A DNA stretch of 64,000 bases from an uncultured Gammaproteobacteria bacterium (GTDB taxonomy: Bacteria > Pseudomonadota > Gammaproteobacteria > Eutrophobiales > Eutrophobiaceae), in assembly GCA_958295485.1 (NCBI GenBank), contig OY282354.1, positions 868,001 through 932,000 on the forward strand, written 5' to 3'. The notes beneath the pieces were generated by a model. That model saw only the letters and a program-made list of their open reading frames with translations, searched no databases and had not been told where the DNA came from. How positions within the stretch are numbered: position 1 is the first letter of the stretch; every line of letters starts with the position of its first letter. This document shows, piece after piece, positions 1 through 64,000 of this stretch. The translations under genes and the position numbers were made by a program.

Positions 1-1484
1 CGTCGTTGAATGACAACCTGGGCCTGGTATCCACCCACGTTATCGTATTCGATACGGACCTTGAGGAGTTGGAGGGAACGACGGAACGGCTGCAATCCGC
101 CTTGCAACAGAATCAGCTCAGCATCCTGTGGGAAACGGTGGGCCAGGTTGACGTGTTTTTTGACATACAGCCTTGCGCCGACCACCGCAGCAGATTTTTC
201 CGGGACATTCCCTTGAACACCTCGCAATTTTCCACCCTGTCCCTGTTTTTCAAATCCGCGCAAGGCTCGATGGTCATCGAAGACCTGAACAAGGAAGAGG
301 CGCAATATGTTTTCCTGTCATCGGATGATACGCCGTATTATTTTTCGCCCTTCACCGGCGGTCGCGGCTTTTTGATCGGCGTCGGGCCAATCCGTAGCGG
401 GAAATCCTTTTTACGCACCTGCATAGGCATTCATTGGCCCAAATACGGTGGCTTCTACCGGGCTATCGACATCGATCCCGGTTCCGAACCAATCGCCCAT
501 GCCTATGGCGAGGACGCCGGCATTGTTCGTTTCGATGGCGTTAATGACCGGGGGTTCAATTTTTTCTCCCAAGCCCGGTCGAGTGAAGACGCCCACTTCA
601 TAACGCACTTGATCCAACAACTCGCGGCGATGATCAACAGTAATGATTCGGAGGAATTGCGGCGCCTGTCGGCCGCGGATCAATTGGCCCTGGACCGGGC
701 GGTGGGGCAGGCGCTAAGGCTGCCGAAACACCTGCAAACCCTGACGACGTTGAGCAAACACTGCCCGAAACAAATACAGCATAAACTGGCCCGGTTTACC
801 GGCGATGGCCCTTATGCCCGCTTGTTCGATGCGAAAGAAGATGCCATAGGCGCTATCGACAAGAAGATCGCGATCTACAATTTAATGGGTATCAGCGACG
901 ACGTGGTCGCAAAGCCGCTGGTAATGGCCGAGATAGCCTACCGGGTGCTGCGCTTCTACGAAAACCCGGCGTACCGGACGTATCCCAAGTGGTTGGACGT
1001 GGATGAATGCCACCACATTTTAGCCAACCCTGAGTTGGCGAAGATGCTGCTGCTGGACCGGATACGCCTCTGGGGAAAGTTGTCGGCTGGTATCGGGATG
1101 TGGACGCAATCCGGCATCGAATTGGGCGGCGTCGAGAACTGGGAGGCGATTCGAAGCGCCGCATCGACCTTTATATTTACTTCCGACCCCGAGCTGAACA
1201 GGGATGCCTACAAATCTATTTTCAATATGAAAGACGGCGAAATAGAGGCTGTCAGGGGATTAATCCCGAAGAAAGAATTTTATCTCATTCAGCGCGACCT
1301 GAACGTCTCGAAAAAATGTATTTTGTCCGTCGAGCCGGAGCAGTACGTGCTGTCAACGTCCAGGCCGGCGGAGCAATCGTTATATTTTGCCAACGTTGAA
1401 CGGTTTGGCTTTGCCGCCGGAGTCAGGAAAACAATGGCGGCGCTCGATTTGAAGGGAGGGAGTATCGATGAAAAAGCGGCTTAG
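1..1484 (+). CDS. virB4: VirB4/TraC-family conjugation ATPase, 5' partial
   Basis: ATPase of the VirB4 family, which powers assembly of a type IV secretion (conjugation) channel at the cytoplasmic face of the inner membrane. The frame is open to the left edge, so the N-terminus is missing; family members are usually about 800 residues. Seen in the visible part: Walker A GPIRSGKS (about residues 127-134), a Walker B strand ending in LDVDE (about 328-332) and a later TQSG motif (about 366), in the order typical of the VirB4 C-terminal lobe. The stop overlaps the next gene by 17 bp, which suggests translational coupling. A TraC-like F-type label is possible, but the following genes are of VirB type. 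The family call is secure; the exact subtype is not. Confidence 0.9.
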   Translation, partial: SLNDNLGLVSTHVIVFDTDLEELEGTTERLQSALQQNQLSILWETVGQVDVFFDIQPCADHRSRFFRDIPLNTSQFSTLSLFFKSAQGSMVIEDLNKEEAQYVFLSSDDTPYYFSPFTGGRGFLIGVGPIRSGKSFLRTCIGIHWPKYGGFYRAIDIDPGSEPIAHAYGEDAGIVRFDGVNDRGFNFFSQARSSEDAHFITHLIQQLAAMINSNDSEELRRLSAADQLALDRAVGQALRLPKHLQTLTTLSKHCPKQIQHKLARFTGDGPYARLFDAKEDAIGAIDKKIAIYNLMGISDDVVAKPLVMAEIAYRVLRFYENPAYRTYPKWLDVDECHHILANPELAKMLLLDRIRLWGKLSAGIGMWTQSGIELGGVENWEAIRSAASTFIFTSDPELNRDAYKSIFNMKDGEIEAVRGLIPKKEFYLIQRDLNVSKKCILSVEPEQYVLSTSRPAEQSLYFANVERFGFAAGVRKTMAALDLKGGSIDEKAA

Positions 1485-2313
1485 TCTATTGGCAGTCAAT
1501 CTTTTTTTCCTTGCGGACGTTTATTCGGGGGGTATCCCGACGGTTGACGTCGGCGTGATAGCCCAACAAGTCCGTTCATACCAACAGCAGCTGCGGGACT
1601 TTGAAACCCAGCTCGAACAGGTGGGCATCAGCAGCGCTCAATTAAGCGCCTTGAATAAACAATTCAGCCAGACCCTCAAGGAATACGACGATTATCTCCG
1701 ACAGGTAAAAGGCCTGCGCCACCTTATCTCGCGCAAGGATTGGGAGGGCTTGTTCCAGGCGCTCAAAAATCAACATGGCATCAGCGCCTATTCCCGGATA
1801 CCCACGCTGAATGCGGCCGGGCCGGCCGGCCGCCAGGCAATCGACGCCCAGGTAAGCTCACTTTATACCGTGCCGGCGGTGGCCGACGACGTGCGTCGGC
1901 AAATCGAGGCCATCGGCGCGGACCCCGACCCCTGGGTGGTCAACGCTGAAAGACAACAGGCGCGCTATGCGGCGTACAGGGATCAGTTGGAAATCGTAAA
2001 AGACAATAACCAGGAATTACTGAAACGTTACCGGAACGTCAGGATAACAAAAGGCAATTTTGCCATAGGGGACAAAAGCGACCTGAATGCCTTGCAGACG
2101 GCGGTGACGACCAATTTCCATCTCATCGATGAATTGCAGGCATTGAATAAGGTTCAGAACCAGCGCCTGTTGCATGAAAATCACGATTACATACACGCGC
2201 TCTCGGTGGCGGAGGCGCAGCGAAAAGCCGAAGTGGCGCGCCTGGAGGAAGTCACCAGTCGCAGCAAACCGGCGCGTTCTTTTCGTTGGAATGGCTTGAA
2301 CCTGACCGATTAA
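1468..2313 (+). CDS. virB5: VirB5/TrbJ-like secretion pilus subunit
   Basis: Periplasmic or extracellular minor pilus component of the VirB channel (VirB5/TrbJ family), 281 residues. The N-terminus KKRLSLLAVNLFFLADVYS is a signal peptide. The rest is largely helical, with coiled-coil-like stretches rich in Gln and Leu (QQVRSYQQQLRDFETQLEQV, then LNKQFSQTLKEYDDYLRQV), as in TrbJ proteins. The ATG lies inside the end of the upstream ATPase gene. Its place between VirB4 and a VirB6-like membrane protein fits the VirB4-B5-B6 order of known operons. The family is low in sequence conservation, so the call rests on order, signal peptide and helical pattern together. Confidence 0.75.
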   Translation: MKKRLSLLAVNLFFLADVYSGGIPTVDVGVIAQQVRSYQQQLRDFETQLEQVGISSAQLSALNKQFSQTLKEYDDYLRQVKGLRHLISRKDWEGLFQALKNQHGISAYSRIPTLNAAGPAGRQAIDAQVSSLYTVPAVADDVRRQIEAIGADPDPWVVNAERQQARYAAYRDQLEIVKDNNQELLKRYRNVRITKGNFAIGDKSDLNALQTAVTTNFHLIDELQALNKVQNQRLLHENHDYIHALSVAEAQRKAEVARLEEVTSRSKPARSFRWNGLNLTD

Positions 2314-2397
2314 AGGGCGCTGGAAGGGAAAAAAAATTATTTGCGGCGGCGTTAATTCGCCGGAAAAAAAACGGAGTTATAAAGGAGTCAAGACATC

Positions 2398-3381
2398 ATG
2401 CCGTATCGATCAGGAGCAGGCGTATTTTTGTTCTTTCTGCCGACGTGGGTTTGGGCCGAGCCTATAGACCCCGCCGGATTCCTGGGTGAGTTTTTCAACA
2501 AGGCAAGCAGGTTGACCGATCAGCTGATCGGCGCATCGACCCAGCTCTCTCGTTTCTCCGAGCTCGAGTGGATTACGTTCACGGTGTTTGCCCTGGTCAT
2601 TGTCCTGATCAAATGGACAGTGGCGGCGGCCGCGGCGAAAGACGTGATCTTTGTCGTCCTGATGATCCTTATCGCCCAGGCCTTGATGCAATCTTATGAT
2701 TACGTATTGGCCGTTATCTGGCAAATCGGTGTCGTCCTGTCCGACGACATCAGCCTCAACACCTATCATGCCCTGAATTTGGGAGCGTCCGGCATCGACT
2801 CGACCGGTGTTTTCCTGTTGGACATGATTAATCTCATCATGGAGCGCATTACCTTTGAACCCGTATCGGGTGAAGTCGGGTTTTTCTCCAGGTTCGCGAA
2901 CATCGGCATAAACATCCGGCAACTGCTGTTCATGGGTATATTTCTCATCGTGCTTTTTATCGTTTACGCCGTATCGTGGATAGTATCCGTTATCGGTTTA
3001 TGGAGCATCTTGTTGGGCAAGGTGCTGGGGCCGATCTTCATACCCTTCCTTATTTTCAAGGGCGCCAATCGATATTTCGACGGCTGGCTGAACTTCATGC
3101 TGGCGGGCATTGCCTACTTCGTCGTTGCGCAGATAAACATTGCATTTACGACTTTAATCGTTACCGGGTTGTTTGATTCGGTTATTACCGCGGGACAGAT
3201 ATTAACGCTGACGCCTGAGGACTTTATCCGGTTGCTTGGTTATTCAGGCTTGTTGCTCGTCTCGGTGTTCGCCATGTTCAGGACCGACCAGGTGGTGAGC
3301 GATTTAATGCAAGGCGGCGTGGGCGCAGCCGGGGCCATCGGCAACGTGGCCTCCGGCATGGCCGCAAGAATGGCGAGGTAG
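2398..3381 (+). CDS. virB6: VirB6/TrbL-like inner-membrane channel protein
   Basis: Polytopic inner-membrane component of the conjugation channel, 327 residues. It begins with a signal-like segment ending in AEP. Further hydrophobic segments lie at about 57-77, 80-115, 172-215, 225-250 and 278-297, with a long periplasmic-type loop between about 118 and 170, as in VirB6/TrbL proteins. The C-terminal tail is Gly/Ala-rich (GGVGAAGAIGNVASGMAA), common in this family. A ribosome site (AAAGGAG) lies 11 bases before the ATG. The 84-base gap before it is the largest in the early part of the operon. VirB6 is known to form the inner-membrane pore with VirB8 and VirB10; that role is inferred here from family and order. 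Confidence 0.82.
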   Translation: MPYRSGAGVFLFFLPTWVWAEPIDPAGFLGEFFNKASRLTDQLIGASTQLSRFSELEWITFTVFALVIVLIKWTVAAAAAKDVIFVVLMILIAQALMQSYDYVLAVIWQIGVVLSDDISLNTYHALNLGASGIDSTGVFLLDMINLIMERITFEPVSGEVGFFSRFANIGINIRQLLFMGIFLIVLFIVYAVSWIVSVIGLWSILLGKVLGPIFIPFLIFKGANRYFDGWLNFMLAGIAYFVVAQINIAFTTLIVTGLFDSVITAGQILTLTPEDFIRLLGYSGLLLVSVFAMFRTDQVVSDLMQGGVGAAGAIGNVASGMAARMAR

Positions 3382-3385
3382 GCCC

Positions 3386-4126
3386 ATGGATACGCAGGCA
3401 AGAACCATCGGCAAGATACCAGGGTCCATGGCGAAACAACTGAACCCGGATAATATCCCCGGGCTGGTAGTAACCAACAACCGGCTGCTGGTCATAAACG
3501 TCGTCCTGCTGCTGGCGTTCATGGGCGCCCTTGCCTACGGGGCCGTCGTGACTTACGTCGCAAAAGATAATGAAAAACTCATATACGTCAAGTTGGCGCC
3601 GGATGGAACCTGGTTCGTCGATACCAGCTTTGCGCACAAGGACGAAACGGATTTTTTTCCCGCAACCATCGATCACCTGCTGGGCAACTACGTCATGCGC
3701 CGGTTCCGCGAAGACCCCGCAACGGTGAGGAACGACTATGGCTATGCCCTGGTATTGATGGACGCGAACCTGGCGCAATTTTTCAAATCACAATCAGGTT
3801 TTAACGCCGCCGGCAAGGCCGCGGAGATAAGGTCCTGTCAAAGGTGCGATATAAAAGAAGTGGAAGTCAGGAATATCCATCATTTCGACGTGGACCGCCT
3901 GGCCGGCGGCAACCCTGATGATACGACTTACAGGACCAACGTTTATATCAATGAGGCGATTCGGTCCTTTGCCGACAACGCCGTATCGAGCCGGAAGAGG
4001 GCCATTATCACCCTGCGGTGGCGGCTTACGCCCAAGTCTGAAATGCCAAGATCAAGAAAAGCGCTGATGGCCAACCCCATCGGCCTGAAAATCATCGAGG
4101 AAAGAGTGCTGGATGATCCGGCTTAA
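3386..4126 (+). CDS. virB8: VirB8/TrbF-like assembly factor
   Basis: Bitopic inner-membrane protein that nucleates the type IV secretion complex (VirB8/TrbF family), 246 residues. A short cytoplasmic N-terminus is followed by one membrane helix (about 34-57, LLVINVVLLLAFMGALAYGA) and a periplasmic NTF2-like domain. Two close cysteines (SCQRC, about 151-155) are unusual and could form a disulfide in the periplasm. It starts 4 bases after the VirB6-like gene and overlaps the VirB9-like gene by 14 bases. The order VirB6-VirB8-VirB9-VirB10 supports the call. Confidence 0.85.
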   Translation: MDTQARTIGKIPGSMAKQLNPDNIPGLVVTNNRLLVINVVLLLAFMGALAYGAVVTYVAKDNEKLIYVKLAPDGTWFVDTSFAHKDETDFFPATIDHLLGNYVMRRFREDPATVRNDYGYALVLMDANLAQFFKSQSGFNAAGKAAEIRSCQRCDIKEVEVRNIHHFDVDRLAGGNPDDTTYRTNVYINEAIRSFADNAVSSRKRAIITLRWRLTPKSEMPRSRKALMANPIGLKIIEERVLDDPA

Positions 4127-4937
4127 ATTCATATTGCTGTTTGTTGTGGTTTCGATGAGCGCCGCCGCGGAAGGCGAACGCTGCCGCGTCATCAAGTACG
4201 AGAAACACAAGTTCGTCAGGATCAAGTCCAGGCTGCATCACGGCACGCACATCGAATTGCCCGAGAGCCTGATTGCCAAGCCCGTTACCGGGAATCAAGA
4301 CCTGTGGGACGTCGAGGGCGGGGATAAACACATCTTCGTCAAGCCGAATGAGCCGGGGACGAAAGAGGGCGGCAGCACCACCGTGACCGCAGTCTCACAG
4401 GGCAATAATGCCTACCATTTTCTCGTGGAACGTTCGGACGGCGACTTTGACCTGTGCGTCCTTGTGACCAATGACGGTGGCTTCCTGCCCGAAAACGCGT
4501 TCGCCGGTTTTGCGCGCCGCAGTGACGAACAAGCGGCATTTTATCAGCAGCAGGTTGCCGCGTTGCAAACCCGGCTGGGTGAAAATGAGCAGGTGGCTTC
4601 ACAAAAGGTGACCGCCGCCATAGATGAGTACAGGACACAATTATTTACCGGCTACAGCTGGAAAGGCGGACGGGCGCCATACGGGAAAAACCTGGTTACC
4701 GACGTCTACGACGACGGCAGGTTTACCTACGTTCGCGTGCAGCACAATTTGGGCGGCGTCATGTCACTGTTTGCGGGCGACAACGGCAGGGAGCAATTCA
4801 TCGATTATAAATATGATGAGGCTAAACGCATTTACGTCGTCACCGGCATTTACGACAAGATATACATGAAATCAGACGAAAAGACGCGGATCACGATTAT
4901 CAGGCGCGGCGACCCGCAAACCCGGCGGGACTTGTAA
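4113..4937 (+). CDS. virB9: VirB9/TrbG-like outer-membrane core protein
   Basis: Component of the outer-membrane core complex of the conjugation channel, 274 residues. A signal peptide (MIRLKFILLFVVVSMSAAA) is followed by an N-terminal beta domain and a C-terminal CagX/VirB9-type domain (about 165-274) with the family pattern around FTYVRV, FIDYKY and a KTRITIIRRG ending. The C-terminal domain binds VirB7 and VirB10 in known systems. No VirB7-like small lipoprotein gene is visible, although a larger lipoprotein is encoded just downstream. The VirB8-like gene overlaps it by 14 bases, and the VirB10-like gene follows after 4. Confidence 0.87.
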   Translation: MIRLKFILLFVVVSMSAAAEGERCRVIKYEKHKFVRIKSRLHHGTHIELPESLIAKPVTGNQDLWDVEGGDKHIFVKPNEPGTKEGGSTTVTAVSQGNNAYHFLVERSDGDFDLCVLVTNDGGFLPENAFAGFARRSDEQAAFYQQQVAALQTRLGENEQVASQKVTAAIDEYRTQLFTGYSWKGGRAPYGKNLVTDVYDDGRFTYVRVQHNLGGVMSLFAGDNGREQFIDYKYDEAKRIYVVTGIYDKIYMKSDEKTRITIIRRGDPQTRRDL

Positions 4938-4941
4938 AAAA

Positions 4942-6261
4942 ATGGCAGACAAGGACAACACCGTCAGTCAAGTCGAAGAACAGCCGACGACTTACAACAA
5001 GCGCTTTCAAATCGTGCTGATCGCCGGGTTTGTGCTGGTCGTCATTATCATGGTCTATGGGTCATTGTTCAGGTCAACGCCCAGGGGCGGCGGGATTGAA
5101 GGGCAGGTGCAACGGGAGCTGAAGAGACAAGCGGCCCCCGACCCCCGGACGGAATTTCGGGAACAGATCAAAAACCAGGAACAACGTCTGCAAAAGCAAA
5201 GGGCGCGGGACGTTTCCGAGCAAAGAAAATATATGGATGAAAGGGCCGGTGAACTTTTACAGAACAATGAGCGGGCGTTGCAGGAATTATTAACCGCGGC
5301 CAAGTCACCGATGGAAGCCTGGAATGAAAATGAGGTTGTCAGGGTGCGTCAATCAAGGCAGGCCGAGTTCAATTTTGATTTTTTTGCCGGTTCAGCGTCA
5401 GGCAGCGGGTATCAGGCGCCAGGTATCGGCAACGGGCCGGATGAATTCCTGAAGCAGGAGCAGGCGGCCCTGGCTGATTTACGCCAGCGGTTTAATCTGG
5501 AGCCAACGGCGTTCGACGGTCGGGACGACTCCCTGTCGCGGGCCGGATCGCTGTCTGATCTTTTGGCGCAAGCAACGGGGCCGGGGAACAATACGATTGC
5601 TGTTCCGCGCAGTTTTAACCTGGCCGGCTATCCTGAATCGGATTTGACCGGGCCGCCGGGGGATGGATTTGAATTATTGTCTGTCGGGTCGGTCATGTCG
5701 GCCAAACTGGACCAGAAAGTCATATCCGATTACGCCGGGCCTTATCGGTGCAGGATTGAACAGAACGTCATGGACGTCGCGCAAAAATTCGTCTTGATAC
5801 CCGCCGGTTCCCTGTGCACGGGAGAGGTTATACAGACCGGCGCCGGTCATCCCAACCGGATAATAAATAACAGGATGGCTTTGTCCGTGCGCTGGATCGT
5901 CAGGCCGGATGGGACGAAGATCAAGTTCGTCAGCAACGTCCTCGACCATGAGGGCATAGGCGCAATAAAAGGAAAAACCGATTATCACTTCCTGGCGCGT
6001 TTCGGTGGCACGGCGGCCTTTGCCATATTGTCCAGCGAGACTTCGAGGCCGGATTTCAGCGCCAATGGTTCCGGCGCGACTTTCAGGTCAGAGGCCGGCC
6101 AGGCCTTGCGCGAGGCCGGGGCCGACGTGGCGTCGCAATATGCCGGCCTGGTTCCGACACAGACTTTGAATTATGGGCAAAAATTGAGGCTGTTTGTCTC
6201 TGAAGACATTTATATCTCACCCTGGAGAGGCGTGTACCAACGCCTGATGAGTCAACGGTAA
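4942..6261 (+). CDS. virB10: VirB10/TrbI-like channel scaffold
   Basis: Inner- to outer-membrane spanning scaffold of the conjugation channel, 439 residues. Cytoplasmic N-terminus, one membrane helix (about 22-44), a long charged coiled coil (about 60-115, rich in Gln, Arg and Glu) in place of the proline-rich stretch of some homologues, and a C-terminal beta-barrel (about 245-439). The barrel contains the conserved core IPAGSLCTGEV, a long hydrophobic antenna-like stretch (ARFGGTAAFAIL) and the LNYGQKLRLFVSEDI ending typical of VirB10/TrbI. It follows the VirB9-like gene by 4 bases and ends just before a very strong ribosome site that starts the pilus gene set. Confidence 0.92.
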   Translation: MADKDNTVSQVEEQPTTYNKRFQIVLIAGFVLVVIIMVYGSLFRSTPRGGGIEGQVQRELKRQAAPDPRTEFREQIKNQEQRLQKQRARDVSEQRKYMDERAGELLQNNERALQELLTAAKSPMEAWNENEVVRVRQSRQAEFNFDFFAGSASGSGYQAPGIGNGPDEFLKQEQAALADLRQRFNLEPTAFDGRDDSLSRAGSLSDLLAQATGPGNNTIAVPRSFNLAGYPESDLTGPPGDGFELLSVGSVMSAKLDQKVISDYAGPYRCRIEQNVMDVAQKFVLIPAGSLCTGEVIQTGAGHPNRIINNRMALSVRWIVRPDGTKIKFVSNVLDHEGIGAIKGKTDYHFLARFGGTAAFAILSSETSRPDFSANGSGATFRSEAGQALREAGADVASQYAGLVPTQTLNYGQKLRLFVSEDIYISPWRGVYQRLMSQR

Positions 6262-6271
6262 GGAGGCCTGA

Positions 6272-7882
6272 ATGAAAATAAAAACGGTGGTTGTGATACC
6301 AGCTTCATCCGGCGGGCAGGCACGGAGGCCCTTCGCCCGGCCCAGGCTGGCGGGGGTCATGGCGTCCGCCCTTATCTGGTTCAGGCTGGCGCGGGCGATG
6401 GCGTCCGCCCTTGTCTGGTTCAGGTTGGCGCGGGCGATGGCGTCCGCCCTTGTCTGGTTCAGGTTGGCGGGGGTGATGGCGTCCGCCCTTGTCTGGTTCA
6501 GGCTGGCGGGGGTGACGGCGTCCGCTTTTGTCCTGTTCAGCGGGTGTTCAGGGTTGCAAACGCCGACTGATAATTCAAAGTCGCCGCCGGTCAGTCCTGG
6601 AGCGAGCGCCGTGTCCATGCCCATCTTGCAGACGCGTGTCAGGATGGTCTATCCGGCTGCAACCAGGACCGTCGGTGGCGCAACAAGCTACATGCTGGCG
6701 CCGCATTCTTACCGGCCGGCCTATCGTGGCGGCCCTGGCGATGCCATTGCCCGAAAAACGTTCATCGATAACCACGGAGTCGCCCCCGTGCCTTTATACA
6801 TGGCGCTGCAACGGTTAATGGGGGATGACGACCAGGTCGTATTGGACCAGGAAAGAAGAATATATGCGTTTCAAAAAAGGGGACTGGGCCAGGCAAGCGT
6901 GGTTTTCGCCGATTTAACGACCCTGGAAGCGCAATCGACCGGCTATGGTGACAGGACAACGAACGAGCGACGAATGACAGTCCCATTCAGGGGCGAGCGA
7001 GCGACCGCTTACGCCGGCAAGGCGCGGAACGAGCGGCGGGTGACGGTCCCGTTCGGGGGCGCGCCACCGGCTGCTTACGCCGGCGAGGCGCGGAGCGAGC
7101 GGCGGGTGACGGTCTCATTCGAGGGTGAGCAACCGGCCGCTTACGCTGGCGAGGCGCGGAACGAGCGGCGGGTGATGGTTCCATTCGAAGGCGCGCCACC
7201 GGCCGCTTACGCCGGCGAGGCGCGGAACGAGCGACGGGTGACGGTCCCGTTCGGGGGCGCGCCACCGGCCGCTTACGCCGGCGAGGCGCGGAACGAGCGG
7301 CGGGTGACGGTCTCATTCGAGGGTGAGCAACCGGCCGGTTATGCTGACGGAGCGCCGAACGACCGCGAGATAACGGCCCCGTCCGGGCGCGCGCAATCGG
7401 CTGCTCACGCCGGCGAGACACCAGCCGCCGCCAATCATTTCCAGGTCGACAACCGGGCAGACAACCAAGCCGACAACCGGGCCGACAACCAGGCCGACAA
7501 CCAGGCCGACAATCAGGCCGACAACCGGGCCGACAACCGGGCCGACAACCGGGCCGACAACCAAGCAGACAACCAGGCCGACAACCGGGCCGACAACCGG
7601 GCCGACCCCTTTGAATTTTGTTACGCCATTCAATTCAAAAGCAAGGTCATGTTGTCCGGAATAGTTGAGGATTATTTCTCAAAATGCGGCTTTGCCGAGG
7701 TCTCCTGGAAATTAGGTGACCCGGGAAGGTACACCGATTACCAGATCCTCCACGACGTCAGCATCCCCTTGCCCAGGCGACACGAAGACCTGATCGAATT
7801 GCTGCACGCCCGCTTCAGGATCAAAACCGAAATTGATGATGACAACCGGGTTTACTTTTATGATGAAAAAAACTCACTGTAA
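6272..7882 (+). CDS. pilL: PilL/TcpQ-like pilus lipoprotein with tandem repeats
   Basis: Outer-membrane lipoprotein likely to act with the downstream secretin in thin-pilus assembly, 536 residues. The C-terminus (about 450-536) looks like the TcpQ/PilL domain of type IVb pilus systems. The start is set by AAGGAGG 6 bases upstream. The lipobox (LFSGC, Cys about 92) comes after an unusually long leader made of repeated 13-residue hydrophobic units. The middle has seven 22-residue units with YAGEAR..ERRVTV, then thirteen 4-residue DNRA/DNQA units forming a flexible Asp/Asn-rich linker. Each repeat ATG could also start translation with a shorter leader. Position between VirB10 and the secretin matches a VirB-linked IncI1-type pil operon. 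The TcpQ assignment is by pattern and context. Confidence 0.72.
   Translation: MKIKTVVVIPASSGGQARRPFARPRLAGVMASALIWFRLARAMASALVWFRLARAMASALVWFRLAGVMASALVWFRLAGVTASAFVLFSGCSGLQTPTDNSKSPPVSPGASAVSMPILQTRVRMVYPAATRTVGGATSYMLAPHSYRPAYRGGPGDAIARKTFIDNHGVAPVPLYMALQRLMGDDDQVVLDQERRIYAFQKRGLGQASVVFADLTTLEAQSTGYGDRTTNERRMTVPFRGERATAYAGKARNERRVTVPFGGAPPAAYAGEARSERRVTVSFEGEQPAAYAGEARNERRVMVPFEGAPPAAYAGEARNERRVTVPFGGAPPAAYAGEARNERRVTVSFEGEQPAGYADGAPNDREITAPSGRAQSAAHAGETPAAANHFQVDNRADNQADNRADNQADNQADNQADNRADNRADNRADNQADNQADNRADNRADPFEFCYAIQFKSKVMLSGIVEDYFSKCGFAEVSWKLGDPGRYTDYQILHDVSIPLPRRHEDLIELLHARFRIKTEIDDDNRVYFYDEKNSL
6359..6514 (+). repeat. Four 39-bp tandem repeats in lipoprotein leader
   Basis: Four near-identical 39-bp units, plus a diverged flanking unit on each side, encode MASALVWFRLARA or a close variant. 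Every full unit begins with an in-frame ATG. Together they multiply the hydrophobic part of the signal peptide of the PilL-like lipoprotein. Confidence 0.93.
6944..7405 (+). repeat. Seven 66-bp tandem repeats in pilL-like gene
   Basis: Seven 66-bp units with no spacers encode 22-residue blocks beginning YAGEAR. The first (6944-7009) and last (7340-7405) are diverged and the inner five are close to identical. The unit keeps the reading frame, so gain or loss of units would change only linker length. Confidence 0.92.
7448..7603 (+). repeat. Thirteen 12-bp repeats coding DNRA/DNQA
   Basis: Thirteen 12-bp units (GACAACCGGGCC or GACAACCAGGCC) in frame, giving a DNRA/DNQA run of 52 residues. It forms a hydrophilic linker between the 22-residue repeats and the C-terminal TcpQ-like domain. 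Confidence 0.94.
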
Positions 7883-9452
7883 GAAGGCCGATTCTTTTCC
7901 AGGCCGGCTGCCCGTCGCCCTGCTGGGCCTGTCGCTCCTCGTAGCTTGCAGTGAAAATATCAAGCAGCGCAGTGACGATTTTGCCGCCGTTCAGGAACGC
8001 CACCAGGAGATACTGGCGGAGCGAAAGATCGCACAGACCAAACGCGCCCAGGCAAAGCGTATCGACGTCTCCAGGGACAGGGCCTGGTTATACGAAACTT
8101 ACCGGGCCACTTACCAAAATCAGGGGTTGCGGGAAACCTTGCAACGCCTGGTTCCGGGCTACCCGGTTACCTATGCGCTGCCGCCGGATTATAACCCGAC
8201 GGTCAGCTCTACCCCCACTGCCGTGACCGTGGAAGATCACCTGGACGCCATTGTCTTGCAGGCCAACGTCGGTTACGAGTTTCACCAGGGAGTCCTGTTG
8301 ATCATACCGATGATCACCAGGAAATATGAAATACCGCTGTACGGCGGCGGCAGCAACATTATCAACGTCAGCAGTAACAATTTAGGGTTGGACCAGAACA
8401 ATGCCAGTGGATTTGAAAATAATGTCAGCAGTCAACTGTCCGCGGAAAATGACGTCCACCAACTGGTTAACACGGTGTTGGGAATCTCATACTGCGAACA
8501 AAAGACAACCGCCCCCGAGAGCATCATGGAGATTGTTGCAGGGGCCGATCAATCCCTGGCGGGCGCTCAGAAAATAGCTTCCTATACACACAATGACCGG
8601 GAATGTTACAGCATCAGTCCTACCGGCAACCTGCTTTCCATTACCGCCAGACCGCAGCGGGTTGTCCTGTTTGATGAAGCCTACAAAAGATGGCTAAGGG
8701 CAGTCACCCGGCAGGCGAACATCAAGATCACCACTATTCGGCTGGACGTCACCGACCTGGCGCAACAGCAGATCGATCTCTCCCTGGTGCGCAATGCGAG
8801 TATCGCCGCCAATATCACCAATCTCTCCGGGGACCTGGTCGGCATCGAGGCCGGCGGCGGTGTTCTGAGTATAAAAGTGGATGATCCGGACAACCCATTG
8901 GACACAACGCAAATCGTCCTGAAAGCCCTGGCCCGCATAGGCAACGTTTCCATCGATGACACCAAGGAAATACTGGTTTACAACAACCGCCTGGTCACCC
9001 TGCGCAACTACAGCATCCGCCGCTTCGTAGAGCAGACCAGCGTCCAGCAAACCGATGCCGGCGGCACCAGCTTGTCCACCCCGACCGTGGAAATCGGTGA
9101 ACTTGAAATCGGCCAGGCCATCAATATCCTGCCCACCCTGACCGATGAGTTGATCGCGCTCCACATCGTCATTAATGAAGCCAAGATAGATTCGTTTGAA
9201 ACCTATGAAATTGCCGGCACGTCCGGCGTGCTGCCGAACAACTCAGGCAGCGACAACGTCTTTGACGTCACCATGGAAGACGGCGAGACCGTTCTTGTGG
9301 CCTCGACCCACCGTGAAGAAATCGAAGTGAGGACCGACCGCTCCGGCCTGTTGCCCGTGTGGCCCTTGAACCGGGTCAGCAGCAACGCCGCCTCCGGCGA
9401 CAAACGACTCACGCAGACCTTATTCCTGATACAAGGCTCATTCAAATTATGA
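7860..9452 (+). CDS. pilN: PilN-type secretin lipoprotein
   Basis: Outer-membrane secretin of the type IVb pilus (PilN/BfpB-like), through which the pilus exits. Start at 7860 gives MMKKTHCKK and a lipoprotein signal ending LLVAC (Cys about 30); an earlier in-frame ATG at 7833 only adds residues deep inside the upstream gene. N-terminal periplasmic region, secretin N-domain-like stretch (about 270-380), then the secretin beta domain with PTVEIGELEIGQAINILPT and the terminal QTLFLIQGSFKL. Size (about 530 residues) is normal for PilN. It overlaps the PilL-like gene by 23 bases and the PilO-like gene by 4 (ATGA). Confidence 0.88.
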   Translation: MMKKTHCKKADSFPGRLPVALLGLSLLVACSENIKQRSDDFAAVQERHQEILAERKIAQTKRAQAKRIDVSRDRAWLYETYRATYQNQGLRETLQRLVPGYPVTYALPPDYNPTVSSTPTAVTVEDHLDAIVLQANVGYEFHQGVLLIIPMITRKYEIPLYGGGSNIINVSSNNLGLDQNNASGFENNVSSQLSAENDVHQLVNTVLGISYCEQKTTAPESIMEIVAGADQSLAGAQKIASYTHNDRECYSISPTGNLLSITARPQRVVLFDEAYKRWLRAVTRQANIKITTIRLDVTDLAQQQIDLSLVRNASIAANITNLSGDLVGIEAGGGVLSIKVDDPDNPLDTTQIVLKALARIGNVSIDDTKEILVYNNRLVTLRNYSIRRFVEQTSVQQTDAGGTSLSTPTVEIGELEIGQAINILPTLTDELIALHIVINEAKIDSFETYEIAGTSGVLPNNSGSDNVFDVTMEDGETVLVASTHREEIEVRTDRSGLLPVWPLNRVSSNAASGDKRLTQTLFLIQGSFKL

Positions 9453-10618
9453 TCGAAACCATCAATATCAATGACCGGGAAGTCGAACTCTGCATCAATG
9501 CAGGGAGCGTGACGCTGCCCGAAGAAGGCAGCCGCCGGCTGTTTATCAGCAGACAGCTTTCGGCTGTAAAGAAAAAGTACCACCTCGAATCCGAGGGGTT
9601 CATGTTTTTTGATGAAGGCAAAGCCATCTCCATCGCCGCCCAGGTCGTTCAATGGATTCATGCGGACATTCAACCTGGCCGACACTTCATCATATTGCCC
9701 TGCGACAACGTGGTTTACGTGGCCACTATCCAGGTGCATGAGAATTATATATTGGTGGAGAAAGAAGATTTACTGTCCTTTGAAGACAGTATGCAGCTGA
9801 TCAGGCACAACCCGTTGAACTGTCAAGTGGCCGAATTGGGCAAGCTCAGCCACGCCTTCGCGCAAAACAGTATCGAACTCAGGGACCTGCATATCAACCT
9901 CGACCCAGGGAAAAACAATCCGTTTTTGTTAAAGCGCGGCTACCGCGTCAGCGAGCTTCTCAGCCTGGGAATAGCGCCTGTCATAGCGGCCTGGTCAGCC
10001 ATCCTGTTAGTCTCGACAATCGATGTTGAAGAAATAAAAGAAACTACCACCCAAACCCTGAGCAAACCCCGTGCCCCGGCGCGAATTGATACGGACTTGA
10101 ACGCCATCGATGCGTTGCTGGCCGCGTTCACCGTGTTATTGGCTTACAACCTGGAAGACATTCAGGTACAAAAAACCCGAAGAGGATATAACGCGACGGC
10201 CACGGGCAGGTATGACCAGGCATTCTCGCTGGCCCGGCTGAACGAAATTGCCCGGCAATTGGAAGGCCGGATCAGTGTGCAGAAAAACAGCTGGACGCTC
10301 AATTCGTCCCTGTTCAAGCCGCCTGCCGGCGAAACCGAAGAGTTGTTGCCCCTGCGCGTCAGCTTCGAGCGATACCGGCGATTTGCCCGCGTCATCGATG
10401 CCCGGTTTTCCATCATCGGCGTCAGCCAAAGGCAACGATCGGCCCTGGGGGTGATCGAATTATCCATGCCCCGGCCAAACCCTTACACCCTCAGGCAAGC
10501 CGTTCAATTGCTGCAGGAAACCAACCTGCACGGCTACCTGCAAAGGGCCCGTATCAATACCCGACCCCATGCGGCCTGGCAAGACCTGACGGTGACCATC
10601 GAAATCACAGGAACCTGA
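9449..10618 (+). CDS. pilO: PilO-like pilus accessory protein
   Basis: Inner-membrane accessory protein of the thin pilus, about 389 residues, by order and architecture the PilO protein of IncI1-type systems. It has an N-terminal cytoplasmic part, one membrane helix (about 174-192, SLGIAPVIAAWSAILLVS) and a C-terminal periplasmic domain. The ATG at 9449 overlaps the secretin stop (ATGA). Sequence alone gives only a weak family signal; the assignment leans on being between PilN- and PilP-like genes. Confidence 0.68.
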   Translation: MIETININDREVELCINAGSVTLPEEGSRRLFISRQLSAVKKKYHLESEGFMFFDEGKAISIAAQVVQWIHADIQPGRHFIILPCDNVVYVATIQVHENYILVEKEDLLSFEDSMQLIRHNPLNCQVAELGKLSHAFAQNSIELRDLHINLDPGKNNPFLLKRGYRVSELLSLGIAPVIAAWSAILLVSTIDVEEIKETTTQTLSKPRAPARIDTDLNAIDALLAAFTVLLAYNLEDIQVQKTRRGYNATATGRYDQAFSLARLNEIARQLEGRISVQKNSWTLNSSLFKPPAGETEELLPLRVSFERYRRFARVIDARFSIIGVSQRQRSALGVIELSMPRPNPYTLRQAVQLLQETNLHGYLQRARINTRPHAAWQDLTVTIEITGT

Positions 10619-10621
10619 GCA

Positions 10622-11281
10622 ATGAAAACACTTTTATTCCTTATCTTGTTTCTGGCGCTGCCGGGAGACGCGCAAGAGCAGCCCGACCTGGGAACCGGTC
10701 TCCCCGAAACAGAAACCGCCGGGGCCGCGTCCACAATCCCCGGTTTAACCGCATGCCTCCATTGCAGCGAGGCCGAACAGCTGATCATCGACCTGAACTA
10801 CTATAAACAAGTCCTCAACCTCCTGGAGCAGATCAATCAGCAACGGGACAAAATCGACCCGCAACTATTGAAATCAGTCCATGCCGTATTGGTTAAAGCC
10901 AGGCCCGACTTGGCGGGCATACTGAAAACCCGGCCCAGGCCCCAATCGAAATCGGCAAAACCGGCGAAAAAGGCAAGACAGCCGGTAAAAAAACCGACAG
11001 CAAAGCCAGCGAAAAAACCCGTCCCCAGGAAAGGCATTGAAGGCCTGGTGGTGGGTCACGTCAATGAAGGCAATAAGGCCCTGGACGTTCAGCCCAGCGT
11101 CGTGTTGGTCAAGGACGGCCGGCCATTTTCCTTATCCATCGGCGCCACCCTCGAACATAACCAGCGCACCTACAAAATACTCAAGGCGGACTTCATCGAA
11201 GATCCCCAAAAGGGCAATCGACATGAAGTGCGCCTGCAAGATCAAACCAGTAAAAAAATCCACGTCGTTCCCTGGCAATAA
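10622..11281 (+). CDS. pilP: PilP-like periplasmic pilus protein
   Basis: Exported protein of 219 residues with a signal peptide (MKTLLFLILFLALPGDAQ). After a predicted helical part with two cysteines (CLHC, about 40-43) comes a Lys/Pro/Ala-rich linker (about 100-137), then a compact C-terminal domain (about 140-219), as in PilP proteins that bridge inner membrane and secretin. The stop overlaps the start of the ATPase gene by one base (TAATG). Confidence 0.7.
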   Translation: MKTLLFLILFLALPGDAQEQPDLGTGLPETETAGAASTIPGLTACLHCSEAEQLIIDLNYYKQVLNLLEQINQQRDKIDPQLLKSVHAVLVKARPDLAGILKTRPRPQSKSAKPAKKARQPVKKPTAKPAKKPVPRKGIEGLVVGHVNEGNKALDVQPSVVLVKDGRPFSLSIGATLEHNQRTYKILKADFIEDPQKGNRHEVRLQDQTSKKIHVVPWQ

Positions 11282-12897
11282 TGTTCAAGAATTCGCTCAA
11301 AAAGCAAAAAGCCCGGTTGACCCTGCCGGAGTTCGGTCAAAACCCCTCGGCAAAACCGGCCGGCGCCGCGCCGCTGATCACCAACTATGATGAGCTGGTT
11401 GACGTGCAAATCACCACGGATCCCACCGTCCTGACTGAAATACAAAAAATGAACGGGGCCTGCCCCGGCTTCATATCCGAAGACCGGGAGCTTTACTGCA
11501 TTGATCGCAATGACCTGGACAAACAGGAAGCCCTGGCGCTGAACCAGCTTGTCAACCTGGTCAGGGAAACGCAACGGGAAGAACCCGTTATCAACCAGAC
11601 TACCCGTTCCGTTTTTGAATCATTCATCAACAAAAACCAGGAAATTTCGCTGCAACAACAAACCCGGGAAAGCTCCAACCAGGTCAATGAATTGCTCTCG
11701 CAGGCCATCAGGAACCATGCCACCGATATTCACCTGGAGATCCGCAGCAACAAGACGACCATCTATCAACGCATCTATGGGCGGCTTTCAGTCAGTCAAT
11801 CTTTCGATAAGAGCCAGGGAATAAAGATCGTTGCGGCCATCTGGAACATCTACGTCAACCAACCGTTCAGCAGCGGCGACGTAGCCAAGGACGGCCGTTT
11901 CCACTTCGATTACAAGAACCAGAAATGGCTGTGTCGGGTGTCTTACGGCTATTCCAAAGTCACCGATGAACGCAGCATGGCCATCCGTCTGCGGGACATG
12001 AAACACATCCCCGACGTCACTACCCTGGGCTACCATGAAACCCAACTGAAAACACTCAAACAAACCTCCGTCAACAAGGGCATCACCCTCATCGTGGGCG
12101 CGGTCAACTCCGGCAAATCCACCACCCAGACCGCCATTATGCAGTCCCGCCCGCCGCTGGAGAAAAACCTGGAGATCTCTGATCAAATCGAAGTTGAACT
12201 GGATAATTTTGTCCAGCTCCAATTGCCGATCGAAGGCACGGAGGACATCATCCGGGAGAACAAGGAAAAATTACGGCGGATCTCCACCCGGCATGACGTG
12301 GACTTTATCGCCATCAACGAAATACGCGACCGGGAGACCGCGGCCATGGCCTCATCCATGATGCTCCAGGGCACCACCGGCATCGCCTCCATTCACGGCT
12401 CCAGCTGGGTCGATGCCATTAACCGGCTGGTCTCGCAAACCGACCTGGGGATAAGCCCCGACATCCTGTTCTCCGAATCATTCCTCAGTCTGGTTATCGT
12501 CCAGTCACTGGTCGGCGTGCTCTGTGAACAATGCAAGCTCCGTAATCATACGGACCCGTTCTGGCAGCGCTATTACCAAACCGGTTTCGGTGAGGACGCC
12601 GGCAGAAAGATTCGATTTCACAACCTTGAGGGCTGCCCGGCCTGTCGGCATTCCGGCATCCGGACGCTGACCCTGGTGGCTGAAACCATCCCTATCGTCG
12701 AGGCTAATCGGTACTTGCTCATGAACACCACCAACCCGCAGGCGATGCGCGACTGGATGAACGAAAACGACGTATTGAACATTCACCAGCACGCCTGGAC
12801 AAAAATCGTCGCCGGCGATTTGGATCCGCTGATGACACAACGAAAGATCGGCAATTTCAACAAGGAAAATCTCTACCATGCCTGGCATCATCAATAA
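11281..12897 (+). CDS. pilQ: PilQ-type pilus assembly ATPase (GspE/PilB family)
   Basis: Hexameric secretion ATPase that drives pilus extension, 538 residues. Walker A (GAVNSGKST, about 274-282), Asp box (about 300-315), Walker B-like DFIAINEIRD (about 341-350) and the His box SIHGSS (about 370) are in the expected order. Paired cysteines CEQC (about 418-421) and CPAC (about 458-461) form the zinc-binding tetracysteine of GspE-type enzymes. It overlaps the PilR-like gene by 20 bases. No VirB11 ATPase is present in this window, so this is the only GspE/VirB11-superfamily motor seen. Confidence 0.93.
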   Translation: MFKNSLKKQKARLTLPEFGQNPSAKPAGAAPLITNYDELVDVQITTDPTVLTEIQKMNGACPGFISEDRELYCIDRNDLDKQEALALNQLVNLVRETQREEPVINQTTRSVFESFINKNQEISLQQQTRESSNQVNELLSQAIRNHATDIHLEIRSNKTTIYQRIYGRLSVSQSFDKSQGIKIVAAIWNIYVNQPFSSGDVAKDGRFHFDYKNQKWLCRVSYGYSKVTDERSMAIRLRDMKHIPDVTTLGYHETQLKTLKQTSVNKGITLIVGAVNSGKSTTQTAIMQSRPPLEKNLEISDQIEVELDNFVQLQLPIEGTEDIIRENKEKLRRISTRHDVDFIAINEIRDRETAAMASSMMLQGTTGIASIHGSSWVDAINRLVSQTDLGISPDILFSESFLSLVIVQSLVGVLCEQCKLRNHTDPFWQRYYQTGFGEDAGRKIRFHNLEGCPACRHSGIRTLTLVAETIPIVEANRYLLMNTTNPQAMRDWMNENDVLNIHQHAWTKIVAGDLDPLMTQRKIGNFNKENLYHAWHHQ

Positions 12898-13909
12898 ACG
12901 ACTGCAAGCCATGAAATCCGTTTACCTGCGTGCGCTGTTGTTCAATAACGATGCCCGCGTGTATTTCTATTCAACCTTGAGGGAATACGTGAAAAGTCAT
13001 TTTCCCTTGCCACAGATATTCAATCATATCCAGCAACAGGACAACAATCCGGCCATGAAGGAAATCGCCAAGCTCAGTAAAAAAGCCATTCGCAACAATC
13101 AGCCCTTCGCCGTTCACTATTGCCAATCCGGTCTCTTTACCGAACATGAAAGCAATTTGCTGATATTGGGCGAGCGCCACGATTGCCTGGAGACCATCAC
13201 AACGCTGCTGCTGAGTCAGGAAGACAGCGCCCCGCCCCTGGTCCAGATCCTCTCAGCCGGCGCCCAATGGATACTCATGACCCTGGTCATTACCGCCATG
13301 GCCATTTACACGCTGCCGTACCTGCAGGATTTTACTACCGGCTACCAGTGGTTTTTCGATTACGTGACCTTTGTCCAGGCCTGGTGGTTGGAACTGACGG
13401 GTGTCCTGGGCGGCGGCCTGTTGCTCTATTACTGGTGCCTGTACCACCTGACCGGCCCGCTACGGGGAATGCTGATGACCGTCGGCTGTTTCCGGCTACA
13501 CGCCATGCTCATCGAGCGGCAATTTCTGAAAATCAGCAGCGCCTTGATGGAAACCAGGCTACCGCCCAATGAATTTCTGCAATTGATGGAGAATACCTTC
13601 GGCAGAAATAAACTGTTCAAACAGAACCTGCAGAAAGGCAGGATGAAACTCAAGGAAGCCTCCTTGTTGCAGATCCTCAAGGAGGTGCTGTCACCCCATG
13701 CCTACAACCACGTGCTGTCCTGCACGCCGAACCAGACCCCTGATGAAATCGCCAGGGGGTTCAGCGCGGCCGAGCGCATGTTGCAAATCAGGCTGAAAAA
13801 AACCATCAAGACTTACCAGATTTTTTACACCCTGCTGTTTTTATCAACCAGCGCGGGCATCACCATTCCCTTCGCCTTTGTTTCCATGGGCATGGGCATT
13901 CGACTATAA
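12878..13909 (+). CDS. pilR: PilR/GspF-like inner-membrane platform protein
   Basis: Inner-membrane platform protein for pilus assembly, 343 residues (family about 350-400). Three hydrophobic regions at about 130-150, 173-193 and 318-340 separate two cytoplasmic helical domains, the GspF/TadC arrangement. ATG at 12878 overlaps the ATPase gene end; 15 bases separate its stop from the first pilin-like gene. PilR works directly with the PilQ ATPase in R64-type systems. Confidence 0.85.
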   Translation: MPGIINKRLQAMKSVYLRALLFNNDARVYFYSTLREYVKSHFPLPQIFNHIQQQDNNPAMKEIAKLSKKAIRNNQPFAVHYCQSGLFTEHESNLLILGERHDCLETITTLLLSQEDSAPPLVQILSAGAQWILMTLVITAMAIYTLPYLQDFTTGYQWFFDYVTFVQAWWLELTGVLGGGLLLYYWCLYHLTGPLRGMLMTVGCFRLHAMLIERQFLKISSALMETRLPPNEFLQLMENTFGRNKLFKQNLQKGRMKLKEASLLQILKEVLSPHAYNHVLSCTPNQTPDEIARGFSAAERMLQIRLKKTIKTYQIFYTLLFLSTSAGITIPFAFVSMGMGIRL

Positions 13910-13924
13910 ACGGAGGAAAACGTT

Positions 13925-14368
13925 ATGAACCAGGTTGCTATCGTATTCGGATTAATCGTTACAGCCGTCGTCGGCATCGGCGCGTACACGGCCCTGGCGC
14001 CGCTTGTTACGCAATCCGAGAACCGGAATATGGAAGCCGAAATCATTAATGTCATCAATGCAACGTCGGAATATCGTTGGGTCAACCGCAACGCCGCCGG
14101 TCTTGCCACTGCGGATTTTGAAGAACTGGTCGATAACGGCTACCTGGACACGGACTTATATGATGATGGTACCGACGAGAGTGTGATTGAGACGACTATT
14201 ACCGCCGCGCCCGGCGCGACGCCACCCACTGTCACCTATGACGCCGGCGATACACAAAGCTGTGGGTGGCTGCTCGACCGGGCGGAGAATGCCCGTTGGG
14301 TCAACGTCGATGCGGATAACGCCGCCAATGCCTGTAATACTAATACACTGACCGTGGTGATTGAGTAA
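13925..14368 (+). CDS. Pilin-like protein without leader (PilS position)
   Basis: Probable major pilin of the thin pilus by position after PilR, 147 residues. The N-terminus goes straight into a hydrophobic helix (VAIVFGLIVTAVVGIGAYTAL) followed by an amphipathic helix. Near the C-terminus two cysteines (SCGW and ACNT) are spaced as in the disulfide loop of type IVb pilins. There is no basic leader ending in Gly and no Glu5; an in-frame stop at 13907 rules out a longer start. A strong GGAGG site lies 9 bases before the ATG. Either leader processing does not occur or this is a diverged pilin class. Confidence 0.62.
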   Translation: MNQVAIVFGLIVTAVVGIGAYTALAPLVTQSENRNMEAEIINVINATSEYRWVNRNAAGLATADFEELVDNGYLDTDLYDDGTDESVIETTITAAPGATPPTVTYDAGDTQSCGWLLDRAENARWVNVDADNAANACNTNTLTVVIE

Positions 14369-14371
14369 TAC

Positions 14372-14824
14372 ATGCACGTTATCTTATATCACTTTGCCCT
14401 GGCGTCGATGTTTGCCTTGGGCATGACGACATTGATGCAACCGCACCGGCATACCCGGGAGTATATGCAAACCCTCAGGGACGTGGAGCTGGCCGGGGTG
14501 GAATACATCGCGCAAAATTGCAACGCCTTGCCCGGCGCGGTAACGCATACGCAGCTGCAAACGTTGGGCAACCTGCCGGCCGGGTTCGACAATCAAGACG
14601 CGGTTTTTACCTTGAACCTGGCCCGGCATCCGGCGATTAACTGGAACGTCAGCGGGAATGCCGAATACCTCGCGTTTCTCGCTACCCGAACCTTGGGCGC
14701 ATTTGAAACCGACGGCGCTTATTCTTTTTTACCTGCTCATGACGTGACGTTTTTCCGGGCGGCAAACAGCAGCTATAACCTGTTTGCCTATGCAGAAAAT
14801 GATTTTTCCTGTACCCCGCCATGA
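14372..14824 (+). CDS. Small membrane-anchored pilus protein (PilM-like?)
   Basis: 150-residue protein with one N-terminal hydrophobic helix (about 3-19), a helical stretch with conserved-looking REYMQTLRDVELAG, and a C-terminal globular part with two cysteines. It starts 3 bases after the PilS-position gene. Size and place resemble the small PilM protein or a minor pilin of IncI1-type pil operons, but I do not recognise a firm family. Confidence 0.5.
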   Translation: MHVILYHFALASMFALGMTTLMQPHRHTREYMQTLRDVELAGVEYIAQNCNALPGAVTHTQLQTLGNLPAGFDNQDAVFTLNLARHPAINWNVSGNAEYLAFLATRTLGAFETDGAYSFLPAHDVTFFRAANSSYNLFAYAENDFSCTPP

Positions 14825-14872
14825 CTGGTTGCCGTTACATATGAAACAGCATCAACAAGCCGAGCTCTCGCT

Positions 14873-15565
14873 ATGAACGTTCTTCCCACTATTTATTTCA
14901 TGCTGGTATTCAGCCTGTTGTCCCTGGGGCTGACTTTTCGAATAGAAGAGCGGGCCCGGTCGTTGGTCCCCGATCGCGTGCAAAATACCATTGTGCAGTT
15001 GGCCCTGGCCCAACATCGGCATATCGCCGACCCGGCTAATCCGAACTTCGGCGCTTATGCCGGGGATATCGCCACGTTGGCGGCAACCGGCTACCTGCCT
15101 GTCTGGGAAGCGGACCCGGATTTTGTTTTTACCGATACCATCCCGCCGGGACTGGAAATCCAATACACCGCCGGGGATAACGCCGAAGCCGGCCGCGTTG
15201 CCGCCCGACTGGGCGCTATCGCGCAAGTGACCGGCAATGTCGTTGCCGTTGGCTTTGCCGACCCCACTGACCTGGCCCTCCTGGATGAGTTTGTCGAGCT
15301 GGCCGGGGATACCATGTCCGGCGCCCTCGAGTTCGAGGCCGGGATTGGCACAGCCATTGACCTCAACGGCAACAACCTGACCAACGCGATGAACATCTTT
15401 GCCCAGCAAATCAACGCTGCCAATGAGGTCAATGCCGATACGGTCAATGCCGATACGGTCAATGCCAATACCGTTTTAGTTGAAGACGGCGGCTCAGGGC
15501 GCATCGAAGCTGACATCGTTATTGGCGCCACCGCAACCTTTAATGACATATTGGTTGCACCCTGA
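14873..15565 (+). CDS. PilV-like minor pilin / pilus tip protein
   Basis: 230-residue protein with an N-terminal hydrophobic helix (about 4-20) and a pilin-like helical stretch (RARSLVPDRVQNT). The C-terminal half has the DTMSGALEF..DLNGNNLTNAMN pattern seen in PilV tip proteins and phage tail fibres, then short repeats NADTVNADTVNANTV. In R64 the PilV C-terminus is switched by a shufflon; no inverted shufflon repeats or recombinase are seen here. It again lacks a class-III leader. The next gene begins 28 bases later with its own ribosome site. Confidence 0.6.
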   Translation: MNVLPTIYFMLVFSLLSLGLTFRIEERARSLVPDRVQNTIVQLALAQHRHIADPANPNFGAYAGDIATLAATGYLPVWEADPDFVFTDTIPPGLEIQYTAGDNAEAGRVAARLGAIAQVTGNVVAVGFADPTDLALLDEFVELAGDTMSGALEFEAGIGTAIDLNGNNLTNAMNIFAQQINAANEVNADTVNADTVNANTVLVEDGGSGRIEADIVIGATATFNDILVAP

Positions 15566-15593
15566 AACAAGGAAAAACAAGGAGGAAATCACC

Positions 15594-17183
15594 ATGAAAA
15601 AATTACTGCTGCTGACATTTTTTTCAATCATAAGCCTGAATAGTTCGGCGCAAGACCCGGGACTCGATAAAAAAACCAGAAATACCAGCCCCCACGGTGA
15701 CGAAGGTTATTTCTCCGGCAATTACAACTTGATGATATTGTGGCCGGGCGATGATAATAACTACGTGAGGCGCTATCGCCCCAAACAAGGTCACGCCTAC
15801 CGATTATGGGTAAAACCGGGTTTTGGCGGGGGCAGCGCCGGTTTCCCCGTCAACCTGAAAAGCCAGGGGAGTTTTAATACCTTCCTGGCCCGCATCCAGG
15901 CCGATGCGGACAAGGACTGGTGTGAATGGGTCGATAAGCCCTGGACAGCTTGGCGTACCATCGGCGGTACCCCTACCGAGTGCGGGACCCACACGCTCAG
16001 TCAAACACGCGCCTGTTCCGGCAGCCCTTCGAGCAAGCCTTGCCCGGGTAACTGCGTTACTCCTGCAGAAACCCGAACCGTACAAATAGACAATGGGCCC
16101 TGTACAGATCCACCTGAAACCTGCTCGGTCACTACCTGGTCCCCGGCCCGCAGCACGGTATGCTCCGGAAAGAGCCTGACCCAGACCCGGACGCTGGCTG
16201 ATTGTCGTACCGATAGTCGTACCGTCACCGGCCTCAAGTCATGCCCGAAGACCTGCGGCGTCACTGCCTGGTCCCCGGCCCGCAACAGGGCATGCTCCGG
16301 AGAGAGACTGACCCAGACCCGGACGCTGGCTGATTGCCGTACCAAGAGGCGCACCGTCACCGGCCTCAAGTCATGCCCGAAGACCTGCCGGGTCACTCTC
16401 TGGTCCCCGGCCCGTAGCGCGGTATGCTCCGGAGAGAGCTTGACCCAGACCCGGACGCTGGCTGATTGTCGTATCGATAGTCGCACCGTCACCGGCCTCA
16501 AGTCATGCCCGCCGACCTGCGAGGTCACTGACTGGTCCCCGGCCCGTAGCGCGGTATGCGCCGAAGAGAGACTGACCCAGACCCGGACACTGGCTGATTG
16601 TCGTACCGATAGTCGCACCGTCACCGGCCTCAAGTCATGTCCGCCGACCTGCGAGGTCACTGACTGGTCCCCGGCCCGCAACACGGTATGCGCCGGAGAG
16701 AGACTGACCCAGACCCGGACGCTGGCTAATTGCCGCATTAATAGTCGCACCGTCACCGGCCTCAAGTCATGCCCGCCGACCTGCGAGGTCACTGACTGGT
16801 CCCCGGCCCGCAACACGGTATGCGCCGGGGAGAGCCTGACCCAGACCCGGACGCTGGCTAATTGCCGCATTAATAGTCGCACCGTCACCGGCCTCAAGTC
16901 ATGCCCGCCGACCTGCGAGGTCACTGCCTGGTCCCCGGCCCGCAGCACGGTATGCGCCGGAGAGAGCCTGACCCAGACCCGGACGCTGGCTAATTGCCGT
17001 ACCAATAGCCGCACCGTCAAAGGCGTCAAAAACTGTGCGCCGATTCCGGACATCCGCACCTATCGGTTTTGCTGCTCCAGCAAAACACTGGGTCATTGCT
17101 CCAGGCATGTTTGCGATGGAAACCTATGGATGATCCCCAATGGTTGTCACACCGTTAAAATCGATTGCGACTGGTATGAATAA
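15594..17183 (+). CDS. Secreted adhesin-like protein, seven TSP1-like repeats
   Basis: 529-residue exported protein. Start chosen at 15594 because GGAGG lies 8 bases upstream and a signal peptide follows (KKLLLLTFFSIISLNSSA, cleavage before QDP). An N-terminal domain (about 20-130) precedes a diverged W..C..LSQTRAC unit. Then come seven 44-residue repeats (about 177-484), each with WSPAR, four cysteines and LTQTRTL, matching the thrombospondin type-1 style. A separate Cys-rich tail (about 490-529) closes the protein. Likely extracellular and disulfide-bonded. Being directly behind the pilin genes suggests a role in attachment or recipient recognition; that is inference. Confidence 0.72.
   Translation: MKKLLLLTFFSIISLNSSAQDPGLDKKTRNTSPHGDEGYFSGNYNLMILWPGDDNNYVRRYRPKQGHAYRLWVKPGFGGGSAGFPVNLKSQGSFNTFLARIQADADKDWCEWVDKPWTAWRTIGGTPTECGTHTLSQTRACSGSPSSKPCPGNCVTPAETRTVQIDNGPCTDPPETCSVTTWSPARSTVCSGKSLTQTRTLADCRTDSRTVTGLKSCPKTCGVTAWSPARNRACSGERLTQTRTLADCRTKRRTVTGLKSCPKTCRVTLWSPARSAVCSGESLTQTRTLADCRIDSRTVTGLKSCPPTCEVTDWSPARSAVCAEERLTQTRTLADCRTDSRTVTGLKSCPPTCEVTDWSPARNTVCAGERLTQTRTLANCRINSRTVTGLKSCPPTCEVTDWSPARNTVCAGESLTQTRTLANCRINSRTVTGLKSCPPTCEVTAWSPARSTVCAGESLTQTRTLANCRTNSRTVKGVKNCAPIPDIRTYRFCCSSKTLGHCSRHVCDGNLWMIPNGCHTVKIDCDWYE
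16122..17045 (+). repeat. Seven 132-bp tandem repeats in adhesin-like gene
   Basis: Seven 132-bp units with no spacers, highly similar along their length, coding the 44-residue Cys-rich repeats. Units 4-6 are the most alike, which points to recent amplification or gene conversion. Confidence 0.94.
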
Positions 17184-17301
17184 CCTTTTTAAAACAGATT
17201 TATCCGGGGATACCCTGAATAAATCAAATGAATCATACCCGCTATGCGGGGTGATCGTGTCCCAAGCGGACATGGCAATCAGCAACCAACCCAAGGGTGG
17301 A

Positions 17302-17321
17302 AATACGCCCTTGGGCGTATT
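17302..17321. repeat. Hairpin before small exported protein gene
   Basis: Perfect 8-bp inverted repeat AATACGCC/GGCGTATT with a 4-base loop, lying 31 bases before the ATG of the next gene. There is no U-tract, so a terminator is unlikely; it may stabilise or control the mRNA leader. Confidence 0.6.
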
Positions 17322-17352
17322 CCCCTTGCGGTTCAACCACAGGAGAAATGCG

Positions 17353-17619
17353 ATGAAAAAATATCTGATGGTAGTTCTGCTTTGTACCCTGGTGGCGTCT
17401 CCAGTCCCGGCCAACTCGTTCTTTGAGGCGGCGAAGGACAAGATGCTCAAATGTTCGTTTGAAGCGGCAAAGTCGGAGGTCGTCAAACGCGCCAAAGACA
17501 AAGTCTATAAGCGTACTAAAACCAGGGAAAGCATTGAAGATAAGTTGATACGGGACAACCTTGTTTGTGCCATAGAAACCATTGATTCGGTGTTTACTTA
17601 CAAACGGCTTTTCGATTAA
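17353..17619 (+). CDS. Small exported protein, last gene of pilus operon
   Basis: 88-residue protein of unknown function. The start at 17353 has AGGAG 9 bases upstream and gives a clean signal peptide (MKKYLMVVLLCTLVASPVPA, cleavage before NSFF). The mature part is short, basic and helical (FFEAAKDKMLKCSFEAAKSE), with two cysteines. It is followed within 21 bases by a strong terminator, so it ends the conjugation/pilus transcription unit. In-frame sequence upstream to 17140 has no ribosome site and is not taken as coding. Confidence 0.6.
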   Translation: MKKYLMVVLLCTLVASPVPANSFFEAAKDKMLKCSFEAAKSEVVKRAKDKVYKRTKTRESIEDKLIRDNLVCAIETIDSVFTYKRLFD

Positions 17620-17639
17620 TTTCATTTGTTTGCTAACCG

Positions 17640-17670
17640 AAAAAGCCGATCTCCGGATCGGCTTTTTCTT
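17640..17670 (+). terminator. Rho-independent terminator of pilus operon
   Basis: Perfect 12-bp stem AAAAAGCCGATC/GATCGGCTTTTT with loop TCCG, followed by TTTTTCTTT. It closes the long plus-strand operon. Confidence 0.92.
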
Positions 17671-17755
17671 TATACCCGCCGTCGCGCCGCGCAACGCCCG
17701 CGTTATTTCAGTTCCCCCTTGGGGTGATGGTAATGCCATCGGTAAAATTAAAGGT

Positions 17756-18268
17756 ATGGGAGTGAGAAATTATAGGGATGAGGGGTTGCTCCCCCTGAAA
17801 AATCTCCCGGCTTCCCTGATATTAACTGATCCGGGGCTTGCAAAAACCGCTTCCAATGAGCGCGTGGCTCTAAACCAGATAGCGCGGATTCTAAAAGTTC
17901 CGTCATCAGGCGCGCGGCGCATTTCAACGCCGGACGGAGTTGACGATGTCTTTATAACAAAAGAATCGTTGCGTCATTTCATTGAGCAGGGGGGGAACAG
18001 GGCGCGATTTGTTAAATACATTGAGCCAACCCTGGAAAATCCTTTAGAGGTTTGGCTCGCCGTGGAAAAAATCGGGCGCAAAAAAATCCTTCGTCGCCGG
18101 TTTATTTCCGTTTTTGACGGAGACAAGAAAACGCGGACGCTGGTGGTGACTCAAGAGAACGATGATGGATCGCTATTCTGGACCTTCGTCCCAAACACAA
18201 AAGAAAAAAACTACATGGATAACAAGCGAGAGGGTGTATTACTCTATAAAATAGAGGAGGGTCAGTAA
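17756..18268 (+). pseudogene. Mu gpF-like C-terminus with PBECR-type nuclease domain
   Basis: About 170 residues from the ATG at 17756 (weak AAAGG site upstream); sequence farther upstream crosses the terminator and is not credible. The C-terminal 90 residues show the pattern IEPTLENPLEVWLAVEK, RRRFISVF, then NKREGVLLYK. This resembles the PBECR (barnase/EndoU/colicin/RelE-like) nuclease domains fused to head-morphogenesis proteins of Mu-like phages. A full gpF-like protein is far longer, so this is a fragment or a stand-alone domain. A broken gpG gene follows, as in Mu-like head gene order. Domain call by pattern memory, moderate certainty. Confidence 0.58.
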
Positions 18269-18590
18269 AGGATGCGTTGCCTGGTCACATCCAGATACGG
18301 CTGGTGTCTCTTTTCGTGTGCTGTCCTGCAAACCGGTCCGTGTCCAAGCCAGGAAAGTGCGAGCAGCCGCACCGCATCTCTGACCCGTCCATGAGTATAG
18401 CAAATCCAAGACCCCAGCGCAAAAGGAGGTCAGTAATGGATGCGGAGCCTGGACACATCCAGATACAGTCGCCGCTTTTTTCACTCAATGTAGGGGTTGT
18501 CCATTTGTCAACCAGGAAAGTGCGTATAGCAACCGTATCTCTGACCCGCCCATGAGTATAGCAAATCCAAGAGCTCAGCGTAAACAGCCA
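18256..18590 (+). repeat. 168-bp imperfect tandem duplication
   Basis: Two diverged copies, 18256-18422 and 18424-18590. Both begin at a GGAGG(G)TCAGTAA stretch that contains the stop of the upstream fragment, share CACATCCAGATAC and CCAGGAAAGTGCG, and end with CATGAGTATAGCAAATCC. Neither copy contains a credible gene. Confidence 0.85.
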
Positions 18591-18781
18591 TGAACCTCAC
18601 CATCGAATATAATGACGCCGCAACCCTGGCCGCCCTCAATGACTTCCTCCGCCAGACCAATAACCTCAGCCCAGTCATGGCCGAGATAGCCGAGCACTTG
18701 GTAGCCAGTGCCACTGACTCTTTCAGGCGGGAGGCCTCGCCGGACGGCGCCCCTTGGAAACCCTCGCGCCGGCGAGGGTGA
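18590..18781 (+). pseudogene. Truncated Mu gpG-like virion morphogenesis gene
   Basis: 63 residues matching the N-terminus of phage virion morphogenesis proteins (Mu gpG family, normally about 150): a start like LTIEYNDAATLAALNDFL, then MAEIAEHLVASATDSFRRE and PDGAPW. It stops soon after PDGAPWKPS, so the rest of the gene is gone. It directly follows the tandem duplication and the PBECR-type fragment. Remnant of a Mu-like prophage; a functional role is unlikely. Confidence 0.68.
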
Positions 18782-18810
18782 GGAGATCGCGTAACGCAGG
18801 TGTTACATTA

Positions 18811-20541
18811 TTAATAACCGCTGATTTCCTCAGGAAAAATAACGCTGTTTTCCTCAGCGTATTCATGCCAGTGGGCGAGCATCTCTGCCAGCTTCTCCGG
18901 GTGTTTCCCGGACAGGTCGTTCATTTCCACCGGGTCCTCTGCCAGGTTGTAAAGTTGCCAGGTATCGGTTTTGATTCCCGCGTGCCGGGGTTCTCGATCT
19001 ATATGATAAGGTTCATAGATGATCTTCCAGTCACCTTTCCTTATGGCGCGCTTGTTGAACAACTCCCAGCCTATGACGTAATCGTCCGGGTGAACGGCCT
19101 CATCGCTTCCTTCAAGGAGTGGCAGCATCGAGCTTCCCCTCATTTCAACCACGTCGCGATCTCTATAACGTTTACCCGGATGTTGAATACCGGCGAGCTC
19201 CAGCAAAGTCGGCATTACGTCCATTACCGATAATACATGGTTACTCTGCAAACCTGATTCGATTCCTTTCGGATAATGCGCAAACGCAGGGACCCGCACT
19301 CCTCCCTGTGAAGGATACCCCTTGTACATGCGCAAAGGGGTATTGCCGGCCTGCGCCCAGTTTTGCCCATAAAAAACATAGGAATTCGCCTTGCCGATGT
19401 TTTCATAACTGTTGTCGCAACACGTTCCTATGTATTCACCAAATACCGGTACGGCCCCAGGGATGTCATGGCCTTCCGGGCCATTGTCCGACATGAAGAA
19501 TATAAAGGTGTTTTCGTACTCTCCGACCTCCTTCAGGTAAGCGATGACCTTGCCCAGGTAGATATCCACGTCATCGATCATGGCCGCATAGATTTCCATC
19601 AATTTCGCCTGGTAACGCTTTTCCTCCCCTGTCAATTCATCCCAGGGTTTCTCCCCGGGGAAGCGTGGAAACGGCTCGATGTCCGCCGGCGCCAGTCCCC
19701 GGTCCTGCAATGCCTGCAACCGCCGGGCTTTCAATACGTCATAACCCTCATCATATTTGCCCTTGTACCTTGCGATGGACGCCTCCGGCGCCTGTAAGGG
19801 CCAATGGGGGGAGGTAAATGCCAGGTAGGAAAAAAACGGTTTGCCGTCACCATGATTATCCCCGATGTATTCAATCATTTTTTCGGCCTGGTGCCTGGTT
19901 GAATAAAAATCATCCGGCAGTGAATCCAGCAGCTTGCCGTCTTCGCGGTAAAAGGCCTTGCGCGCGCCAAACAACGCCAGCATATTGGAAAAAGCGCCCG
20001 CCCCGCCTTCCAGCATGGTAAACGATCGCTCGAAGCCGCGATCATCGGGCCCGTTGAAATCCTCCAGGCCAAGATGCCACTTGCCCGTCATGTAAGTATG
20101 ATAGCCGGCGTCCTTGAACAACTCGGAGAGCGCCGCCACGCGAAAGTTGAGATAACCCTCATAACCCGGATTGCCTCTTTGATTATCATTGACCACCAAG
20201 TCTTCAAACATATTGCCCAACCCGGCAATATGGCTGTCCGTACCGGAAAACAGCATGGCGCGGGTCGGGGAACAATTGGGCGCGGCATGAAAGTTTGTCA
20301 GGACGACGCCTTCACGGGCCAGCGAATCGATGACCGGCGTATTGATCTCGCCACCGAAAATTCCCAGGTCATTGAATGCCACGTCATCCACCACGACTAA
20401 CAGCACGTTCGGCCTTTTTATTTCAGCTGCGCCTGACGCCACCCCACCATTCCCGTTGCCAGAACAGCTGAGCAAAAAAGAAAAACATGCGAACAGGAGA
20501 AACAGCCTGCCCACAATTTTATTCACCGAATTATCCAACAT
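18811..20541 (-). CDS. Lipoprotein arylsulfatase
   Basis: Sulfatase of the alkaline-phosphatase superfamily (AtsA-like), about 576 residues, hydrolysing a sulfate ester in the periplasm. Sulfatase signature CSPTR near residue 90, whose Cys is converted to formylglycine by a separate enzyme; metal-site aspartates in VVVDDVAFND near the start and SDNGPEG in the middle. A lipoprotein signal ends LLSC. Start at 20541 is favoured because GGGGGA lies 6-10 bases upstream; an ATG at 20565 would add eight residues. Its substrate cannot be told from sequence. It is separated from the other sulfatase locus by the cassette at 20.7-23.8 kb. Confidence 0.92.
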   Translation of the reverse strand: MLDNSVNKIVGRLFLLFACFSFLLSCSGNGNGGVASGAAEIKRPNVLLVVVDDVAFNDLGIFGGEINTPVIDSLAREGVVLTNFHAAPNCSPTRAMLFSGTDSHIAGLGNMFEDLVVNDNQRGNPGYEGYLNFRVAALSELFKDAGYHTYMTGKWHLGLEDFNGPDDRGFERSFTMLEGGAGAFSNMLALFGARKAFYREDGKLLDSLPDDFYSTRHQAEKMIEYIGDNHGDGKPFFSYLAFTSPHWPLQAPEASIARYKGKYDEGYDVLKARRLQALQDRGLAPADIEPFPRFPGEKPWDELTGEEKRYQAKLMEIYAAMIDDVDIYLGKVIAYLKEVGEYENTFIFFMSDNGPEGHDIPGAVPVFGEYIGTCCDNSYENIGKANSYVFYGQNWAQAGNTPLRMYKGYPSQGGVRVPAFAHYPKGIESGLQSNHVLSVMDVMPTLLELAGIQHPGKRYRDRDVVEMRGSSMLPLLEGSDEAVHPDDYVIGWELFNKRAIRKGDWKIIYEPYHIDREPRHAGIKTDTWQLYNLAEDPVEMNDLSGKHPEKLAEMLAHWHEYAEENSVIFPEEISGY

Positions 20542-20677
20542 TCTCGTCCCCCAATGTTTTCTCATACCTCAGAAGGCAAACCCACTGTTAGCGGGAATTG
20601 CTGACGGAATTGTATTCCCCCTGATAAGGTTATCATTATGAAGTATGATCTTGCCCTGTATCTGCCTGAACCTGATA

Positions 20678-20711
20678 TTGACACTTGCTATCGGTACTGT
20701 AAAGTTTACAG
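20678..20711 (+). promoter_or_regulatory. Promoter with palindromic operator over the -10
   Basis: TTGACA (20678-20683), 16-base spacer, TAAAGT (20700-20705). A perfect 15-bp palindrome CTGTAAAGTTTACAG (20697-20711) covers the -10, which suggests repression by a dimeric regulator. It lies 38 bases upstream of the next plus-strand gene. Confidence 0.62.
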
Positions 20712-20748
20712 CATCATCATGTCACCTTAATAAAAAGGGGTCGTTTTA

Positions 20749-21036
20749 ATGAAGTGTGATCTTAAGCGCATCCTGAGGCCGTGGCTTGGCGCGGCGTTGT
20801 TTATTTTCGCCGCGGCGGAAGCGACCGCCGCTGTCCCTGGGGTTTACCTCAATGTCAAAGTGTGTGTCGCCGAGTCTGGCAGCCTGGACAGCGCCCTCTC
20901 TGGCGCCAATCACCCGCCTCGCTGTGATAGTGTACTCTATATTGACCCGAGAGCCGCGCTCACTGATGAATTGGGTGTCTCGACCACTGTACAATATCCA
21001 TGGGCCTCAAGTAACACTTCTGAGTCGATGCCATGA
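20749..21036 (+). CDS. Small putative exported protein, unknown function
   Basis: 95 residues with a possible signal peptide (basic start KCDLKR, hydrophobic WLGAALFIFAAAEATA). The rest has two cysteines and no recognised domain. It follows a good promoter and an AAGGGG site and overlaps the next gene by 4 bases (ATGA), which favours real translation. It might instead be a leader for the next gene. Confidence 0.45.
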   Translation: MKCDLKRILRPWLGAALFIFAAAEATAAVPGVYLNVKVCVAESGSLDSALSGANHPPRCDSVLYIDPRAALTDELGVSTTVQYPWASSNTSESMP

Positions 21037-21461
21037 AACGTCCTCAAAGACGAACCAAACAGAAGAAGAAAGCCGCGTTGGCGCCGGTGGGCGTAATCGG
21101 CAAGGACGAACTGGACCGGATGGCGAAAACAGCCAGATATAACCCCAGCCCATATCACAAATCGGACCCATCTATTTTGGGTAGCCCCATCCCGCGTCCC
21201 GATAAGACGGTTTGTGATGGCCCTGCGCCTGTCGATTGTCGAGATGCCGCCGGTCTGCTGAAGTCAGGATTCGTCCGTGGGATGATAAGTATGCAGGTGC
21301 GTCAGGGCTGGCCGCAGAATGTATGGGCAGTCGATGACGGGAGAATTGTCTATGAAGCGCAGCTCAGTAACTCTGAACTGGGGGAGTATCACGGATACCC
21401 GATGAAGGTCGATGACGATTTCACCCGTCTCATTCGCAAGGAGTGGGAGGAACGTTGCTGA
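21033..21461 (+). CDS. Uncharacterised basic protein in ImmA-like cassette
   Basis: 142 residues, not recognised. A lysine/arginine-rich start (KRPQRRTKQKKKAA) leads to a C-terminal part with alternating strands and helices (VWAVDDGRIVYEAQ, YHGYPM, FTRLIRKEWEERC) that looks like a small folded domain. Its stop shares a base with the next ATG (TGATG), so the two products are probably made together. It could be an effector or partner of the ImmA/IrrE-like protein; no function is claimed. Confidence 0.55.
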   Translation: MKRPQRRTKQKKKAALAPVGVIGKDELDRMAKTARYNPSPYHKSDPSILGSPIPRPDKTVCDGPAPVDCRDAAGLLKSGFVRGMISMQVRQGWPQNVWAVDDGRIVYEAQLSNSELGEYHGYPMKVDDDFTRLIRKEWEERC

Positions 21462-22777
21462 TGGCATTTCGCATTGCAGCCAGGTGGCTCCGTGAACCTG
21501 ATAACAATATCGCCGGATTGCCGGGGTCGGCAGTGGACGAAGCGACTTTGGGAGCGCTCTCCATCGAAACCGAGCAGGAAACTCTCACGCGGGCCTGGGA
21601 CCGCAAGACGAAAGAATGGCGGGATGGGGCCAATCTTTCGATGTATGGATTAGCCGAATGGCTGGTCTGGAACTGGTGGCGACTCCGCTGGGAACCTACG
21701 CACGAAGGTCGCTGGCGTGAAGGCTGGAGGGATGCGCATGACCTGGCCGGTATCGGTGGAGGCTGGCTCTGGCCGAACGTTACTGTACACACCGATGGCG
21801 TCCACATTTTATTCGTTGCGAAGCCGTCGCAACCTGCCTCGACGGAGCTTTTGAATTATACGGCTGATCATGTTTCGGTAATTCCCGCGGCCACGTTCGA
21901 AGACGGCATCGGTCGTTTCGTAAAAAGTGTTCTGAACCGCCTTGATGAGTGGTCGATTGACAATACGGATCTTCATACGATGTGGGGAGAACTGACCACT
22001 GAACGGGATGACCCGGAGCTTTCATCCTACCGAAAACTTGAAGCATGCTTGGGTTTTGACCCGGACGAAGCCGAATCCGAAACGGTCGAGCGGTTTCTTG
22101 CGGACGGCAATGCGCTCGGAGAAGCGGCCATGACCGAGATTGCCGCCGACCAGCCCCTAAGCGCGCAGGACTTGCGGCGGGAGGCGCAAAGAGCGGGGTT
22201 CGACACGAATCCCAGCAATGGAGTTCAAACGCTTGCGGAGTTGCAACAAGACGATCGAAGTCGGGTTCCCGCTTGGCGAATAGGCGTGGATGCCGCACGT
22301 TGCCTGCGGCGCGTAACGAATTGGGGAACCGGGCCGGTTTCCGACCGCCAACTCGCCGAATTATACGGCGTCCAGGAACGGATACTGAAAAGTCCGAACA
22401 GAAACGCGCGGGTTGCCTTTGCGCTCAACGAAAACGGCGATGGCCGTACTGTCCTGCGGGCCAAGCGGACGACGGGACGCCGGTTCGAGCTTGCGCGCCT
22501 GCTCGCCGACCGGCTGCTGGCCGATGAAAGCGACCGACTTCATCCGGCGACCCATACCCATACCTACAGGCAAAAGATGCAGCGCGCATTCGCCGGTGAA
22601 TTTCTTTGCCCCATCGACAGCCTGACCGACCATCTAAAAGAAGATTATTCAGATGATGCGAAGGAAGAGGCTGCAAATAAGTTCCGCGTATCGCCCCTGA
22701 CCGTGACCACGCTTCTCGTCAATAATGGCCTGACCGACCGTGACGAGATACATGATCGGAGCACCCTGGCGACGTAA
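21461..22777 (+). CDS. ImmA/IrrE-like protein lacking zinc ligands
   Basis: 438 residues. Start at 21461 has GGGAGG 10 bases upstream and overlaps the upstream stop. A Trp-rich N-terminal region (about 45-95) is followed by a helical middle and a C-terminal domain (about 280-430) with the ImmA/IrrE pattern: RRFELARLLADRLL, later KMQRAFAGEFLCP, then FRVSPLTVTTLLVNNG. In ImmA/IrrE the first motif carries HExxH; here those positions read R, L and D, so metal-dependent cleavage is unlikely. It may act as a binding or sensing protein. Confidence 0.65.
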   Translation: MAFRIAARWLREPDNNIAGLPGSAVDEATLGALSIETEQETLTRAWDRKTKEWRDGANLSMYGLAEWLVWNWWRLRWEPTHEGRWREGWRDAHDLAGIGGGWLWPNVTVHTDGVHILFVAKPSQPASTELLNYTADHVSVIPAATFEDGIGRFVKSVLNRLDEWSIDNTDLHTMWGELTTERDDPELSSYRKLEACLGFDPDEAESETVERFLADGNALGEAAMTEIAADQPLSAQDLRREAQRAGFDTNPSNGVQTLAELQQDDRSRVPAWRIGVDAARCLRRVTNWGTGPVSDRQLAELYGVQERILKSPNRNARVAFALNENGDGRTVLRAKRTTGRRFELARLLADRLLADESDRLHPATHTHTYRQKMQRAFAGEFLCPIDSLTDHLKEDYSDDAKEEAANKFRVSPLTVTTLLVNNGLTDRDEIHDRSTLAT

Positions 22778-22810
22778 GAAAAGCGCATCCCCATGCGGTT
22801 GTCTGATGAT

Positions 22811-23827
22811 CTACCCCGGGTTTTGGCTAACGTGGCGGAACATTGTTTCGACGCTTGGGGTGGTGTTTATACATTCGATCTTGACGGCTGGATGCCGGTT
22901 GGCGAAAACCCGGAAGATCTCGTCTGCAAATCCCTGGCCGACGGATTTCACCCCCTTGAAGTCCAGCGCTACCTCTCGAAAATTTTCCAGGTTGGTGACC
23001 AGTCGCCGGGCTTCTGAGCGGGAAACGTATTCTGAATTAAGTAGTTTGACCTGCACTTTGGTCTTTTCGAAGCGATAATCGTAATCCGCCGGCGCGAACG
23101 TTGCGAAGGTGTCTTCCAGGAGTTGCCTGGCGCTGCGTTGAACGGTGAATTCTACCGTTGTGCCGGAAATAAAACGTGGTTTTGAGATGAAGACATCATC
23201 ACGCAGGCGGTCCCATTCTACCTGGATATGGTGGGAACGGAGCAGAAACCGGTCGGCAACCTTCGAGGTAAAAAAAATTCCTTCCCCGGTGTGCGCTTCG
23301 GGCATGGTTGTTGTTTTGCCCTTTATGAGTTCTACCATGGCCGCTTGTTCATCCTCCAGGCCATACTTGGACGCGATAGACTGAAATACCCCGATCCCAT
23401 TATCACGTATGATAAAGGAAATACTCCCCGCTTCCAGGCGCGCAGTGATGTTGCCCCGACCTGTTTTGGAATGATCAATCGCATTGTTGAGTATTTCGGT
23501 GAAAGCGTAGTGCAGGATGGCGGCCACGTTGCTGCGTAGCGTCGAACGCAGGTTCAACGCCGTTGCCACCTGCTCGTAAACACGGCTCTCATCGAGTCCG
23601 GCGAGCGACAGGCGACGAGAGAAGACGGTAGCTGCAGGCGCGTACGCGGTTGAGTAGTAACGGGCGTTCCGGGTTGAACCCGACTTTACCACTTGCCCGG
23701 AGGCGATGAGGGACTTGAGATGGATATTCAGGGCTTGCCGGCTGATGTCCAGGCGCTGGCATAGCTCTTTGCCGGTTGCAGAGGGCTGGCTCTCGAGGCA
23801 GGCGAGTATTTGTTGTTGTCTCGACAC
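22811..23827 (-). CDS. HTH-HATPase-DUF4325 (STAS-like) fusion regulator
   Basis: 338 residues, GTG start at 23827 with an AAAGG site. Three parts: an N-terminal winged helix (about 1-60, KELCQRLDISRQALNIHLKSL); a GHKL ATPase domain (about 95-200) with N box EILNNAIDHS, G1 DNGIGV and G2 HTGEGIF; and a C-terminal STAS-like DUF4325 region (about 255-335, FKGVKSVGQGFADEIFRVF). This layout suggests an ATP-responsive DNA-binding regulator, possibly of the anti-sigma/antagonist type. It converges on the ImmA-like gene. The repeat array upstream overlaps its likely promoter and is the obvious binding site. Confidence 0.82.
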   Translation of the reverse strand: MSRQQQILACLESQPSATGKELCQRLDISRQALNIHLKSLIASGQVVKSGSTRNARYYSTAYAPAATVFSRRLSLAGLDESRVYEQVATALNLRSTLRSNVAAILHYAFTEILNNAIDHSKTGRGNITARLEAGSISFIIRDNGIGVFQSIASKYGLEDEQAAMVELIKGKTTTMPEAHTGEGIFFTSKVADRFLLRSHHIQVEWDRLRDDVFISKPRFISGTTVEFTVQRSARQLLEDTFATFAPADYDYRFEKTKVQVKLLNSEYVSRSEARRLVTNLENFREVALDFKGVKSVGQGFADEIFRVFANRHPAVKIECINTTPSVETMFRHVSQNPG

Positions 23828-23831
23828 GCCT

Positions 23832-23973
23832 TTGACAATATCTTATTGTCAATTTATTGTCAATCAGCTAAATTGTAATTGTCAATCTATTGTCAATCAA
23901 CTAAATTGTAATTGTCAATTTATTGTCAATCAGCTAAATTGTAATTGTCAATTAACTAAATTTTAATTGTCAA
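23832..23973. promoter_or_regulatory. 33-bp repeat array, likely autoregulatory operator
   Basis: Three full 33-bp direct repeats (23845-23877, 23878-23910, 23911-23943) and a shortened fourth, each built on the half-site ATTGTCAAT. At the gene-proximal end lies a perfect palindrome TTGACAATA-TCT-TATTGTCAA (23832-23852). Read toward the minus-strand gene, TTGACA is followed after 17 bases by TATTGT, a usable promoter sitting inside the array. Confidence 0.75.
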
Positions 23974-23994
23974 CCTCCGTTCCGGCGTACTTCC

Positions 23995-25764
23995 TCAGTT
24001 TGAATTGTAAACTTCCCTGCCGGATACGACTGTTGACAAGACCTGGGTCTCACTGATGTCTTCCACCGGTATTTGAAAAATATTCTGGTCCAGGATAATG
24101 AAATCGGCGGATTTGCCGATTTCGAGGCTGCCCGTCTTATCGGCCCGTTTTGCGGCGACGGCGCCGTTTATCGTAAAAATCCGAAGGGCGGCGGCCAGGT
24201 CAATGGCCTGTTCCGGCCAAAGCGCGCCGGCTGCTATTCCATAAGGATCGCGGCGGGTTACCATGGCCTCAACGCCTGGCCACGGGTTGGGGTCGGGCAC
24301 GACGGACGGCCAATCGGAACCATAGATCAGGCGCGCCCCCGCCTCCTGCAAGGATTTTATCGGCCAGAACTGGTTTGCTCTTTCCTCCCCTATCACCCGC
24401 GCCATTACCTGCACCAGTGGTGATGGATACCAGAGGATGGGGCTGAATTCCGCGGTGACGTTCAGTTGTTTGAACCGGGGGATATCCTCCGGGTGGATCA
24501 ATTCCGCATGGGAGATCTCGTGCATTAAACCTGATGCGCCGTTCGTCGTCCGCGCCGCCTCGATGGCATCCAGGGCAACCCTGACCGCGCGATCGCCCGT
24601 TGCATGAATCTTGACTGTCAATCCCTGGCTGTCCAGGTAAATCATGTCTTCGGTTAATTGCTCAGGTGAATGAATCAACTTGCCCAAAAAATTATCGCCG
24701 TGTTTCGCGTTGGGCAGGTACGGCTTCAGCATCGCGGCGGTACGCGTCGGCGGGATGCCGTCAAGCATGATCTTGATGAAGTCGGTCCCTACATTCTTCG
24801 TTGCATAATCGGCCCGCAACGCCACGTTCTCCAATTCTTTTTCCCGGACATCGGTCCAGGCCATTCTCCAGGGGATGCTGGCGCTGACTTTCATGGTCAA
24901 TCGGCCGGACTGATCCAGGCCCCGGTAGGCTCCCAGCGCGTAACTATCCGCCATCGCATCCTTGATCGCGGTCACCCCCACCTTGTTCATTTCACCCATT
25001 GCCCAGGCGAGCGCTGTTTCGGTTTGCGCATCGCTATAGGCGGGCAGTTTTTTCAGGACGTCGTAGGCGGCATTATCGATGAGTATGCCGGTTGGTTCTT
25101 TGCCGCCCGGTTCTCTCACGATCACGCCGCCCGGAGGGTCGGGGGTGTCTTGATCGATCCCCAGCGCATCGAGCGCCATGGAGTTGAGCCAGGCCCCGTG
25201 CACGGTCGAATCGCCGAGATAAACGGGATGTTCCCGGGTGATCGCATCCAGGATCTTTTTATGCGGAACGGTATCGGATGCCATCAGCTCCATCGCCCAC
25301 TGGCCACCGCGTATCCATTCACCACGGGGAACGCGGGCGGCGCAGTCCGTCAACTTTGCGACAATTTCATCTATCGTGAAAGTGAATGGGAACCCGCATT
25401 GAAAGTGATGTTTCTCGCCGGCCTCCTTGGGATGAACGTGCATGTCATGGATGCCGGGCATCAGCATCCTGCCTTCCAGGTCGACAATCCGGGTCTGGTC
25501 TGAAACCAGGGCCTGAATTTCCTGGTCATCGCCCACGAAAGCGATCAGGCCGTCCCTGACCGCCAGCGCCTCCGCCGTCGCTTGCGCCGGGTTTACCGTA
25601 TAGATGAACCCATTGATATAAACTACGTCTGCAAACCCTTCGCCCTGGGCTGAATCAATACCCTGTGACCCGGGTTGCGCCTGGTTGGTTTCAGAACAAC
25701 CACCGGCATAAACCAGCGATGATAAAAAAATGAACCCGATGAATTTCAGCGCCCGATTTTTCAT
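23995..25764 (-). CDS. Amidohydrolase 3 family lipoprotein (YtcJ-like)
   Basis: 589-residue metal-dependent hydrolase of the amidohydrolase_3/YtcJ type. A lipoprotein signal ends YAGGC (Cys about 23). N-terminal strand YINGFIYTVNP, metal motif HDMHVHP (about 108-114), later KIHATGDRAVR with the conserved His, and YGSDWPSV with the catalytic Asp. It begins 3 bases after the sulfatase stop, so the two are co-transcribed. An envelope-exposed hydrolase acting on the product of the sulfatase is a reasonable guess; substrate unknown. Confidence 0.88.
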   Translation of the reverse strand: MKNRALKFIGFIFLSSLVYAGGCSETNQAQPGSQGIDSAQGEGFADVVYINGFIYTVNPAQATAEALAVRDGLIAFVGDDQEIQALVSDQTRIVDLEGRMLMPGIHDMHVHPKEAGEKHHFQCGFPFTFTIDEIVAKLTDCAARVPRGEWIRGGQWAMELMASDTVPHKKILDAITREHPVYLGDSTVHGAWLNSMALDALGIDQDTPDPPGGVIVREPGGKEPTGILIDNAAYDVLKKLPAYSDAQTETALAWAMGEMNKVGVTAIKDAMADSYALGAYRGLDQSGRLTMKVSASIPWRMAWTDVREKELENVALRADYATKNVGTDFIKIMLDGIPPTRTAAMLKPYLPNAKHGDNFLGKLIHSPEQLTEDMIYLDSQGLTVKIHATGDRAVRVALDAIEAARTTNGASGLMHEISHAELIHPEDIPRFKQLNVTAEFSPILWYPSPLVQVMARVIGEERANQFWPIKSLQEAGARLIYGSDWPSVVPDPNPWPGVEAMVTRRDPYGIAAGALWPEQAIDLAAALRIFTINGAVAAKRADKTGSLEIGKSADFIILDQNIFQIPVEDISETQVLSTVVSGREVYNSN

Positions 25765-25767
25765 GTT

Positions 25768-27486
25768 TCAGTTCGCCTCGTAATGATTCTTCCCATTGGT
25801 AAAACGTATTTTCAACTCCGGAAATACGAATACGTCATTGTCTTCAACATATTGCTCCCACAGCGTCAACATTTCATCTAATTTATCCGGCCTGGATTGC
25901 GCGAGATCATTTTGTTCCCCCACGTCTTCCGCCAGGTTATATAAAGCCCAACCGCCTTTGCCCCAGGGTTTATTGTTCCAAAGCAGTTTCCAGTTATCTT
26001 GAAGGATCATGCGACGGTTAAACAATTCGAGACCATATACATGCTCAGGCCCATGAACGGTGGTTTGTCCATCGGCCAGGTGCGGATAGAAAGACTTGCC
26101 GACTAGCGGATGAACCCGGCGCCCCTGGAACGCCGGCGCGGGATGGGATACGTTCGCCAATTCCAAGAGGGTAGGCGCGACGTCCAATATGGTTATAAAC
26201 GCATCCGACCGGGCGTTTGCCTCGATCCTTTCCGGGAACGCGACGATGGCCGGTGAAACCAGGCCCCCCTGGGTGGGAAAGCCCTTATACATATGAAACG
26301 GTGTATTGCTGACGTGGGCCCAACCCGGCCCCGTGGAAACGTAGGAGCCGGGTTTGCCCATATTTTCATAACTGTTATCGAAATTGGCGGGTACCCAGAC
26401 AGGATTTGTGCCGAGATCGTGGGGGTTATTTCCTTCCGCCCCATTATCGGAAAAGAACAGGATGAAAGTATTCTCATACTCGCCGACGTCTTTCAGGTAT
26501 TGGATCAAGCGGCCGATGTTTGCATCGAGCGCGTCCACCATCGCCGCATAGAGCTGCATCCTGCGGACTTCCATTTTTCTCTGTTCATCGGTGAGTTCCT
26601 CCCATGCCGGCCATTCCGGATGACGGGGGGCCGGCGTCTGTCCTTCTTTTATCAGGCCGGCCGCGCGCATCCGTTTGATGCGTTCAGCGCGAATGGCGTC
26701 ATAACCACCCGCATAAACGCCTTCGTATTTATCGATATATTCCTGTGGCGCCTGCAAGGGCCAATGGGGCGCGGTGTAAGCGCCATAAGCAAAGAACGGT
26801 TTCCCGTCAGCCCGGTTCTCGTCGATGTACTCGATCAATTTATCGGTGAGATTGACCGAAGAATAAAAATCCTCAGGCAGCTTCTCCAGCCGCTCCCTGT
26901 TCTCAGCCCAGTAAGCGCCTGCATCGCGCTCCAGGATGCCCCTCATATCAGAGAAATGACTGGCGCCGCCGTGTTTTAACCAGAATGCCTGCTCGAACCC
27001 GCGATCCGGAGGGTAGTACCCCTCCTTATAGCCTAACTGCCACTTGCCCGCCATATAGGTGTGGTAGCCGGATTCCCTGAGCAACCTGACAAAAGTGACT
27101 ATTTGTTTATTCAGGAAGCCTTCATAGCCGGGTTTGCCTTTCTGCTCTTCTGACCACAAACCGTTCATGGTTCCGAGGCCGGCCCTGTGGGAATCGGCGC
27201 CGGATAAAAGCATCGCGCGGGTGGGAGAGCACGTCGGGCCGACGTGGAAATTCGTCAGTATCTTGCCGGCGCCAGCCAGCGCATCCAGGTTCGGCGTATT
27301 AATCTCGCCGCCGAATATGCCCAAATCCGAATAACCCAGGTCATCCGCCAGTATCAACAGGATATTGGGGCGGGAGTCCGTTTCATTCGACGCGGTTCTC
27401 TCCGTTGAAGCCGGGTCGGCGCAGGCAAACAGACCCAACAAACCGATCGTTAAAATAATTTTTATCAACGTGTGCATTTTCTTCAT
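25768..27486 (-). CDS. Lipoprotein arylsulfatase
   Basis: About 572 residues. The start at 27486 (MKKMHTLIKIILTIGLLGL, lipobox ending FAC) is preferred over an in-frame ATG at 27546, which would place a charged stretch before the signal. Sulfatase signature CSPTR with formylglycine Cys, aspartates in ILADDLGYSDLG, and FSDNGAEGN farther in. Closely related in layout to the sulfatase at 18.8-20.5 kb. It stands between a TonB receptor (165 bases upstream) and an amidohydrolase (3 bases downstream), all on the same strand, which suggests one uptake and breakdown unit for a sulfated compound. Confidence 0.92.
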   Translation of the reverse strand: MKKMHTLIKIILTIGLLGLFACADPASTERTASNETDSRPNILLILADDLGYSDLGIFGGEINTPNLDALAGAGKILTNFHVGPTCSPTRAMLLSGADSHRAGLGTMNGLWSEEQKGKPGYEGFLNKQIVTFVRLLRESGYHTYMAGKWQLGYKEGYYPPDRGFEQAFWLKHGGASHFSDMRGILERDAGAYWAENRERLEKLPEDFYSSVNLTDKLIEYIDENRADGKPFFAYGAYTAPHWPLQAPQEYIDKYEGVYAGGYDAIRAERIKRMRAAGLIKEGQTPAPRHPEWPAWEELTDEQRKMEVRRMQLYAAMVDALDANIGRLIQYLKDVGEYENTFILFFSDNGAEGNNPHDLGTNPVWVPANFDNSYENMGKPGSYVSTGPGWAHVSNTPFHMYKGFPTQGGLVSPAIVAFPERIEANARSDAFITILDVAPTLLELANVSHPAPAFQGRRVHPLVGKSFYPHLADGQTTVHGPEHVYGLELFNRRMILQDNWKLLWNNKPWGKGGWALYNLAEDVGEQNDLAQSRPDKLDEMLTLWEQYVEDNDVFVFPELKIRFTNGKNHYEAN

Positions 27487-27567
27487 AGCCAAGTCCTTAG
27501 TAGAATTTGCCCGCAGGGGCAGGTCGCCGCGCCTGCCCCGGGCCATGCCGGCAGGTAGCGGGGGTCA

Positions 27568-27625
27568 GGGCAACCACAGGGGGTTGCCCCTAAGGGCCAG
27601 CGCCGGTGGCGGCGCTGGGGTTTTT
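27568..27625 (+). terminator. Two hairpins between TonB receptor and sulfatase genes
   Basis: GGGCAACC/GGTTGCCC (27568-27589) and CCAGCGCC/GGCGCTGG (27597-27618); the second is followed by GGTTTTT on the plus strand. That T-run is in the wrong direction for the minus-strand genes, so for them these are more likely processing or attenuation structures. Confidence 0.5.
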
Positions 27626-27650
27626 GTGGCGCTTTTCCGGGGGGCAGGGG

Positions 27651-30089
27651 TTAGAAGTTGTATTGGAAACTGCCTCCATAGAAGGCCATGCCCGGGTTTT
27701 GCGTACAACCATTAGCCACTGTCAGTGTTGCGTTATTGGAAATGTCGTAGCAGGTTTTCTCCGCAGACAGGTTTTCCCCCCAGACCGATACTTCGTATTG
27801 TTGGTGACTACCGAATCGGTAGCTGGCCCGGGCATTGATAAAGAACGTTTCACTGACCAGGGTCCCGGGGTTGGCGTCCAGGGATGAATTGAATTCATCG
27901 GAGTAGCGGAAGTCGGTTTGCAGGGTTACAGTGCCGTCGCTTGCCTGAAACTCTTTGAGGATAAGCCCGTTGAATGTAATCTCCGGGGTATGGTTCAAGG
28001 CTTCACCGGTGACGACGGTAGCCAAACCGCCGTCGTCCTTGACTTCCGAATCCAGCCAGCCGACGCCGCCGGAAATAAACCAGCCCCCGCCGGGCGCCCA
28101 CTTGGCGTCCAGTTCGGCGCCGACTATTTCCGTTTTCGGGACATTGAGAAAGGCCGGCCGGCCAAGACTGTCTACGTCAAAGACCTGCAAGTCTTCCCAG
28201 TCATATCTGAACACCGCGGCATTGAATTGTACCGCCCCGTTGGCCAGGTCGGACTTGAGACCGGCCTCCGTGGCGTTCAAAAATTCCGGCCCCACCGGCT
28301 TGTCCGCCGTGCCGGCGAAAGCCGCCAACGCGCGGGTGTCGAACGCGCCGGATTTGAAGCCCCTGGCGAAGCTGACGTAACCCATGATCTCATCGGTAAA
28401 TTGCAGGTTGAGACCGATCTTGCCGCCCAACTCTTTAATGTTCTGTTTCACCGGCAGGTCGGCGCTCTGGCAAGGCAGGGGAGGAGGAGGGCAACCGCCG
28501 CCGGCCGCCGCGGCTGCCGCGGTAATCGAGCGCAGGCGGTCCAGGTCGGTATAGAAATTATCCGGCAGCCTGACGCCGCCGGCAACCGTGCCGGTGTCGG
28601 TGCCTGGCGCAATGCGGGCAATGCTTATACCCTCTTTCGAGTCCTGGGTCCAACGCAGGCCACCGAATACGGTGAGTTTCTCGGAAATGTCGACGTCGAT
28701 TTTACCGTACACCGAATAGATGTCCACGTCCTGCTGGATCTCGATGGAGGGGATGACTGTAAAGGGCGGGGTGCCCGGCGCGCCATTTCTGATGATCGTC
28801 GCCAGGGTGTCATCTTCAGAGGAATAATATCCCCCGAAAATCCAGCGCCACGGGCCGTCATGGGTGGAGGTGAGTCTCAGTTCCTGCTGAAAGGCTTTAT
28901 ATACCGCGTCCTGGCCCGGGAAGAAACCGGCGAATGGCTGGCCGCCGGTATTCTCTATATACTTAACTTCGATCTTGTCATAACTGCTGATGGAAGTCGC
29001 CGTGAAACTTGGAAAGTCATATTCCAATCTCAGAAAACCGCCATAAAAATCGACGTCGGCTACATTCGGCGCGCCATCCACGACGTCCTGCCAGTCCGCG
29101 GTGGATATATTAACCAGCGTCCTCCCGTCGCCGCCCATGGAAACACAGCTGTTCAGCCCCTCGTATTGATCTGTTCCGTCCGCCAACCTGGAACAGCGCA
29201 GACCCCTGTCAGGGTTGAGCAGACTGCCAAGGGTTTCACCGGGCCTGACATTGCCGGCCTCGTCCAGGAGGCCCGCCGCCGCAAGCCGGTCGGCGTCCAG
29301 GAGACCGATCCCCTTGAACGGCAGCCGGTCACTCCGTTCAACCGTAACGTGGCCATTGGCTAAAATACGCAAGGCATCGGACGGTTCGAAGGCGAGTTGG
29401 ATGCGACCGGAATGACGTTCCTCGTCGCCGATTTCCTCATCATTCAAAACATTGTTATAGATGCCGCCCCGGTTTTTCGTTTGAAATGCGACGCGCGCCG
29501 CCGCGCTCTCACCCAGGGGAACTCCCACCGCGCCTTCAAAATCGAGCCGTCCCTCATTGCCGCCGTTCACCCGCGCATAACCGTTGAGTTCACCCCCTAC
29601 TTCCGGCTTGCGCGAGATCATGCTGACCGCGCCGCCGGTCGTATTCCGGCCGAACAGGGTATTTTGCGGGCCGCGCAGTATTTCGATTCGCTCCATGTCG
29701 AACAGGCCGAAGTTGCCGACAAAGGGAGACACCAGGGAGACTTCATCGAGATACTGGCCTACAGCCTGTTGCGCAGTGACGTGAAAGTTGTCGGTGCCCA
29801 CGCCGCGGATTGAAAAACCCGTATTGATTGCCGAGCCGGGTTTCAGTATCAGGTTCGGAAAGGCCTTCATCAAATCATCGGTCGTTGATACGCCCAGTTC
29901 ATTCAGCTGGTCCCCCGTCAGGGCGCTGATGGCAATGGGGACGTCCTGCAAGGATTCCTCGCGTTTCTGCGCGGTAACGATGACTTCTTCAAGCAACGAT
30001 GATTGCGCCTGAATATCGGACGTAAAAAGGAAAGCGACAAAGGTCAGTGACAGCGCGGGAAAGCGCGCGGATAATTTAAGGTAAGACAT
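27651..30089 (-). CDS. TonB-dependent outer-membrane receptor
   Basis: 812-residue outer-membrane receptor. Signal peptide (to about 28, ending IQA), TonB box-like EEVIVTAQKR (about 35-44), plug domain with ALTGDQLNELG, SIRGVGT, MERIEILRGPQNTLFGRNTTGGAV, and a beta-barrel to the end with a C-terminal aromatic (YGGSFQYNF). It imports an unknown ligand using TonB energy. The same-strand sulfatase and amidohydrolase downstream point to a sulfated organic substrate; this is inference from neighbours. Confidence 0.95.
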   Translation of the reverse strand: MSYLKLSARFPALSLTFVAFLFTSDIQAQSSLLEEVIVTAQKREESLQDVPIAISALTGDQLNELGVSTTDDLMKAFPNLILKPGSAINTGFSIRGVGTDNFHVTAQQAVGQYLDEVSLVSPFVGNFGLFDMERIEILRGPQNTLFGRNTTGGAVSMISRKPEVGGELNGYARVNGGNEGRLDFEGAVGVPLGESAAARVAFQTKNRGGIYNNVLNDEEIGDEERHSGRIQLAFEPSDALRILANGHVTVERSDRLPFKGIGLLDADRLAAAGLLDEAGNVRPGETLGSLLNPDRGLRCSRLADGTDQYEGLNSCVSMGGDGRTLVNISTADWQDVVDGAPNVADVDFYGGFLRLEYDFPSFTATSISSYDKIEVKYIENTGGQPFAGFFPGQDAVYKAFQQELRLTSTHDGPWRWIFGGYYSSEDDTLATIIRNGAPGTPPFTVIPSIEIQQDVDIYSVYGKIDVDISEKLTVFGGLRWTQDSKEGISIARIAPGTDTGTVAGGVRLPDNFYTDLDRLRSITAAAAAAGGGCPPPPLPCQSADLPVKQNIKELGGKIGLNLQFTDEIMGYVSFARGFKSGAFDTRALAAFAGTADKPVGPEFLNATEAGLKSDLANGAVQFNAAVFRYDWEDLQVFDVDSLGRPAFLNVPKTEIVGAELDAKWAPGGGWFISGGVGWLDSEVKDDGGLATVVTGEALNHTPEITFNGLILKEFQASDGTVTLQTDFRYSDEFNSSLDANPGTLVSETFFINARASYRFGSHQQYEVSVWGENLSAEKTCYDISNNATLTVANGCTQNPGMAFYGGSFQYNF

Positions 30090-30581
30090 GAATAACCCCC
30101 CCCGGGAAAGAATTTATCTATAGTTTTTATCGCACTGCAATTACAGGCGTTGCAAAAGTGTATTCCAATAATGTTGTTAATACCATACAAACAGTTTTCA
30201 TGGTAGTCAATAGTTCCCGCTAACAATGGGCGCTCCTGCATAGTAGCAATGATGCAACATCCAGGTGAACAGGCATGTTACCACAGCCGTCAATGGATAA
30301 AAGGTGTATGTGCGTCGGCTCGATTAATACCCGGCAAGCCCCGGATCTCTCCCCCATCAGGCATTCGATTTTCTGCCTGTTCCAGAAAATCAGCATGAAT
30401 TTCTTCAGCATGGCTTATATCGCCGAAAGCAGGTTGCAGGGCCAGGTAATTAATGCCTGTCGCCTCTGGTAAAATAATTTAATTTTAAGGATTCCGGCGT
30501 ATTTTAGTGTATCCTTGTCGCCCCTTGAACCCCCCTGCGAAGGGGTTTTTGATATACCTTGTCAGGTTACGAGAGGAAAGC
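30090..30581. other. Gene-free divergent interval
   Basis: About 490 bases between the minus-strand TonB receptor and plus-strand etfB. It should hold both promoters. A copy of the dispersed motif ATTGTTAGCGGGAAC lies at 30212-30226 on the minus strand. A terminator-like hairpin lies near the right end. I see no convincing gene in it. Confidence 0.6.
30532..30550 (+). terminator. Terminator-like hairpin before etfB
   Basis: CCCCT-GCGA-AGGGG followed by TTTTT, 32 bases before the etfB ATG. With no plus-strand gene upstream it may be an attenuator or one of the G/C-rich palindromes scattered in this window. Confidence 0.5.
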
Positions 30582-31331
30582 ATGAAAATTCTGATTCCCA
30601 TAAAACGCGTGATCGATTTCAATGTCCGTATCAGGGTTAAAAAAGACGGTAGCGGCGTTGAAACGGCCAACGTAAAAATGTCCATGAATCCGTTCTGTGA
30701 AATTGCGGTGGAAGAGGCGGTCCGAATAAAGGAAGCCGGAAAAGCAGAGGAAATCATTGCCGTTGCTATCGGCGGCCGGCAATGCCAGGATATCCTGCGC
30801 ACTGCGCTGGCTATGGGGGCCGACCGGGCCATATTGATCGAGACGGACGTGGAAGTGCAACCGCTGGCGATAGCGAAATTATTGAAAGCGACGATTGAAA
30901 AAGAATCCCCCGGCCTCGCCATTTTGGGGAAACAGGCCATTGACGGTGATAACAATCAAACCGGGCAGATGCTGTCAGCCCTGCTGGGCTGGTCCCAGGC
31001 GGCATTCGCTTCGAATATTGAATTTACCGATACGGGACTGGAGGTCACCAGGGAAGTGGACGGCGGCCTGGAGACGATTGCAATAAAACTGCCCGCCGTG
31101 GTCACCACAGACTTGCGGTTGAATGAACCACGCTATGTGAAATTGCCCAATATAATGAAAGCCAGGAAAAAGCCGCTGGACGTTATGACGCCGCAAGAGT
31201 TGGGGGTCGATGTCGCTCCGAGCATAGACGTTCTCGATATCGCCGAGCCCCCGGCCCGGGCCGCCGGCGTAAAGGTGGCCGACGTGAACGAACTGGTTGA
31301 CAAATTGCGTAATGAAGCAAAGGTGATCTGA
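30582..31331 (+). CDS. etfB: Electron transfer flavoprotein beta subunit
   Basis: 249 residues, full length for EtfB. Start at 30582 with GAGAGGAAAG upstream and the family's [15 protein letters not shown] opening. Conserved blocks [31 protein letters not shown] and [10 protein letters not shown]-type (here [19 protein letters not shown]) are present. Together with EtfA it carries electrons from acyl-CoA and other dehydrogenases to the quinone pool. One base separates its stop from etfA. Confidence 0.97.
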
Positions 31332-31332
31332 T

Positions 31333-32274
31333 ATGAGCATCCTGGTTATTGCAGAACATGATAATAACGTCATCAAGACGTCCACGCTGAATACCGTTGC
31401 CGCCGCTTCACAGCTGGGGGATGACGTGACCTTGTTAGTTGCAGGCTATCACTGTGAGTCGGCCGCGAAGTCCGGCGCGGAAATCGTCGGTGTCGACAAG
31501 GTATTGCATGTCGAAGCGGCGTACTATGAACACGCTTTAGCTGAAGAGCTTACGGCATTGGTTGTTGCTTGCTGCGAAGGCGCAAGCCATATCCTCGCGC
31601 CGGGGGGCACCTTTGGTAAAAACCTGTTGCCAAGGGTGGCGGCATTGCTTGACGTAGGCATGGTATCGGACATCATCGAGATCGAATCCGAAGATACCTT
31701 CGTGCGCCCGATTTACGCCGGCAATGCCATGGCAAGGGTGAAGAGCAATGACCCTGTCAAAGTCATCAGCGTCCGCGCCACGGGTTTTGACGCGGCCGCT
31801 TCGGAAGGTGGGCAGGCTGGCATCGAGGTTATCAACCCGGCGCCGCCTGTTGGCCTGGCTTCTTTCGTCAGCCGGGAAGGCGCCGAATCGGAACGTCCGG
31901 AACTCACCAGCGCAAAGGTGGTCATATCCGGTGGCCGGGGTTTCGGCAGTGGCGAAAATTTTAAATTGCTGGAGAACATAGCCGATAAATTAGGCGCCGC
32001 GATAGGCGCTTCCCGGGCCGCCGTCGATGCCGGTTACGTACTCAATGATTACCAGGTAGGCCAGACCGGCAAGATCATCGCCCCCGACCTGTATATCGCA
32101 GTGGGCATATCCGGCGCCATCCAACACCTGGCCGGCATGAAAGAGAGCAAGGTAATCGTCGCCATCAACAAGGATGAAGAAGCCCCCATCTTTGAAGTTG
32201 CCGATTACGGCCTGGTCGCCGACCTGTTTCAGGCATTGCCGACGCTTTCCGAGGCCCTGGACAAGCTGGATTAG
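31333..32274 (+). CDS. etfA: Electron transfer flavoprotein alpha subunit
   Basis: 313 residues, normal size for EtfA. The C-terminal FAD-binding domain is clear: [42 protein letters not shown] and GAIQHLAGM, then [10 protein letters not shown]. Forms the Etf heterodimer with the upstream EtfB and is translated from the same mRNA. Confidence 0.97.
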
Positions 32275-32281
32275 GAACCTG

Positions 32282-32303
32282 ACCCTCTCCCTCAAGGGGG
32301 AGG
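32282..32303. repeat. G/C palindrome between etfA and transporter
   Basis: CCCTCTCCCT-CA-AGGGGGAGGG, one internal wobble. One of the short CCCTT(GA)AGGG-type palindromes found between genes in this window. Confidence 0.6.
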
Positions 32304-32326
32304 GAAGCGGAAATTTGGGAATTTCA

Positions 32327-33202
32327 ATGGAACGCCGACATCGTCCCTGTTTAGCAGTGGGTTACATTTTTACGTCAACAATATTTTTCACCCTGTCTGA
32401 CGTGTTGGGGAAATGGTTGACGGCAATCTACCCGGTGGTGCAGGTGACCTGGGTAAGAAGCGTCGCCGGGATAATTGTCTTGATTATCGCGGTGGTTGCA
32501 ACGGCCAACGTGAATAAACTGAAAACCCGGCGGCCGGGGTGGCATGGTTTACGGAGCGCCATGAGCGCCTTTGCCGTGCTGCTTATTTTCTATGGTTTGA
32601 AGAATATTCCCCTGGCTGAATTTGTCTCATTGACTTTTTCGATTCCTTTTTTCATTGCCATATTTTCACCCTGGTTATTACGGGAAAAAGTCATGCCGCA
32701 GTCCTGGATGGCTATTGTCGCGGGGTTTGCCGGCGTGCTGTTTGTATTGAGACCGACGCCCGATCATTTTCATATCGCCCACCTGACGACCCTGTTGCTG
32801 TCGTTTGTAGTCGGTTTGATGGTCATTACCGCCAAGTTTTTATCCACGACTGAAAACACTTGGTCACTCAATTTTTACCTGCCTTTCGCCAGCGTCATCC
32901 TGTTCGGCTACTGGGCGCTAAGCGCCTGGGTAAATCCGCTGTTGAATCACTGGTTGATGTTTATCGCCCTGGGTTTGTCGCAGACCATTGCCCTGGGTTG
33001 TTATATCGAAGCGATGCGGTTGGCGCGACCGGCCGTTATCGCGCCGCTGGATTACATACGCCTGATTTGGACGATCATTGTTGGCTACGTCATCTGGCGA
33101 GAGTTCCCGGATCCATATACCTGGATTGGCATCGTCATCATCATCAGCAGCGGTATTTACGTCGTGCGGCGCAGCCGCAGCGCTGAACCAGAGCATTTAT
33201 GA
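32327..33202 (+). CDS. DMT-superfamily (EamA) transporter
   Basis: About 291 residues with some ten hydrophobic segments and two EamA halves (about 12-140 and 155-288), the drug/metabolite transporter layout. The ATG at 32327 starts just before the first helix; in-frame sequence farther upstream overlaps etfA and a G/C palindrome and is not convincing. Substrate unknown. It is probably co-transcribed with etfBA, though a palindrome (32282-32303) lies between. Confidence 0.85.
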   Translation: MERRHRPCLAVGYIFTSTIFFTLSDVLGKWLTAIYPVVQVTWVRSVAGIIVLIIAVVATANVNKLKTRRPGWHGLRSAMSAFAVLLIFYGLKNIPLAEFVSLTFSIPFFIAIFSPWLLREKVMPQSWMAIVAGFAGVLFVLRPTPDHFHIAHLTTLLLSFVVGLMVITAKFLSTTENTWSLNFYLPFASVILFGYWALSAWVNPLLNHWLMFIALGLSQTIALGCYIEAMRLARPAVIAPLDYIRLIWTIIVGYVIWREFPDPYTWIGIVIIISSGIYVVRRSRSAEPEHL

Positions 33203-33296
33203 AGTTCACCGACCGCTCTTCTGCAAGCGCCCTCTTGTCAGGGGGAATAAGGGGGTTTGCAGGGAAGGTTCAAACCTGCTGTCTTCCGTCCCCCGT

Positions 33297-34844
33297 TCAG
33301 AATATGACCTCGATCAGGTTGGGGCCGGGTTCGGCGATGTATATGGCCAATTGTCTGTTTAATTGAGCCAGGGTCGTCACGCGGCAGGCCATTACACCCA
33401 GGCCCGTCGCCAATTTGACCCAGTCGATTTCCGGGTTGTCTATAGCCAACATGGCCCTGGCTTTTGGGCCGGGCGAGCCGGCGCCGACCCGCTCGTATTC
33501 GATGTCCAGGATACGGTATTTACGATTGGCGAAAATAATCGTGGTCACGTTCAGGGATTCCCGGGCCTGGGTCCAAAGCGCCTGCAGGGTATACATGCCA
33601 CTGCCATCCGCTTGCAGGCAAATGACTTTACGGTCGGGACAGGCAAGCGCCGCCCCGACGGCGTTGGGCGAGCCCTGGCCGATCGCCCCCCCGGTCGTAA
33701 ACAACCAGTCATGGGGCTGGGCCGTGGCGGTCGCCGGTATCAGGCCCGCGCCTGAGCTGATCGACTCTTCCGCGATAATCGCGTTTTCCGGCATTAAAGC
33801 CGCGACGCTCAGGCTGATGGTTTCAGGCGTTAATTCACCCACTGGCAGGGCTGGTTTTTTCAAAGGAAGGATGGTTGGGGAGACTGAGCCGGCGTCAAGC
33901 TCATCGATCACCCTGGCCAAGGCATCGACCGCGTCCTCTCCCGCTTCAGCCAGGCAATGCACCCGGCAGTCTTCAGGCACAAGGTAACTGGGCAAATTCG
34001 GGTAAGCGAAAAACCCGACCGGGGGCTTCGCGCCGACTACGACAAGATGTCTGACGCCAGTCAAGGTTCTAATGACAGCTTCGGGAAAATAGGGCAGGCG
34101 TTCGATATTGGTTCGACCGGCGCCCCGCGTGATCCGCGCGGTAAACGTAGCGGAAAAAACCCGGGCATTCGTGTGATTGCTGAGCGCGCTTGCCAATTTG
34201 CCGCCCTCTTCCAGCAACGCCTGACCACCCATTAATATGACTGCCGGTTCTTTCTTGCGCAAAGCGTTCGATACATTCCTTACCGCCTCGTCACTGACCT
34301 TCGGACGAACCGGTCTTGCCGCTTTTTCGCGGGAAATGACGGAGGTCTGGTTCCAGGAACAATCCGCCGGAATGATCATGGTTGAAATCTGTCCCGGGGG
34401 TTGCCGCGCGGCCTCTATCGCCTCCAGGGTGTCCGCCGAAATTTCGTCGGCCCTGGCAGTTTCTTTTATCCAGGCAGAGACCGGCTTTGCATAGGCCGCC
34501 ACATCCGATGCCAACGGCGCATCATATTGTTTATGACTGGTTGCGTGGTCACCGACGATATTGATGATGGGGACCCCGGCCCGCATGGCATTGTGAAGAT
34601 TCGCCAGGCCATTGGCCAGGCCGGGGCCGAGGTGCAGGAGCGTGGCCGGCGGGTTATCGGACATTCTCGAGTAACCATCTGCCGCGCCGGAAGCCACGCC
34701 CTCGAACAAACACAGCACGCAACGCATACCGTCAACCCGGTCCACCGCGGCGACAAACTGCATCTCCGACGTGCCCGGATTGGTAAAACAAGTGGTGACG
34801 CCGTTGTTGACCAGGGTCTTCAAGAGACTCTCCGCGCCGTTCAT
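33297..34844 (-). CDS. ThDP-dependent enzyme, acetolactate synthase/decarboxylase-like
   Basis: 515 residues in the three-domain order of thiamine diphosphate enzymes. N-terminal PYR domain with GVTTCFTNPGTSEMQF and the catalytic Glu in LFEGVASGAADGYSRM; central domain around residues 190-330; C-terminal PP domain with the cofactor motif ADGSGMYTLQALWTQ and FANRKYRILDIEYE. It resembles benzoylformate decarboxylase or IlvB-like proteins of unknown substrate. Its ATG overlaps the RND pump stop by 4 bases, so it belongs to the efflux operon, which is unusual. Confidence 0.88.
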   Translation of the reverse strand: MNGAESLLKTLVNNGVTTCFTNPGTSEMQFVAAVDRVDGMRCVLCLFEGVASGAADGYSRMSDNPPATLLHLGPGLANGLANLHNAMRAGVPIINIVGDHATSHKQYDAPLASDVAAYAKPVSAWIKETARADEISADTLEAIEAARQPPGQISTMIIPADCSWNQTSVISREKAARPVRPKVSDEAVRNVSNALRKKEPAVILMGGQALLEEGGKLASALSNHTNARVFSATFTARITRGAGRTNIERLPYFPEAVIRTLTGVRHLVVVGAKPPVGFFAYPNLPSYLVPEDCRVHCLAEAGEDAVDALARVIDELDAGSVSPTILPLKKPALPVGELTPETISLSVAALMPENAIIAEESISSGAGLIPATATAQPHDWLFTTGGAIGQGSPNAVGAALACPDRKVICLQADGSGMYTLQALWTQARESLNVTTIIFANRKYRILDIEYERVGAGSPGPKARAMLAIDNPEIDWVKLATGLGVMACRVTTLAQLNRQLAIYIAEPGPNLIEVIF

Positions 34845-37800
34845 GAGCTTGTTTGTCTCGGGCTGTAAGCCATGAAAGTACGATAGAGCAGGGGAATAAC
34901 GAACAAGGTCAGCGCCGTTGAAAATGTCAGACCCCAGACAATCGCGGTAGCCACCGGCCCCCAGACAAGGGATTTCCCGGCGAGTCCCGCGGCCAGCGAA
35001 AATATTCCCGCAATGGTAGTCAACGAAGTGATAAGGATGGGGATGACCCGTCGCCTCGCGGCATACACGGTCGCATGCAACAAACTCATGCCATTTTCCA
35101 GGCGGGCGTTTGCCGCGGATATCAAAACAATGGCGGCATTCACTGAAATGCCGGCCAGGGCCACCACGCCGTACAGGGTATACAGACTCAATGGATTTTT
35201 GGTCACCAGCAATCCAAGCGTGACGCCGGTGAATGCCAGGGGCACGGTGGCGATAATCATGAAGGGTTGAAAGTAACTGCGGAATTGCGTCCCTAAAATG
35301 ATATAGATGATACCCAAGCCAAGCAACAACAGCAGCCAGATTGCATCCAGGCTTTCCTGTATATCATCGAACTCACCGGATAACTCCAGGGAAATGTTGG
35401 GATATTCGGCCTGCATGTCTCTCCATTTTTCCCTGATAAGGTTATTGGCCTGGATAGTATTGATTTTATCTTTATCTATATCGCTTTCCAGCGTAATCGC
35501 CCGGCGAAAATTATAGTGTCGGATGTTTTGACGACCTCTCCCCGGCTCACTTGTTACGAGTTCGCCCAGGGCTATGGATTGACCGTCCGGCAGTGAGATG
35601 GTCTGCCGCATCAGGTTGTCCATATTATTGCTGCTGTCCTTTTTCGACAACACCCTGACTTTGACTTCCTCTCCCTCATCCTGAAAATCCGTCACGATTT
35701 CCCCATCCACGTAGGCCCGCAACACCCGGCCCACGGTTGTGGGGTCAACCCCGGTCCTTTGTATTGCCTCTCCATTGAACCGCAGCGCCAATTCCGGGTT
35801 TCCCGGACGGTAATCCAGGGTAATGTTTTCATACACCTGCCCTGCTTCGAGAAAATCACGCAGCTCGTTGGCCACCTGCAATATGGCCGGATATTCACTG
35901 CCCAATACTTTAACGCTGATCGCCTTTCTTGTCGGCGGACCGTCATTCAGTTCCAGGATGGAAATAGCGATGGGCCCCGGCATATCTTTCACTTGCCCCT
36001 TGACCGCGTCAGCGATGGCGAAGACGTGGCGGCCATCCCGGGCTTGCGGGTTCAAGCTGAACATCACCTGGCCGACGGTATCGCCGAATAAAGGCGCCGT
36101 CTCGGTAAATTGCTGTCCCGCAAAATTGACGGAAGCGCGCAACTCGCCGGGAAGAAATTCCTTTAATGCCGCCGCCTCGGCCCTCGCCACCGCCTTGCTG
36201 GTATCTTCCAGGGATGAGCCTTGCGGCATCTCTATATTCACGTAAAACATTCGAATGGCATCGGACTCGAAAAAATTAAATCGGATCTGGCCGCTGAGCA
36301 AGGCGCCGGCCGCGCAGGCGATAGTCAGGATGATGAAGCTCAGGGTAATAACCGGATGGCGCAGGGATTTGAGCAGCATTCGCGTATAGCGCCGGCGTAC
36401 CCAATGGGTAACCGCCGCCCTTTTCCTGTGCACCTTGCCGGGCTTGGAGAAATCAACTTTTACCGCCAGCACGTGGGCCGGCAGTATCCAGTACGCTTCG
36501 AACAGGCTGACTGCCAGGGCAATGCTTACCACCAACGGGATGACTCGCATGAAATCGCCTAATATGCCGGGCAACAGCACCAGCGGCAGAAACGCGGCGA
36601 TAGTCGTCATCACTGAAGTCGTGACGGGAGCGGCCACTTCCTTGAATGAATCGATAATGGAAGTCATGCCGTCCACCCCGCGGCGCAGGCGGTAATAAAT
36701 GGATTCGACCACCACGACGGCATCATCGACGATCATGCCCAAGGCGATCACGACCCCGAGCAGCACGGTATTATTCAAGCTGAAACCACTTGCGCTGATG
36801 ATGAGACAAGCGCCGGCAAGGGTAAAAGGAATACCGATGCTGGTCAGCAAGGCGATACGCGTTCCCAAAAAGACCCAGGTGACCAGCAGGACAAAGGCAA
36901 GACCGATAATGGCGTTGTTCTGCATCAAGGTCAGCGCCTCCCGGGTACTGACGGTCTGGTCGTCCACCAGGAAGGCTTCCACTCCGGTTGCCTCTTTGAA
37001 CCGATTGCGGTTTTCTATGTATTCATTTACGCGATCGACTAATTCCAACACGTTCGAGTCCGGTTGTTTGACGATGGTCAGGACTGCCGCGGGCTTACCG
37101 CGGAACGTAACGATTTCCCCCGGCTCCTCCCTGGTGCGGGTCAATTCAGCGATTGCTCCCAGTGGCACTACGCCGGTCGCGGTCATAATGGGGAAATCCC
37201 GCATCGTTGACGGGTCGGGACTGGTGCCTTGCAAGCGCACAATCCACTTGCTGTCTGAAGCCTCGAGGTCACCGGCGGATATATCACGAAAATAAGCGCG
37301 AATAGTCTCGGAAATATCCGCAGGGGTGACCCCCAACCCCTCCAGGCGTTCGGGAATGAATGCAACGTGTAATTCCGGGTCGGACAGGCCCAGGCTCTCG
37401 ACGCGATCGACGCCTTTGATCAGTTCCATCTCTTTTTTTATGTCGCGGGTCTGCCGCCTGAGATTTTCGTCATCTCCCGCGCTGGTCACCGCTACCATGG
37501 CGCTGGGAAATGCGTTGGACGTGTTGACCTCATAGACCACCGGGTCTTCGGCGTCATTCGGCAGCTCATCGGTGTAGGTATTTTGCACTTCCCGTCTTAA
37601 ATCGATGAGCCGTTTGTCAAAGGTCCTGTCATCGATCTGGTTGAACCGCACCAGGATATTGGAGATGTTGTCCCGGCTGGTGCTGAGCACGAATTTCATG
37701 TCCCTGACGCTACGCCGCAAGGCGTCTTCGATGGGCTCGGTCACGCGTTTTTCCACATCCACCGCGGCGGCGCCCGGAAAAACGGTAACGATGTTGACCC

Positions 37801-37930
37801 AATTGAAGTTGATCTCCGGATCCTTGGCCCGGGGCATTTGCGAATAGGAAACGGCGCCCAGGACGATTACCAGGCAAAAAGTCAGGTTCGCCAATACGTG
37901 ATTGGATAGAAACCGCCTGAGAAAATTCAT
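34841..37930 (-). CDS. RND-family efflux pump, inner-membrane transporter
   Basis: 1029-residue AcrB-type proton-driven pump: one N-terminal helix, a large periplasmic porter domain, five helices, a second porter domain and a C-terminal helix set. Helix 4 carries the proton-relay pair in GMIVDDAVVVVESI (about 400-413). It overlaps the adaptor gene by 4 bases upstream and the ThDP enzyme gene by 4 bases downstream. No outer-membrane TolC-type gene is next to it. Substrate unknown. Confidence 0.95.
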   Translation of the reverse strand: MNFLRRFLSNHVLANLTFCLVIVLGAVSYSQMPRAKDPEINFNWVNIVTVFPGAAAVDVEKRVTEPIEDALRRSVRDMKFVLSTSRDNISNILVRFNQIDDRTFDKRLIDLRREVQNTYTDELPNDAEDPVVYEVNTSNAFPSAMVAVTSAGDDENLRRQTRDIKKEMELIKGVDRVESLGLSDPELHVAFIPERLEGLGVTPADISETIRAYFRDISAGDLEASDSKWIVRLQGTSPDPSTMRDFPIMTATGVVPLGAIAELTRTREEPGEIVTFRGKPAAVLTIVKQPDSNVLELVDRVNEYIENRNRFKEATGVEAFLVDDQTVSTREALTLMQNNAIIGLAFVLLVTWVFLGTRIALLTSIGIPFTLAGACLIISASGFSLNNTVLLGVVIALGMIVDDAVVVVESIYYRLRRGVDGMTSIIDSFKEVAAPVTTSVMTTIAAFLPLVLLPGILGDFMRVIPLVVSIALAVSLFEAYWILPAHVLAVKVDFSKPGKVHRKRAAVTHWVRRRYTRMLLKSLRHPVITLSFIILTIACAAGALLSGQIRFNFFESDAIRMFYVNIEMPQGSSLEDTSKAVARAEAAALKEFLPGELRASVNFAGQQFTETAPLFGDTVGQVMFSLNPQARDGRHVFAIADAVKGQVKDMPGPIAISILELNDGPPTRKAISVKVLGSEYPAILQVANELRDFLEAGQVYENITLDYRPGNPELALRFNGEAIQRTGVDPTTVGRVLRAYVDGEIVTDFQDEGEEVKVRVLSKKDSSNNMDNLMRQTISLPDGQSIALGELVTSEPGRGRQNIRHYNFRRAITLESDIDKDKINTIQANNLIREKWRDMQAEYPNISLELSGEFDDIQESLDAIWLLLLLGLGIIYIILGTQFRSYFQPFMIIATVPLAFTGVTLGLLVTKNPLSLYTLYGVVALAGISVNAAIVLISAANARLENGMSLLHATVYAARRRVIPILITSLTTIAGIFSLAAGLAGKSLVWGPVATAIVWGLTFSTALTLFVIPLLYRTFMAYSPRQTSS

Positions 37931-38937
37931 CGCTCTGACGCTGTAATAGCCTGGGCATCCTGCAAACTGTAATGTCCCTCCGTCACCAACAGGGTATCCG
38001 GCGGCAGCGCCACCGGCGTTGTCCGCCCCTGTTGCGCGCCGGGAATGACATGGAAATCAGCTTTGCCATTATCATCGAGAAAGATGCCGAAGTCATCATT
38101 GCGCCGAACCAGCAGTTTGGCGGGGACATGGGGGCGATTATCCCGCCAGGTGAGCTTGCCGGCCGCGCCCGGCAAGGCCGGGCCGTTGCTGAATAACAAT
38201 CTTGCTTCCCGGTTGCGGGTCTGCGTATTGATCGCCGGCGTTACCGCCCGCAGTTCTACCTTGTAACGGTTCGCCGAATCTTCGAAATAAAGGTCTGTTA
38301 TGTTTTTGATCCGCTCGATGTCCCGGGTCGGAACCTGCGCCGATATTTCCAGTTGTTCAATATCCACGACTTCAACCAGGTTTGTTCCCACGTCGGCAAA
38401 CTCCCCCACCGAACCCATCCGGCTAATAATGACGGCCCTGTATGGACTTTTGATCGTGCAGCGGGAGACGTCGATCTTTGCTTTCTCCAGGCGCGACAGC
38501 GCGCCCCGGTGGTCCGCGCGCAGAACGGTCAGGTCGGCTTCTCTTTCGTCCAGTAATTCCTCGGATACGGTCTGCTTCTCCATTAACTGCCGGGTTCTTG
38601 CCAGCCGGCGTTCAGCCAACTCTATGCGGGCTTTCAGGGATGCGATGCTTGCATCGGCTTGTTGCGCGGCCAATCGATAGTCCGCGCAATCCAGCCTGGC
38701 CAGGACGCTGCCGGTCTCGACGACTTCGCCGACCCTGGCGGAAATCTCATCTATCCGCGCCTTGATTTGCGCCGAGAGATAGCTGTTATTCAGGCTGACG
38801 ACCGTCGCCGGCGCTGACTGCCGGGGATAGGTGGCAATATCGGCAAGCCGCGCGGTTTTCACCCGCGTGAGATTCTCCGCAACCGGCATAAGCGGGAAAA
38901 CAAGAAACAAGCCTGAAACCAGAAGGGCAAGCGCCAA
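37927..38937 (-). CDS. RND periplasmic adaptor (membrane fusion protein)
   Basis: Periplasmic adaptor of the RND pump, about 336 residues from a TTG at 38937 that opens straight into a membrane anchor (LALALLVSGLFLVFPLMP). Lipoyl-like halves (ISARVGEVVETGSVLARLD, later GSVGEFADVGTNLVEVVD) flank a helical hairpin (about 80-140), then the beta-barrel domain. The frame is open to an ATG at 39213, but that extension only translates intergenic G/C palindromes (APLPQGE-type peptides), so it is not believed. The start remains uncertain. 4-base overlap with the pump gene. Confidence 0.85.
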   Translation of the reverse strand: MALALLVSGLFLVFPLMPVAENLTRVKTARLADIATYPRQSAPATVVSLNNSYLSAQIKARIDEISARVGEVVETGSVLARLDCADYRLAAQQADASIASLKARIELAERRLARTRQLMEKQTVSEELLDEREADLTVLRADHRGALSRLEKAKIDVSRCTIKSPYRAVIISRMGSVGEFADVGTNLVEVVDIEQLEISAQVPTRDIERIKNITDLYFEDSANRYKVELRAVTPAINTQTRNREARLLFSNGPALPGAAGKLTWRDNRPHVPAKLLVRRNDDFGIFLDDNGKADFHVIPGAQQGRTTPVALPPDTLLVTEGHYSLQDAQAITASER

Positions 38938-38953
38938 TCGATATTTTACTCCA

Positions 38954-39160
38954 ACCTCCCTCTGCCCTTGAGGGAGGGGGGCGGGGCGGAGACCATCATC
39001 GGCCTGTACAAGGCAGGCAGCCTCCCTCTCCCCTTGAGGGAGGGGGGCGGGGTGAGGGGTAAATTCAATCGACACTGACTCGCTTGTTTCAACCCCCGTT
39101 GCTCCCCCCTTGTCAGGGAGGGAATAGTCCTCCCCCTGACAAGGGGGAGTTAGGGAGGGA
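38954..39160. repeat. Cluster of four G/C-rich palindromes
   Basis: Four short inverted repeats lie between the flavoprotein and adaptor genes: two of the CCTCCCTCT(C)CCCTTGAGGGAGG kind (about 38954-38980 and 39022-39046), one CCCCCCTTGTCAGGGAGGG-like, and one CCTCCCCCTGACAAGGGGGAG. Related palindromes occur at 32282, 33223 and 40546. Confidence 0.75.
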
Positions 39161-39178
39161 TTATCAAAAATCGGCTTA

Positions 39179-40402
39179 CTATTGCAATAATTCCTTAACG
39201 GGTACATCGGCATCGGCTAATTTCGTTTTATCCACTTCCCGTCCCTGGGGAATCAACTTTTTAGTGAACATGAATTCCTGTGGTTTATTTACTGCATCAA
39301 CGGCAATTACCTTGTCTTCTTTGAGATAAAACGCCGCGAAGCTGCGGCTGTTTTCCGAATCGCCCCGGGTAATGATTTCATCGTAACCCTGGGACAGGCC
39401 GGCGATCTGCAACATCAGGTCATATTGTTCCGACCAGAACCACGGTATCGCGTTATAGCTCGCTTCCTTCCCGCAGACAGCCGCGGCGATCACCCTGGAC
39501 TGATCAGTGGCATTTTGCACCGACTCGAGTCGGACCCAGCGATCATAAACCGGGTTGTGATGATAAGTGCAATCCCCGGCGGCGAAGATGTCAGGATCGG
39601 ACGTTTGCGCCTGTGCATTCACCACAATGCCGTTTTTGACTTGTAAACCCGCGCCCTCAGCCAATTGCGCGTTCGGCAGTATGCCGACGCCTATGATCAC
39701 GAGGTCGGCATTGAATTCGCTGCCATCGCTGCACAGGACTTTTGCAACCTTGCCCTTGTCGCCCTTGAAGCCGGTCACGCCGACGCCACAGCGAATACTG
39801 ACGCCTTCTTCCCCGTGTGTCCGGGTATAAAATTCCGACAACCCCGGCGCCGTTACCCGCTGTAATACCCGTTCCATCATTTCCAGTACCTTTACATCCA
39901 TGCCTTTTTTGTTTAATACCGCCGCAGTTTCAAGGCCGATATATCCGCCGCCAACGATCACCGCGGCCGCGCCGGGGTTGATATGGGTTTTTATACGGTC
40001 AACGTCTTTCAGGTCGCGCAAATAAAAAATCCCATCAAGGTCTACACCCGGCAGATTTACTTTCCTGACTTTTGACCCTGTGGTTAACGCCAGTTTATCG
40101 TAGGACAGGTTTTCGTTATTACTCAACCGCACTGTCTTGTTGTCCCTGTTTATGGACTCGATACTGGTTCCCAGTATGAATTCCACCTCGGCCTTCTCGT
40201 AGACCTTCATTGGGCGGATCAATATTTCATCCAGGGACTTCTCTCCGGCCAGGAATTCTTTTGACAGGGGAGGGCGGTGATAGGGGATGGAAGCCTCGGC
40301 GCCGACGACGATAATCCTGCCCTGCCAACCCTGTTGGCGCAACCCCGGCGCCAACATGGCGGCGGCATGGCTGGCGCCGGCGATAACAAAGGTTTCACTC
40401 AT
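39179..40402 (-). CDS. FAD-dependent ferredoxin reductase-like protein
   Basis: 407 residues, pyridine nucleotide-disulfide oxidoreductase fold of the putidaredoxin/rubredoxin reductase type. FAD site near the start (FVIAGASHAAAMLA), PYHRPPLSKEFL, central NAD site VIVGGGYIGLETAA (about 147-160), then DIFAAGDCTYHHN (about 269-281). It passes electrons from NAD(P)H to a small iron-sulfur partner. The only 2Fe-2S ferredoxin seen here is about 19 kb away. Genes for BioA and the efflux pump flank it on the same strand. Confidence 0.9.
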   Translation of the reverse strand: MSETFVIAGASHAAAMLAPGLRQQGWQGRIIVVGAEASIPYHRPPLSKEFLAGEKSLDEILIRPMKVYEKAEVEFILGTSIESINRDNKTVRLSNNENLSYDKLALTTGSKVRKVNLPGVDLDGIFYLRDLKDVDRIKTHINPGAAAVIVGGGYIGLETAAVLNKKGMDVKVLEMMERVLQRVTAPGLSEFYTRTHGEEGVSIRCGVGVTGFKGDKGKVAKVLCSDGSEFNADLVIIGVGILPNAQLAEGAGLQVKNGIVVNAQAQTSDPDIFAAGDCTYHHNPVYDRWVRLESVQNATDQSRVIAAAVCGKEASYNAIPWFWSEQYDLMLQIAGLSQGYDEIITRGDSENSRSFAAFYLKEDKVIAVDAVNKPQEFMFTKKLIPQGREVDKTKLADADVPVKELLQ

Positions 40403-40567
40403 TATATGGTCTTCTCAGGCTCAATTTTTAGCGGTTTGCCCCGTTGCCGTCATTCCCGCGTCCTGCCGTTGGGGAGTGTCCTGGTTTCGCCACCGGCGCC
40501 GATCCTGCGGGATTGATGTCTCAAATGCCGCTTTTGCGACAGCCCCTCCTGACAAGGGGCAAGGGGG

Positions 40568-41857
40568 TCAGCCGCGTAACAGTCTACCTGTAACCTTATA
40601 AATTGCACCTGTTAATTGAGACAGTTCGGCGGCGTTTATGACATAAGGCGGCATGATATAAATCAACCTGCCGAACGGCCTTACCCAGACCCCTTGTTCT
40701 ACAAACCAACGAGGGACGACGTGCATGTCCACGGGTCGATCGACTTCCACCACGCCAATCGCGCCCAATGCCCTTACGTCAACCACATTGGCCAATTCGC
40801 GGCAACTTGCCAACTCAGCCTGTAATTGGGTTTGTATGCCATTGACCCGCGTCTGCCAGCCTGATTGCTCCAGTAAATCGATACTGGCCAATGCCACGGA
40901 GCAGGCCAGCGGGTTTGCCATGAAGGTGGGGCCATGCATAAATACGCCCTTGCCTCCCGCGGATATGACATCGGCGACCTTTGCCGATGCCAGGGTGGCC
41001 GCCATGGTCATATAACCGCCGGTCAGCGCCTTGCCGAGGCACATGATATCAGGGCTGACTTCACCGTGTTCACAGGCAAATAATTTACCGGTCCTGCCGA
41101 ACCCCGTGGCAATCTCATCGAAAATCAGCAGCAGGTTGAACTGGTCACAGATTTCTCTCACCTTGTTTATATACAAGGGTGAATAAAACCACATGCCGCC
41201 GGCCCCCTGTACAACAGGCTCCAATATGACGGCGGCGATCTCGTCATGGTGTTTTTCCGCCAGATTTTTCAGGGACTCGATATCGTCATCATGCCATTCC
41301 CCGTCGAAGCGCGTCCTTGGGGATTCAGCAAAAAAATGCCCCGGCAGCACGGCATTGAAAAGTGAATGCATACCGGTAACGGGATCACATACGGCCATGG
41401 CCCCGAAGGTATCGCCATGATAGCCCTGTTTTATGGTCAATAACTTTTGTTTATTCGGTCGCGCCCTGGCCGCCCAGTATTGAATAGCCATCTTGATGGC
41501 CACTTCCACGGCAACCGAACCGGAATCGGCGAAGAAGACGGACTGCAATCCACCAGGCGTAATTTCGACCAGTTTTTCCGCCAACCTGACTGCCGGTTCA
41601 TGGGTCAGGCCGCCAAACATCACGTGGGCCATGGCATCGAGCTGCGCTGAAATCGCGCTATTCAAGACCGGATGATTGTAACCATGGATGGCGCACCACC
41701 AGGACGCCATGCCATCAATGAGTTCCCGGCCATCCGCCAGTTTGATGCGCACACCCCGGGCCGATGCCACGGCAAACACCGGCGGCGGCTCCACCATGGA
41801 TGCATAAGGATGCCAGATGATCGATCGGTCGGCCTGAATCAGGGTTTCATAATCCAT
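40568..41857 (-). CDS. bioA: Adenosylmethionine-8-amino-7-oxononanoate transaminase
   Basis: 429 residues, full length. BioA converts KAPA to DAPA in biotin synthesis, using S-adenosylmethionine as amino donor and pyridoxal phosphate. Clear features: IWHPYASM, DGMASWWCAIHGYNHP, FADSGSVAVEVAIKMA, FDEIATGFGRTGKLFACEH and the PLP lysine in CLGKALTGGYM (about 280). No other bio gene is nearby, so it is a stand-alone biotin gene. Confidence 0.96.
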   Translation of the reverse strand: MDYETLIQADRSIIWHPYASMVEPPPVFAVASARGVRIKLADGRELIDGMASWWCAIHGYNHPVLNSAISAQLDAMAHVMFGGLTHEPAVRLAEKLVEITPGGLQSVFFADSGSVAVEVAIKMAIQYWAARARPNKQKLLTIKQGYHGDTFGAMAVCDPVTGMHSLFNAVLPGHFFAESPRTRFDGEWHDDDIESLKNLAEKHHDEIAAVILEPVVQGAGGMWFYSPLYINKVREICDQFNLLLIFDEIATGFGRTGKLFACEHGEVSPDIMCLGKALTGGYMTMAATLASAKVADVISAGGKGVFMHGPTFMANPLACSVALASIDLLEQSGWQTRVNGIQTQLQAELASCRELANVVDVRALGAIGVVEVDRPVDMHVVPRWFVEQGVWVRPFGRLIYIMPPYVINAAELSQLTGAIYKVTGRLLRG

Positions 41858-42003
41858 CGTAAAACCACGCTTGCAGGTTTACCCCACATTTACTTCGGCA
41901 GAGGAAAGCCATAAAGGCCGGACGCCGGGCCGGGTCCCTGATCGTGATTACGTACAAGGGGGGAGAATTGTCTCACTCGGTGAGAAAAATGCCGCCAGTT
42001 TTC

Positions 42004-42738
42004 TCAAATTATTCCCTGTTCAATTCTTTCTAATAATTTAGTTTCCAACTCCGATACGCGAAACCAATTCTCGTCATCCTCAATTTTCACAGTCGGCGTG
42101 CGCGGTATGGAACCATCTTCCAATGCTATCGTTTTCGGAAAACAAAACATCCAGTCATCATAGGCGCTTCTGATTAATTCTTTATCAGTTTCAACCTTAT
42201 AAAAGTTTTTTAGCCAACTCACAGCCTCTCCTGCTTCAATTAACTCTAACTCAGGCCGCATTGATTTTCCCTTGAATAGCGCATTGGAAATATTACAAAT
42301 GATCACGTCAAATTCATTGGCCATATACCTGTCATTTGTTGTATTGCTTTTGCTGATATTGCTTCTTGATTTATGACATTTAACTTTGAAGTGAGGTTTG
42401 GGGATTTTTGTTCTTGACGTTCCTTGCTTAAAACTTCCGCGGACAGCGCTCTTTGCCTCAACTTTCAATCGTTTCCCCGTTCTTGAAAAGGTTATGCTGA
42501 TGTCTTCATCATCCTGATTAGCCTGGGGATTCAAATTTAACTTCTGAACGTGCCATTCACGAGAATTCAAGGTTTTTGTAATAACCACTACCGCAATATA
42601 TTCCGTAGCCTTGCCGCGAATCATTGGCAACACTTTTTGGTCTTCAAGGATGTCGAGTAAGCTGTTTATTGGGATGTTATATTTGTCACAATATTCTTTG
42701 ATACTATGATATATCTTCAGTTGTTCTTCTGTTTTCAT
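42004..42738 (-). CDS. Putative type II restriction endonuclease
   Basis: 244 residues. It overlaps the upstream adenine methyltransferase gene by 4 bases, the layout of a restriction-modification pair. A PD-(D/E)xK-like core is visible: DDEDISITF followed by KRLKVEAKSAVRG (about 88-107, Glu-x-Lys). A+T content is higher than in neighbouring genes, in line with horizontal gain. Recognition sequence unknown. Confidence 0.78.
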   Translation of the reverse strand: MKTEEQLKIYHSIKEYCDKYNIPINSLLDILEDQKVLPMIRGKATEYIAVVVITKTLNSREWHVQKLNLNPQANQDDEDISITFSRTGKRLKVEAKSAVRGSFKQGTSRTKIPKPHFKVKCHKSRSNISKSNTTNDRYMANEFDVIICNISNALFKGKSMRPELELIEAGEAVSWLKNFYKVETDKELIRSAYDDWMFCFPKTIALEDGSIPRTPTVKIEDDENWFRVSELETKLLERIEQGII

Positions 42739-43637
42739 AGCGCTGCCAATTGATGCGGCGGCTGTAGTGGTATATGAGGCATACCTGTATAATCTTGATA
42801 ATTGCGGATAAATATCTCCCTGCCCTTGTATCTTTTATTTCTATAGCCATCTTCCAGCTTGAGCCCGTTGCGCTGGTCATCCGTGCGGTTAATAGTGTAA
42901 TTCCACTCCTGGCCGTCGATTGAGCAAGCCCAATCATATAAGTTTCTGATGTCCGGGTGGTTATCATAGGTAATTAAAAACTTCAGTCTGTCGGAATTAC
43001 GACGCAAGCAATTCGATAGTCTGACGTGATCTTCATAGTCAAAATTACACTTGTAAAATTTTTTCTGATCTGCCCCGAAATAGGGCGGGTCAATAAACAG
43101 GAAAAACCCGTCTGATAATTCATCTATCAGATTTTCAAAATCTACCTGGAGCAACTCTACTCCCTGCAGTCGGTCAGACACTGTTCGCAGGTGAGGCGGC
43201 CAGTTTTCAGGCCGCATGGAGTACTTTGAGCCGTACCCCCAGTAGCAATTCTCGTCTTTCATAATGCCACTATATGAAGTACGGTTCAGGTAATACCACC
43301 TGAATGCCCGTTCCAAATCGTTACCCGGGTTAAAATTATTCTTGTAATGATGATGAAGTTCCTTTTGGGCAGGAATACCCTCTAATAATCCTATTAACTC
43401 CTCGACGTTGTCCCTGATTTGAACATAGCAATTCATCAACTCGCCATCCAAATCATTAAGAATCGAATATGACTGGTATTTTTTAGCGAAGAATATTGAA
43501 GCGCCACCGGCAAATGGCTCGCAATAACGGGTATGTTCGGGGATATATCGGAGAATGATATGACGCGCATAAAATTTGCCCCCGGGATACCGGAAAGGCG
43601 AATTCGTTTTATTTGACCTGGGTAATAAAATACTCAT
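42735..43637 (-). CDS. DNA adenine methyltransferase (Dam/M.DpnII type)
   Basis: About 300 residues from the ATG at 43637, which opens with the family's start SILLPRSNKTNSPFRYPGGK; earlier ATGs up to 43757 only add unrelated residues. SAM motif YCEPFAGGASIFF and catalytic DPPYFGADQKKF (about 185-196) mark an N6-adenine methylase of the alpha class. It protects DNA from the coupled endonuclease downstream. Confidence 0.92.
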   Translation of the reverse strand: MSILLPRSNKTNSPFRYPGGKFYARHIILRYIPEHTRYCEPFAGGASIFFAKKYQSYSILNDLDGELMNCYVQIRDNVEELIGLLEGIPAQKELHHHYKNNFNPGNDLERAFRWYYLNRTSYSGIMKDENCYWGYGSKYSMRPENWPPHLRTVSDRLQGVELLQVDFENLIDELSDGFFLFIDPPYFGADQKKFYKCNFDYEDHVRLSNCLRRNSDRLKFLITYDNHPDIRNLYDWACSIDGQEWNYTINRTDDQRNGLKLEDGYRNKRYKGREIFIRNYQDYTGMPHIPLQPPHQLAAL

Positions 43638-43947
43638 GCTTTCAACGTACTGGTCCCGGAACATGACTTGGGATGAGAATAACGATTTTTCGCAGAGATA
43701 CGCTATATATTGTAGTATAACTGTTATAAATGCACAACATCCTGTTAATTTGCCCAAGAGTTCCTGCTGTCCGTCGAAAGTGGGTTTGGGGGCTGTTTTT
43801 CCGTTCCGCGCGAAGTCACTCCAAAACAGCCCCCAAACCCACTGTTAGCGGGAACTGCTGTAATCTGCCTGCTTTATTATGTCCGGTATTTGGGGGGATG
43901 ATGAAGCGGACGGAAGAGCTACAGGAAGCTGATCCCCCCCCTTCAAT
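43638..43947. other. Gene-free interval with long inverted repeat
   Basis: About 310 bases between the ggt stop and the methylase start. It holds the inverted repeat at 43779-43843, a copy of the dispersed motif CCCACTGTTAGCGGGAAC (43838-43855), and presumably the restriction-modification promoter. Confidence 0.6.
43779..43843. repeat. Perfect 21-bp inverted repeat, 23-bp loop
   Basis: Arms 43779-43799 and 43823-43843 are exact reverse complements (outer ends AGTGGGTTTGGGGG and CCCCCAAACCCACT). There is no T-tract on either side. It may be a miniature inverted-repeat element, or a strong hairpin insulating the restriction-modification genes from ggt read-through. Confidence 0.9.
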
Positions 43948-45603
43948 TCACCAGCCTGCTGCTTGTCCGTCTTTGCGGGGTTCCGAGGCGCCGTGATAGA
44001 CACCGTTGTCGGCCTTCATAATTGACTGGTAACCGCCGAAGCCGTCTGTTGCCCGTTGTATGTGATGTCCGCGCTTGGCCAAATCTTTCACTATTTGACC
44101 GGGGAATCCGTCCTCCAGTAGAACTACCCCCCCGTCTGTCAGGCGATCCCCGGCATCCTGGGTCGGGTTGGTTGAACCGTCGTGACGCCAGCGCGGGGCG
44201 TCACCCGCCTGTTGTATGTCCATGTTGAAGTCGATGATATTCGTCAGTACCTGTACATGACCCTGCGGTTGCATATCGCCACCCATGACGCCGAAGCTCA
44301 TGAATGGCTTGCGATCTTTCATAACGAATGCAGGAATGATGGTGTGAAACGGTCGCTTGCCCGGCGCATAGACGTTGGCATGTGATTTATCCATGGAAAA
44401 CAACATGCCCCGATTTTGCAGGGCAAAACCAGTTCCCGGCACGACAAGACCGGAGCCGAAATAATAATAGACACTCTGGATCAACGACACCATGTTGCCT
44501 TCGGCGTCTGCCGTCGTTAAATAGATGGTGTCACTGTTCCGCAAGACCTTGTCCCCGGACGCGACGTTCAGCGCGGCATTCTCTTTAATCAGGGCGCGTC
44601 TTTGTTTATTGTATTTGGCGCTGAGTAGTCGCTCGACTGATACACTGGCTGGCGGGTTTATAAAATCCGGGTCGGCATAAAATTTTGCGCGGTCTTCAAA
44701 CACCAGCTTCTTTGCCTCCAGCATCAGGTGCAGGCAGTCCGCGTTCATAAACCCCATGGATGCGATGTCATCGTCCTCAAGCATTTTCAGCATCTGCAGG
44801 GCTGCGATGCCCTGACCGTTGGGCGGGAGTTCAAACACGTCATAACCGCGGTAATTAACGGACACCGGGGTGACCCAATCGGATTGGTGGGTTTCCAGGT
44901 CATTGCTATCAATGTAGCCACCGTTTTCATTCATGAAGCCCGCGATCCTCTCGCCCAACTCACCTTGATAAAACGCCTTGTCGCCTTCATCGGCGATCAG
45001 CCTGTATGAACGGGCCAGGTCTTTGTTTGAAAAAATGTCGCCGGCAGCCGGCGTCTGGCCATTCGGGGCATACACTGAGTGAAATGCGCCCGGGATAGTC
45101 CTTGACGTTCCGGCAACTGCATCCTTCCATTGACGGGCGATGACAGGGGAGACTGGAAATCCGCTTTCCGCGTAATTGATCGCGGGCGCCAGTAATTCGG
45201 AAAACGATAATCTGCCAAAACGCTCATGCAACGCGCTCCATCCATGCACCGCGCCGGGGACGGATACCGACAGGATGCTGTCAAAGGGAATGTGGCGCGT
45301 GCCGAGTTTCTTTAACTGTTCGGACAACCCTGCATGGTCGAGCGATTTGGGTGAGCGGCCACTGGCATTGAGGCCGTGCAGTTTTTGATTTTTCGCATCC
45401 CAGACTATGGCGAACAAATCGCCGCCCATGCCACACATGTGGGGCTCCATAAGACCCAGGGCCGCGTTAGCCGCAATGGCGGCGTCAACGGCGCTGCCGC
45501 CTTTTTTCAGTGTGGTCAAACCGATGTCGGTTGTGATAGGATGGCTGGTCGCCACCATGCCGTTGCCGGCGATTACCGCAGAACGACTGCTTTTTATTTT
45601 CAT
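43948..45603 (-). CDS. ggt: Gamma-glutamyltransferase family protein
   Basis: About 551 residues from the ATG at 45603; sequence up to 45714 has no family match. Ntn-hydrolase that cleaves itself before a catalytic Thr, seen in SDTIYLTTADAEGNMVS (about 350-366). Conserved N-terminal blocks GGSAVDAAIAANAALGLMEPHMCGMGGDLFA and the late GVMGGDMQPQGHVQ are present. No export signal is evident, so it may be a cytoplasmic member or act on unusual gamma-glutamyl amides. Confidence 0.93.
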   Translation of the reverse strand: MKIKSSRSAVIAGNGMVATSHPITTDIGLTTLKKGGSAVDAAIAANAALGLMEPHMCGMGGDLFAIVWDAKNQKLHGLNASGRSPKSLDHAGLSEQLKKLGTRHIPFDSILSVSVPGAVHGWSALHERFGRLSFSELLAPAINYAESGFPVSPVIARQWKDAVAGTSRTIPGAFHSVYAPNGQTPAAGDIFSNKDLARSYRLIADEGDKAFYQGELGERIAGFMNENGGYIDSNDLETHQSDWVTPVSVNYRGYDVFELPPNGQGIAALQMLKMLEDDDIASMGFMNADCLHLMLEAKKLVFEDRAKFYADPDFINPPASVSVERLLSAKYNKQRRALIKENAALNVASGDKVLRNSDTIYLTTADAEGNMVSLIQSVYYYFGSGLVVPGTGFALQNRGMLFSMDKSHANVYAPGKRPFHTIIPAFVMKDRKPFMSFGVMGGDMQPQGHVQVLTNIIDFNMDIQQAGDAPRWRHDGSTNPTQDAGDRLTDGGVVLLEDGFPGQIVKDLAKRGHHIQRATDGFGGYQSIMKADNGVYHGASEPRKDGQAAGW

Positions 45604-45752
45604 GCCCCCGCCTTGGTCATTATATGGTTCGGCGCTCCCTGCGCCCGTCTGCCCGTGAGATAATTGTACACCTGAAGCATATTGAATTGAAACGGCTTGC
45701 CAGTTGCCCGGCATTTTATCAATATGCCGGACACGGAAGGAAATAACACAAC

Positions 45753-46670
45753 ATGAGCGATTACATCATCAAAACCGAGAACCTGAAAAAATCCTTCAAC
45801 GGCGAGTTTGTCGTCAAGGGGATTGATTTAAAGATTCCGCAGGGTGGCTGTTTCGGCCTGCTTGGCCCCAACGGCGCCGGCAAGACAACGACGTTGAGGA
45901 TGCTTTTAGGCCGGTCACCCCTGACGGATGGAACCATGGAGGTCCTGGGATTGGAAATGCCGAAACATGCGCGCCGGGTACGACACGACGTAGGAGTCGT
46001 TCCACAGTCGGATAATCTTGATCCCGACTTCACGGTTGTAGAAAACCTGGAAGTGTACGCGAGCTTTTTCAACATCAGGGGGGACGTGATAAAAAAACGG
46101 ATCAAGGAGCTGCTGAAATTTGTCGAGTTGAATGAAAAAGCCGGGACCAGGATCAATCAATTATCCGGCGGCATGAAGCGGCGTCTCAGTATTGCCCGGG
46201 CAATGGTCAATGAACCCAGGTTGTTGGTGCTGGATGAACCGACGACCGGGCTGGACCCCCAAGTTAGGCACTTGATATGGGCCAGGTTGCGGGAACTGAA
46301 AAATTCAGGCACGACGTTATTGTTGACCACGCATTTTATGGAAGAAGCGGAGCGGCTTTGTGATGACATCGTTATCATGGACTATGGCGCTATCCTCAGC
46401 CAGGGTCACCCGAAACAGTTGATTGGCAAACACGTAGAGCCTGAAGTGGTGGAGATTCACGGTGAGCTGGAAACGCTTCCCAAGTCACTGATACGCACGG
46501 CTTTGGACAGGGTCGAGATCGTGGGCGAGACGATTTATTATTTTACTGATGATCCCGGCAAAATAATCGAGCAGGTTGAAAACAGACCGAACATCCACTA
46601 CCTGCACAGACCCGCCAACCTGGAGGACGTATTCCTGCGCCTGACCGGCAGGGAGTTGAGAGAAATATGA
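45753..46670 (+). CDS. ABC exporter ATP-binding protein (NodI-like)
   Basis: 305-residue ABC ATPase. Walker A GPNGAGKTTT (about 38-47), Q-loop VPQSDN, signature LSGGMKRRL (about 138-146), Walker B LLVLDEPTTGLDP (about 158-170) and switch His in TTHFMEEAE. The C-terminal extension is like that of NodI/DrrA proteins. It is followed with a 4-base overlap by a matching permease gene. Divergent from ggt. Confidence 0.93.
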   Translation: MSDYIIKTENLKKSFNGEFVVKGIDLKIPQGGCFGLLGPNGAGKTTTLRMLLGRSPLTDGTMEVLGLEMPKHARRVRHDVGVVPQSDNLDPDFTVVENLEVYASFFNIRGDVIKKRIKELLKFVELNEKAGTRINQLSGGMKRRLSIARAMVNEPRLLVLDEPTTGLDPQVRHLIWARLRELKNSGTTLLLTTHFMEEAERLCDDIVIMDYGAILSQGHPKQLIGKHVEPEVVEIHGELETLPKSLIRTALDRVEIVGETIYYFTDDPGKIIEQVENRPNIHYLHRPANLEDVFLRLTGRELREI

Positions 46671-47446
46671 TCGATTGGCGCTTGCCTCGAATGCGTTACG
46701 GCATGATCCTGGTGTGGCGCCGGAACCTGCTCGTATGGCGAAAATTGCTCATTCCCAGCTTGTTGCTGAATTTCGGCGAGCCGTTTTTGTACCTGCTTGG
46801 GCTTGGCTTCGGCCTCGGGCGCTTTGTCGGCGAATTAGACGGGTTGCCGTATTTGACTTTTTTAGCTACCGGACTCATCGCCTCGTCATCCATGAACACG
46901 GCGACTTTTGAAGGTCTGTTTTCCGTATATACCCGCATGGTTCCACAACAGACCTACGAGGGAATGCTTGCCACGCCACTGGAAGTTGACGACATCGTAG
47001 CCGGTGAAATGCTCTGGTGCGCGACCAAGGGATTATTCAGCAGTTCGGCCATATTATTGGTCGCCTTTCTGTTAGGCGCGATTTCTCACTGGCAGGCGGC
47101 GCTTTGCATTCCCATTTTCTTTTTGACCGGCCTGTGCTTTGCGGGCCCGGCTATCGCCGTCGCCTCGTTTTCCCGCTCCTATGACTTCTTCAACTACTAC
47201 GTCACCCTGGTATTGACGCCGATGTTCATCTTTTGCGGCGTTTTCTATCCCGTCACGACACTACCTGAATTCGCCCAGTCCCTGGTGCAGCTATTGCCCC
47301 TCAGCCACGCAATCGCCCTGGTCAGGCCCCTGGCCTCGGGACAGGAATTATCACAAGTCCTCATCCATCTAAGCGTACTGCTTTCCTTTGCGCTAATCGG
47401 CTTTTACTGCGCAGTAGCGCTGGTGCGAAGACGCCTGATTCAGTAG
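46667..47446 (+). CDS. ABC-2 type exporter permease (NodJ-like)
   Basis: 259 residues with six hydrophobic segments and the ABC-2 permease pattern (LPYLTFLATGLIASSSMNTATFEG early; LPLSHAIALVRPLASG late), as in NodJ. Partner of the upstream ATPase. In rhizobia NodIJ export lipo-chitooligosaccharides, but related pairs occur widely with other cargo. Confidence 0.9.
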   Translation: MIDWRLPRMRYGMILVWRRNLLVWRKLLIPSLLLNFGEPFLYLLGLGFGLGRFVGELDGLPYLTFLATGLIASSSMNTATFEGLFSVYTRMVPQQTYEGMLATPLEVDDIVAGEMLWCATKGLFSSSAILLVAFLLGAISHWQAALCIPIFFLTGLCFAGPAIAVASFSRSYDFFNYYVTLVLTPMFIFCGVFYPVTTLPEFAQSLVQLLPLSHAIALVRPLASGQELSQVLIHLSVLLSFALIGFYCAVALVRRRLIQ

Positions 47447-47494
47447 CAGGATAACTACTTGGCACGAGAATCCTTTCGGAAAACACTGTCGCAC

Positions 47495-47824
47495 TCAAAT
47501 GGCAACATGAAGCTGTCCCGATTCATGACGCCTGGATTTACGTTTAACGGTCAAGGTTACATCACGGTCCAGTTTTGTCAGCCAAGACAACAACCGATCA
47601 AACGTGAACTTGCGTAACTCATCGCCACGCTTCAGTTTTGAGATATTAGTACGGTTCGTCTCCAGTAATTCAGCGGCTTGGCGTTGGGTTAAACCGCGTT
47701 GCTCAATCGCATCCAGGATAGTCAATGCAAGTTTTGCCTTGACCAGCATCTCTTCAGGGTTATCCACGCCCAAATCAGCGAAGACATTGCCGCTGCTGAC
47801 TTCATAATCAATAGCGCTCGTCAT
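47495..47824 (-). CDS. XRE-family antitoxin, HigA type
   Basis: 109 residues. A helix-turn-helix lies at about 42-70 (GLTQRQAAELLETNRTNISK), with a basic tail. It is the second gene of a toxin-first pair (18 bases after the toxin stop). It should neutralise the HigB-like toxin and repress the shared promoter through the palindrome at 48196-48217. Confidence 0.9.
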   Translation of the reverse strand: MTSAIDYEVSSGNVFADLGVDNPEEMLVKAKLALTILDAIEQRGLTQRQAAELLETNRTNISKLKRGDELRKFTFDRLLSWLTKLDRDVTLTVKRKSRRHESGQLHVAI

Positions 47825-47842
47825 CTTGTTGTCTCTAATCGT

Positions 47843-48190
47843 TTACTTGGCTAATGCCCTTGCTTGCTTGTATCGTTGCGTAATAATATCAATGTCCGCC
47901 TGTGGTGTCTTGACGCCGCGCTTTGATTTCTTTTTAAAGCAGTGTAAGACATATACCGTATCACCGAGCGCCGCCACATACATTGCGCGATAGCTGTCCG
48001 TTTCATATCGATCAACAATCTCCATGACACCTTTAAGCCCCTTGAATGACTTCGCCGACTCAGGCGTTTTGCCATGTTGAACAGCATATAAATCAACACC
48101 GATATTATTACGGACGGCTTTGGGAAGCTTCCGCAAATCCCTGCGAGAACTTCCCATGAAATATAATGGTTTTGGCTTCATCCTTGTCAT
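47843..48190 (-). CDS. HigB/RelE-superfamily toxin (Gp49-like)
   Basis: About 115 residues. The family core is clear: FMGSSRRDLRKLPKAV, KGLKGVMEIVDRYETDSYRAMYV, TVYVLHCFKKKSKRG, then TPQADIDIITQRY. These proteins are ribosome-dependent mRNA interferases. An ATG at 48214 lies upstream of the predicted transcription start and inside the operator, so 48190 (or 48181) is the likely start. A deleted second copy exists at 53.95-54.06 kb. Confidence 0.9.
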   Translation of the reverse strand: MTRMKPKPLYFMGSSRRDLRKLPKAVRNNIGVDLYAVQHGKTPESAKSFKGLKGVMEIVDRYETDSYRAMYVAALGDTVYVLHCFKKKSKRGVKTPQADIDIITQRYKQARALAK

Positions 48191-48195
48191 GGTTA

Positions 48196-48242
48196 AATGT
48201 GGCACACATGCCACATTATTTCAAGCGATATTTAGCGGTCAA
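48196..48242 (-). promoter_or_regulatory. Toxin-antitoxin promoter with palindromic operator
   Basis: On the minus strand TTGACC (48242-48237), 16-base spacer, AATAAT (48220-48215). The palindrome AATGTGGCA-CACA-TGCCACATT (48196-48217) begins in the -10 and ends 6 bases before the toxin ATG, the usual place for antitoxin binding. Confidence 0.72.
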
Positions 48243-48463
48243 GTAAAAATAGACATCCTGTTACAGTGATCGACCATGACGATGTCAGCACGATCATTTG
48301 TCGGGAATTCATATTTGACGGCGAGTTTTCACAAGCCTTGTTCGCCAAGCGTAGTCTCAGGGTTTGAAGCCACGTAGTTCTTCAAGTTCAGATGAACGGC
48401 GCCTTCCCCACTACCTTTCCGAGGCGCACCGCCGCCAGCACTAGGGGGAAGCTAGGGTGGGTG

Positions 48464-48949
48464 CTAGTTATGGAATGCTTTAACGAGTTGGTTAAATTCA
48501 GCTTCGGTTATGTTTTTCAGCCCGGAATGTTCAACACCGATCCCGTGGAGACTGTAGGCGAGTTCGTAACCAATGATTTTGTTTATGTCTTGGCGATTAA
48601 CGAAGCCCTTACGAGACTTAACAGTAACAGGAGCATACCAGCACCACCGAGTTTTTTTCCTGCGAACATAGTTTGTCGGTTTACAGTGAGGGTCGTACAA
48701 AATGGCTGAATCTACGGTACCATAGCAAATCATTCCTCCCTTTCCAGGCTTGCGGGGGATTTTACGTGTAGAACCATTCGGAAGCGTGTCGACTTCGCGA
48801 GGATCAGATTTCGCTTCATAAATGGCAACCCGGTCGCCTTGACGCATATCATCAGCCGCCTGTTCACGACCCTCCGCTACCCGAACATAAGTATCAGTTC
48901 CATTATCGCCAATTCGAGGTGGCCAGTGGGTTGTAATCCAGTAATTCAT
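48464..48949 (-). CDS. EVE/PUA-like domain protein
   Basis: 161 residues. The start NYWITTHWPP and the inner DMRQGDRVAIYEAK resemble EVE-domain proteins, a PUA-related fold that binds modified bases. The middle (GKGGMICYGTVDSAILY) fits the beta-barrel core. It sits downstream of NERD and GmrSD-like genes on the same strand. EVE domains often accompany modification-dependent restriction, so a joint role is plausible but not shown. Confidence 0.68.
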   Translation of the reverse strand: MNYWITTHWPPRIGDNGTDTYVRVAEGREQAADDMRQGDRVAIYEAKSDPREVDTLPNGSTRKIPRKPGKGGMICYGTVDSAILYDPHCKPTNYVRRKKTRWCWYAPVTVKSRKGFVNRQDINKIIGYELAYSLHGIGVEHSGLKNITEAEFNQLVKAFHN

Positions 48950-49080
48950 GGCAGATTCAAGTCATTAAGTGCAATACCCGTTCAGTATGAACTGATAATG
49001 ATTTTGGCACTAAAAATTTTTGCCTTGAGTTGACGACCAAATCCGGCGGTGTGCAGCGTAGCGTCCACGGAAACACATCA

Positions 49081-49845
49081 TCAGGTCTGCGAAACTCGCA
49101 CATAGCGATCTATATGATAAGCACACAGGTTCACATCTTCGGCGCTCATGCGTTCTCGTTCCTTTGCAATGAAGGCCGGTAAAACCTTTGGATTCAGCAC
49201 CCAGACGTCACTGGTTTTGGCTCTGGCTGTTGATTCAATGTACCGACCGGGATAGAGAACCACTGACTTGACTGGAAAGTTACGTCCCGTAGATTCTCGC
49301 ACTAATTCGGAGAGCCATTTATTAGCAGCGCGAACCTGGGTGATCGGATTGCGATCAGGCTTGATGCCGCGGTTTAGAATTGATTCGCCGTCATATACCA
49401 GCTTGTTCTCGCCATGTTCCCGCTTCGATAATGTCTTGGTTTCTATGACGTACAGGCTGGTTCTGTGAACTACAACGTGATCCAGGTTGAAACCTTCTCC
49501 GGGGATATCATGGAAAATGTGGGCGCCATCTTTACGCAAGCGTTCGATGAATTCGCTTACTATTTTCTCCCCGTCACGACCGAGCTTTAATCGTTTGACC
49601 CTGGCTATCGCTTGTCTAACTTTCCAGGTTGAAATCAATACCGTCAACACGGCAAGGATCGAATAAATAATCGGCGCCGGAGGAAGTTCTGAGTACCATT
49701 GCCACCACTCAAGGCCGGCCAGCACGATCACGAATATCGACACAATGCAATAGAGTAGCGCATCGTCTAACAGGACATTGTTGATCTCCTCGTCAAGAGA
49801 CTCCCCGGGATTTCTGAGAGGCTTTGATTTAAGCGGCGATTTCAT
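49081..49845 (-). CDS. NERD domain membrane protein
   Basis: 254 residues. Two membrane helices (about 31-50 and 57-74) precede a NERD nuclease-related domain (about 85-215) with LGRDGEKIVSEF, FNLDHVVVHRTSLYVIETKT and a later VLYPGRYIES. The Asp and Glu-x-Lys residues fit a PD-(D/E)xK core. Start at 49845, 58 bases after the stop of the GmrSD-like gene. Possibly a membrane-tethered nuclease. Confidence 0.83.
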   Translation of the reverse strand: MKSPLKSKPLRNPGESLDEEINNVLLDDALLYCIVSIFVIVLAGLEWWQWYSELPPAPIIYSILAVLTVLISTWKVRQAIARVKRLKLGRDGEKIVSEFIERLRKDGAHIFHDIPGEGFNLDHVVVHRTSLYVIETKTLSKREHGENKLVYDGESILNRGIKPDRNPITQVRAANKWLSELVRESTGRNFPVKSVVLYPGRYIESTARAKTSDVWVLNPKVLPAFIAKERERMSAEDVNLCAYHIDRYVRVSQT

Positions 49846-49903
49846 TGATTATCCCTTGAATTAGAGAAATTGGGTGACGACCAGCCATCTTCAGCTACAT
49901 CGA

Positions 49904-51143
49904 CTATCTCTTCCAACGTTCCACAGCCAAGTGTGCGAGTTTCTGCCCGCGCCGCTCGACCTGTGTGGCCCCCCATGTTTCTTCTTCGAGGATATCCTTA
50001 CTCAACTCAAAATGGGTATTACGGAGATGTTTCTTCTTTTTATCGAATGGCGCGTTTCCGAGTTCAGGATTGTATCCTGTCAACGTAAGATTACCTATAG
50101 TGTTTGACCATTTCTCGTGAATCAATGCATGATCTTCTCCTAGCAGGTCTTTCCAGCTATCCGAAAGAGTTTGTGGCATCACGTGCTCAATGGTTGCCGT
50201 GCTGGTGTCTACCGTCTCCTTGTGCTTAAACGATTCCTCAAGAGAAATCAGCGTGTATTTGGCGATTTTACGCCGGTAAATCGACTTGGTAATGAGCGCT
50301 TCTTTAAACTCGTCGTCCTTAGGCCATCGCCGGCTACCGGAACCATTGCCGAACTTTTCTTTCAACCATGCCACCGGATTCGTGTCAGGTAGATTCAGAC
50401 AGAGTTCCATTGTGATCTTGTTCAGTCCATTTGTCGGGACCTCACAGACAAGCCGACGGACATAAAATGATTCTAAAACTTCCAAGCTACTAACAATGTC
50501 ATCTATCGTGTAAATTTCTTTTTCCTGTCCAAGATAAAGCCGGATTAATAGCGGATAAAAGACAGTAGAGTCTAGTTCTTTCATCGCTTGGAACCCTTTG
50601 GCAACCCTTCTGTTTTCTTCCTCATCTGGCTCCAGAAACTTCTTATAGCTGAACGCAGTCAGTTTCATCTTGTCCAACTCTATACGCACATCATTTGCTT
50701 CCTTGAGCTTCTCAAATCCAGCCTTCGAGGCGTTATAAATCTCCCCCTGTCGAATGTTACGGCCATGCCGCATGCCGTAGTGACGTAGAAACTCTGTCAT
50801 GTAGTCATTCAGGCACTCTTCCATAGGACGCCAGAGTTCTTTGTAAACGGATTCCTGCTCACCCCCATTGGAAGTGGAATACCGAAATCTCATCAAGACG
50901 TAGTTCCGAACAAGATCGGCCTGATTCAACGGTTTACCTTTGTAGTTTAAGCTCTCGTAAATCAGATACGGATCATCCGCCTCCCCCAAATTGATCATAA
51001 CCACTTGCAGGGACTGCTGGATGGACTGTAAGACTTGCTTCGGTACAAGCAGCTGGTCCTCGTCATCGGTGCCTTCGAGCTTCTCCAAGAAGTATCGGTA
51101 TGCCTGTATCACTCGCATCTCTTTGTAAGATTCCAGTTCCTTC
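49904..51143 (-). pseudogene. GmrSD-like DUF262/DUF1524 gene, C-terminal part
   Basis: C-terminal about 411 residues of a modification-dependent restriction-like protein. The DUF1524 HNH-type motif is present near the end: IEHVMPQTLSDSW, then WSNTIGNLTLTGYNPELGN. The 5' end is cut by the IS21 element at 51143. Removing the element and one copy of its CCTTC duplication joins HKK to ELESYKEMRV in frame with the N-terminal part at 53462-53921, rebuilding a protein of about 560 residues, a normal size. A shorter product from the ATG at 51118 could still be translated. Confidence 0.88.
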
Positions 51144-51285
51144 TGTCAGTGCCGGTGTAAAACTCCCCACTTATGCCGGATTAAAATTCCCCAGTTTGTG
51201 GATGGTGGCAGGTCATTGCGACTTGCCGAATGTCACACCACTGAGGATGCTGTCCGTCTGGTTTCAACCGACGGAGGGTACCGAG

Positions 51286-52545
51286 GTGATTACCTGGGAG
51301 AGAGTATTCATGCTTCACGAACTGCATGCACAAGGCGTGTCCATCAGCGCCATTGCCCGCCAAACGGGACTGGACCGCAAAACGGTCAGACGTCACTTGG
51401 CCGCGGGGATCCAACCACCGGTGTACAGACCGAGAACGTCGCAAGGCTCGCGGCTGGATCCCTACACGGCGTATCTGCAGACCCGTCTTGCCGAGTATCC
51501 GGGATTATCCGGTGTGCGGCTTTTGCGGGAGATACAAGCACAGGGGTACACGGGCGGATACACCATCCTGACCGATTACCTGCGCACCATCCGGCCACCG
51601 AAGGAGGCCGGTTATGAGGTGCGGTTTGAGACGCCTGCCGGTCATCAGGGGCAAGTCGACTTTGCCCACTTTAAGGTGCGCTTCCGGCATGACCCCGAGG
51701 TGGTTCGGGTGGTCTGGCTGTTTTCTCTGGTGCTGGGCCATTCCCGTTACCTGTTCGGGCGCTTTGTCTGGCGTCAGACCCTGGACGTGGTGATGGCCTG
51801 CCACGAGGCGGCGTTTACCGAGTTGGGCGGGGTCCCGGCCCAGTTGTTGTATGACCGCATGAAGACCGCGGTGCTGGGCGAGTCCGAGTCCGGTGAGGTC
51901 ATCTATCATCCCACCCTGCTGGCCCTGGCCGCTCACTACGGCTTTCGCCCCAAGGCCTGCCGGCCCTACCGGGCCAAGACCAAGGGCAAGGTGGAGCGTC
52001 CGTTTCGTTACGTGCGCCAGGACTTCTTCCTGGCCAGCCGGTTCGACGACCTGGAGGACTTGAACCGGCAGTTTGACGGCTGGCGCCATGAGATAGCGAA
52101 CCGGCGCACCCACGCCACCACCGGCCAGGTGGTGCACACCGCCTTCGAAGCGGAGCGTCCGGTCCTGCAAACCTTGCCGGCCGGTCCGTTCCCGGACGTC
52201 CTGTCATTCGAACGCCGGGTGACCCAGGACGGTATGGTGTCCGTCGACGGCAACCTGTACTCGGTGCCGGATACTACCCGCAAGCGCCCGGTAGAAGTGC
52301 AACGCAGCGCTACCGAGATACGGATTATCGAGCAGGGTCACTGTGTTGCCTGCCATCCCCGGCTCACCGGCCGGGGCCAGCGCCGCCTTTCGCCGGGCCA
52401 CCGGCAACCGCATAAAATAGCGCCAGCAGCGCTACCCCCGACCTATTCCGGTTACTTCACCCGCCCCGGTGAGGTGGTCGCCACCCGCGACCTCAGTGTC
52501 TACCAGCGCATCGGCCAGGCCAAGGCCCGGGAGACCCACACATGA
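51286..52545 (+). CDS. istA: IS21-family transposase IstA
   Basis: About 419 residues from the GTG at 51286 (GGAGGG 7 bases upstream). An N-terminal HTH (LHAQGVSISAIARQTGLDRK) leads to a DDE integrase core with Asp in GQVDFAHFKV, Asp in LLYDRMKTAV and Glu in GKVERPFRYV. Overlaps istB by 4 bases. All catalytic residues are present, so the element may be active. Confidence 0.95.
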   Translation: MITWERVFMLHELHAQGVSISAIARQTGLDRKTVRRHLAAGIQPPVYRPRTSQGSRLDPYTAYLQTRLAEYPGLSGVRLLREIQAQGYTGGYTILTDYLRTIRPPKEAGYEVRFETPAGHQGQVDFAHFKVRFRHDPEVVRVVWLFSLVLGHSRYLFGRFVWRQTLDVVMACHEAAFTELGGVPAQLLYDRMKTAVLGESESGEVIYHPTLLALAAHYGFRPKACRPYRAKTKGKVERPFRYVRQDFFLASRFDDLEDLNRQFDGWRHEIANRRTHATTGQVVHTAFEAERPVLQTLPAGPFPDVLSFERRVTQDGMVSVDGNLYSVPDTTRKRPVEVQRSATEIRIIEQGHCVACHPRLTGRGQRRLSPGHRQPHKIAPAALPPTYSGYFTRPGEVVATRDLSVYQRIGQAKARETHT

Positions 52546-53387
52546 ACGCCGTCAGCCCCCTGGAGGCAGTCAAACAACACCTGGTGAACCTGAAGATGGC
52601 CGCCGCCCTGGAAGTCCTCGATAGCGTACTCGACCAGGTGGAACGCCAGCAACTCTCCACCCTGGAAGCCTTGGACTGCCTGCTCGCCGAAGAATATACC
52701 CGGCGTGAGACACGCCGCATCCGGACGCAACTGCTGACCTCGCGCCTTACCCAGGTCAAGACCCTGGAATCCTTCGACTTCAGCTTCCAGCCCAGCCTCG
52801 ACCGCAACCGCATCCTCACCCTGGCCGAGCTCAGCTTCATCGACCGACGCCAGACCGTCCACCTGCTCGGCCCGCCCGGCGTCGGTAAAAGTCACTTGGC
52901 CATCGCCCTGGGGGTCGCCGCCGTCAAGGCCCATAAGAGCGTCTATTTCACGACCCTGACCGAACTCATTACCTCGCTCACCCAGGCCGAACGCGCCGGG
53001 TCCCTCACCTCGCGCCTGCGCTACATCAACCGGGTCGCCCTGCTCATCGTCGACGAAGTCGGCTACCTGCCTATCGAACCCGGTGGCGCCAACCAGTTCT
53101 TCCAACTGGTCAATGCCCGCTACGAGAAAGGCGCCACTGTTCTCACCTCCAATCGCGGCTTCAAGGACTGGGGCACTATCTTCGGCGATAACGTCGTCGC
53201 TGCGGCCCTGCTGGACCGCTTGCTGCACCATGCCATCGTCGTCGAGATCGAAGGGCATTCCTACCGACTGCGGGAACACGCCAACCTGGTCCCCGATACC
53301 CTCAAGGGCCAGTCGTTAGACCGCATGGAGAAACCCAAACGCAAACCCGGCAGACCACGCCAACGCCAACCCGCAGGGAGGGATTGA
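52542..53387 (+). CDS. istB: IS21-family helper ATPase IstB
   Basis: 281-residue AAA+ ATPase (DnaA/DnaC-like) that helps IstA choose and bind targets. Walker A GPPGVGKSHLA (about 107-117), Walker B LLIVDEVGYLP (about 168-178), and the IstB pattern SNRGFKDWGTIFGD. Translationally coupled to istA. Confidence 0.96.
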   Translation: MNAVSPLEAVKQHLVNLKMAAALEVLDSVLDQVERQQLSTLEALDCLLAEEYTRRETRRIRTQLLTSRLTQVKTLESFDFSFQPSLDRNRILTLAELSFIDRRQTVHLLGPPGVGKSHLAIALGVAAVKAHKSVYFTTLTELITSLTQAERAGSLTSRLRYINRVALLIVDEVGYLPIEPGGANQFFQLVNARYEKGATVLTSNRGFKDWGTIFGDNVVAAALLDRLLHHAIVVEIEGHSYRLREHANLVPDTLKGQSLDRMEKPKRKPGRPRQRQPAGRD

Positions 53388-53461
53388 TGCACGATTCGTT
53401 TAATCCACAGGTGGGGAATTTTCAACCGGCACTTTTGGGGAATTTTCAACCGGTATTGACA

Positions 53462-53921
53462 CCTTCTTATGAATCAACGCATTGTATGCAGCCCGGTCTG
53501 CCTGCGTCGGCAACAACTTCAGGTCATCTGGAGGCAGGTGATGCCGATTGACAAGAAGCTCGCCGATGATGCCTTCTGTTGTACTGTCTCCCCCAAGCGA
53601 AGCCTTGTCCCGTATCGCGGCGAGCAAAATTGAAAGCGTTGTTAAACGCTGCTGACCGTCGATAACGAGATGCTTTGTTACTCCGACTGGAACAGTTCTG
53701 ATCGGTGTTGTCACGATAGCTCCCATGAAATGCGACGTCCATTCAGCCTCAGGCGCCTCATATTGCACCATCAAATCATCCCATAGTGTTTCCCAGTTCT
53801 TTAGCTCCCATGAATAAGGCCGCTGAAAAAGTGGGATAACTCCCTGTTTGAAACCGTCGTAGTATTGTATTAAGTGAACTGGTGAAGCTTCCATGGTAAA
53901 CAGCATCTCAAGCATGTGCAT
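53462..53921 (-). pseudogene. GmrSD-like DUF262/DUF1524 gene, N-terminal part
   Basis: First about 153 residues of the interrupted restriction-like gene. The ParB-like DUF262 motifs are clear: IPLFQRPYSWELKNWETLWDDL and VIDGQQRLTTLSIL. Translation would now run on into the IS end and stop after about 20 more residues. Several ATGs are clustered at 53894-53921, so the exact start is uncertain. Confidence 0.88.
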
Positions 53922-53949
53922 GAAACAACCATATTATCATTAGCTCAGT

Positions 53950-54057
53950 TACTTTGTCTTGCCGCCCGAGTATTGTTGCGTAATGATATCAATGCCCGCC
54001 TGTGGTGTCTTGATGCCGCGCTTTGATCTCATCCCTGTCATGGTTAAATGTGGCATG
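53950..54057 (-). pseudogene. Deleted copy of higB-like toxin gene
   Basis: Positions 53970-54027 match 47870-47927 with four differences in 58 bases, and 54029-54055 match 48178-48204 with one. The about 250 bases between them in the intact toxin gene are missing here. Same orientation as the intact copy. The operator palindrome is degraded (TGCCACATT arm lost). Confidence 0.85.
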
Positions 54058-54150
54058 AATGTCGCGGGGTCTGTTATACTCGCGGAAAGCGGGTTTAATC
54101 GCAAGGCTGGACAATCAGCGCTGTTACGCAAATTCCGAAGGGGGATAATC

Positions 54151-56436
54151 ATGTTTAATACCGAATTTCATTTCAAGCCTATGGCGTTTATCGCGGCGAT
54201 AGCCGTGATTTCAGCCGGCTTTTCCGCGTATGCAGCCGATGATGTTGTCGAAGAAATAGTAGTTACCGCATTGAAGCGATCAAGCTCGTTGCAGGATACG
54301 CCGATAGCCATATCCGCCCTGACCGGTGAGACTATCGATAGGGTCGGCGCCGATGATTTTGTTGATATTGTCGGTTCCGTGCCGGGCCTGACCCTGCGGG
54401 ATAATGGCCCCGGCGCTACCCGTCCGATTATTCGGGGGGTCTCCAGCCCGGGTGAACCTCAAGTCGGCGTGTATTTCGATGAGGCCTTGGCTGTCGGCGC
54501 GCCGGGCACGACCAATGATGCAGGTCTCAGGTCGCCGGAATTAAAACCGTTCGACATGGAACGCATCGAAGTATTGAAGGGGCCTCAAGGCACGCTCTAC
54601 GGCGGCGGGTCCATGGGCGGGACCATGCGCTTTATCACGAACAAGCCCAACGCGGAGGAAATCGAGGCGAAGATCAGCGTGGAGGGTTCCACGGTCAGAC
54701 ACGGAGACACCGGCTACCAGGTTAACGGTATGCTCAACCTGCCGGTTATCCAGGATCAGTTGGCGCTGCGAATTGTTGCATTCAAGCGGGATGAACCCGG
54801 TTTTATCGATAATGTCGCCCTTGACCAGGATGATATCAATGACGTTGATTCGGAAGGGGGGCGCGTGGCGCTGCGTTGGACTCCCACGGATAATTTTACG
54901 GCAAGCGGGACTATTTATTACCAGGACCAGGACGTAGGGGGTGGCTTCCATTTTAATCCCGGTATCGACAGGGACGATCCCAAAACGGATGCTCTCTCCA
55001 TGGAACCCTATAACGATGAACAGGTGTTGTATAACCTGACCCTTGAATATGCCATGAGTTGGGCGGAGGCCTTGTATTCTTATTCCTGGTATGACCGTAA
55101 CGCCACGTTTCGCTTTCATAATGGTTTTACCGGATTTCCGTTTCCCCCATTGCTATCCACGCAACCGGAACCTTTACAGGCATTGAGCCATGAATTCCGG
55201 CTTACTTCCACAGGGGTTAACGTCATCGACTGGACAGTAGGCGCCTTTTATTCGGATCGCAATGCGTTTGTTGACAGCCGGGTGACGGAGCCTACCGCCA
55301 CGGGCGCCGAGCCGAACCCCGCGGTGTTCTTTTTCAGGAGGACGGTGAATTCGTCACTGTTGCAACGGGCCGTGTATGGCGAGGCAACCTGGCACGTTAC
55401 CGACAGGTTGGCGCTGACGGGCGGGGTAAGGTATTTCAAGGTCGATAGCGGCAGCGACGTAATCAATCGCATTAATATCCCCGGTTTCGGGCTTGGCCCG
55501 GGCGTGCCTGGCATTCCCGTGCCATTTCAAATAAACGTTACCCGAGGTTCGGATGACGGCCCTATCTTCAAAGCTCACGTCGGCTATGATTTAACCGATG
55601 ACGTATTGGTTTACGGGTCATTCTCCCAGGGTTTCCGGCCGGGCGGCGCCAACCAGAATACTTCTTCCATTGCTTTGACGGACCCGCTCAACGAGGGCGT
55701 ACCCGAAGCATTCGAGTCCGACACCCTGGACAGTTATGAAGTGGGTATCCATTCACAATGGCTTGAAAATCGTTTGACCATGAATGCGGCATTCTATCAT
55801 ATAGATTGGGAGGACATCGTTCTTTCGTCAAGATCACCGTCGGGATTATTCGGTTTTCTGCAAAACGCGGATACTGCGGATGTAACCGGGTTTGAACTTG
55901 AAAGCGTTCTTGACGTCGCCGAAGATTTCCGCCTGACCGCGGCGTTGAGTTACGTTAATTCGGAGCTTTCTTCCAATGCCCCGGTTAACCGGCAAAGAGG
56001 TTCAGACCGCCTGTGGTACAGCCGCTCCGGCGTGGATGGAGACCGCCTGCCGAACGTGCCCGAATGGACTTTTAACGGTTCAATGGAATACGGCCGTCAA
56101 CTCCCCTGGATGGATCTGCGTGGTTATATTTACCTTAACGTCAACTACACGGGCGAGAGTTTTGCGGATTTCAATGAGTTTTTAATAGATCTGGAAACAT
56201 TTACCCCAACGAATCAACTGAACATTCAATATAACAGACAAGGCGATTACGCCATCGTAGACCTGCGGGTCGGCGTTGAAGCGGACGATTGGGGCGCTTC
56301 GATATTCGTTGACAATCTTTTCGATGAAAGGGCGATTACCCAGGTATTCGAAGACGGTACTTTCCGTCTGGACCCGGGCCAGAATTTTCTCGAGAAACCC
56401 CGGGCCATTGGAATCGCTTTTTCCAGGAGTTTCTAA
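54151..56436 (+). CDS. TonB-dependent outer-membrane receptor
   Basis: About 761 residues from the ATG at 54151 (AAGGGGGAT upstream). Signal peptide ending SAYA, TonB box-like EEIVVTALKR (about 35-44), plug with ALTGETIDRVG, IIRGVSSPG, MERIEVLKGPQGTLYGGGSMGG, then a barrel ending in FSRSF. A sulfatase gene follows on the same strand, repeating the receptor-sulfatase pairing at 25.8-30 kb. Confidence 0.95.
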   Translation: MFNTEFHFKPMAFIAAIAVISAGFSAYAADDVVEEIVVTALKRSSSLQDTPIAISALTGETIDRVGADDFVDIVGSVPGLTLRDNGPGATRPIIRGVSSPGEPQVGVYFDEALAVGAPGTTNDAGLRSPELKPFDMERIEVLKGPQGTLYGGGSMGGTMRFITNKPNAEEIEAKISVEGSTVRHGDTGYQVNGMLNLPVIQDQLALRIVAFKRDEPGFIDNVALDQDDINDVDSEGGRVALRWTPTDNFTASGTIYYQDQDVGGGFHFNPGIDRDDPKTDALSMEPYNDEQVLYNLTLEYAMSWAEALYSYSWYDRNATFRFHNGFTGFPFPPLLSTQPEPLQALSHEFRLTSTGVNVIDWTVGAFYSDRNAFVDSRVTEPTATGAEPNPAVFFFRRTVNSSLLQRAVYGEATWHVTDRLALTGGVRYFKVDSGSDVINRINIPGFGLGPGVPGIPVPFQINVTRGSDDGPIFKAHVGYDLTDDVLVYGSFSQGFRPGGANQNTSSIALTDPLNEGVPEAFESDTLDSYEVGIHSQWLENRLTMNAAFYHIDWEDIVLSSRSPSGLFGFLQNADTADVTGFELESVLDVAEDFRLTAALSYVNSELSSNAPVNRQRGSDRLWYSRSGVDGDRLPNVPEWTFNGSMEYGRQLPWMDLRGYIYLNVNYTGESFADFNEFLIDLETFTPTNQLNIQYNRQGDYAIVDLRVGVEADDWGASIFVDNLFDERAITQVFEDGTFRLDPGQNFLEKPRAIGIAFSRSF

Positions 56437-56533
56437 GGCTTATTTTATGTTGTCTCACTTGATGCCGGGTATGGCGGTATGGGCCTGCCCGGCATCGTCG
56501 TTTTTCAGGCACGGATAACAAACGAGAGCAACC

Positions 56534-58108
56534 ATGCCAATTCAATGCCGGCCAGTCGTCATCGCGCTTTTCACGCTGATATTTTTTTCAACGTCGCTGC
56601 CCGCGCTGCCATTGAGACCCAATATCCTGTTGATAGTGTCCGACAACCAGGGCGCTCCCCTGCTGGGCGCCTACGGCAATGAAGAAATAAAAACGCCCAA
56701 CATCGACAAGCTGGCAGACCGGGGAATCCGGTTCAACAATGCCTTTGCGGTAAACGGCGTTTGCTCCCCGACCAGGGCGACGTTGCTAACCGGGTTAATC
56801 CCATCGCAGACGGGGATTCACGTCGCGTTGCCCTCGGATATAGACGTGCCGGATTGGTCGGGCATAGAAGAGTTTCGTTCACTCCCGCAAACACTGTCCG
56901 AAGCGGGTTACAGCACCGGCCTGGTCGGCAAGTATCACTTGGGAATGCCGCAAAAACCCCAACTCGGTTTCCAATATTGGGTTACTTTTCCATCGGGACA
57001 TACCACCACGTTTTATGATCAAACCGTGATAGATAACGGCAAACAATACCAGGTGGCGGAACATTTGACCGATTTCTGGACGGAAAAGGCCGTCCACTTT
57101 TTGTCCCGGCAGGCAAGAGACAAACCCTTCTTTTTATACCTTGCCTATAACGGCCCTTATAACCTGCCCCCCACGGTGACGATGACGCCGCGCAACAGGC
57201 ATGCGGACTATTACAAACAACACACGCCGTCCATGCCCCAGGAAAAAATTCACCCTTACCTGAAAAGCTGGGCGCAGGGGATACGGGGGCCGTCGAAACT
57301 CATGGTCAAGGAAGGGACAACCGCATGGACGGCCATAGAAGCGCTCAATAACAAGACGGCAATGATAAACATTGCCGCCGAGACCGCCATGGTGGACGAC
57401 GGCGTAGGCACGGTGATGCAGGCCCTGGAGGAATTGGGGCTGGATAAAAATACCATCGTGATTTATACCTCGGATCAAGGCGCGGCCTATGGGCACCATG
57501 GCTTGTTCGGGAATACTTCGTGGTCTTTTCCGTTTACCGCCCATAATATCAACATGCAGGTACCGCTCATCCTCGCTCATCCCGGCCATATCCCGCCGGG
57601 TATTCAGAGCGACCGGATCATTAATCAATTCGATATATTCCCAACCCTGCTGGACTACGCCGGCATGGGTGAATTGGAAATAGCCGATACTCCGGGCAGG
57701 AGCTTCGTATCATTCCTGCGGGGCAATGAAGTTGAAGATTGGAGCGATGCGGCATTCTTCGAATTCGTCACGGTCAGGGTTATCCGCACAGATCGGTGGA
57801 AATACATGAAACGGCTGGATACGGAAGGACCCGATACGCTGTACGATCTTGAAAATGACCCCGCTGAGAGAAACAACCTGGCGTCTGATCCTGCCTACGC
57901 AGAAATTCTCAAGCGGCTGGATGACAGATTGACAGAATTTTTTACCACCTACAGTGATGATAAATATGACCTGTGGAACGGCGGCACCGCCAAGGGCATA
58001 CTCCTGGAAAAGTATTACGGCCGTGACGATATATTCAGGGACAGGTTCCCGAACTGGGAAGAACCTTCACTCAAAAAAGCAAAACGCGTCTTTACCGACC
58101 GCTTTTGA
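56534..58108 (+). CDS. Secreted sulfatase
   Basis: 524 residues with a cleavable signal (VVIALFTLIFFSTSLPALP). Sulfatase signature VCSPTRATLLTG (formylglycine Cys about 76), metal Asp in LIVSDNQGAP, and YTSDQGAAYGHHG in the middle. Unlike the other two sulfatases here it is not a lipoprotein, and it belongs to a different branch of the family. Starts 98 bases after the TonB receptor. Substrate unknown. Confidence 0.92.
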   Translation: MPIQCRPVVIALFTLIFFSTSLPALPLRPNILLIVSDNQGAPLLGAYGNEEIKTPNIDKLADRGIRFNNAFAVNGVCSPTRATLLTGLIPSQTGIHVALPSDIDVPDWSGIEEFRSLPQTLSEAGYSTGLVGKYHLGMPQKPQLGFQYWVTFPSGHTTTFYDQTVIDNGKQYQVAEHLTDFWTEKAVHFLSRQARDKPFFLYLAYNGPYNLPPTVTMTPRNRHADYYKQHTPSMPQEKIHPYLKSWAQGIRGPSKLMVKEGTTAWTAIEALNNKTAMINIAAETAMVDDGVGTVMQALEELGLDKNTIVIYTSDQGAAYGHHGLFGNTSWSFPFTAHNINMQVPLILAHPGHIPPGIQSDRIINQFDIFPTLLDYAGMGELEIADTPGRSFVSFLRGNEVEDWSDAAFFEFVTVRVIRTDRWKYMKRLDTEGPDTLYDLENDPAERNNLASDPAYAEILKRLDDRLTEFFTTYSDDKYDLWNGGTAKGILLEKYYGRDDIFRDRFPNWEEPSLKKAKRVFTDRF

Positions 58109-58112
58109 TCCG

Positions 58113-58193
58113 AATTCCGGGGACAGTTTACTTGCTTCCCAGCGCGTTTCCATGAGCCGCGCTGGCGAAATCGAGCAAGCTGTCCCCGGAATT
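58113..58193. repeat. 81-bp compound palindrome (REP-like)
   Basis: Outer arms AATTCCGGGGACAG (58113-58126) and CTGTCCCCGGAATT (58180-58193) are exact complements. Inside are CTTGCT/AGCAAG and CCAGCGCG/CGCGCTGG arms, so the unit can fold as one long stem. Such GGGGACAG palindromes are typical of REP elements moved by Y1 (RAYT) transposases; none is encoded here. It may also end transcription of the sulfatase gene. Confidence 0.85.
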
Positions 58194-58285
58194 GGTGGCG
58201 CGCTGATGGGGTTCCGACCCCAACAGGGCGCCGTATTTCATGCCGGTCTATCCACTAAGGCGCTTCCCTGGGTTATAATGCTTCC

Positions 58286-59269
58286 ATGAGATACATCAGG
58301 ATTACAGAGTTCGGCGACCCCGACGTCCTGCAAATCGCCGAGTGCGACCCACCGGCGCCGGGTAAAAATCAGGTACTGATCAAGGTTGCGGCGGCGGGGA
58401 TAAATCGCCCCGACGTGATGCAAAGACAGGGCAGGTATCCGCCGCCGCCCGGCGCGCCGGATATTCCCGGCCTGGAAATAGCGGGCGAAGTGATCGAGCC
58501 TGGAGAGGGAGTAACCTGGCCGAACCGGGGCGATCAGGTTTGCGCCTTGATTGCCGGTGGCGGCTATGCCGAATTCGCCGTCGCCGATGCTCCCGTCTGT
58601 TTGCCCGTGCCCGCCGGGCTGACGCCCGTTGAAGCCGCCGCCCTCCCGGAAACCTTTTTTACCGTCTGGAGCAACCTGTTCGATCGCGCCGGTCTCAAGG
58701 CGGGCGAATCCGTTTTAATCCACGGTGGCAGCAGCGGTATCGGCACGACGGCAATCCAATTGGCAAAGGCCTTCGGCGCAACCGTGGTTACCACCGCCGG
58801 CAGTGAAGACAAGTGCAAGGCCTGTCGTGAATTAGGCGCAGACCTGGTAGTTAATTACCGCGAAGAAGATTTTGTCGAAGCGTGTAAGGACGCCACGGGC
58901 GGCAAGGGAGTCGACGTCATTATCGACATGGTTGCCGGTGATTATACCAACCGTAATATCGAAGCCGCCGCGGTGGAAGGCCGCTATGTCTTTATCGCCG
59001 GCCTGAGAGGATTTTCAGCAGCGGTATCGATTCGTTCCATCATGCTGAAGCGTCTGGTGGTAACCGGTTCGACGTTGCGCCCGCGGCCCGTCGGGTTCAA
59101 GGCGAGTATCGCCGCCGGTTTGAAACAACAGGTCTGGCCTTTACTCGAATCCGGCAAAATCAAACCTGTCATCCATACGGTTCTGCCTTTGAGCGAGGCT
59201 GGAGAAGGTCATCGTTTGATGGAGTCAAGCCGGCATATCGGCAAAATAATGCTGAGAGTTCCGGGTTAA
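58286..59269 (+). CDS. NAD(P)H quinone oxidoreductase (PIG3-like)
   Basis: 327 residues, medium-chain dehydrogenase/reductase of the zinc-free quinone oxidoreductase type. GroES-like N-terminus with AGINRPDVMQRQGRYPPPPG, nucleotide site HGGSSGIGTTAIQLAKAFG (about 149-167), and a VVNYREEDF motif. A TATAAT (58274-58279) lies only 6 bases before the ATG and no ribosome site is present, so the message may be leaderless. Confidence 0.92.
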   Translation: MRYIRITEFGDPDVLQIAECDPPAPGKNQVLIKVAAAGINRPDVMQRQGRYPPPPGAPDIPGLEIAGEVIEPGEGVTWPNRGDQVCALIAGGGYAEFAVADAPVCLPVPAGLTPVEAAALPETFFTVWSNLFDRAGLKAGESVLIHGGSSGIGTTAIQLAKAFGATVVTTAGSEDKCKACRELGADLVVNYREEDFVEACKDATGGKGVDVIIDMVAGDYTNRNIEAAAVEGRYVFIAGLRGFSAAVSIRSIMLKRLVVTGSTLRPRPVGFKASIAAGLKQQVWPLLESGKIKPVIHTVLPLSEAGEGHRLMESSRHIGKIMLRVPG

Positions 59270-59291
59270 CCAAAAAATTTTCAACAAAATG

Positions 59292-59320
59292 TTCAAACGC
59301 CGGGCTGGCTTCTTTATAAT
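59292..59320 (+). promoter_or_regulatory. Promoter for ferredoxin gene
   Basis: TTCAAA (59292-59297), 17-base spacer, TATAAT (59315-59320), 56 bases before the ferredoxin ATG. Confidence 0.65.
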
Positions 59321-59376
59321 CCGCGCTTCCGAAAGGGATGGTAAAACAATAATTCAATATCTTTGGGGATCATGAA

Positions 59377-59697
59377 ATGCCGAAAATCACCTATATCGCA
59401 TTCGATGGGACGGAAACCCCGGTAGACGCCAATGAAGGCCTGAGTGTCATGCAGGCCGCCGTCAACAATGGAGTCGTGGGCATTGTCGCCGAGTGCGGCG
59501 GCGCTTGCAGTTGCGCTACTTGCCACGTGCACGTGGAGCAGGGGTGGTTCGATAAACTGCCGGAAGCCCAGGCCATGGAAAAAGAAATGCTGGATTTCGT
59601 TATGAGTCCCCAACCAACAAGCCGTTTAAGTTGCCAAATCAAAATCACCGCGGACCTGGACGGCCTGGTCGTGCACACGCCGGAGTCACAATACTGA
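59377..59697 (+). CDS. 2Fe-2S ferredoxin (adrenodoxin/putidaredoxin type)
   Basis: 106-residue plant/adrenodoxin-fold ferredoxin. Cluster ligands in ECGGACSCATCHVHV (Cys-x5-Cys-x2-Cys, about 40-49) and a fourth Cys in RLSCQIKI (about 86). Ligand spacing and length match ferredoxins that serve P450s or ring hydroxylases, but no such oxygenase is in the window. The flavoprotein at 39.2-40.4 kb is the kind of reductase it would need. Confidence 0.95.
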   Translation: MPKITYIAFDGTETPVDANEGLSVMQAAVNNGVVGIVAECGGACSCATCHVHVEQGWFDKLPEAQAMEKEMLDFVMSPQPTSRLSCQIKITADLDGLVVHTPESQY

Positions 59698-59770
59698 CCC
59701 CTTGCGTTGTTGCGTCCCGCCGCCGTATTGATGCCGCTACGGATAAACTCCCCGTAGCTTCCAACAGGCT

Positions 59771-60976
59771 CTACCCCCTCTCAATGACGACGGCGATCCC
59801 CTGGCCGATGCCGATGCACATGGTTATCAGGGCATAACGGCCCCGGATGCTTTCCAACTGGCGCATTGCCGTCAGGATAAGCCGGGCGCCGGATGCGCCC
59901 AGGGGATGGCCGATGCTGATAGCGCCACCGTTCGGATTGACCCGTTCATCCTGAAAATCAATTTGCAACTGCTTTAAGCAGCCCAGTACCTGCGTTGCAA
60001 AGGCTTCATTGATCTCTATGACGTCCATGTCGGACAAGGACAAACCGGCGCGTTGCAAGGCCTTTTGCGATGCGGGGACGGGGCCGATTCCCATCACCCG
60101 GGGCACAACCCCGGCAATGGCCCCGGACAGGATGCGCGCCCGCGGCGTCAGGCCTAACTGCTTGCCGATGTCCTCGTTGCCCAGCAACAGCGCCACCGCG
60201 CCGTCGTTTATGCCGGAGGCATTGCCGGCGGTGACGACGCCACCTTCAAACAAGGCGGGCAGGGTGGATAACTTCGCCAATGTGGTACCGGGTCGGGGGT
60301 ATTCATCTTCCGTGACTTTTACGGGAGGGTCTTTTCGCCGCCTGGCCGGAATTTCAATTTCAACCAGTTCGCCTTGATAAAACCCGGCATTCTTCGCGGT
60401 TTCGTATTTTTGTTGGGAGGCAAACGCGAATATATCACTGTCTTCCCTGCTGATATTCAAGTCCTTTGACAGGTTATCCGCGGTTTGCGGCATGGTATCG
60501 CCGCCATATTGTTCAGTGAGTAATTTATTCGGGAAACGCCAGCCGAGAGTGGAGTCATACATTTGCTGGTTACGATCGAAGCCGGTTTCCGCTTTACCCA
60601 ACACCAAGGGTGAGCGGCTCATGTTCTCTACTCCGCCGGCAATGAATAATTGCCCTTGATCGCAGCTGATTGCACGGGCCGAGTCCAATGTCGCCGCGGC
60701 CCCGCTGCCGCACAATCGGTTTACGGTTATTCCGCCAACCGAGACAGGCATCCCCGCCAACAGGGCGGCGTTACGCGCTACGTTTCGAGAATCCTCGCCC
60801 GCCTGGTTGGTGTTGCCGATGACGACGTCTTCCACCAGGCTGCCGTCAATGCCGCTTCTTTCCTGCAAAGATTTGATGACTGCGGCTAATAAATCATCCG
60901 GTCTTTTCGCGGACAAAGCCCCGCCGTGGCGGCCAAAGGGAGAACGGACTCCGTCATAGATAATTGCTTGATTCAT
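59771..60976 (-). CDS. Acetyl-CoA acyltransferase (thiolase)
   Basis: 401 residues. Thiolase active-site Cys in TVNRLCGSGAAA (about 90), HPLGASGAR with the catalytic His, and a terminal MCIGIGQGIAVVI carrying the second Cys. The start NQAIIYDGVRSPFGRHGGAL is close to beta-ketoadipyl-CoA thiolase (PcaF) and FadI-like enzymes; which of these cannot be settled. Three bases upstream of its ATG is the stop of an alcohol dehydrogenase-like gene, so the two are co-transcribed. Confidence 0.94.
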   Translation of the reverse strand: MNQAIIYDGVRSPFGRHGGALSAKRPDDLLAAVIKSLQERSGIDGSLVEDVVIGNTNQAGEDSRNVARNAALLAGMPVSVGGITVNRLCGSGAAATLDSARAISCDQGQLFIAGGVENMSRSPLVLGKAETGFDRNQQMYDSTLGWRFPNKLLTEQYGGDTMPQTADNLSKDLNISREDSDIFAFASQQKYETAKNAGFYQGELVEIEIPARRRKDPPVKVTEDEYPRPGTTLAKLSTLPALFEGGVVTAGNASGINDGAVALLLGNEDIGKQLGLTPRARILSGAIAGVVPRVMGIGPVPASQKALQRAGLSLSDMDVIEINEAFATQVLGCLKQLQIDFQDERVNPNGGAISIGHPLGASGARLILTAMRQLESIRGRYALITMCIGIGQGIAVVIERG

Positions 60977-60979
60977 ACC

Positions 60980-61993
60980 CTAAATTCCCTCGTTTTGTAA
61001 AACAATCTTGCCCGTCTGACTGAATGATTGCAGCAGCTTATGCGCAGCGACTGCGTCACTCATGGGCAATACCCGGTCAACTACGGGTTCAATTTTCTTT
61101 TCACCGACAAAGTCCAGCATTGCCTCGAATTCGGCATTTGACCCCATCGTCGTTCCTTGCAACCTCGAGTGATTGAAAAACAGCCTTGCCATTTCCAGCC
61201 CGACTGACGAGTTGCCCAGGGTTGCGCCGAAGAATACATAACGTCCGGCGGGTTTCAATGTGCCGAGAAGCTGATTCATTCCATCCCCGCCGGCGCTGTC
61301 GATAATGGCGTCGAAGCCCCCAGCCTGTTTTTTCAGTGCCTTGTGAAAATCTTCCTGTCTGTAACTGATGCCACCGCTGGCGCCGATGGACTTGGCCTTT
61401 TCAATTTTCTCATCGGAACCGCTGGTAACGTACACCTGTGCGCCGAGGGCGCTTGCCCACTGTATGGCAAAGGTCGAAACACCGCTGCCGGCGCCCGTGA
61501 TCAGCACGGTCTGTCCCGCCTCGACTTCAGCTTGTGTCACCACCGCCCGCCAGGCCGTCAACCCTCCCAGGGGAACCGCGGCGGCCTGCTCCCAGCTCAA
61601 ATGAGCGGGTCGGTCGTACGCGTCCGTAGCCGGACAGCAGATATATTCAGCAAACGTGCCCTGATCAGGCATGCCCAACACGCGGAAATTCCGCCCGAAC
61701 GCGGCCTGGCTGTCACCCCACTCCCGCGCCGGATAGACCACGACCTCCTGGCCCGTAACAGCGTCATCAACGCCTTCACCGACGGCATCAATCACGCCGG
61801 CGCCATCGGAACCGGCAATGCAGGGGAGCTTCGTGCCGGGATATTTCCCGATGCTGAGCCAGTAATCCCGCCTGTTCAATGCAGAATTTTTCAGTTTCAC
61901 CCGCACCTCACCCGCCCCCGGGTTGGGCGTATCCACCTCTTTTATCGCCAGGTTATCGGGGCCACCGATTTCTTCCAACACAACTGCTTTCAT
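60980..61993 (-). CDS. MDR-family alcohol dehydrogenase/quinone reductase-like
   Basis: 337 residues, medium-chain dehydrogenase/reductase. N-terminal GroES-like domain with NRRDYWLSIGKYPG and CIAGSDGAGVIDAVGEGV, then the nucleotide site LITGAGSGVSTFAIQWASALG (about 164-184). The usual structural-zinc cysteine cluster is absent, so it is probably a zinc-free reductase acting on an enoyl or quinone substrate. First gene of a pair with the thiolase, which suggests a role in acyl-CoA breakdown. Confidence 0.9.
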   Translation of the reverse strand: MKAVVLEEIGGPDNLAIKEVDTPNPGAGEVRVKLKNSALNRRDYWLSIGKYPGTKLPCIAGSDGAGVIDAVGEGVDDAVTGQEVVVYPAREWGDSQAAFGRNFRVLGMPDQGTFAEYICCPATDAYDRPAHLSWEQAAAVPLGGLTAWRAVVTQAEVEAGQTVLITGAGSGVSTFAIQWASALGAQVYVTSGSDEKIEKAKSIGASGGISYRQEDFHKALKKQAGGFDAIIDSAGGDGMNQLLGTLKPAGRYVFFGATLGNSSVGLEMARLFFNHSRLQGTTMGSNAEFEAMLDFVGEKKIEPVVDRVLPMSDAVAAHKLLQSFSQTGKIVLQNEGI

Positions 61994-62116
61994 AATATGC
62001 TCCTTAAAGTAAGTGCGTTTATTTTTTGCAGATCGGGATGATAAGACTATTTCACCGGAAAATCATCGTCTCATTACCGAATCGACGAGACTGCTCATCC
62101 TTGCCTGCGGCTGAAC

Positions 62117-62217
62117 GGCAACCCATCCTGCAAACTTGAAAAACAGGCAATACGCGCCTTCTGCCGGTATAATGCGTTTCTTCAGCATGGCAAGCCGTCT
62201 TGTAAACTTGAAAAACA
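62117..62217. repeat. Pair of 29-bp imperfect repeats, 72 bp apart
   Basis: GGCAACCCATCCTGCAAACT at 62117 and GGCAAGCCGTCTTGTAAACT at 62189, each continuing TGAAAAACA. A TATAAT at 62168-62173 lies between them, so they may frame the promoter of the downstream methyltransferase gene. Confidence 0.5.
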
Positions 62218-62282
62218 AGTGATGCTCCTTTGCCAACGGCGGCCATGACCTAAGCGCCGCTTTAATCGGAGGTATGATACTA

Positions 62283-63215
62283 ATGAGCTACCGGATTATA
62301 AAAGATAAAATCGATAACGGGGAAGTGATCCTGCTGGATGGCGGCACCGGCTCGGAGATAGAACGGCAGGGCGTCAAGATGAATGACCTGGCATGGTGCG
62401 GCATCGCCCACATGGAACAACCCGAGGTAGTCCGTCAAGTCCATGAAAGTTACATCCAGGCCGGCGCCAATATCATTATCGCCAACACCTATGGCACGTC
62501 ACCCCATGTAATCAAACGCCTGGGCCTGGAAGATAAAACCGCAGAAATCAATCAAGCCGCGGTTCATCTTGCGTTACAGGCCCGTGATAACACGAACAAG
62601 GAAGTCTGCGTCGCCGCTTCCATGTCTTCCATGCCGGCGTTTGACTCGCCCCGCATACCAACGGGCGACAGTTTCAGGGAAGGTTATTTTCAGCAAGCCG
62701 AATTACTTGCGGAAGCAGGGGCTGAACTAATTATTACCGAAATGATGATGGACATCGACAATGCAAGCATGGTGACGGCGGCAGCCAATGCGGCCGGCAT
62801 ACCCGTGTGGACGGGTTTCAGCGTTTCCATGGATGATAACGATGAGCTGACCAACTATACGGGTCTTCAACGCAGCCAGCACCTTGAATTTGAATGCATG
62901 CCATTCAAAAGCATGGCAGCGCGGATCCTGCCACTGGGCTGTGACGCCGCCGGCGTGATGCACTCCCGCGTCAACCATACCGGCCCGGCCTTGGCGGAAT
63001 TGACTGAACTCTGGGACGGCCCCACGTTTGCCTATGCGGAAAGCGGTTATTTCGTCCCGCCAAACTGGAAGTTTGAAAATATCATTTCCACGAAGGACTA
63101 CTTTGAATTTGCCCGTCAGTGGATCAATCAAGGCGCGCAAATCATCGGTGGCTGCTGCGGCATCGGGCCTGAGCATATCAGGGCGCTGAAAGAGAACCTG
63201 CCACGAAGGGTATGA
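62283..63215 (+). CDS. Homocysteine S-methyltransferase family protein
   Basis: About 310 residues. Start at 62283 is chosen because GGAGGT lies 9 bases upstream; the ATG at 62274 directly abuts that site. TIM-barrel methyltransferase with DGGTGSEIERQG at the start, NTYGTSPHVIKR, a candidate zinc Cys in LGCDAAG and the Cys pair in GGCCGIGPEHI (about 290-300). It transfers a methyl group to homocysteine, forming methionine, from S-methylmethionine, SAM or a related donor. Confidence 0.92.
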   Translation: MSYRIIKDKIDNGEVILLDGGTGSEIERQGVKMNDLAWCGIAHMEQPEVVRQVHESYIQAGANIIIANTYGTSPHVIKRLGLEDKTAEINQAAVHLALQARDNTNKEVCVAASMSSMPAFDSPRIPTGDSFREGYFQQAELLAEAGAELIITEMMMDIDNASMVTAAANAAGIPVWTGFSVSMDDNDELTNYTGLQRSQHLEFECMPFKSMAARILPLGCDAAGVMHSRVNHTGPALAELTELWDGPTFAYAESGYFVPPNWKFENIISTKDYFEFARQWINQGAQIIGGCCGIGPEHIRALKENLPRRV

Positions 63216-63248
63216 ACCGCTCGTCGAAATACAGGACCTAGCGGTTCC

Positions 63249-63854
63249 GTGGCTGGAACGACCGAGGCATTCTCCCGCGTCAAGATTGACGCCCTGCTTG
63301 CGGATGCCGGGTGGAACCTGACTGATGGCGTGAGCGTCCTGTTCGAACATGCGTTGCCGGGCGGCTTGCGCGCCGACTATGCGCTCTGCGACCGCAAGGG
63401 ACGACCCATGGCCATTGTCGAGGCCAAGCGCGCCAGCATAAATCCAATCGCTGCGCAAGACCAAGGCATTCATTACGCGACGCTGTTAGGGGTTCCTTTT
63501 GTCTTCCTGTCGAATGGCGAAGAGGTGTGGTTTCTGGATCGCGACACTGATGCTCATGCACGTGCAATAGCGACCATTTATTCACAAGAAGATTTGGAAC
63601 GTCGACTCGCCGTGCGGGAGTTTCGCCGCGAGTTGTCTGAAGTTCCAATCGACCCGACAATCATCGTGCGCGACACGCTACGCTTCTTCGATCTCGACGC
63701 ACCCACGTCCCGCCACGGGCTACCGCGGGCGATCGGCGAAGGCTGGCTGGCGCCCTCTGCTCGACGCGCTGACCGAGGCGTACCGCGAGGCCGCCACCCG
63801 CTGAGGGCTGCGCGGCGCTTGGTGTGGGAACAGGAGCGGACGGCATGGCCGTGA
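63249..63854 (+). pseudogene. Type I restriction HsdR N-terminal fragment
   Basis: 201 residues from a GTG at 63249. The HsdR N-terminal nuclease domain is clear to about residue 145: LRADYALCDRKGRPMAIVEAKRAS (Asp ... Glu-x-Lys), DQGIHYATLLGVPFVFLSNG and FRRELSEVPIDPTIIV. The helicase part (hundreds of residues) is missing. After about 63700 the frame reads unrelated G/C-rich, Arg-rich sequence, while another frame reads WRPLLDALTEAYREAATR and stops at 63806, so this is a recombination junction. Confidence 0.75.
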
Positions 63855-64000
63855 TCGGAGTGGATGGTTGCAAGGCCGGATGGTTCGCCGTCCGCATCAA
63901 GGGCGGCGACGGCGGCGACTACAGCGTCGACGTGTTCCCCACGGTGACCGATCTGCTGGAGTCGCCTTGGGGCGACGTCTCGCTGATCCTGATCGACATC
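63845..64000 (+). CDS. DUF429 family protein, 3' partial
   Basis: 52 residues to the window edge, opening AVIGVDGCKAGWFAVRIKGG and continuing ESPWGDVSLILIDI. The GVDGCKAGW start is the hallmark of DUF429 proteins, predicted RNase H-like nucleases of unknown role. The ATG lies within the end of the HsdR fragment frame. Confidence 0.72.
   Translation, partial: MAVIGVDGCKAGWFAVRIKGGDGGDYSVDVFPTVTDLLESPWGDVSLILIDI

Follow-up and report, generated by a model that had tools for sequence, protein, structure and literature searches.

Conserved leaderless pilin-like genes in an R64-type thin-pilus locus of an uncultured gammaproteobacterial genus

Type IV pilins, pseudopilins and archaellins are defined by a class III leader and the peptidase that cuts it, and annotators use both to find the genes. 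CofA of the CFA/III pilus and TcpA of the TCP pilus are made as prepilins whose leader is removed by a dedicated peptidase, and the mature proteins begin with Met. A leader was present in all eight of the plasmid PilS proteins that we examined. The class III leader is hydrophilic, 6-26 aa long, ends in Gly and is cut by prepilin peptidase, and a 2014 review takes this signal peptide as the motif that defines all such subunits (PMC4471445). In known systems the N-in topology is also set by the basic leader, following the positive-inside rule. Known pilins mutated at Glu5 form no homopolymers; Glu5-less pilins can join mixed filaments, and archaeal pilins often lack Glu5 (PMC4471445). Our search of the open literature found no report of leaderless pilins; most of the subscription literature lay outside it, so that absence is not proven. 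Nothing was found in the open literature on sponge-associated relatives.

The window analysed here is a stretch of 64,000 nucleotides of the source genome (G000:C1:868001-932000). It holds a thin-pilus gene set like those of R64 and TCP, comprising PilL, N, O, P, Q and R and three small genes (6272-15565), directly 3' of a VirB-type type IV secretion system (T4SS). Left of the window, after recBCD, lie VirB3, a VirB2-like small protein and the start of VirB4, all named by eye. The features of the locus are as follows.

1..1484, + strand: VirB4-position gene of the linked T4SS, named from its position between the VirB2/B3-like genes and VirB5; starts left of the window
1468..6261, + strand: VirB5, VirB6, VirB8, VirB9 and VirB10 of the linked T4SS
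6272..7882, + strand: PilL/TcpQ-position protein, repeat-expanded, named from position
7833..9452, + strand: PilN-family secretin with lipobox LVAC (TIGR02520, E 4e-10)
9452..10618, + strand: PilO-position protein, named from position only; kept in congeners
10622..11281, + strand: PilP-position protein, named from position only; kept in congeners
11281..12897, + strand: PilQ extension ATPase with Walker A, EIRDRET and two CxxC pairs intact
12878..13909, + strand: PilR/GspF-like platform protein (PF00482, E 2.4e-5)
13925..14368, + strand: gene A, predicted leaderless type IVb pilin at the PilS position, 147 aa
14372..14824, + strand: gene B, leaderless minor-pilin-like protein resembling the PilV pilin domain, 150 aa
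14873..15565, + strand: gene C, leaderless protein with a PilV-like shaft (GDTMSGAL), 230 aa
15594..17183, + strand: gene D, exported protein with seven Cys repeats, a candidate adhesin or pilus cargo
17353..17619, + strand: gene E, small exported protein, conserved 3' of D

The locus resembles the R64 (IncI1) thin pilus in its gene order (PilL-N-O-P-Q-R, then the PilS and PilV positions), its PilN-family secretin (TIGR02520) and its T4SS linkage. As in R64-type type IVb pilus machines, the secretin, the extension ATPase and the platform protein are encoded in one operon. Unlike R64, however, it has no PilM before PilN and no shufflon, its pilin-position genes lack the leader, the Gly at -1 and Glu5, and both PilU and the PilT transglycosylase are missing. 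Its T4SS is of the VirB type, whereas that of R64 is Dot/Icm-like. The best plasmid match to PilQ by E-value, from Nitratiruptor, belongs to a T2SS-type cluster and was set aside as uninformative.

Several features of the surroundings were recorded alongside. Imperfect repeats (ERRVTVPFGGAPPAAYAGEARN; ADNRADNQ) make the PilL/TcpQ-position gene ~200 aa longer than its counterparts in species G004 and G005. The seven repeats of D are 44 aa each (WSPARxxxC...TQTRTLADCR...SRTVTGLKSCP), are reminiscent of thrombospondin type 1 repeats and are conserved 3' of the pilins. Just 3' of the operon, the open reading frame at 17582-18268 encodes a PBECR2 nuclease domain (PF18810, E 1e-22). Two sulfatase-like genes adjoin the locus (18811-27546), and the locus of species G001 also has a sulfatase-like neighbour. 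Further away, 5' of recBCD, a gene pair resembles by eye the MotA/MotB-type genes of Zorya-like defence systems (G000:C1:848041-850385).

Gene A encodes a protein beginning MNQVAIVFGLI (start MNQVAIVFGLIVTAVVGIGAYTALAPLVTQSENRN), with GGAGG 8 nt 5' of its ATG. The pilR stop codon (TAA, 13907-13909) lies in frame six codons 5' of this start with no ATG, GTG or TTG in between, confirming an earlier statement that a stop just upstream rules out a longer start for the PilS-position gene. In-frame stops also occur two codons 5' of gene B and 17 codons 5' of gene C in the source genome (16 open codons); for gene C of G004 the distance shrinks to 3 codons (two open). All three products open immediately with a hydrophobic helix, the most hydrophobic 19-residue window starting at residues 2-6, in line with the ~21 hydrophobic N-terminal residues of a type IV pilin, and no species of the genus has a charged residue ahead of the helix in A, B or C. 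Across seven species, and with the upstream stops, no hydrophilic Gly-ending leader of 6-26 aa is found on any of them. In 7/7 species E32 is the first charge in A, hence Glu5 is missing as well. The preliminary description of this locus, which reported three consecutive pilin-position genes that lack a leader and enter the helix from their first residues, is thus upheld.

PilR and A are present in six other genomes of the genus, giving seven species in total; the congeners are metagenome assemblies, some of them draft. Among the 193 relatives searched neither gene occurred outside the genus, save for weak general PilR-type matches, and no relatives of A were found in the plasmids or viral contigs searched. 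A scan of genome contigs for A returned six loci, matching the six congeners. Protein A is 76-82% identical in five congeners and 49% identical in G005. It begins at the identical MNQ in 7/7 species, behind a GGAGG- or AGGAGG-like ribosome site (weaker in G005), and an in-frame stop lies 6-8 codons 5' in 5/7. The N-terminus is the best-kept part of the protein: M1, N2, Q3 and A5 to I11 are invariant even in G005 (10 of the first 11 residues). B and C are also conserved and leaderless across the congeners. By the Nei-Gojobori method dN/dS was lowest for A (0.06-0.10) among the genes tested; B gave 0.12-0.24, C 0.12-0.19, PilR 0.15-0.27 and PilQ about 0.11, all rough values with synonymous changes near saturation. 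The same start, the leaderless N-termini and the low dN/dS in seven species show that the missing leader is a maintained state, neither decay nor an annotation slip. On the same grounds (shared starts, frames and lengths, N-terminal conservation and low dN/dS across all seven species), a wrong start, a frameshift or decayed genes can be rejected as scarcely credible, even with draft metagenome assemblies among the sequences. Neither PilQ relatives (E 1e-45) nor C-profile relatives were found in 369 genomes of the class and 398 of the phylum, so no leader-bearing intermediate is known.

The locus had initially been taken for part of a mobile element, a view that its distribution does not support. 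The gene etfB lies right of it in G000, G001 and G004, which suggests one chromosomal site common to these species; at the left flank, G005 has different genes. With etfB on the same side in three species and the system present in 7/7, the locus looks chromosomal and vertically inherited rather than mobile. No MOBP relaxase (PF03432, the only relaxase class searched) was found in the seven genomes. The genes of a VirB11-like ATPase and a coupling protein, divergently placed, adjoin argH at G000:C1:958313-961223, ~75-90 kb from the virB cluster.

A, B and C were assigned to no family by Pfam, NCBIfam or PHROGs, whose matches were names at chance level, and profile searching of PDB sequences had no result. 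An AlphaFold model of A, built from the seven-sequence alignment, shows one helix (3-53) followed by a small alpha/beta head, at medium confidence (mean pLDDT 63.5; residues 17-27 under 50). Plain Foldseek with this model gave no E below 0.001. VIA-align was run on the best 957 Foldseek chains, and among these type IV pilins filled the first eight places, the first four being type IVb. The model aligned with S. Typhi PilS at Z 8.2 (rmsd 3.4, 107 aligned), the CofA filament at Z 7.5 (rmsd 2.9, 133 aligned; model 1-147 on chain 1-208), the CofA crystal at Z 7.3 and the TcpA filament at Z 6.8 (rmsd 3.1, 129 aligned; model 1-144 on 1-196). C. difficile pilins came after TcpA, and unrelated chains reached Z 4.0 or less. 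Since the Foldseek E-values are not significant, the fold evidence is the clean separation of the VIA-align list, not one score. The prediction is thus of a type IVb pilin fold for A, with a long N-terminal helix and an alpha/beta head. The predicted fold matches CofA and TcpA over its full length, and model residue 1 pairs with mature residue 1 of both. A differs from both in that they are made as prepilins.

Sequence comparison distinguishes the three genes, which had been treated alike at the outset. A has two Cys at PilS-like places in its C-terminal half in six species, as in R64 PilS; in G005 the second Cys is placed otherwise. Its match to the PilS profile is marginal (E 0.035-0.05; score 16.4 against a maximum of 15.3 in 40 shuffles) and lies in the Cys region, where VTYDAGDTQSC of A aligns weakly with VTYDKVPQDAC of PilS. 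A looks like a PilS encoded straight in its mature form. B and C resemble different parts of PilV, the adhesin at the tip of R64-type pili: the pilin domain in the case of B (E 2.5e-5) and the shaft in that of C (E 8.7e-5), both far above all 40 shuffles. They differ from PilV in being split over two genes and in having no leader and no variable C-terminus. Of the structure predictions proposed earlier for the three products, that of A gave a pilin fold, and that of C, modelled by itself with no alignment, told nothing (pLDDT 39.7).

No prepilin peptidase and no SLT lytic transglycosylase were found in or near the locus, as had been described for PilU and PilT, and the operon thus has neither of the two dedicated enzymes of an R64-type machine. 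Two SLT transglycosylases occur elsewhere in the genome. A genome-wide search showed that the cell is not peptidase-free: the chromosome carries a single canonical PilD gene (C1:1312055), whose product has the CxxC pairs and GMGFGDLKL. PilD-type matches were found in 5/7 species, the other two being drafts; G001, 94% complete, had none. A second peptidase match in the source assembly, on contig C4 (30.7 bits), was excluded as the host PilD, as it lies on a 36 kb contig with foreign-looking genes. The genes of this contig (G000:C4:1-20000) look archaeal or otherwise foreign, and it may be a contaminant of the assembly. Leader-bearing prepilins are encoded beside a GspE-type gene (C1:206-208 kb) and elsewhere, every leader ending in Gly. 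Given PilD and these prepilins in the same genome, the cell is able to process prepilins, and the pilins of the thin-pilus operon are without a processing signal. No leader-bearing pilin, which would have undercut the preliminary description, was found in the window. An orphan prepilin with a typical leader (MKARKQSGFTLVEIAMVLVLVG) lies ~45 kb 5' of gene A (G000:C1:835913-836809); as a candidate for the missing subunit this prepilin (C1:836018) was rejected, being beyond recBCD and other genes and unlinked to the locus.

On balance, we favour the reading that the locus specifies a type IVb pilus of divergent R64/TCP type, with A as the major pilin and B and C as minor pilins, all translated as mature-form subunits. 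Counting for it are the same starts, the selection on A, the fold in mature register, the PilV matches and the intact machine genes. The further claim, that a type IV filament is built wholly from leaderless subunits, with prepilin processing dispensed with and a retained initiator Met replacing the cut end, we regard as evenly poised. The hydrophobic N-terminal helix alone would insert as an N-in/C-out anchor. Asn at position 2 disfavours methionine aminopeptidase, and Met1 would accordingly be deformylated yet retained; with a mature-form N-terminus that keeps Met1, neither a cytoplasmic tail nor a prepilin peptidase would be needed. PilR and the ATPase PilQ may then assemble unprocessed subunits into a filament that passes through the PilN secretin; B and C would be initiating or tip pilins, and D an adhesin or cargo that is exported. 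With the leader lost, the dedicated peptidase PilU would have become dispensable. A cyanobacterium without PilD is harmed by its uncut prepilin (PMC8546353), in keeping with the notion that processing cannot be given up unless the leader goes too. Assembly faces two real objections, the loss of Glu5 and that of the basic leader: nothing basic replaces the leader, and that the invariant Asn2 and Gln3 might partly take over the role of Glu5 is a guess.

The strongest rival, which we consider unlikely, places A, B and C in the inner membrane as accessory proteins with a pilin fold, comparable to the leaderless PilM of R64; the filament would then be made from a PilD-processed host pilin that bears a leader, or there would be no filament. 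R64 PilM and four relatives likewise begin with a membrane helix and have no leader, members of the family are about 145 aa long like A, the genome encodes PilD and leader-bearing prepilins, and A lacks Glu5. However, PilM has no Cys pair, and its profile comparison with A, B and C stays at noise level (E 0.09-0.65 over small alignments). A occupies the PilS position, its model aligns with type IVb major pilins from end to end, it has the PilS-like Cys pair and is under selection, and the window offers no leader-bearing pilin for such a filament, the nearest being the unlinked orphan beyond recBCD.

Less probable still is a short pseudopilus or mixed envelope polymer that would serve the T4SS, or the export of D, as a piston or tip complex, and in which a leader would again go unused. 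The tight linkage to the VirB T4SS and to the exported repeat protein D is compatible with this, as is the ability of Glu5-less pilins to enter mixed filaments (PMC4471445), but the operon encodes a secretin and an extension ATPase of its own, as those of surface pili do. That A is processed after all, by host PilD cutting after Gly9 or by signal peptidase I after the helix (ALA before Pro26), is very improbable. Gly9 is invariant in A and PilD is found in most of the species, yet a nine-residue hydrophobic piece is no leader, the cut would leave a helix 9 residues shorter than those of CofA and TcpA, and G001 has no PilD match. B and C have no Gly at the matching place, which makes a cryptic cut after Gly9 unlikely. 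Pro at +1 blocks signal peptidase I, so Pro26 should prevent the second cut.

If the mature-form pilus is real, a processing step held to be universal would not be mechanically required for filament assembly. The genus would then provide a natural exception in which to examine the roles of the leader, in topology and as a lock against early assembly, and that of Glu5. Searches that depend on the leader would also be overlooking real pilins.
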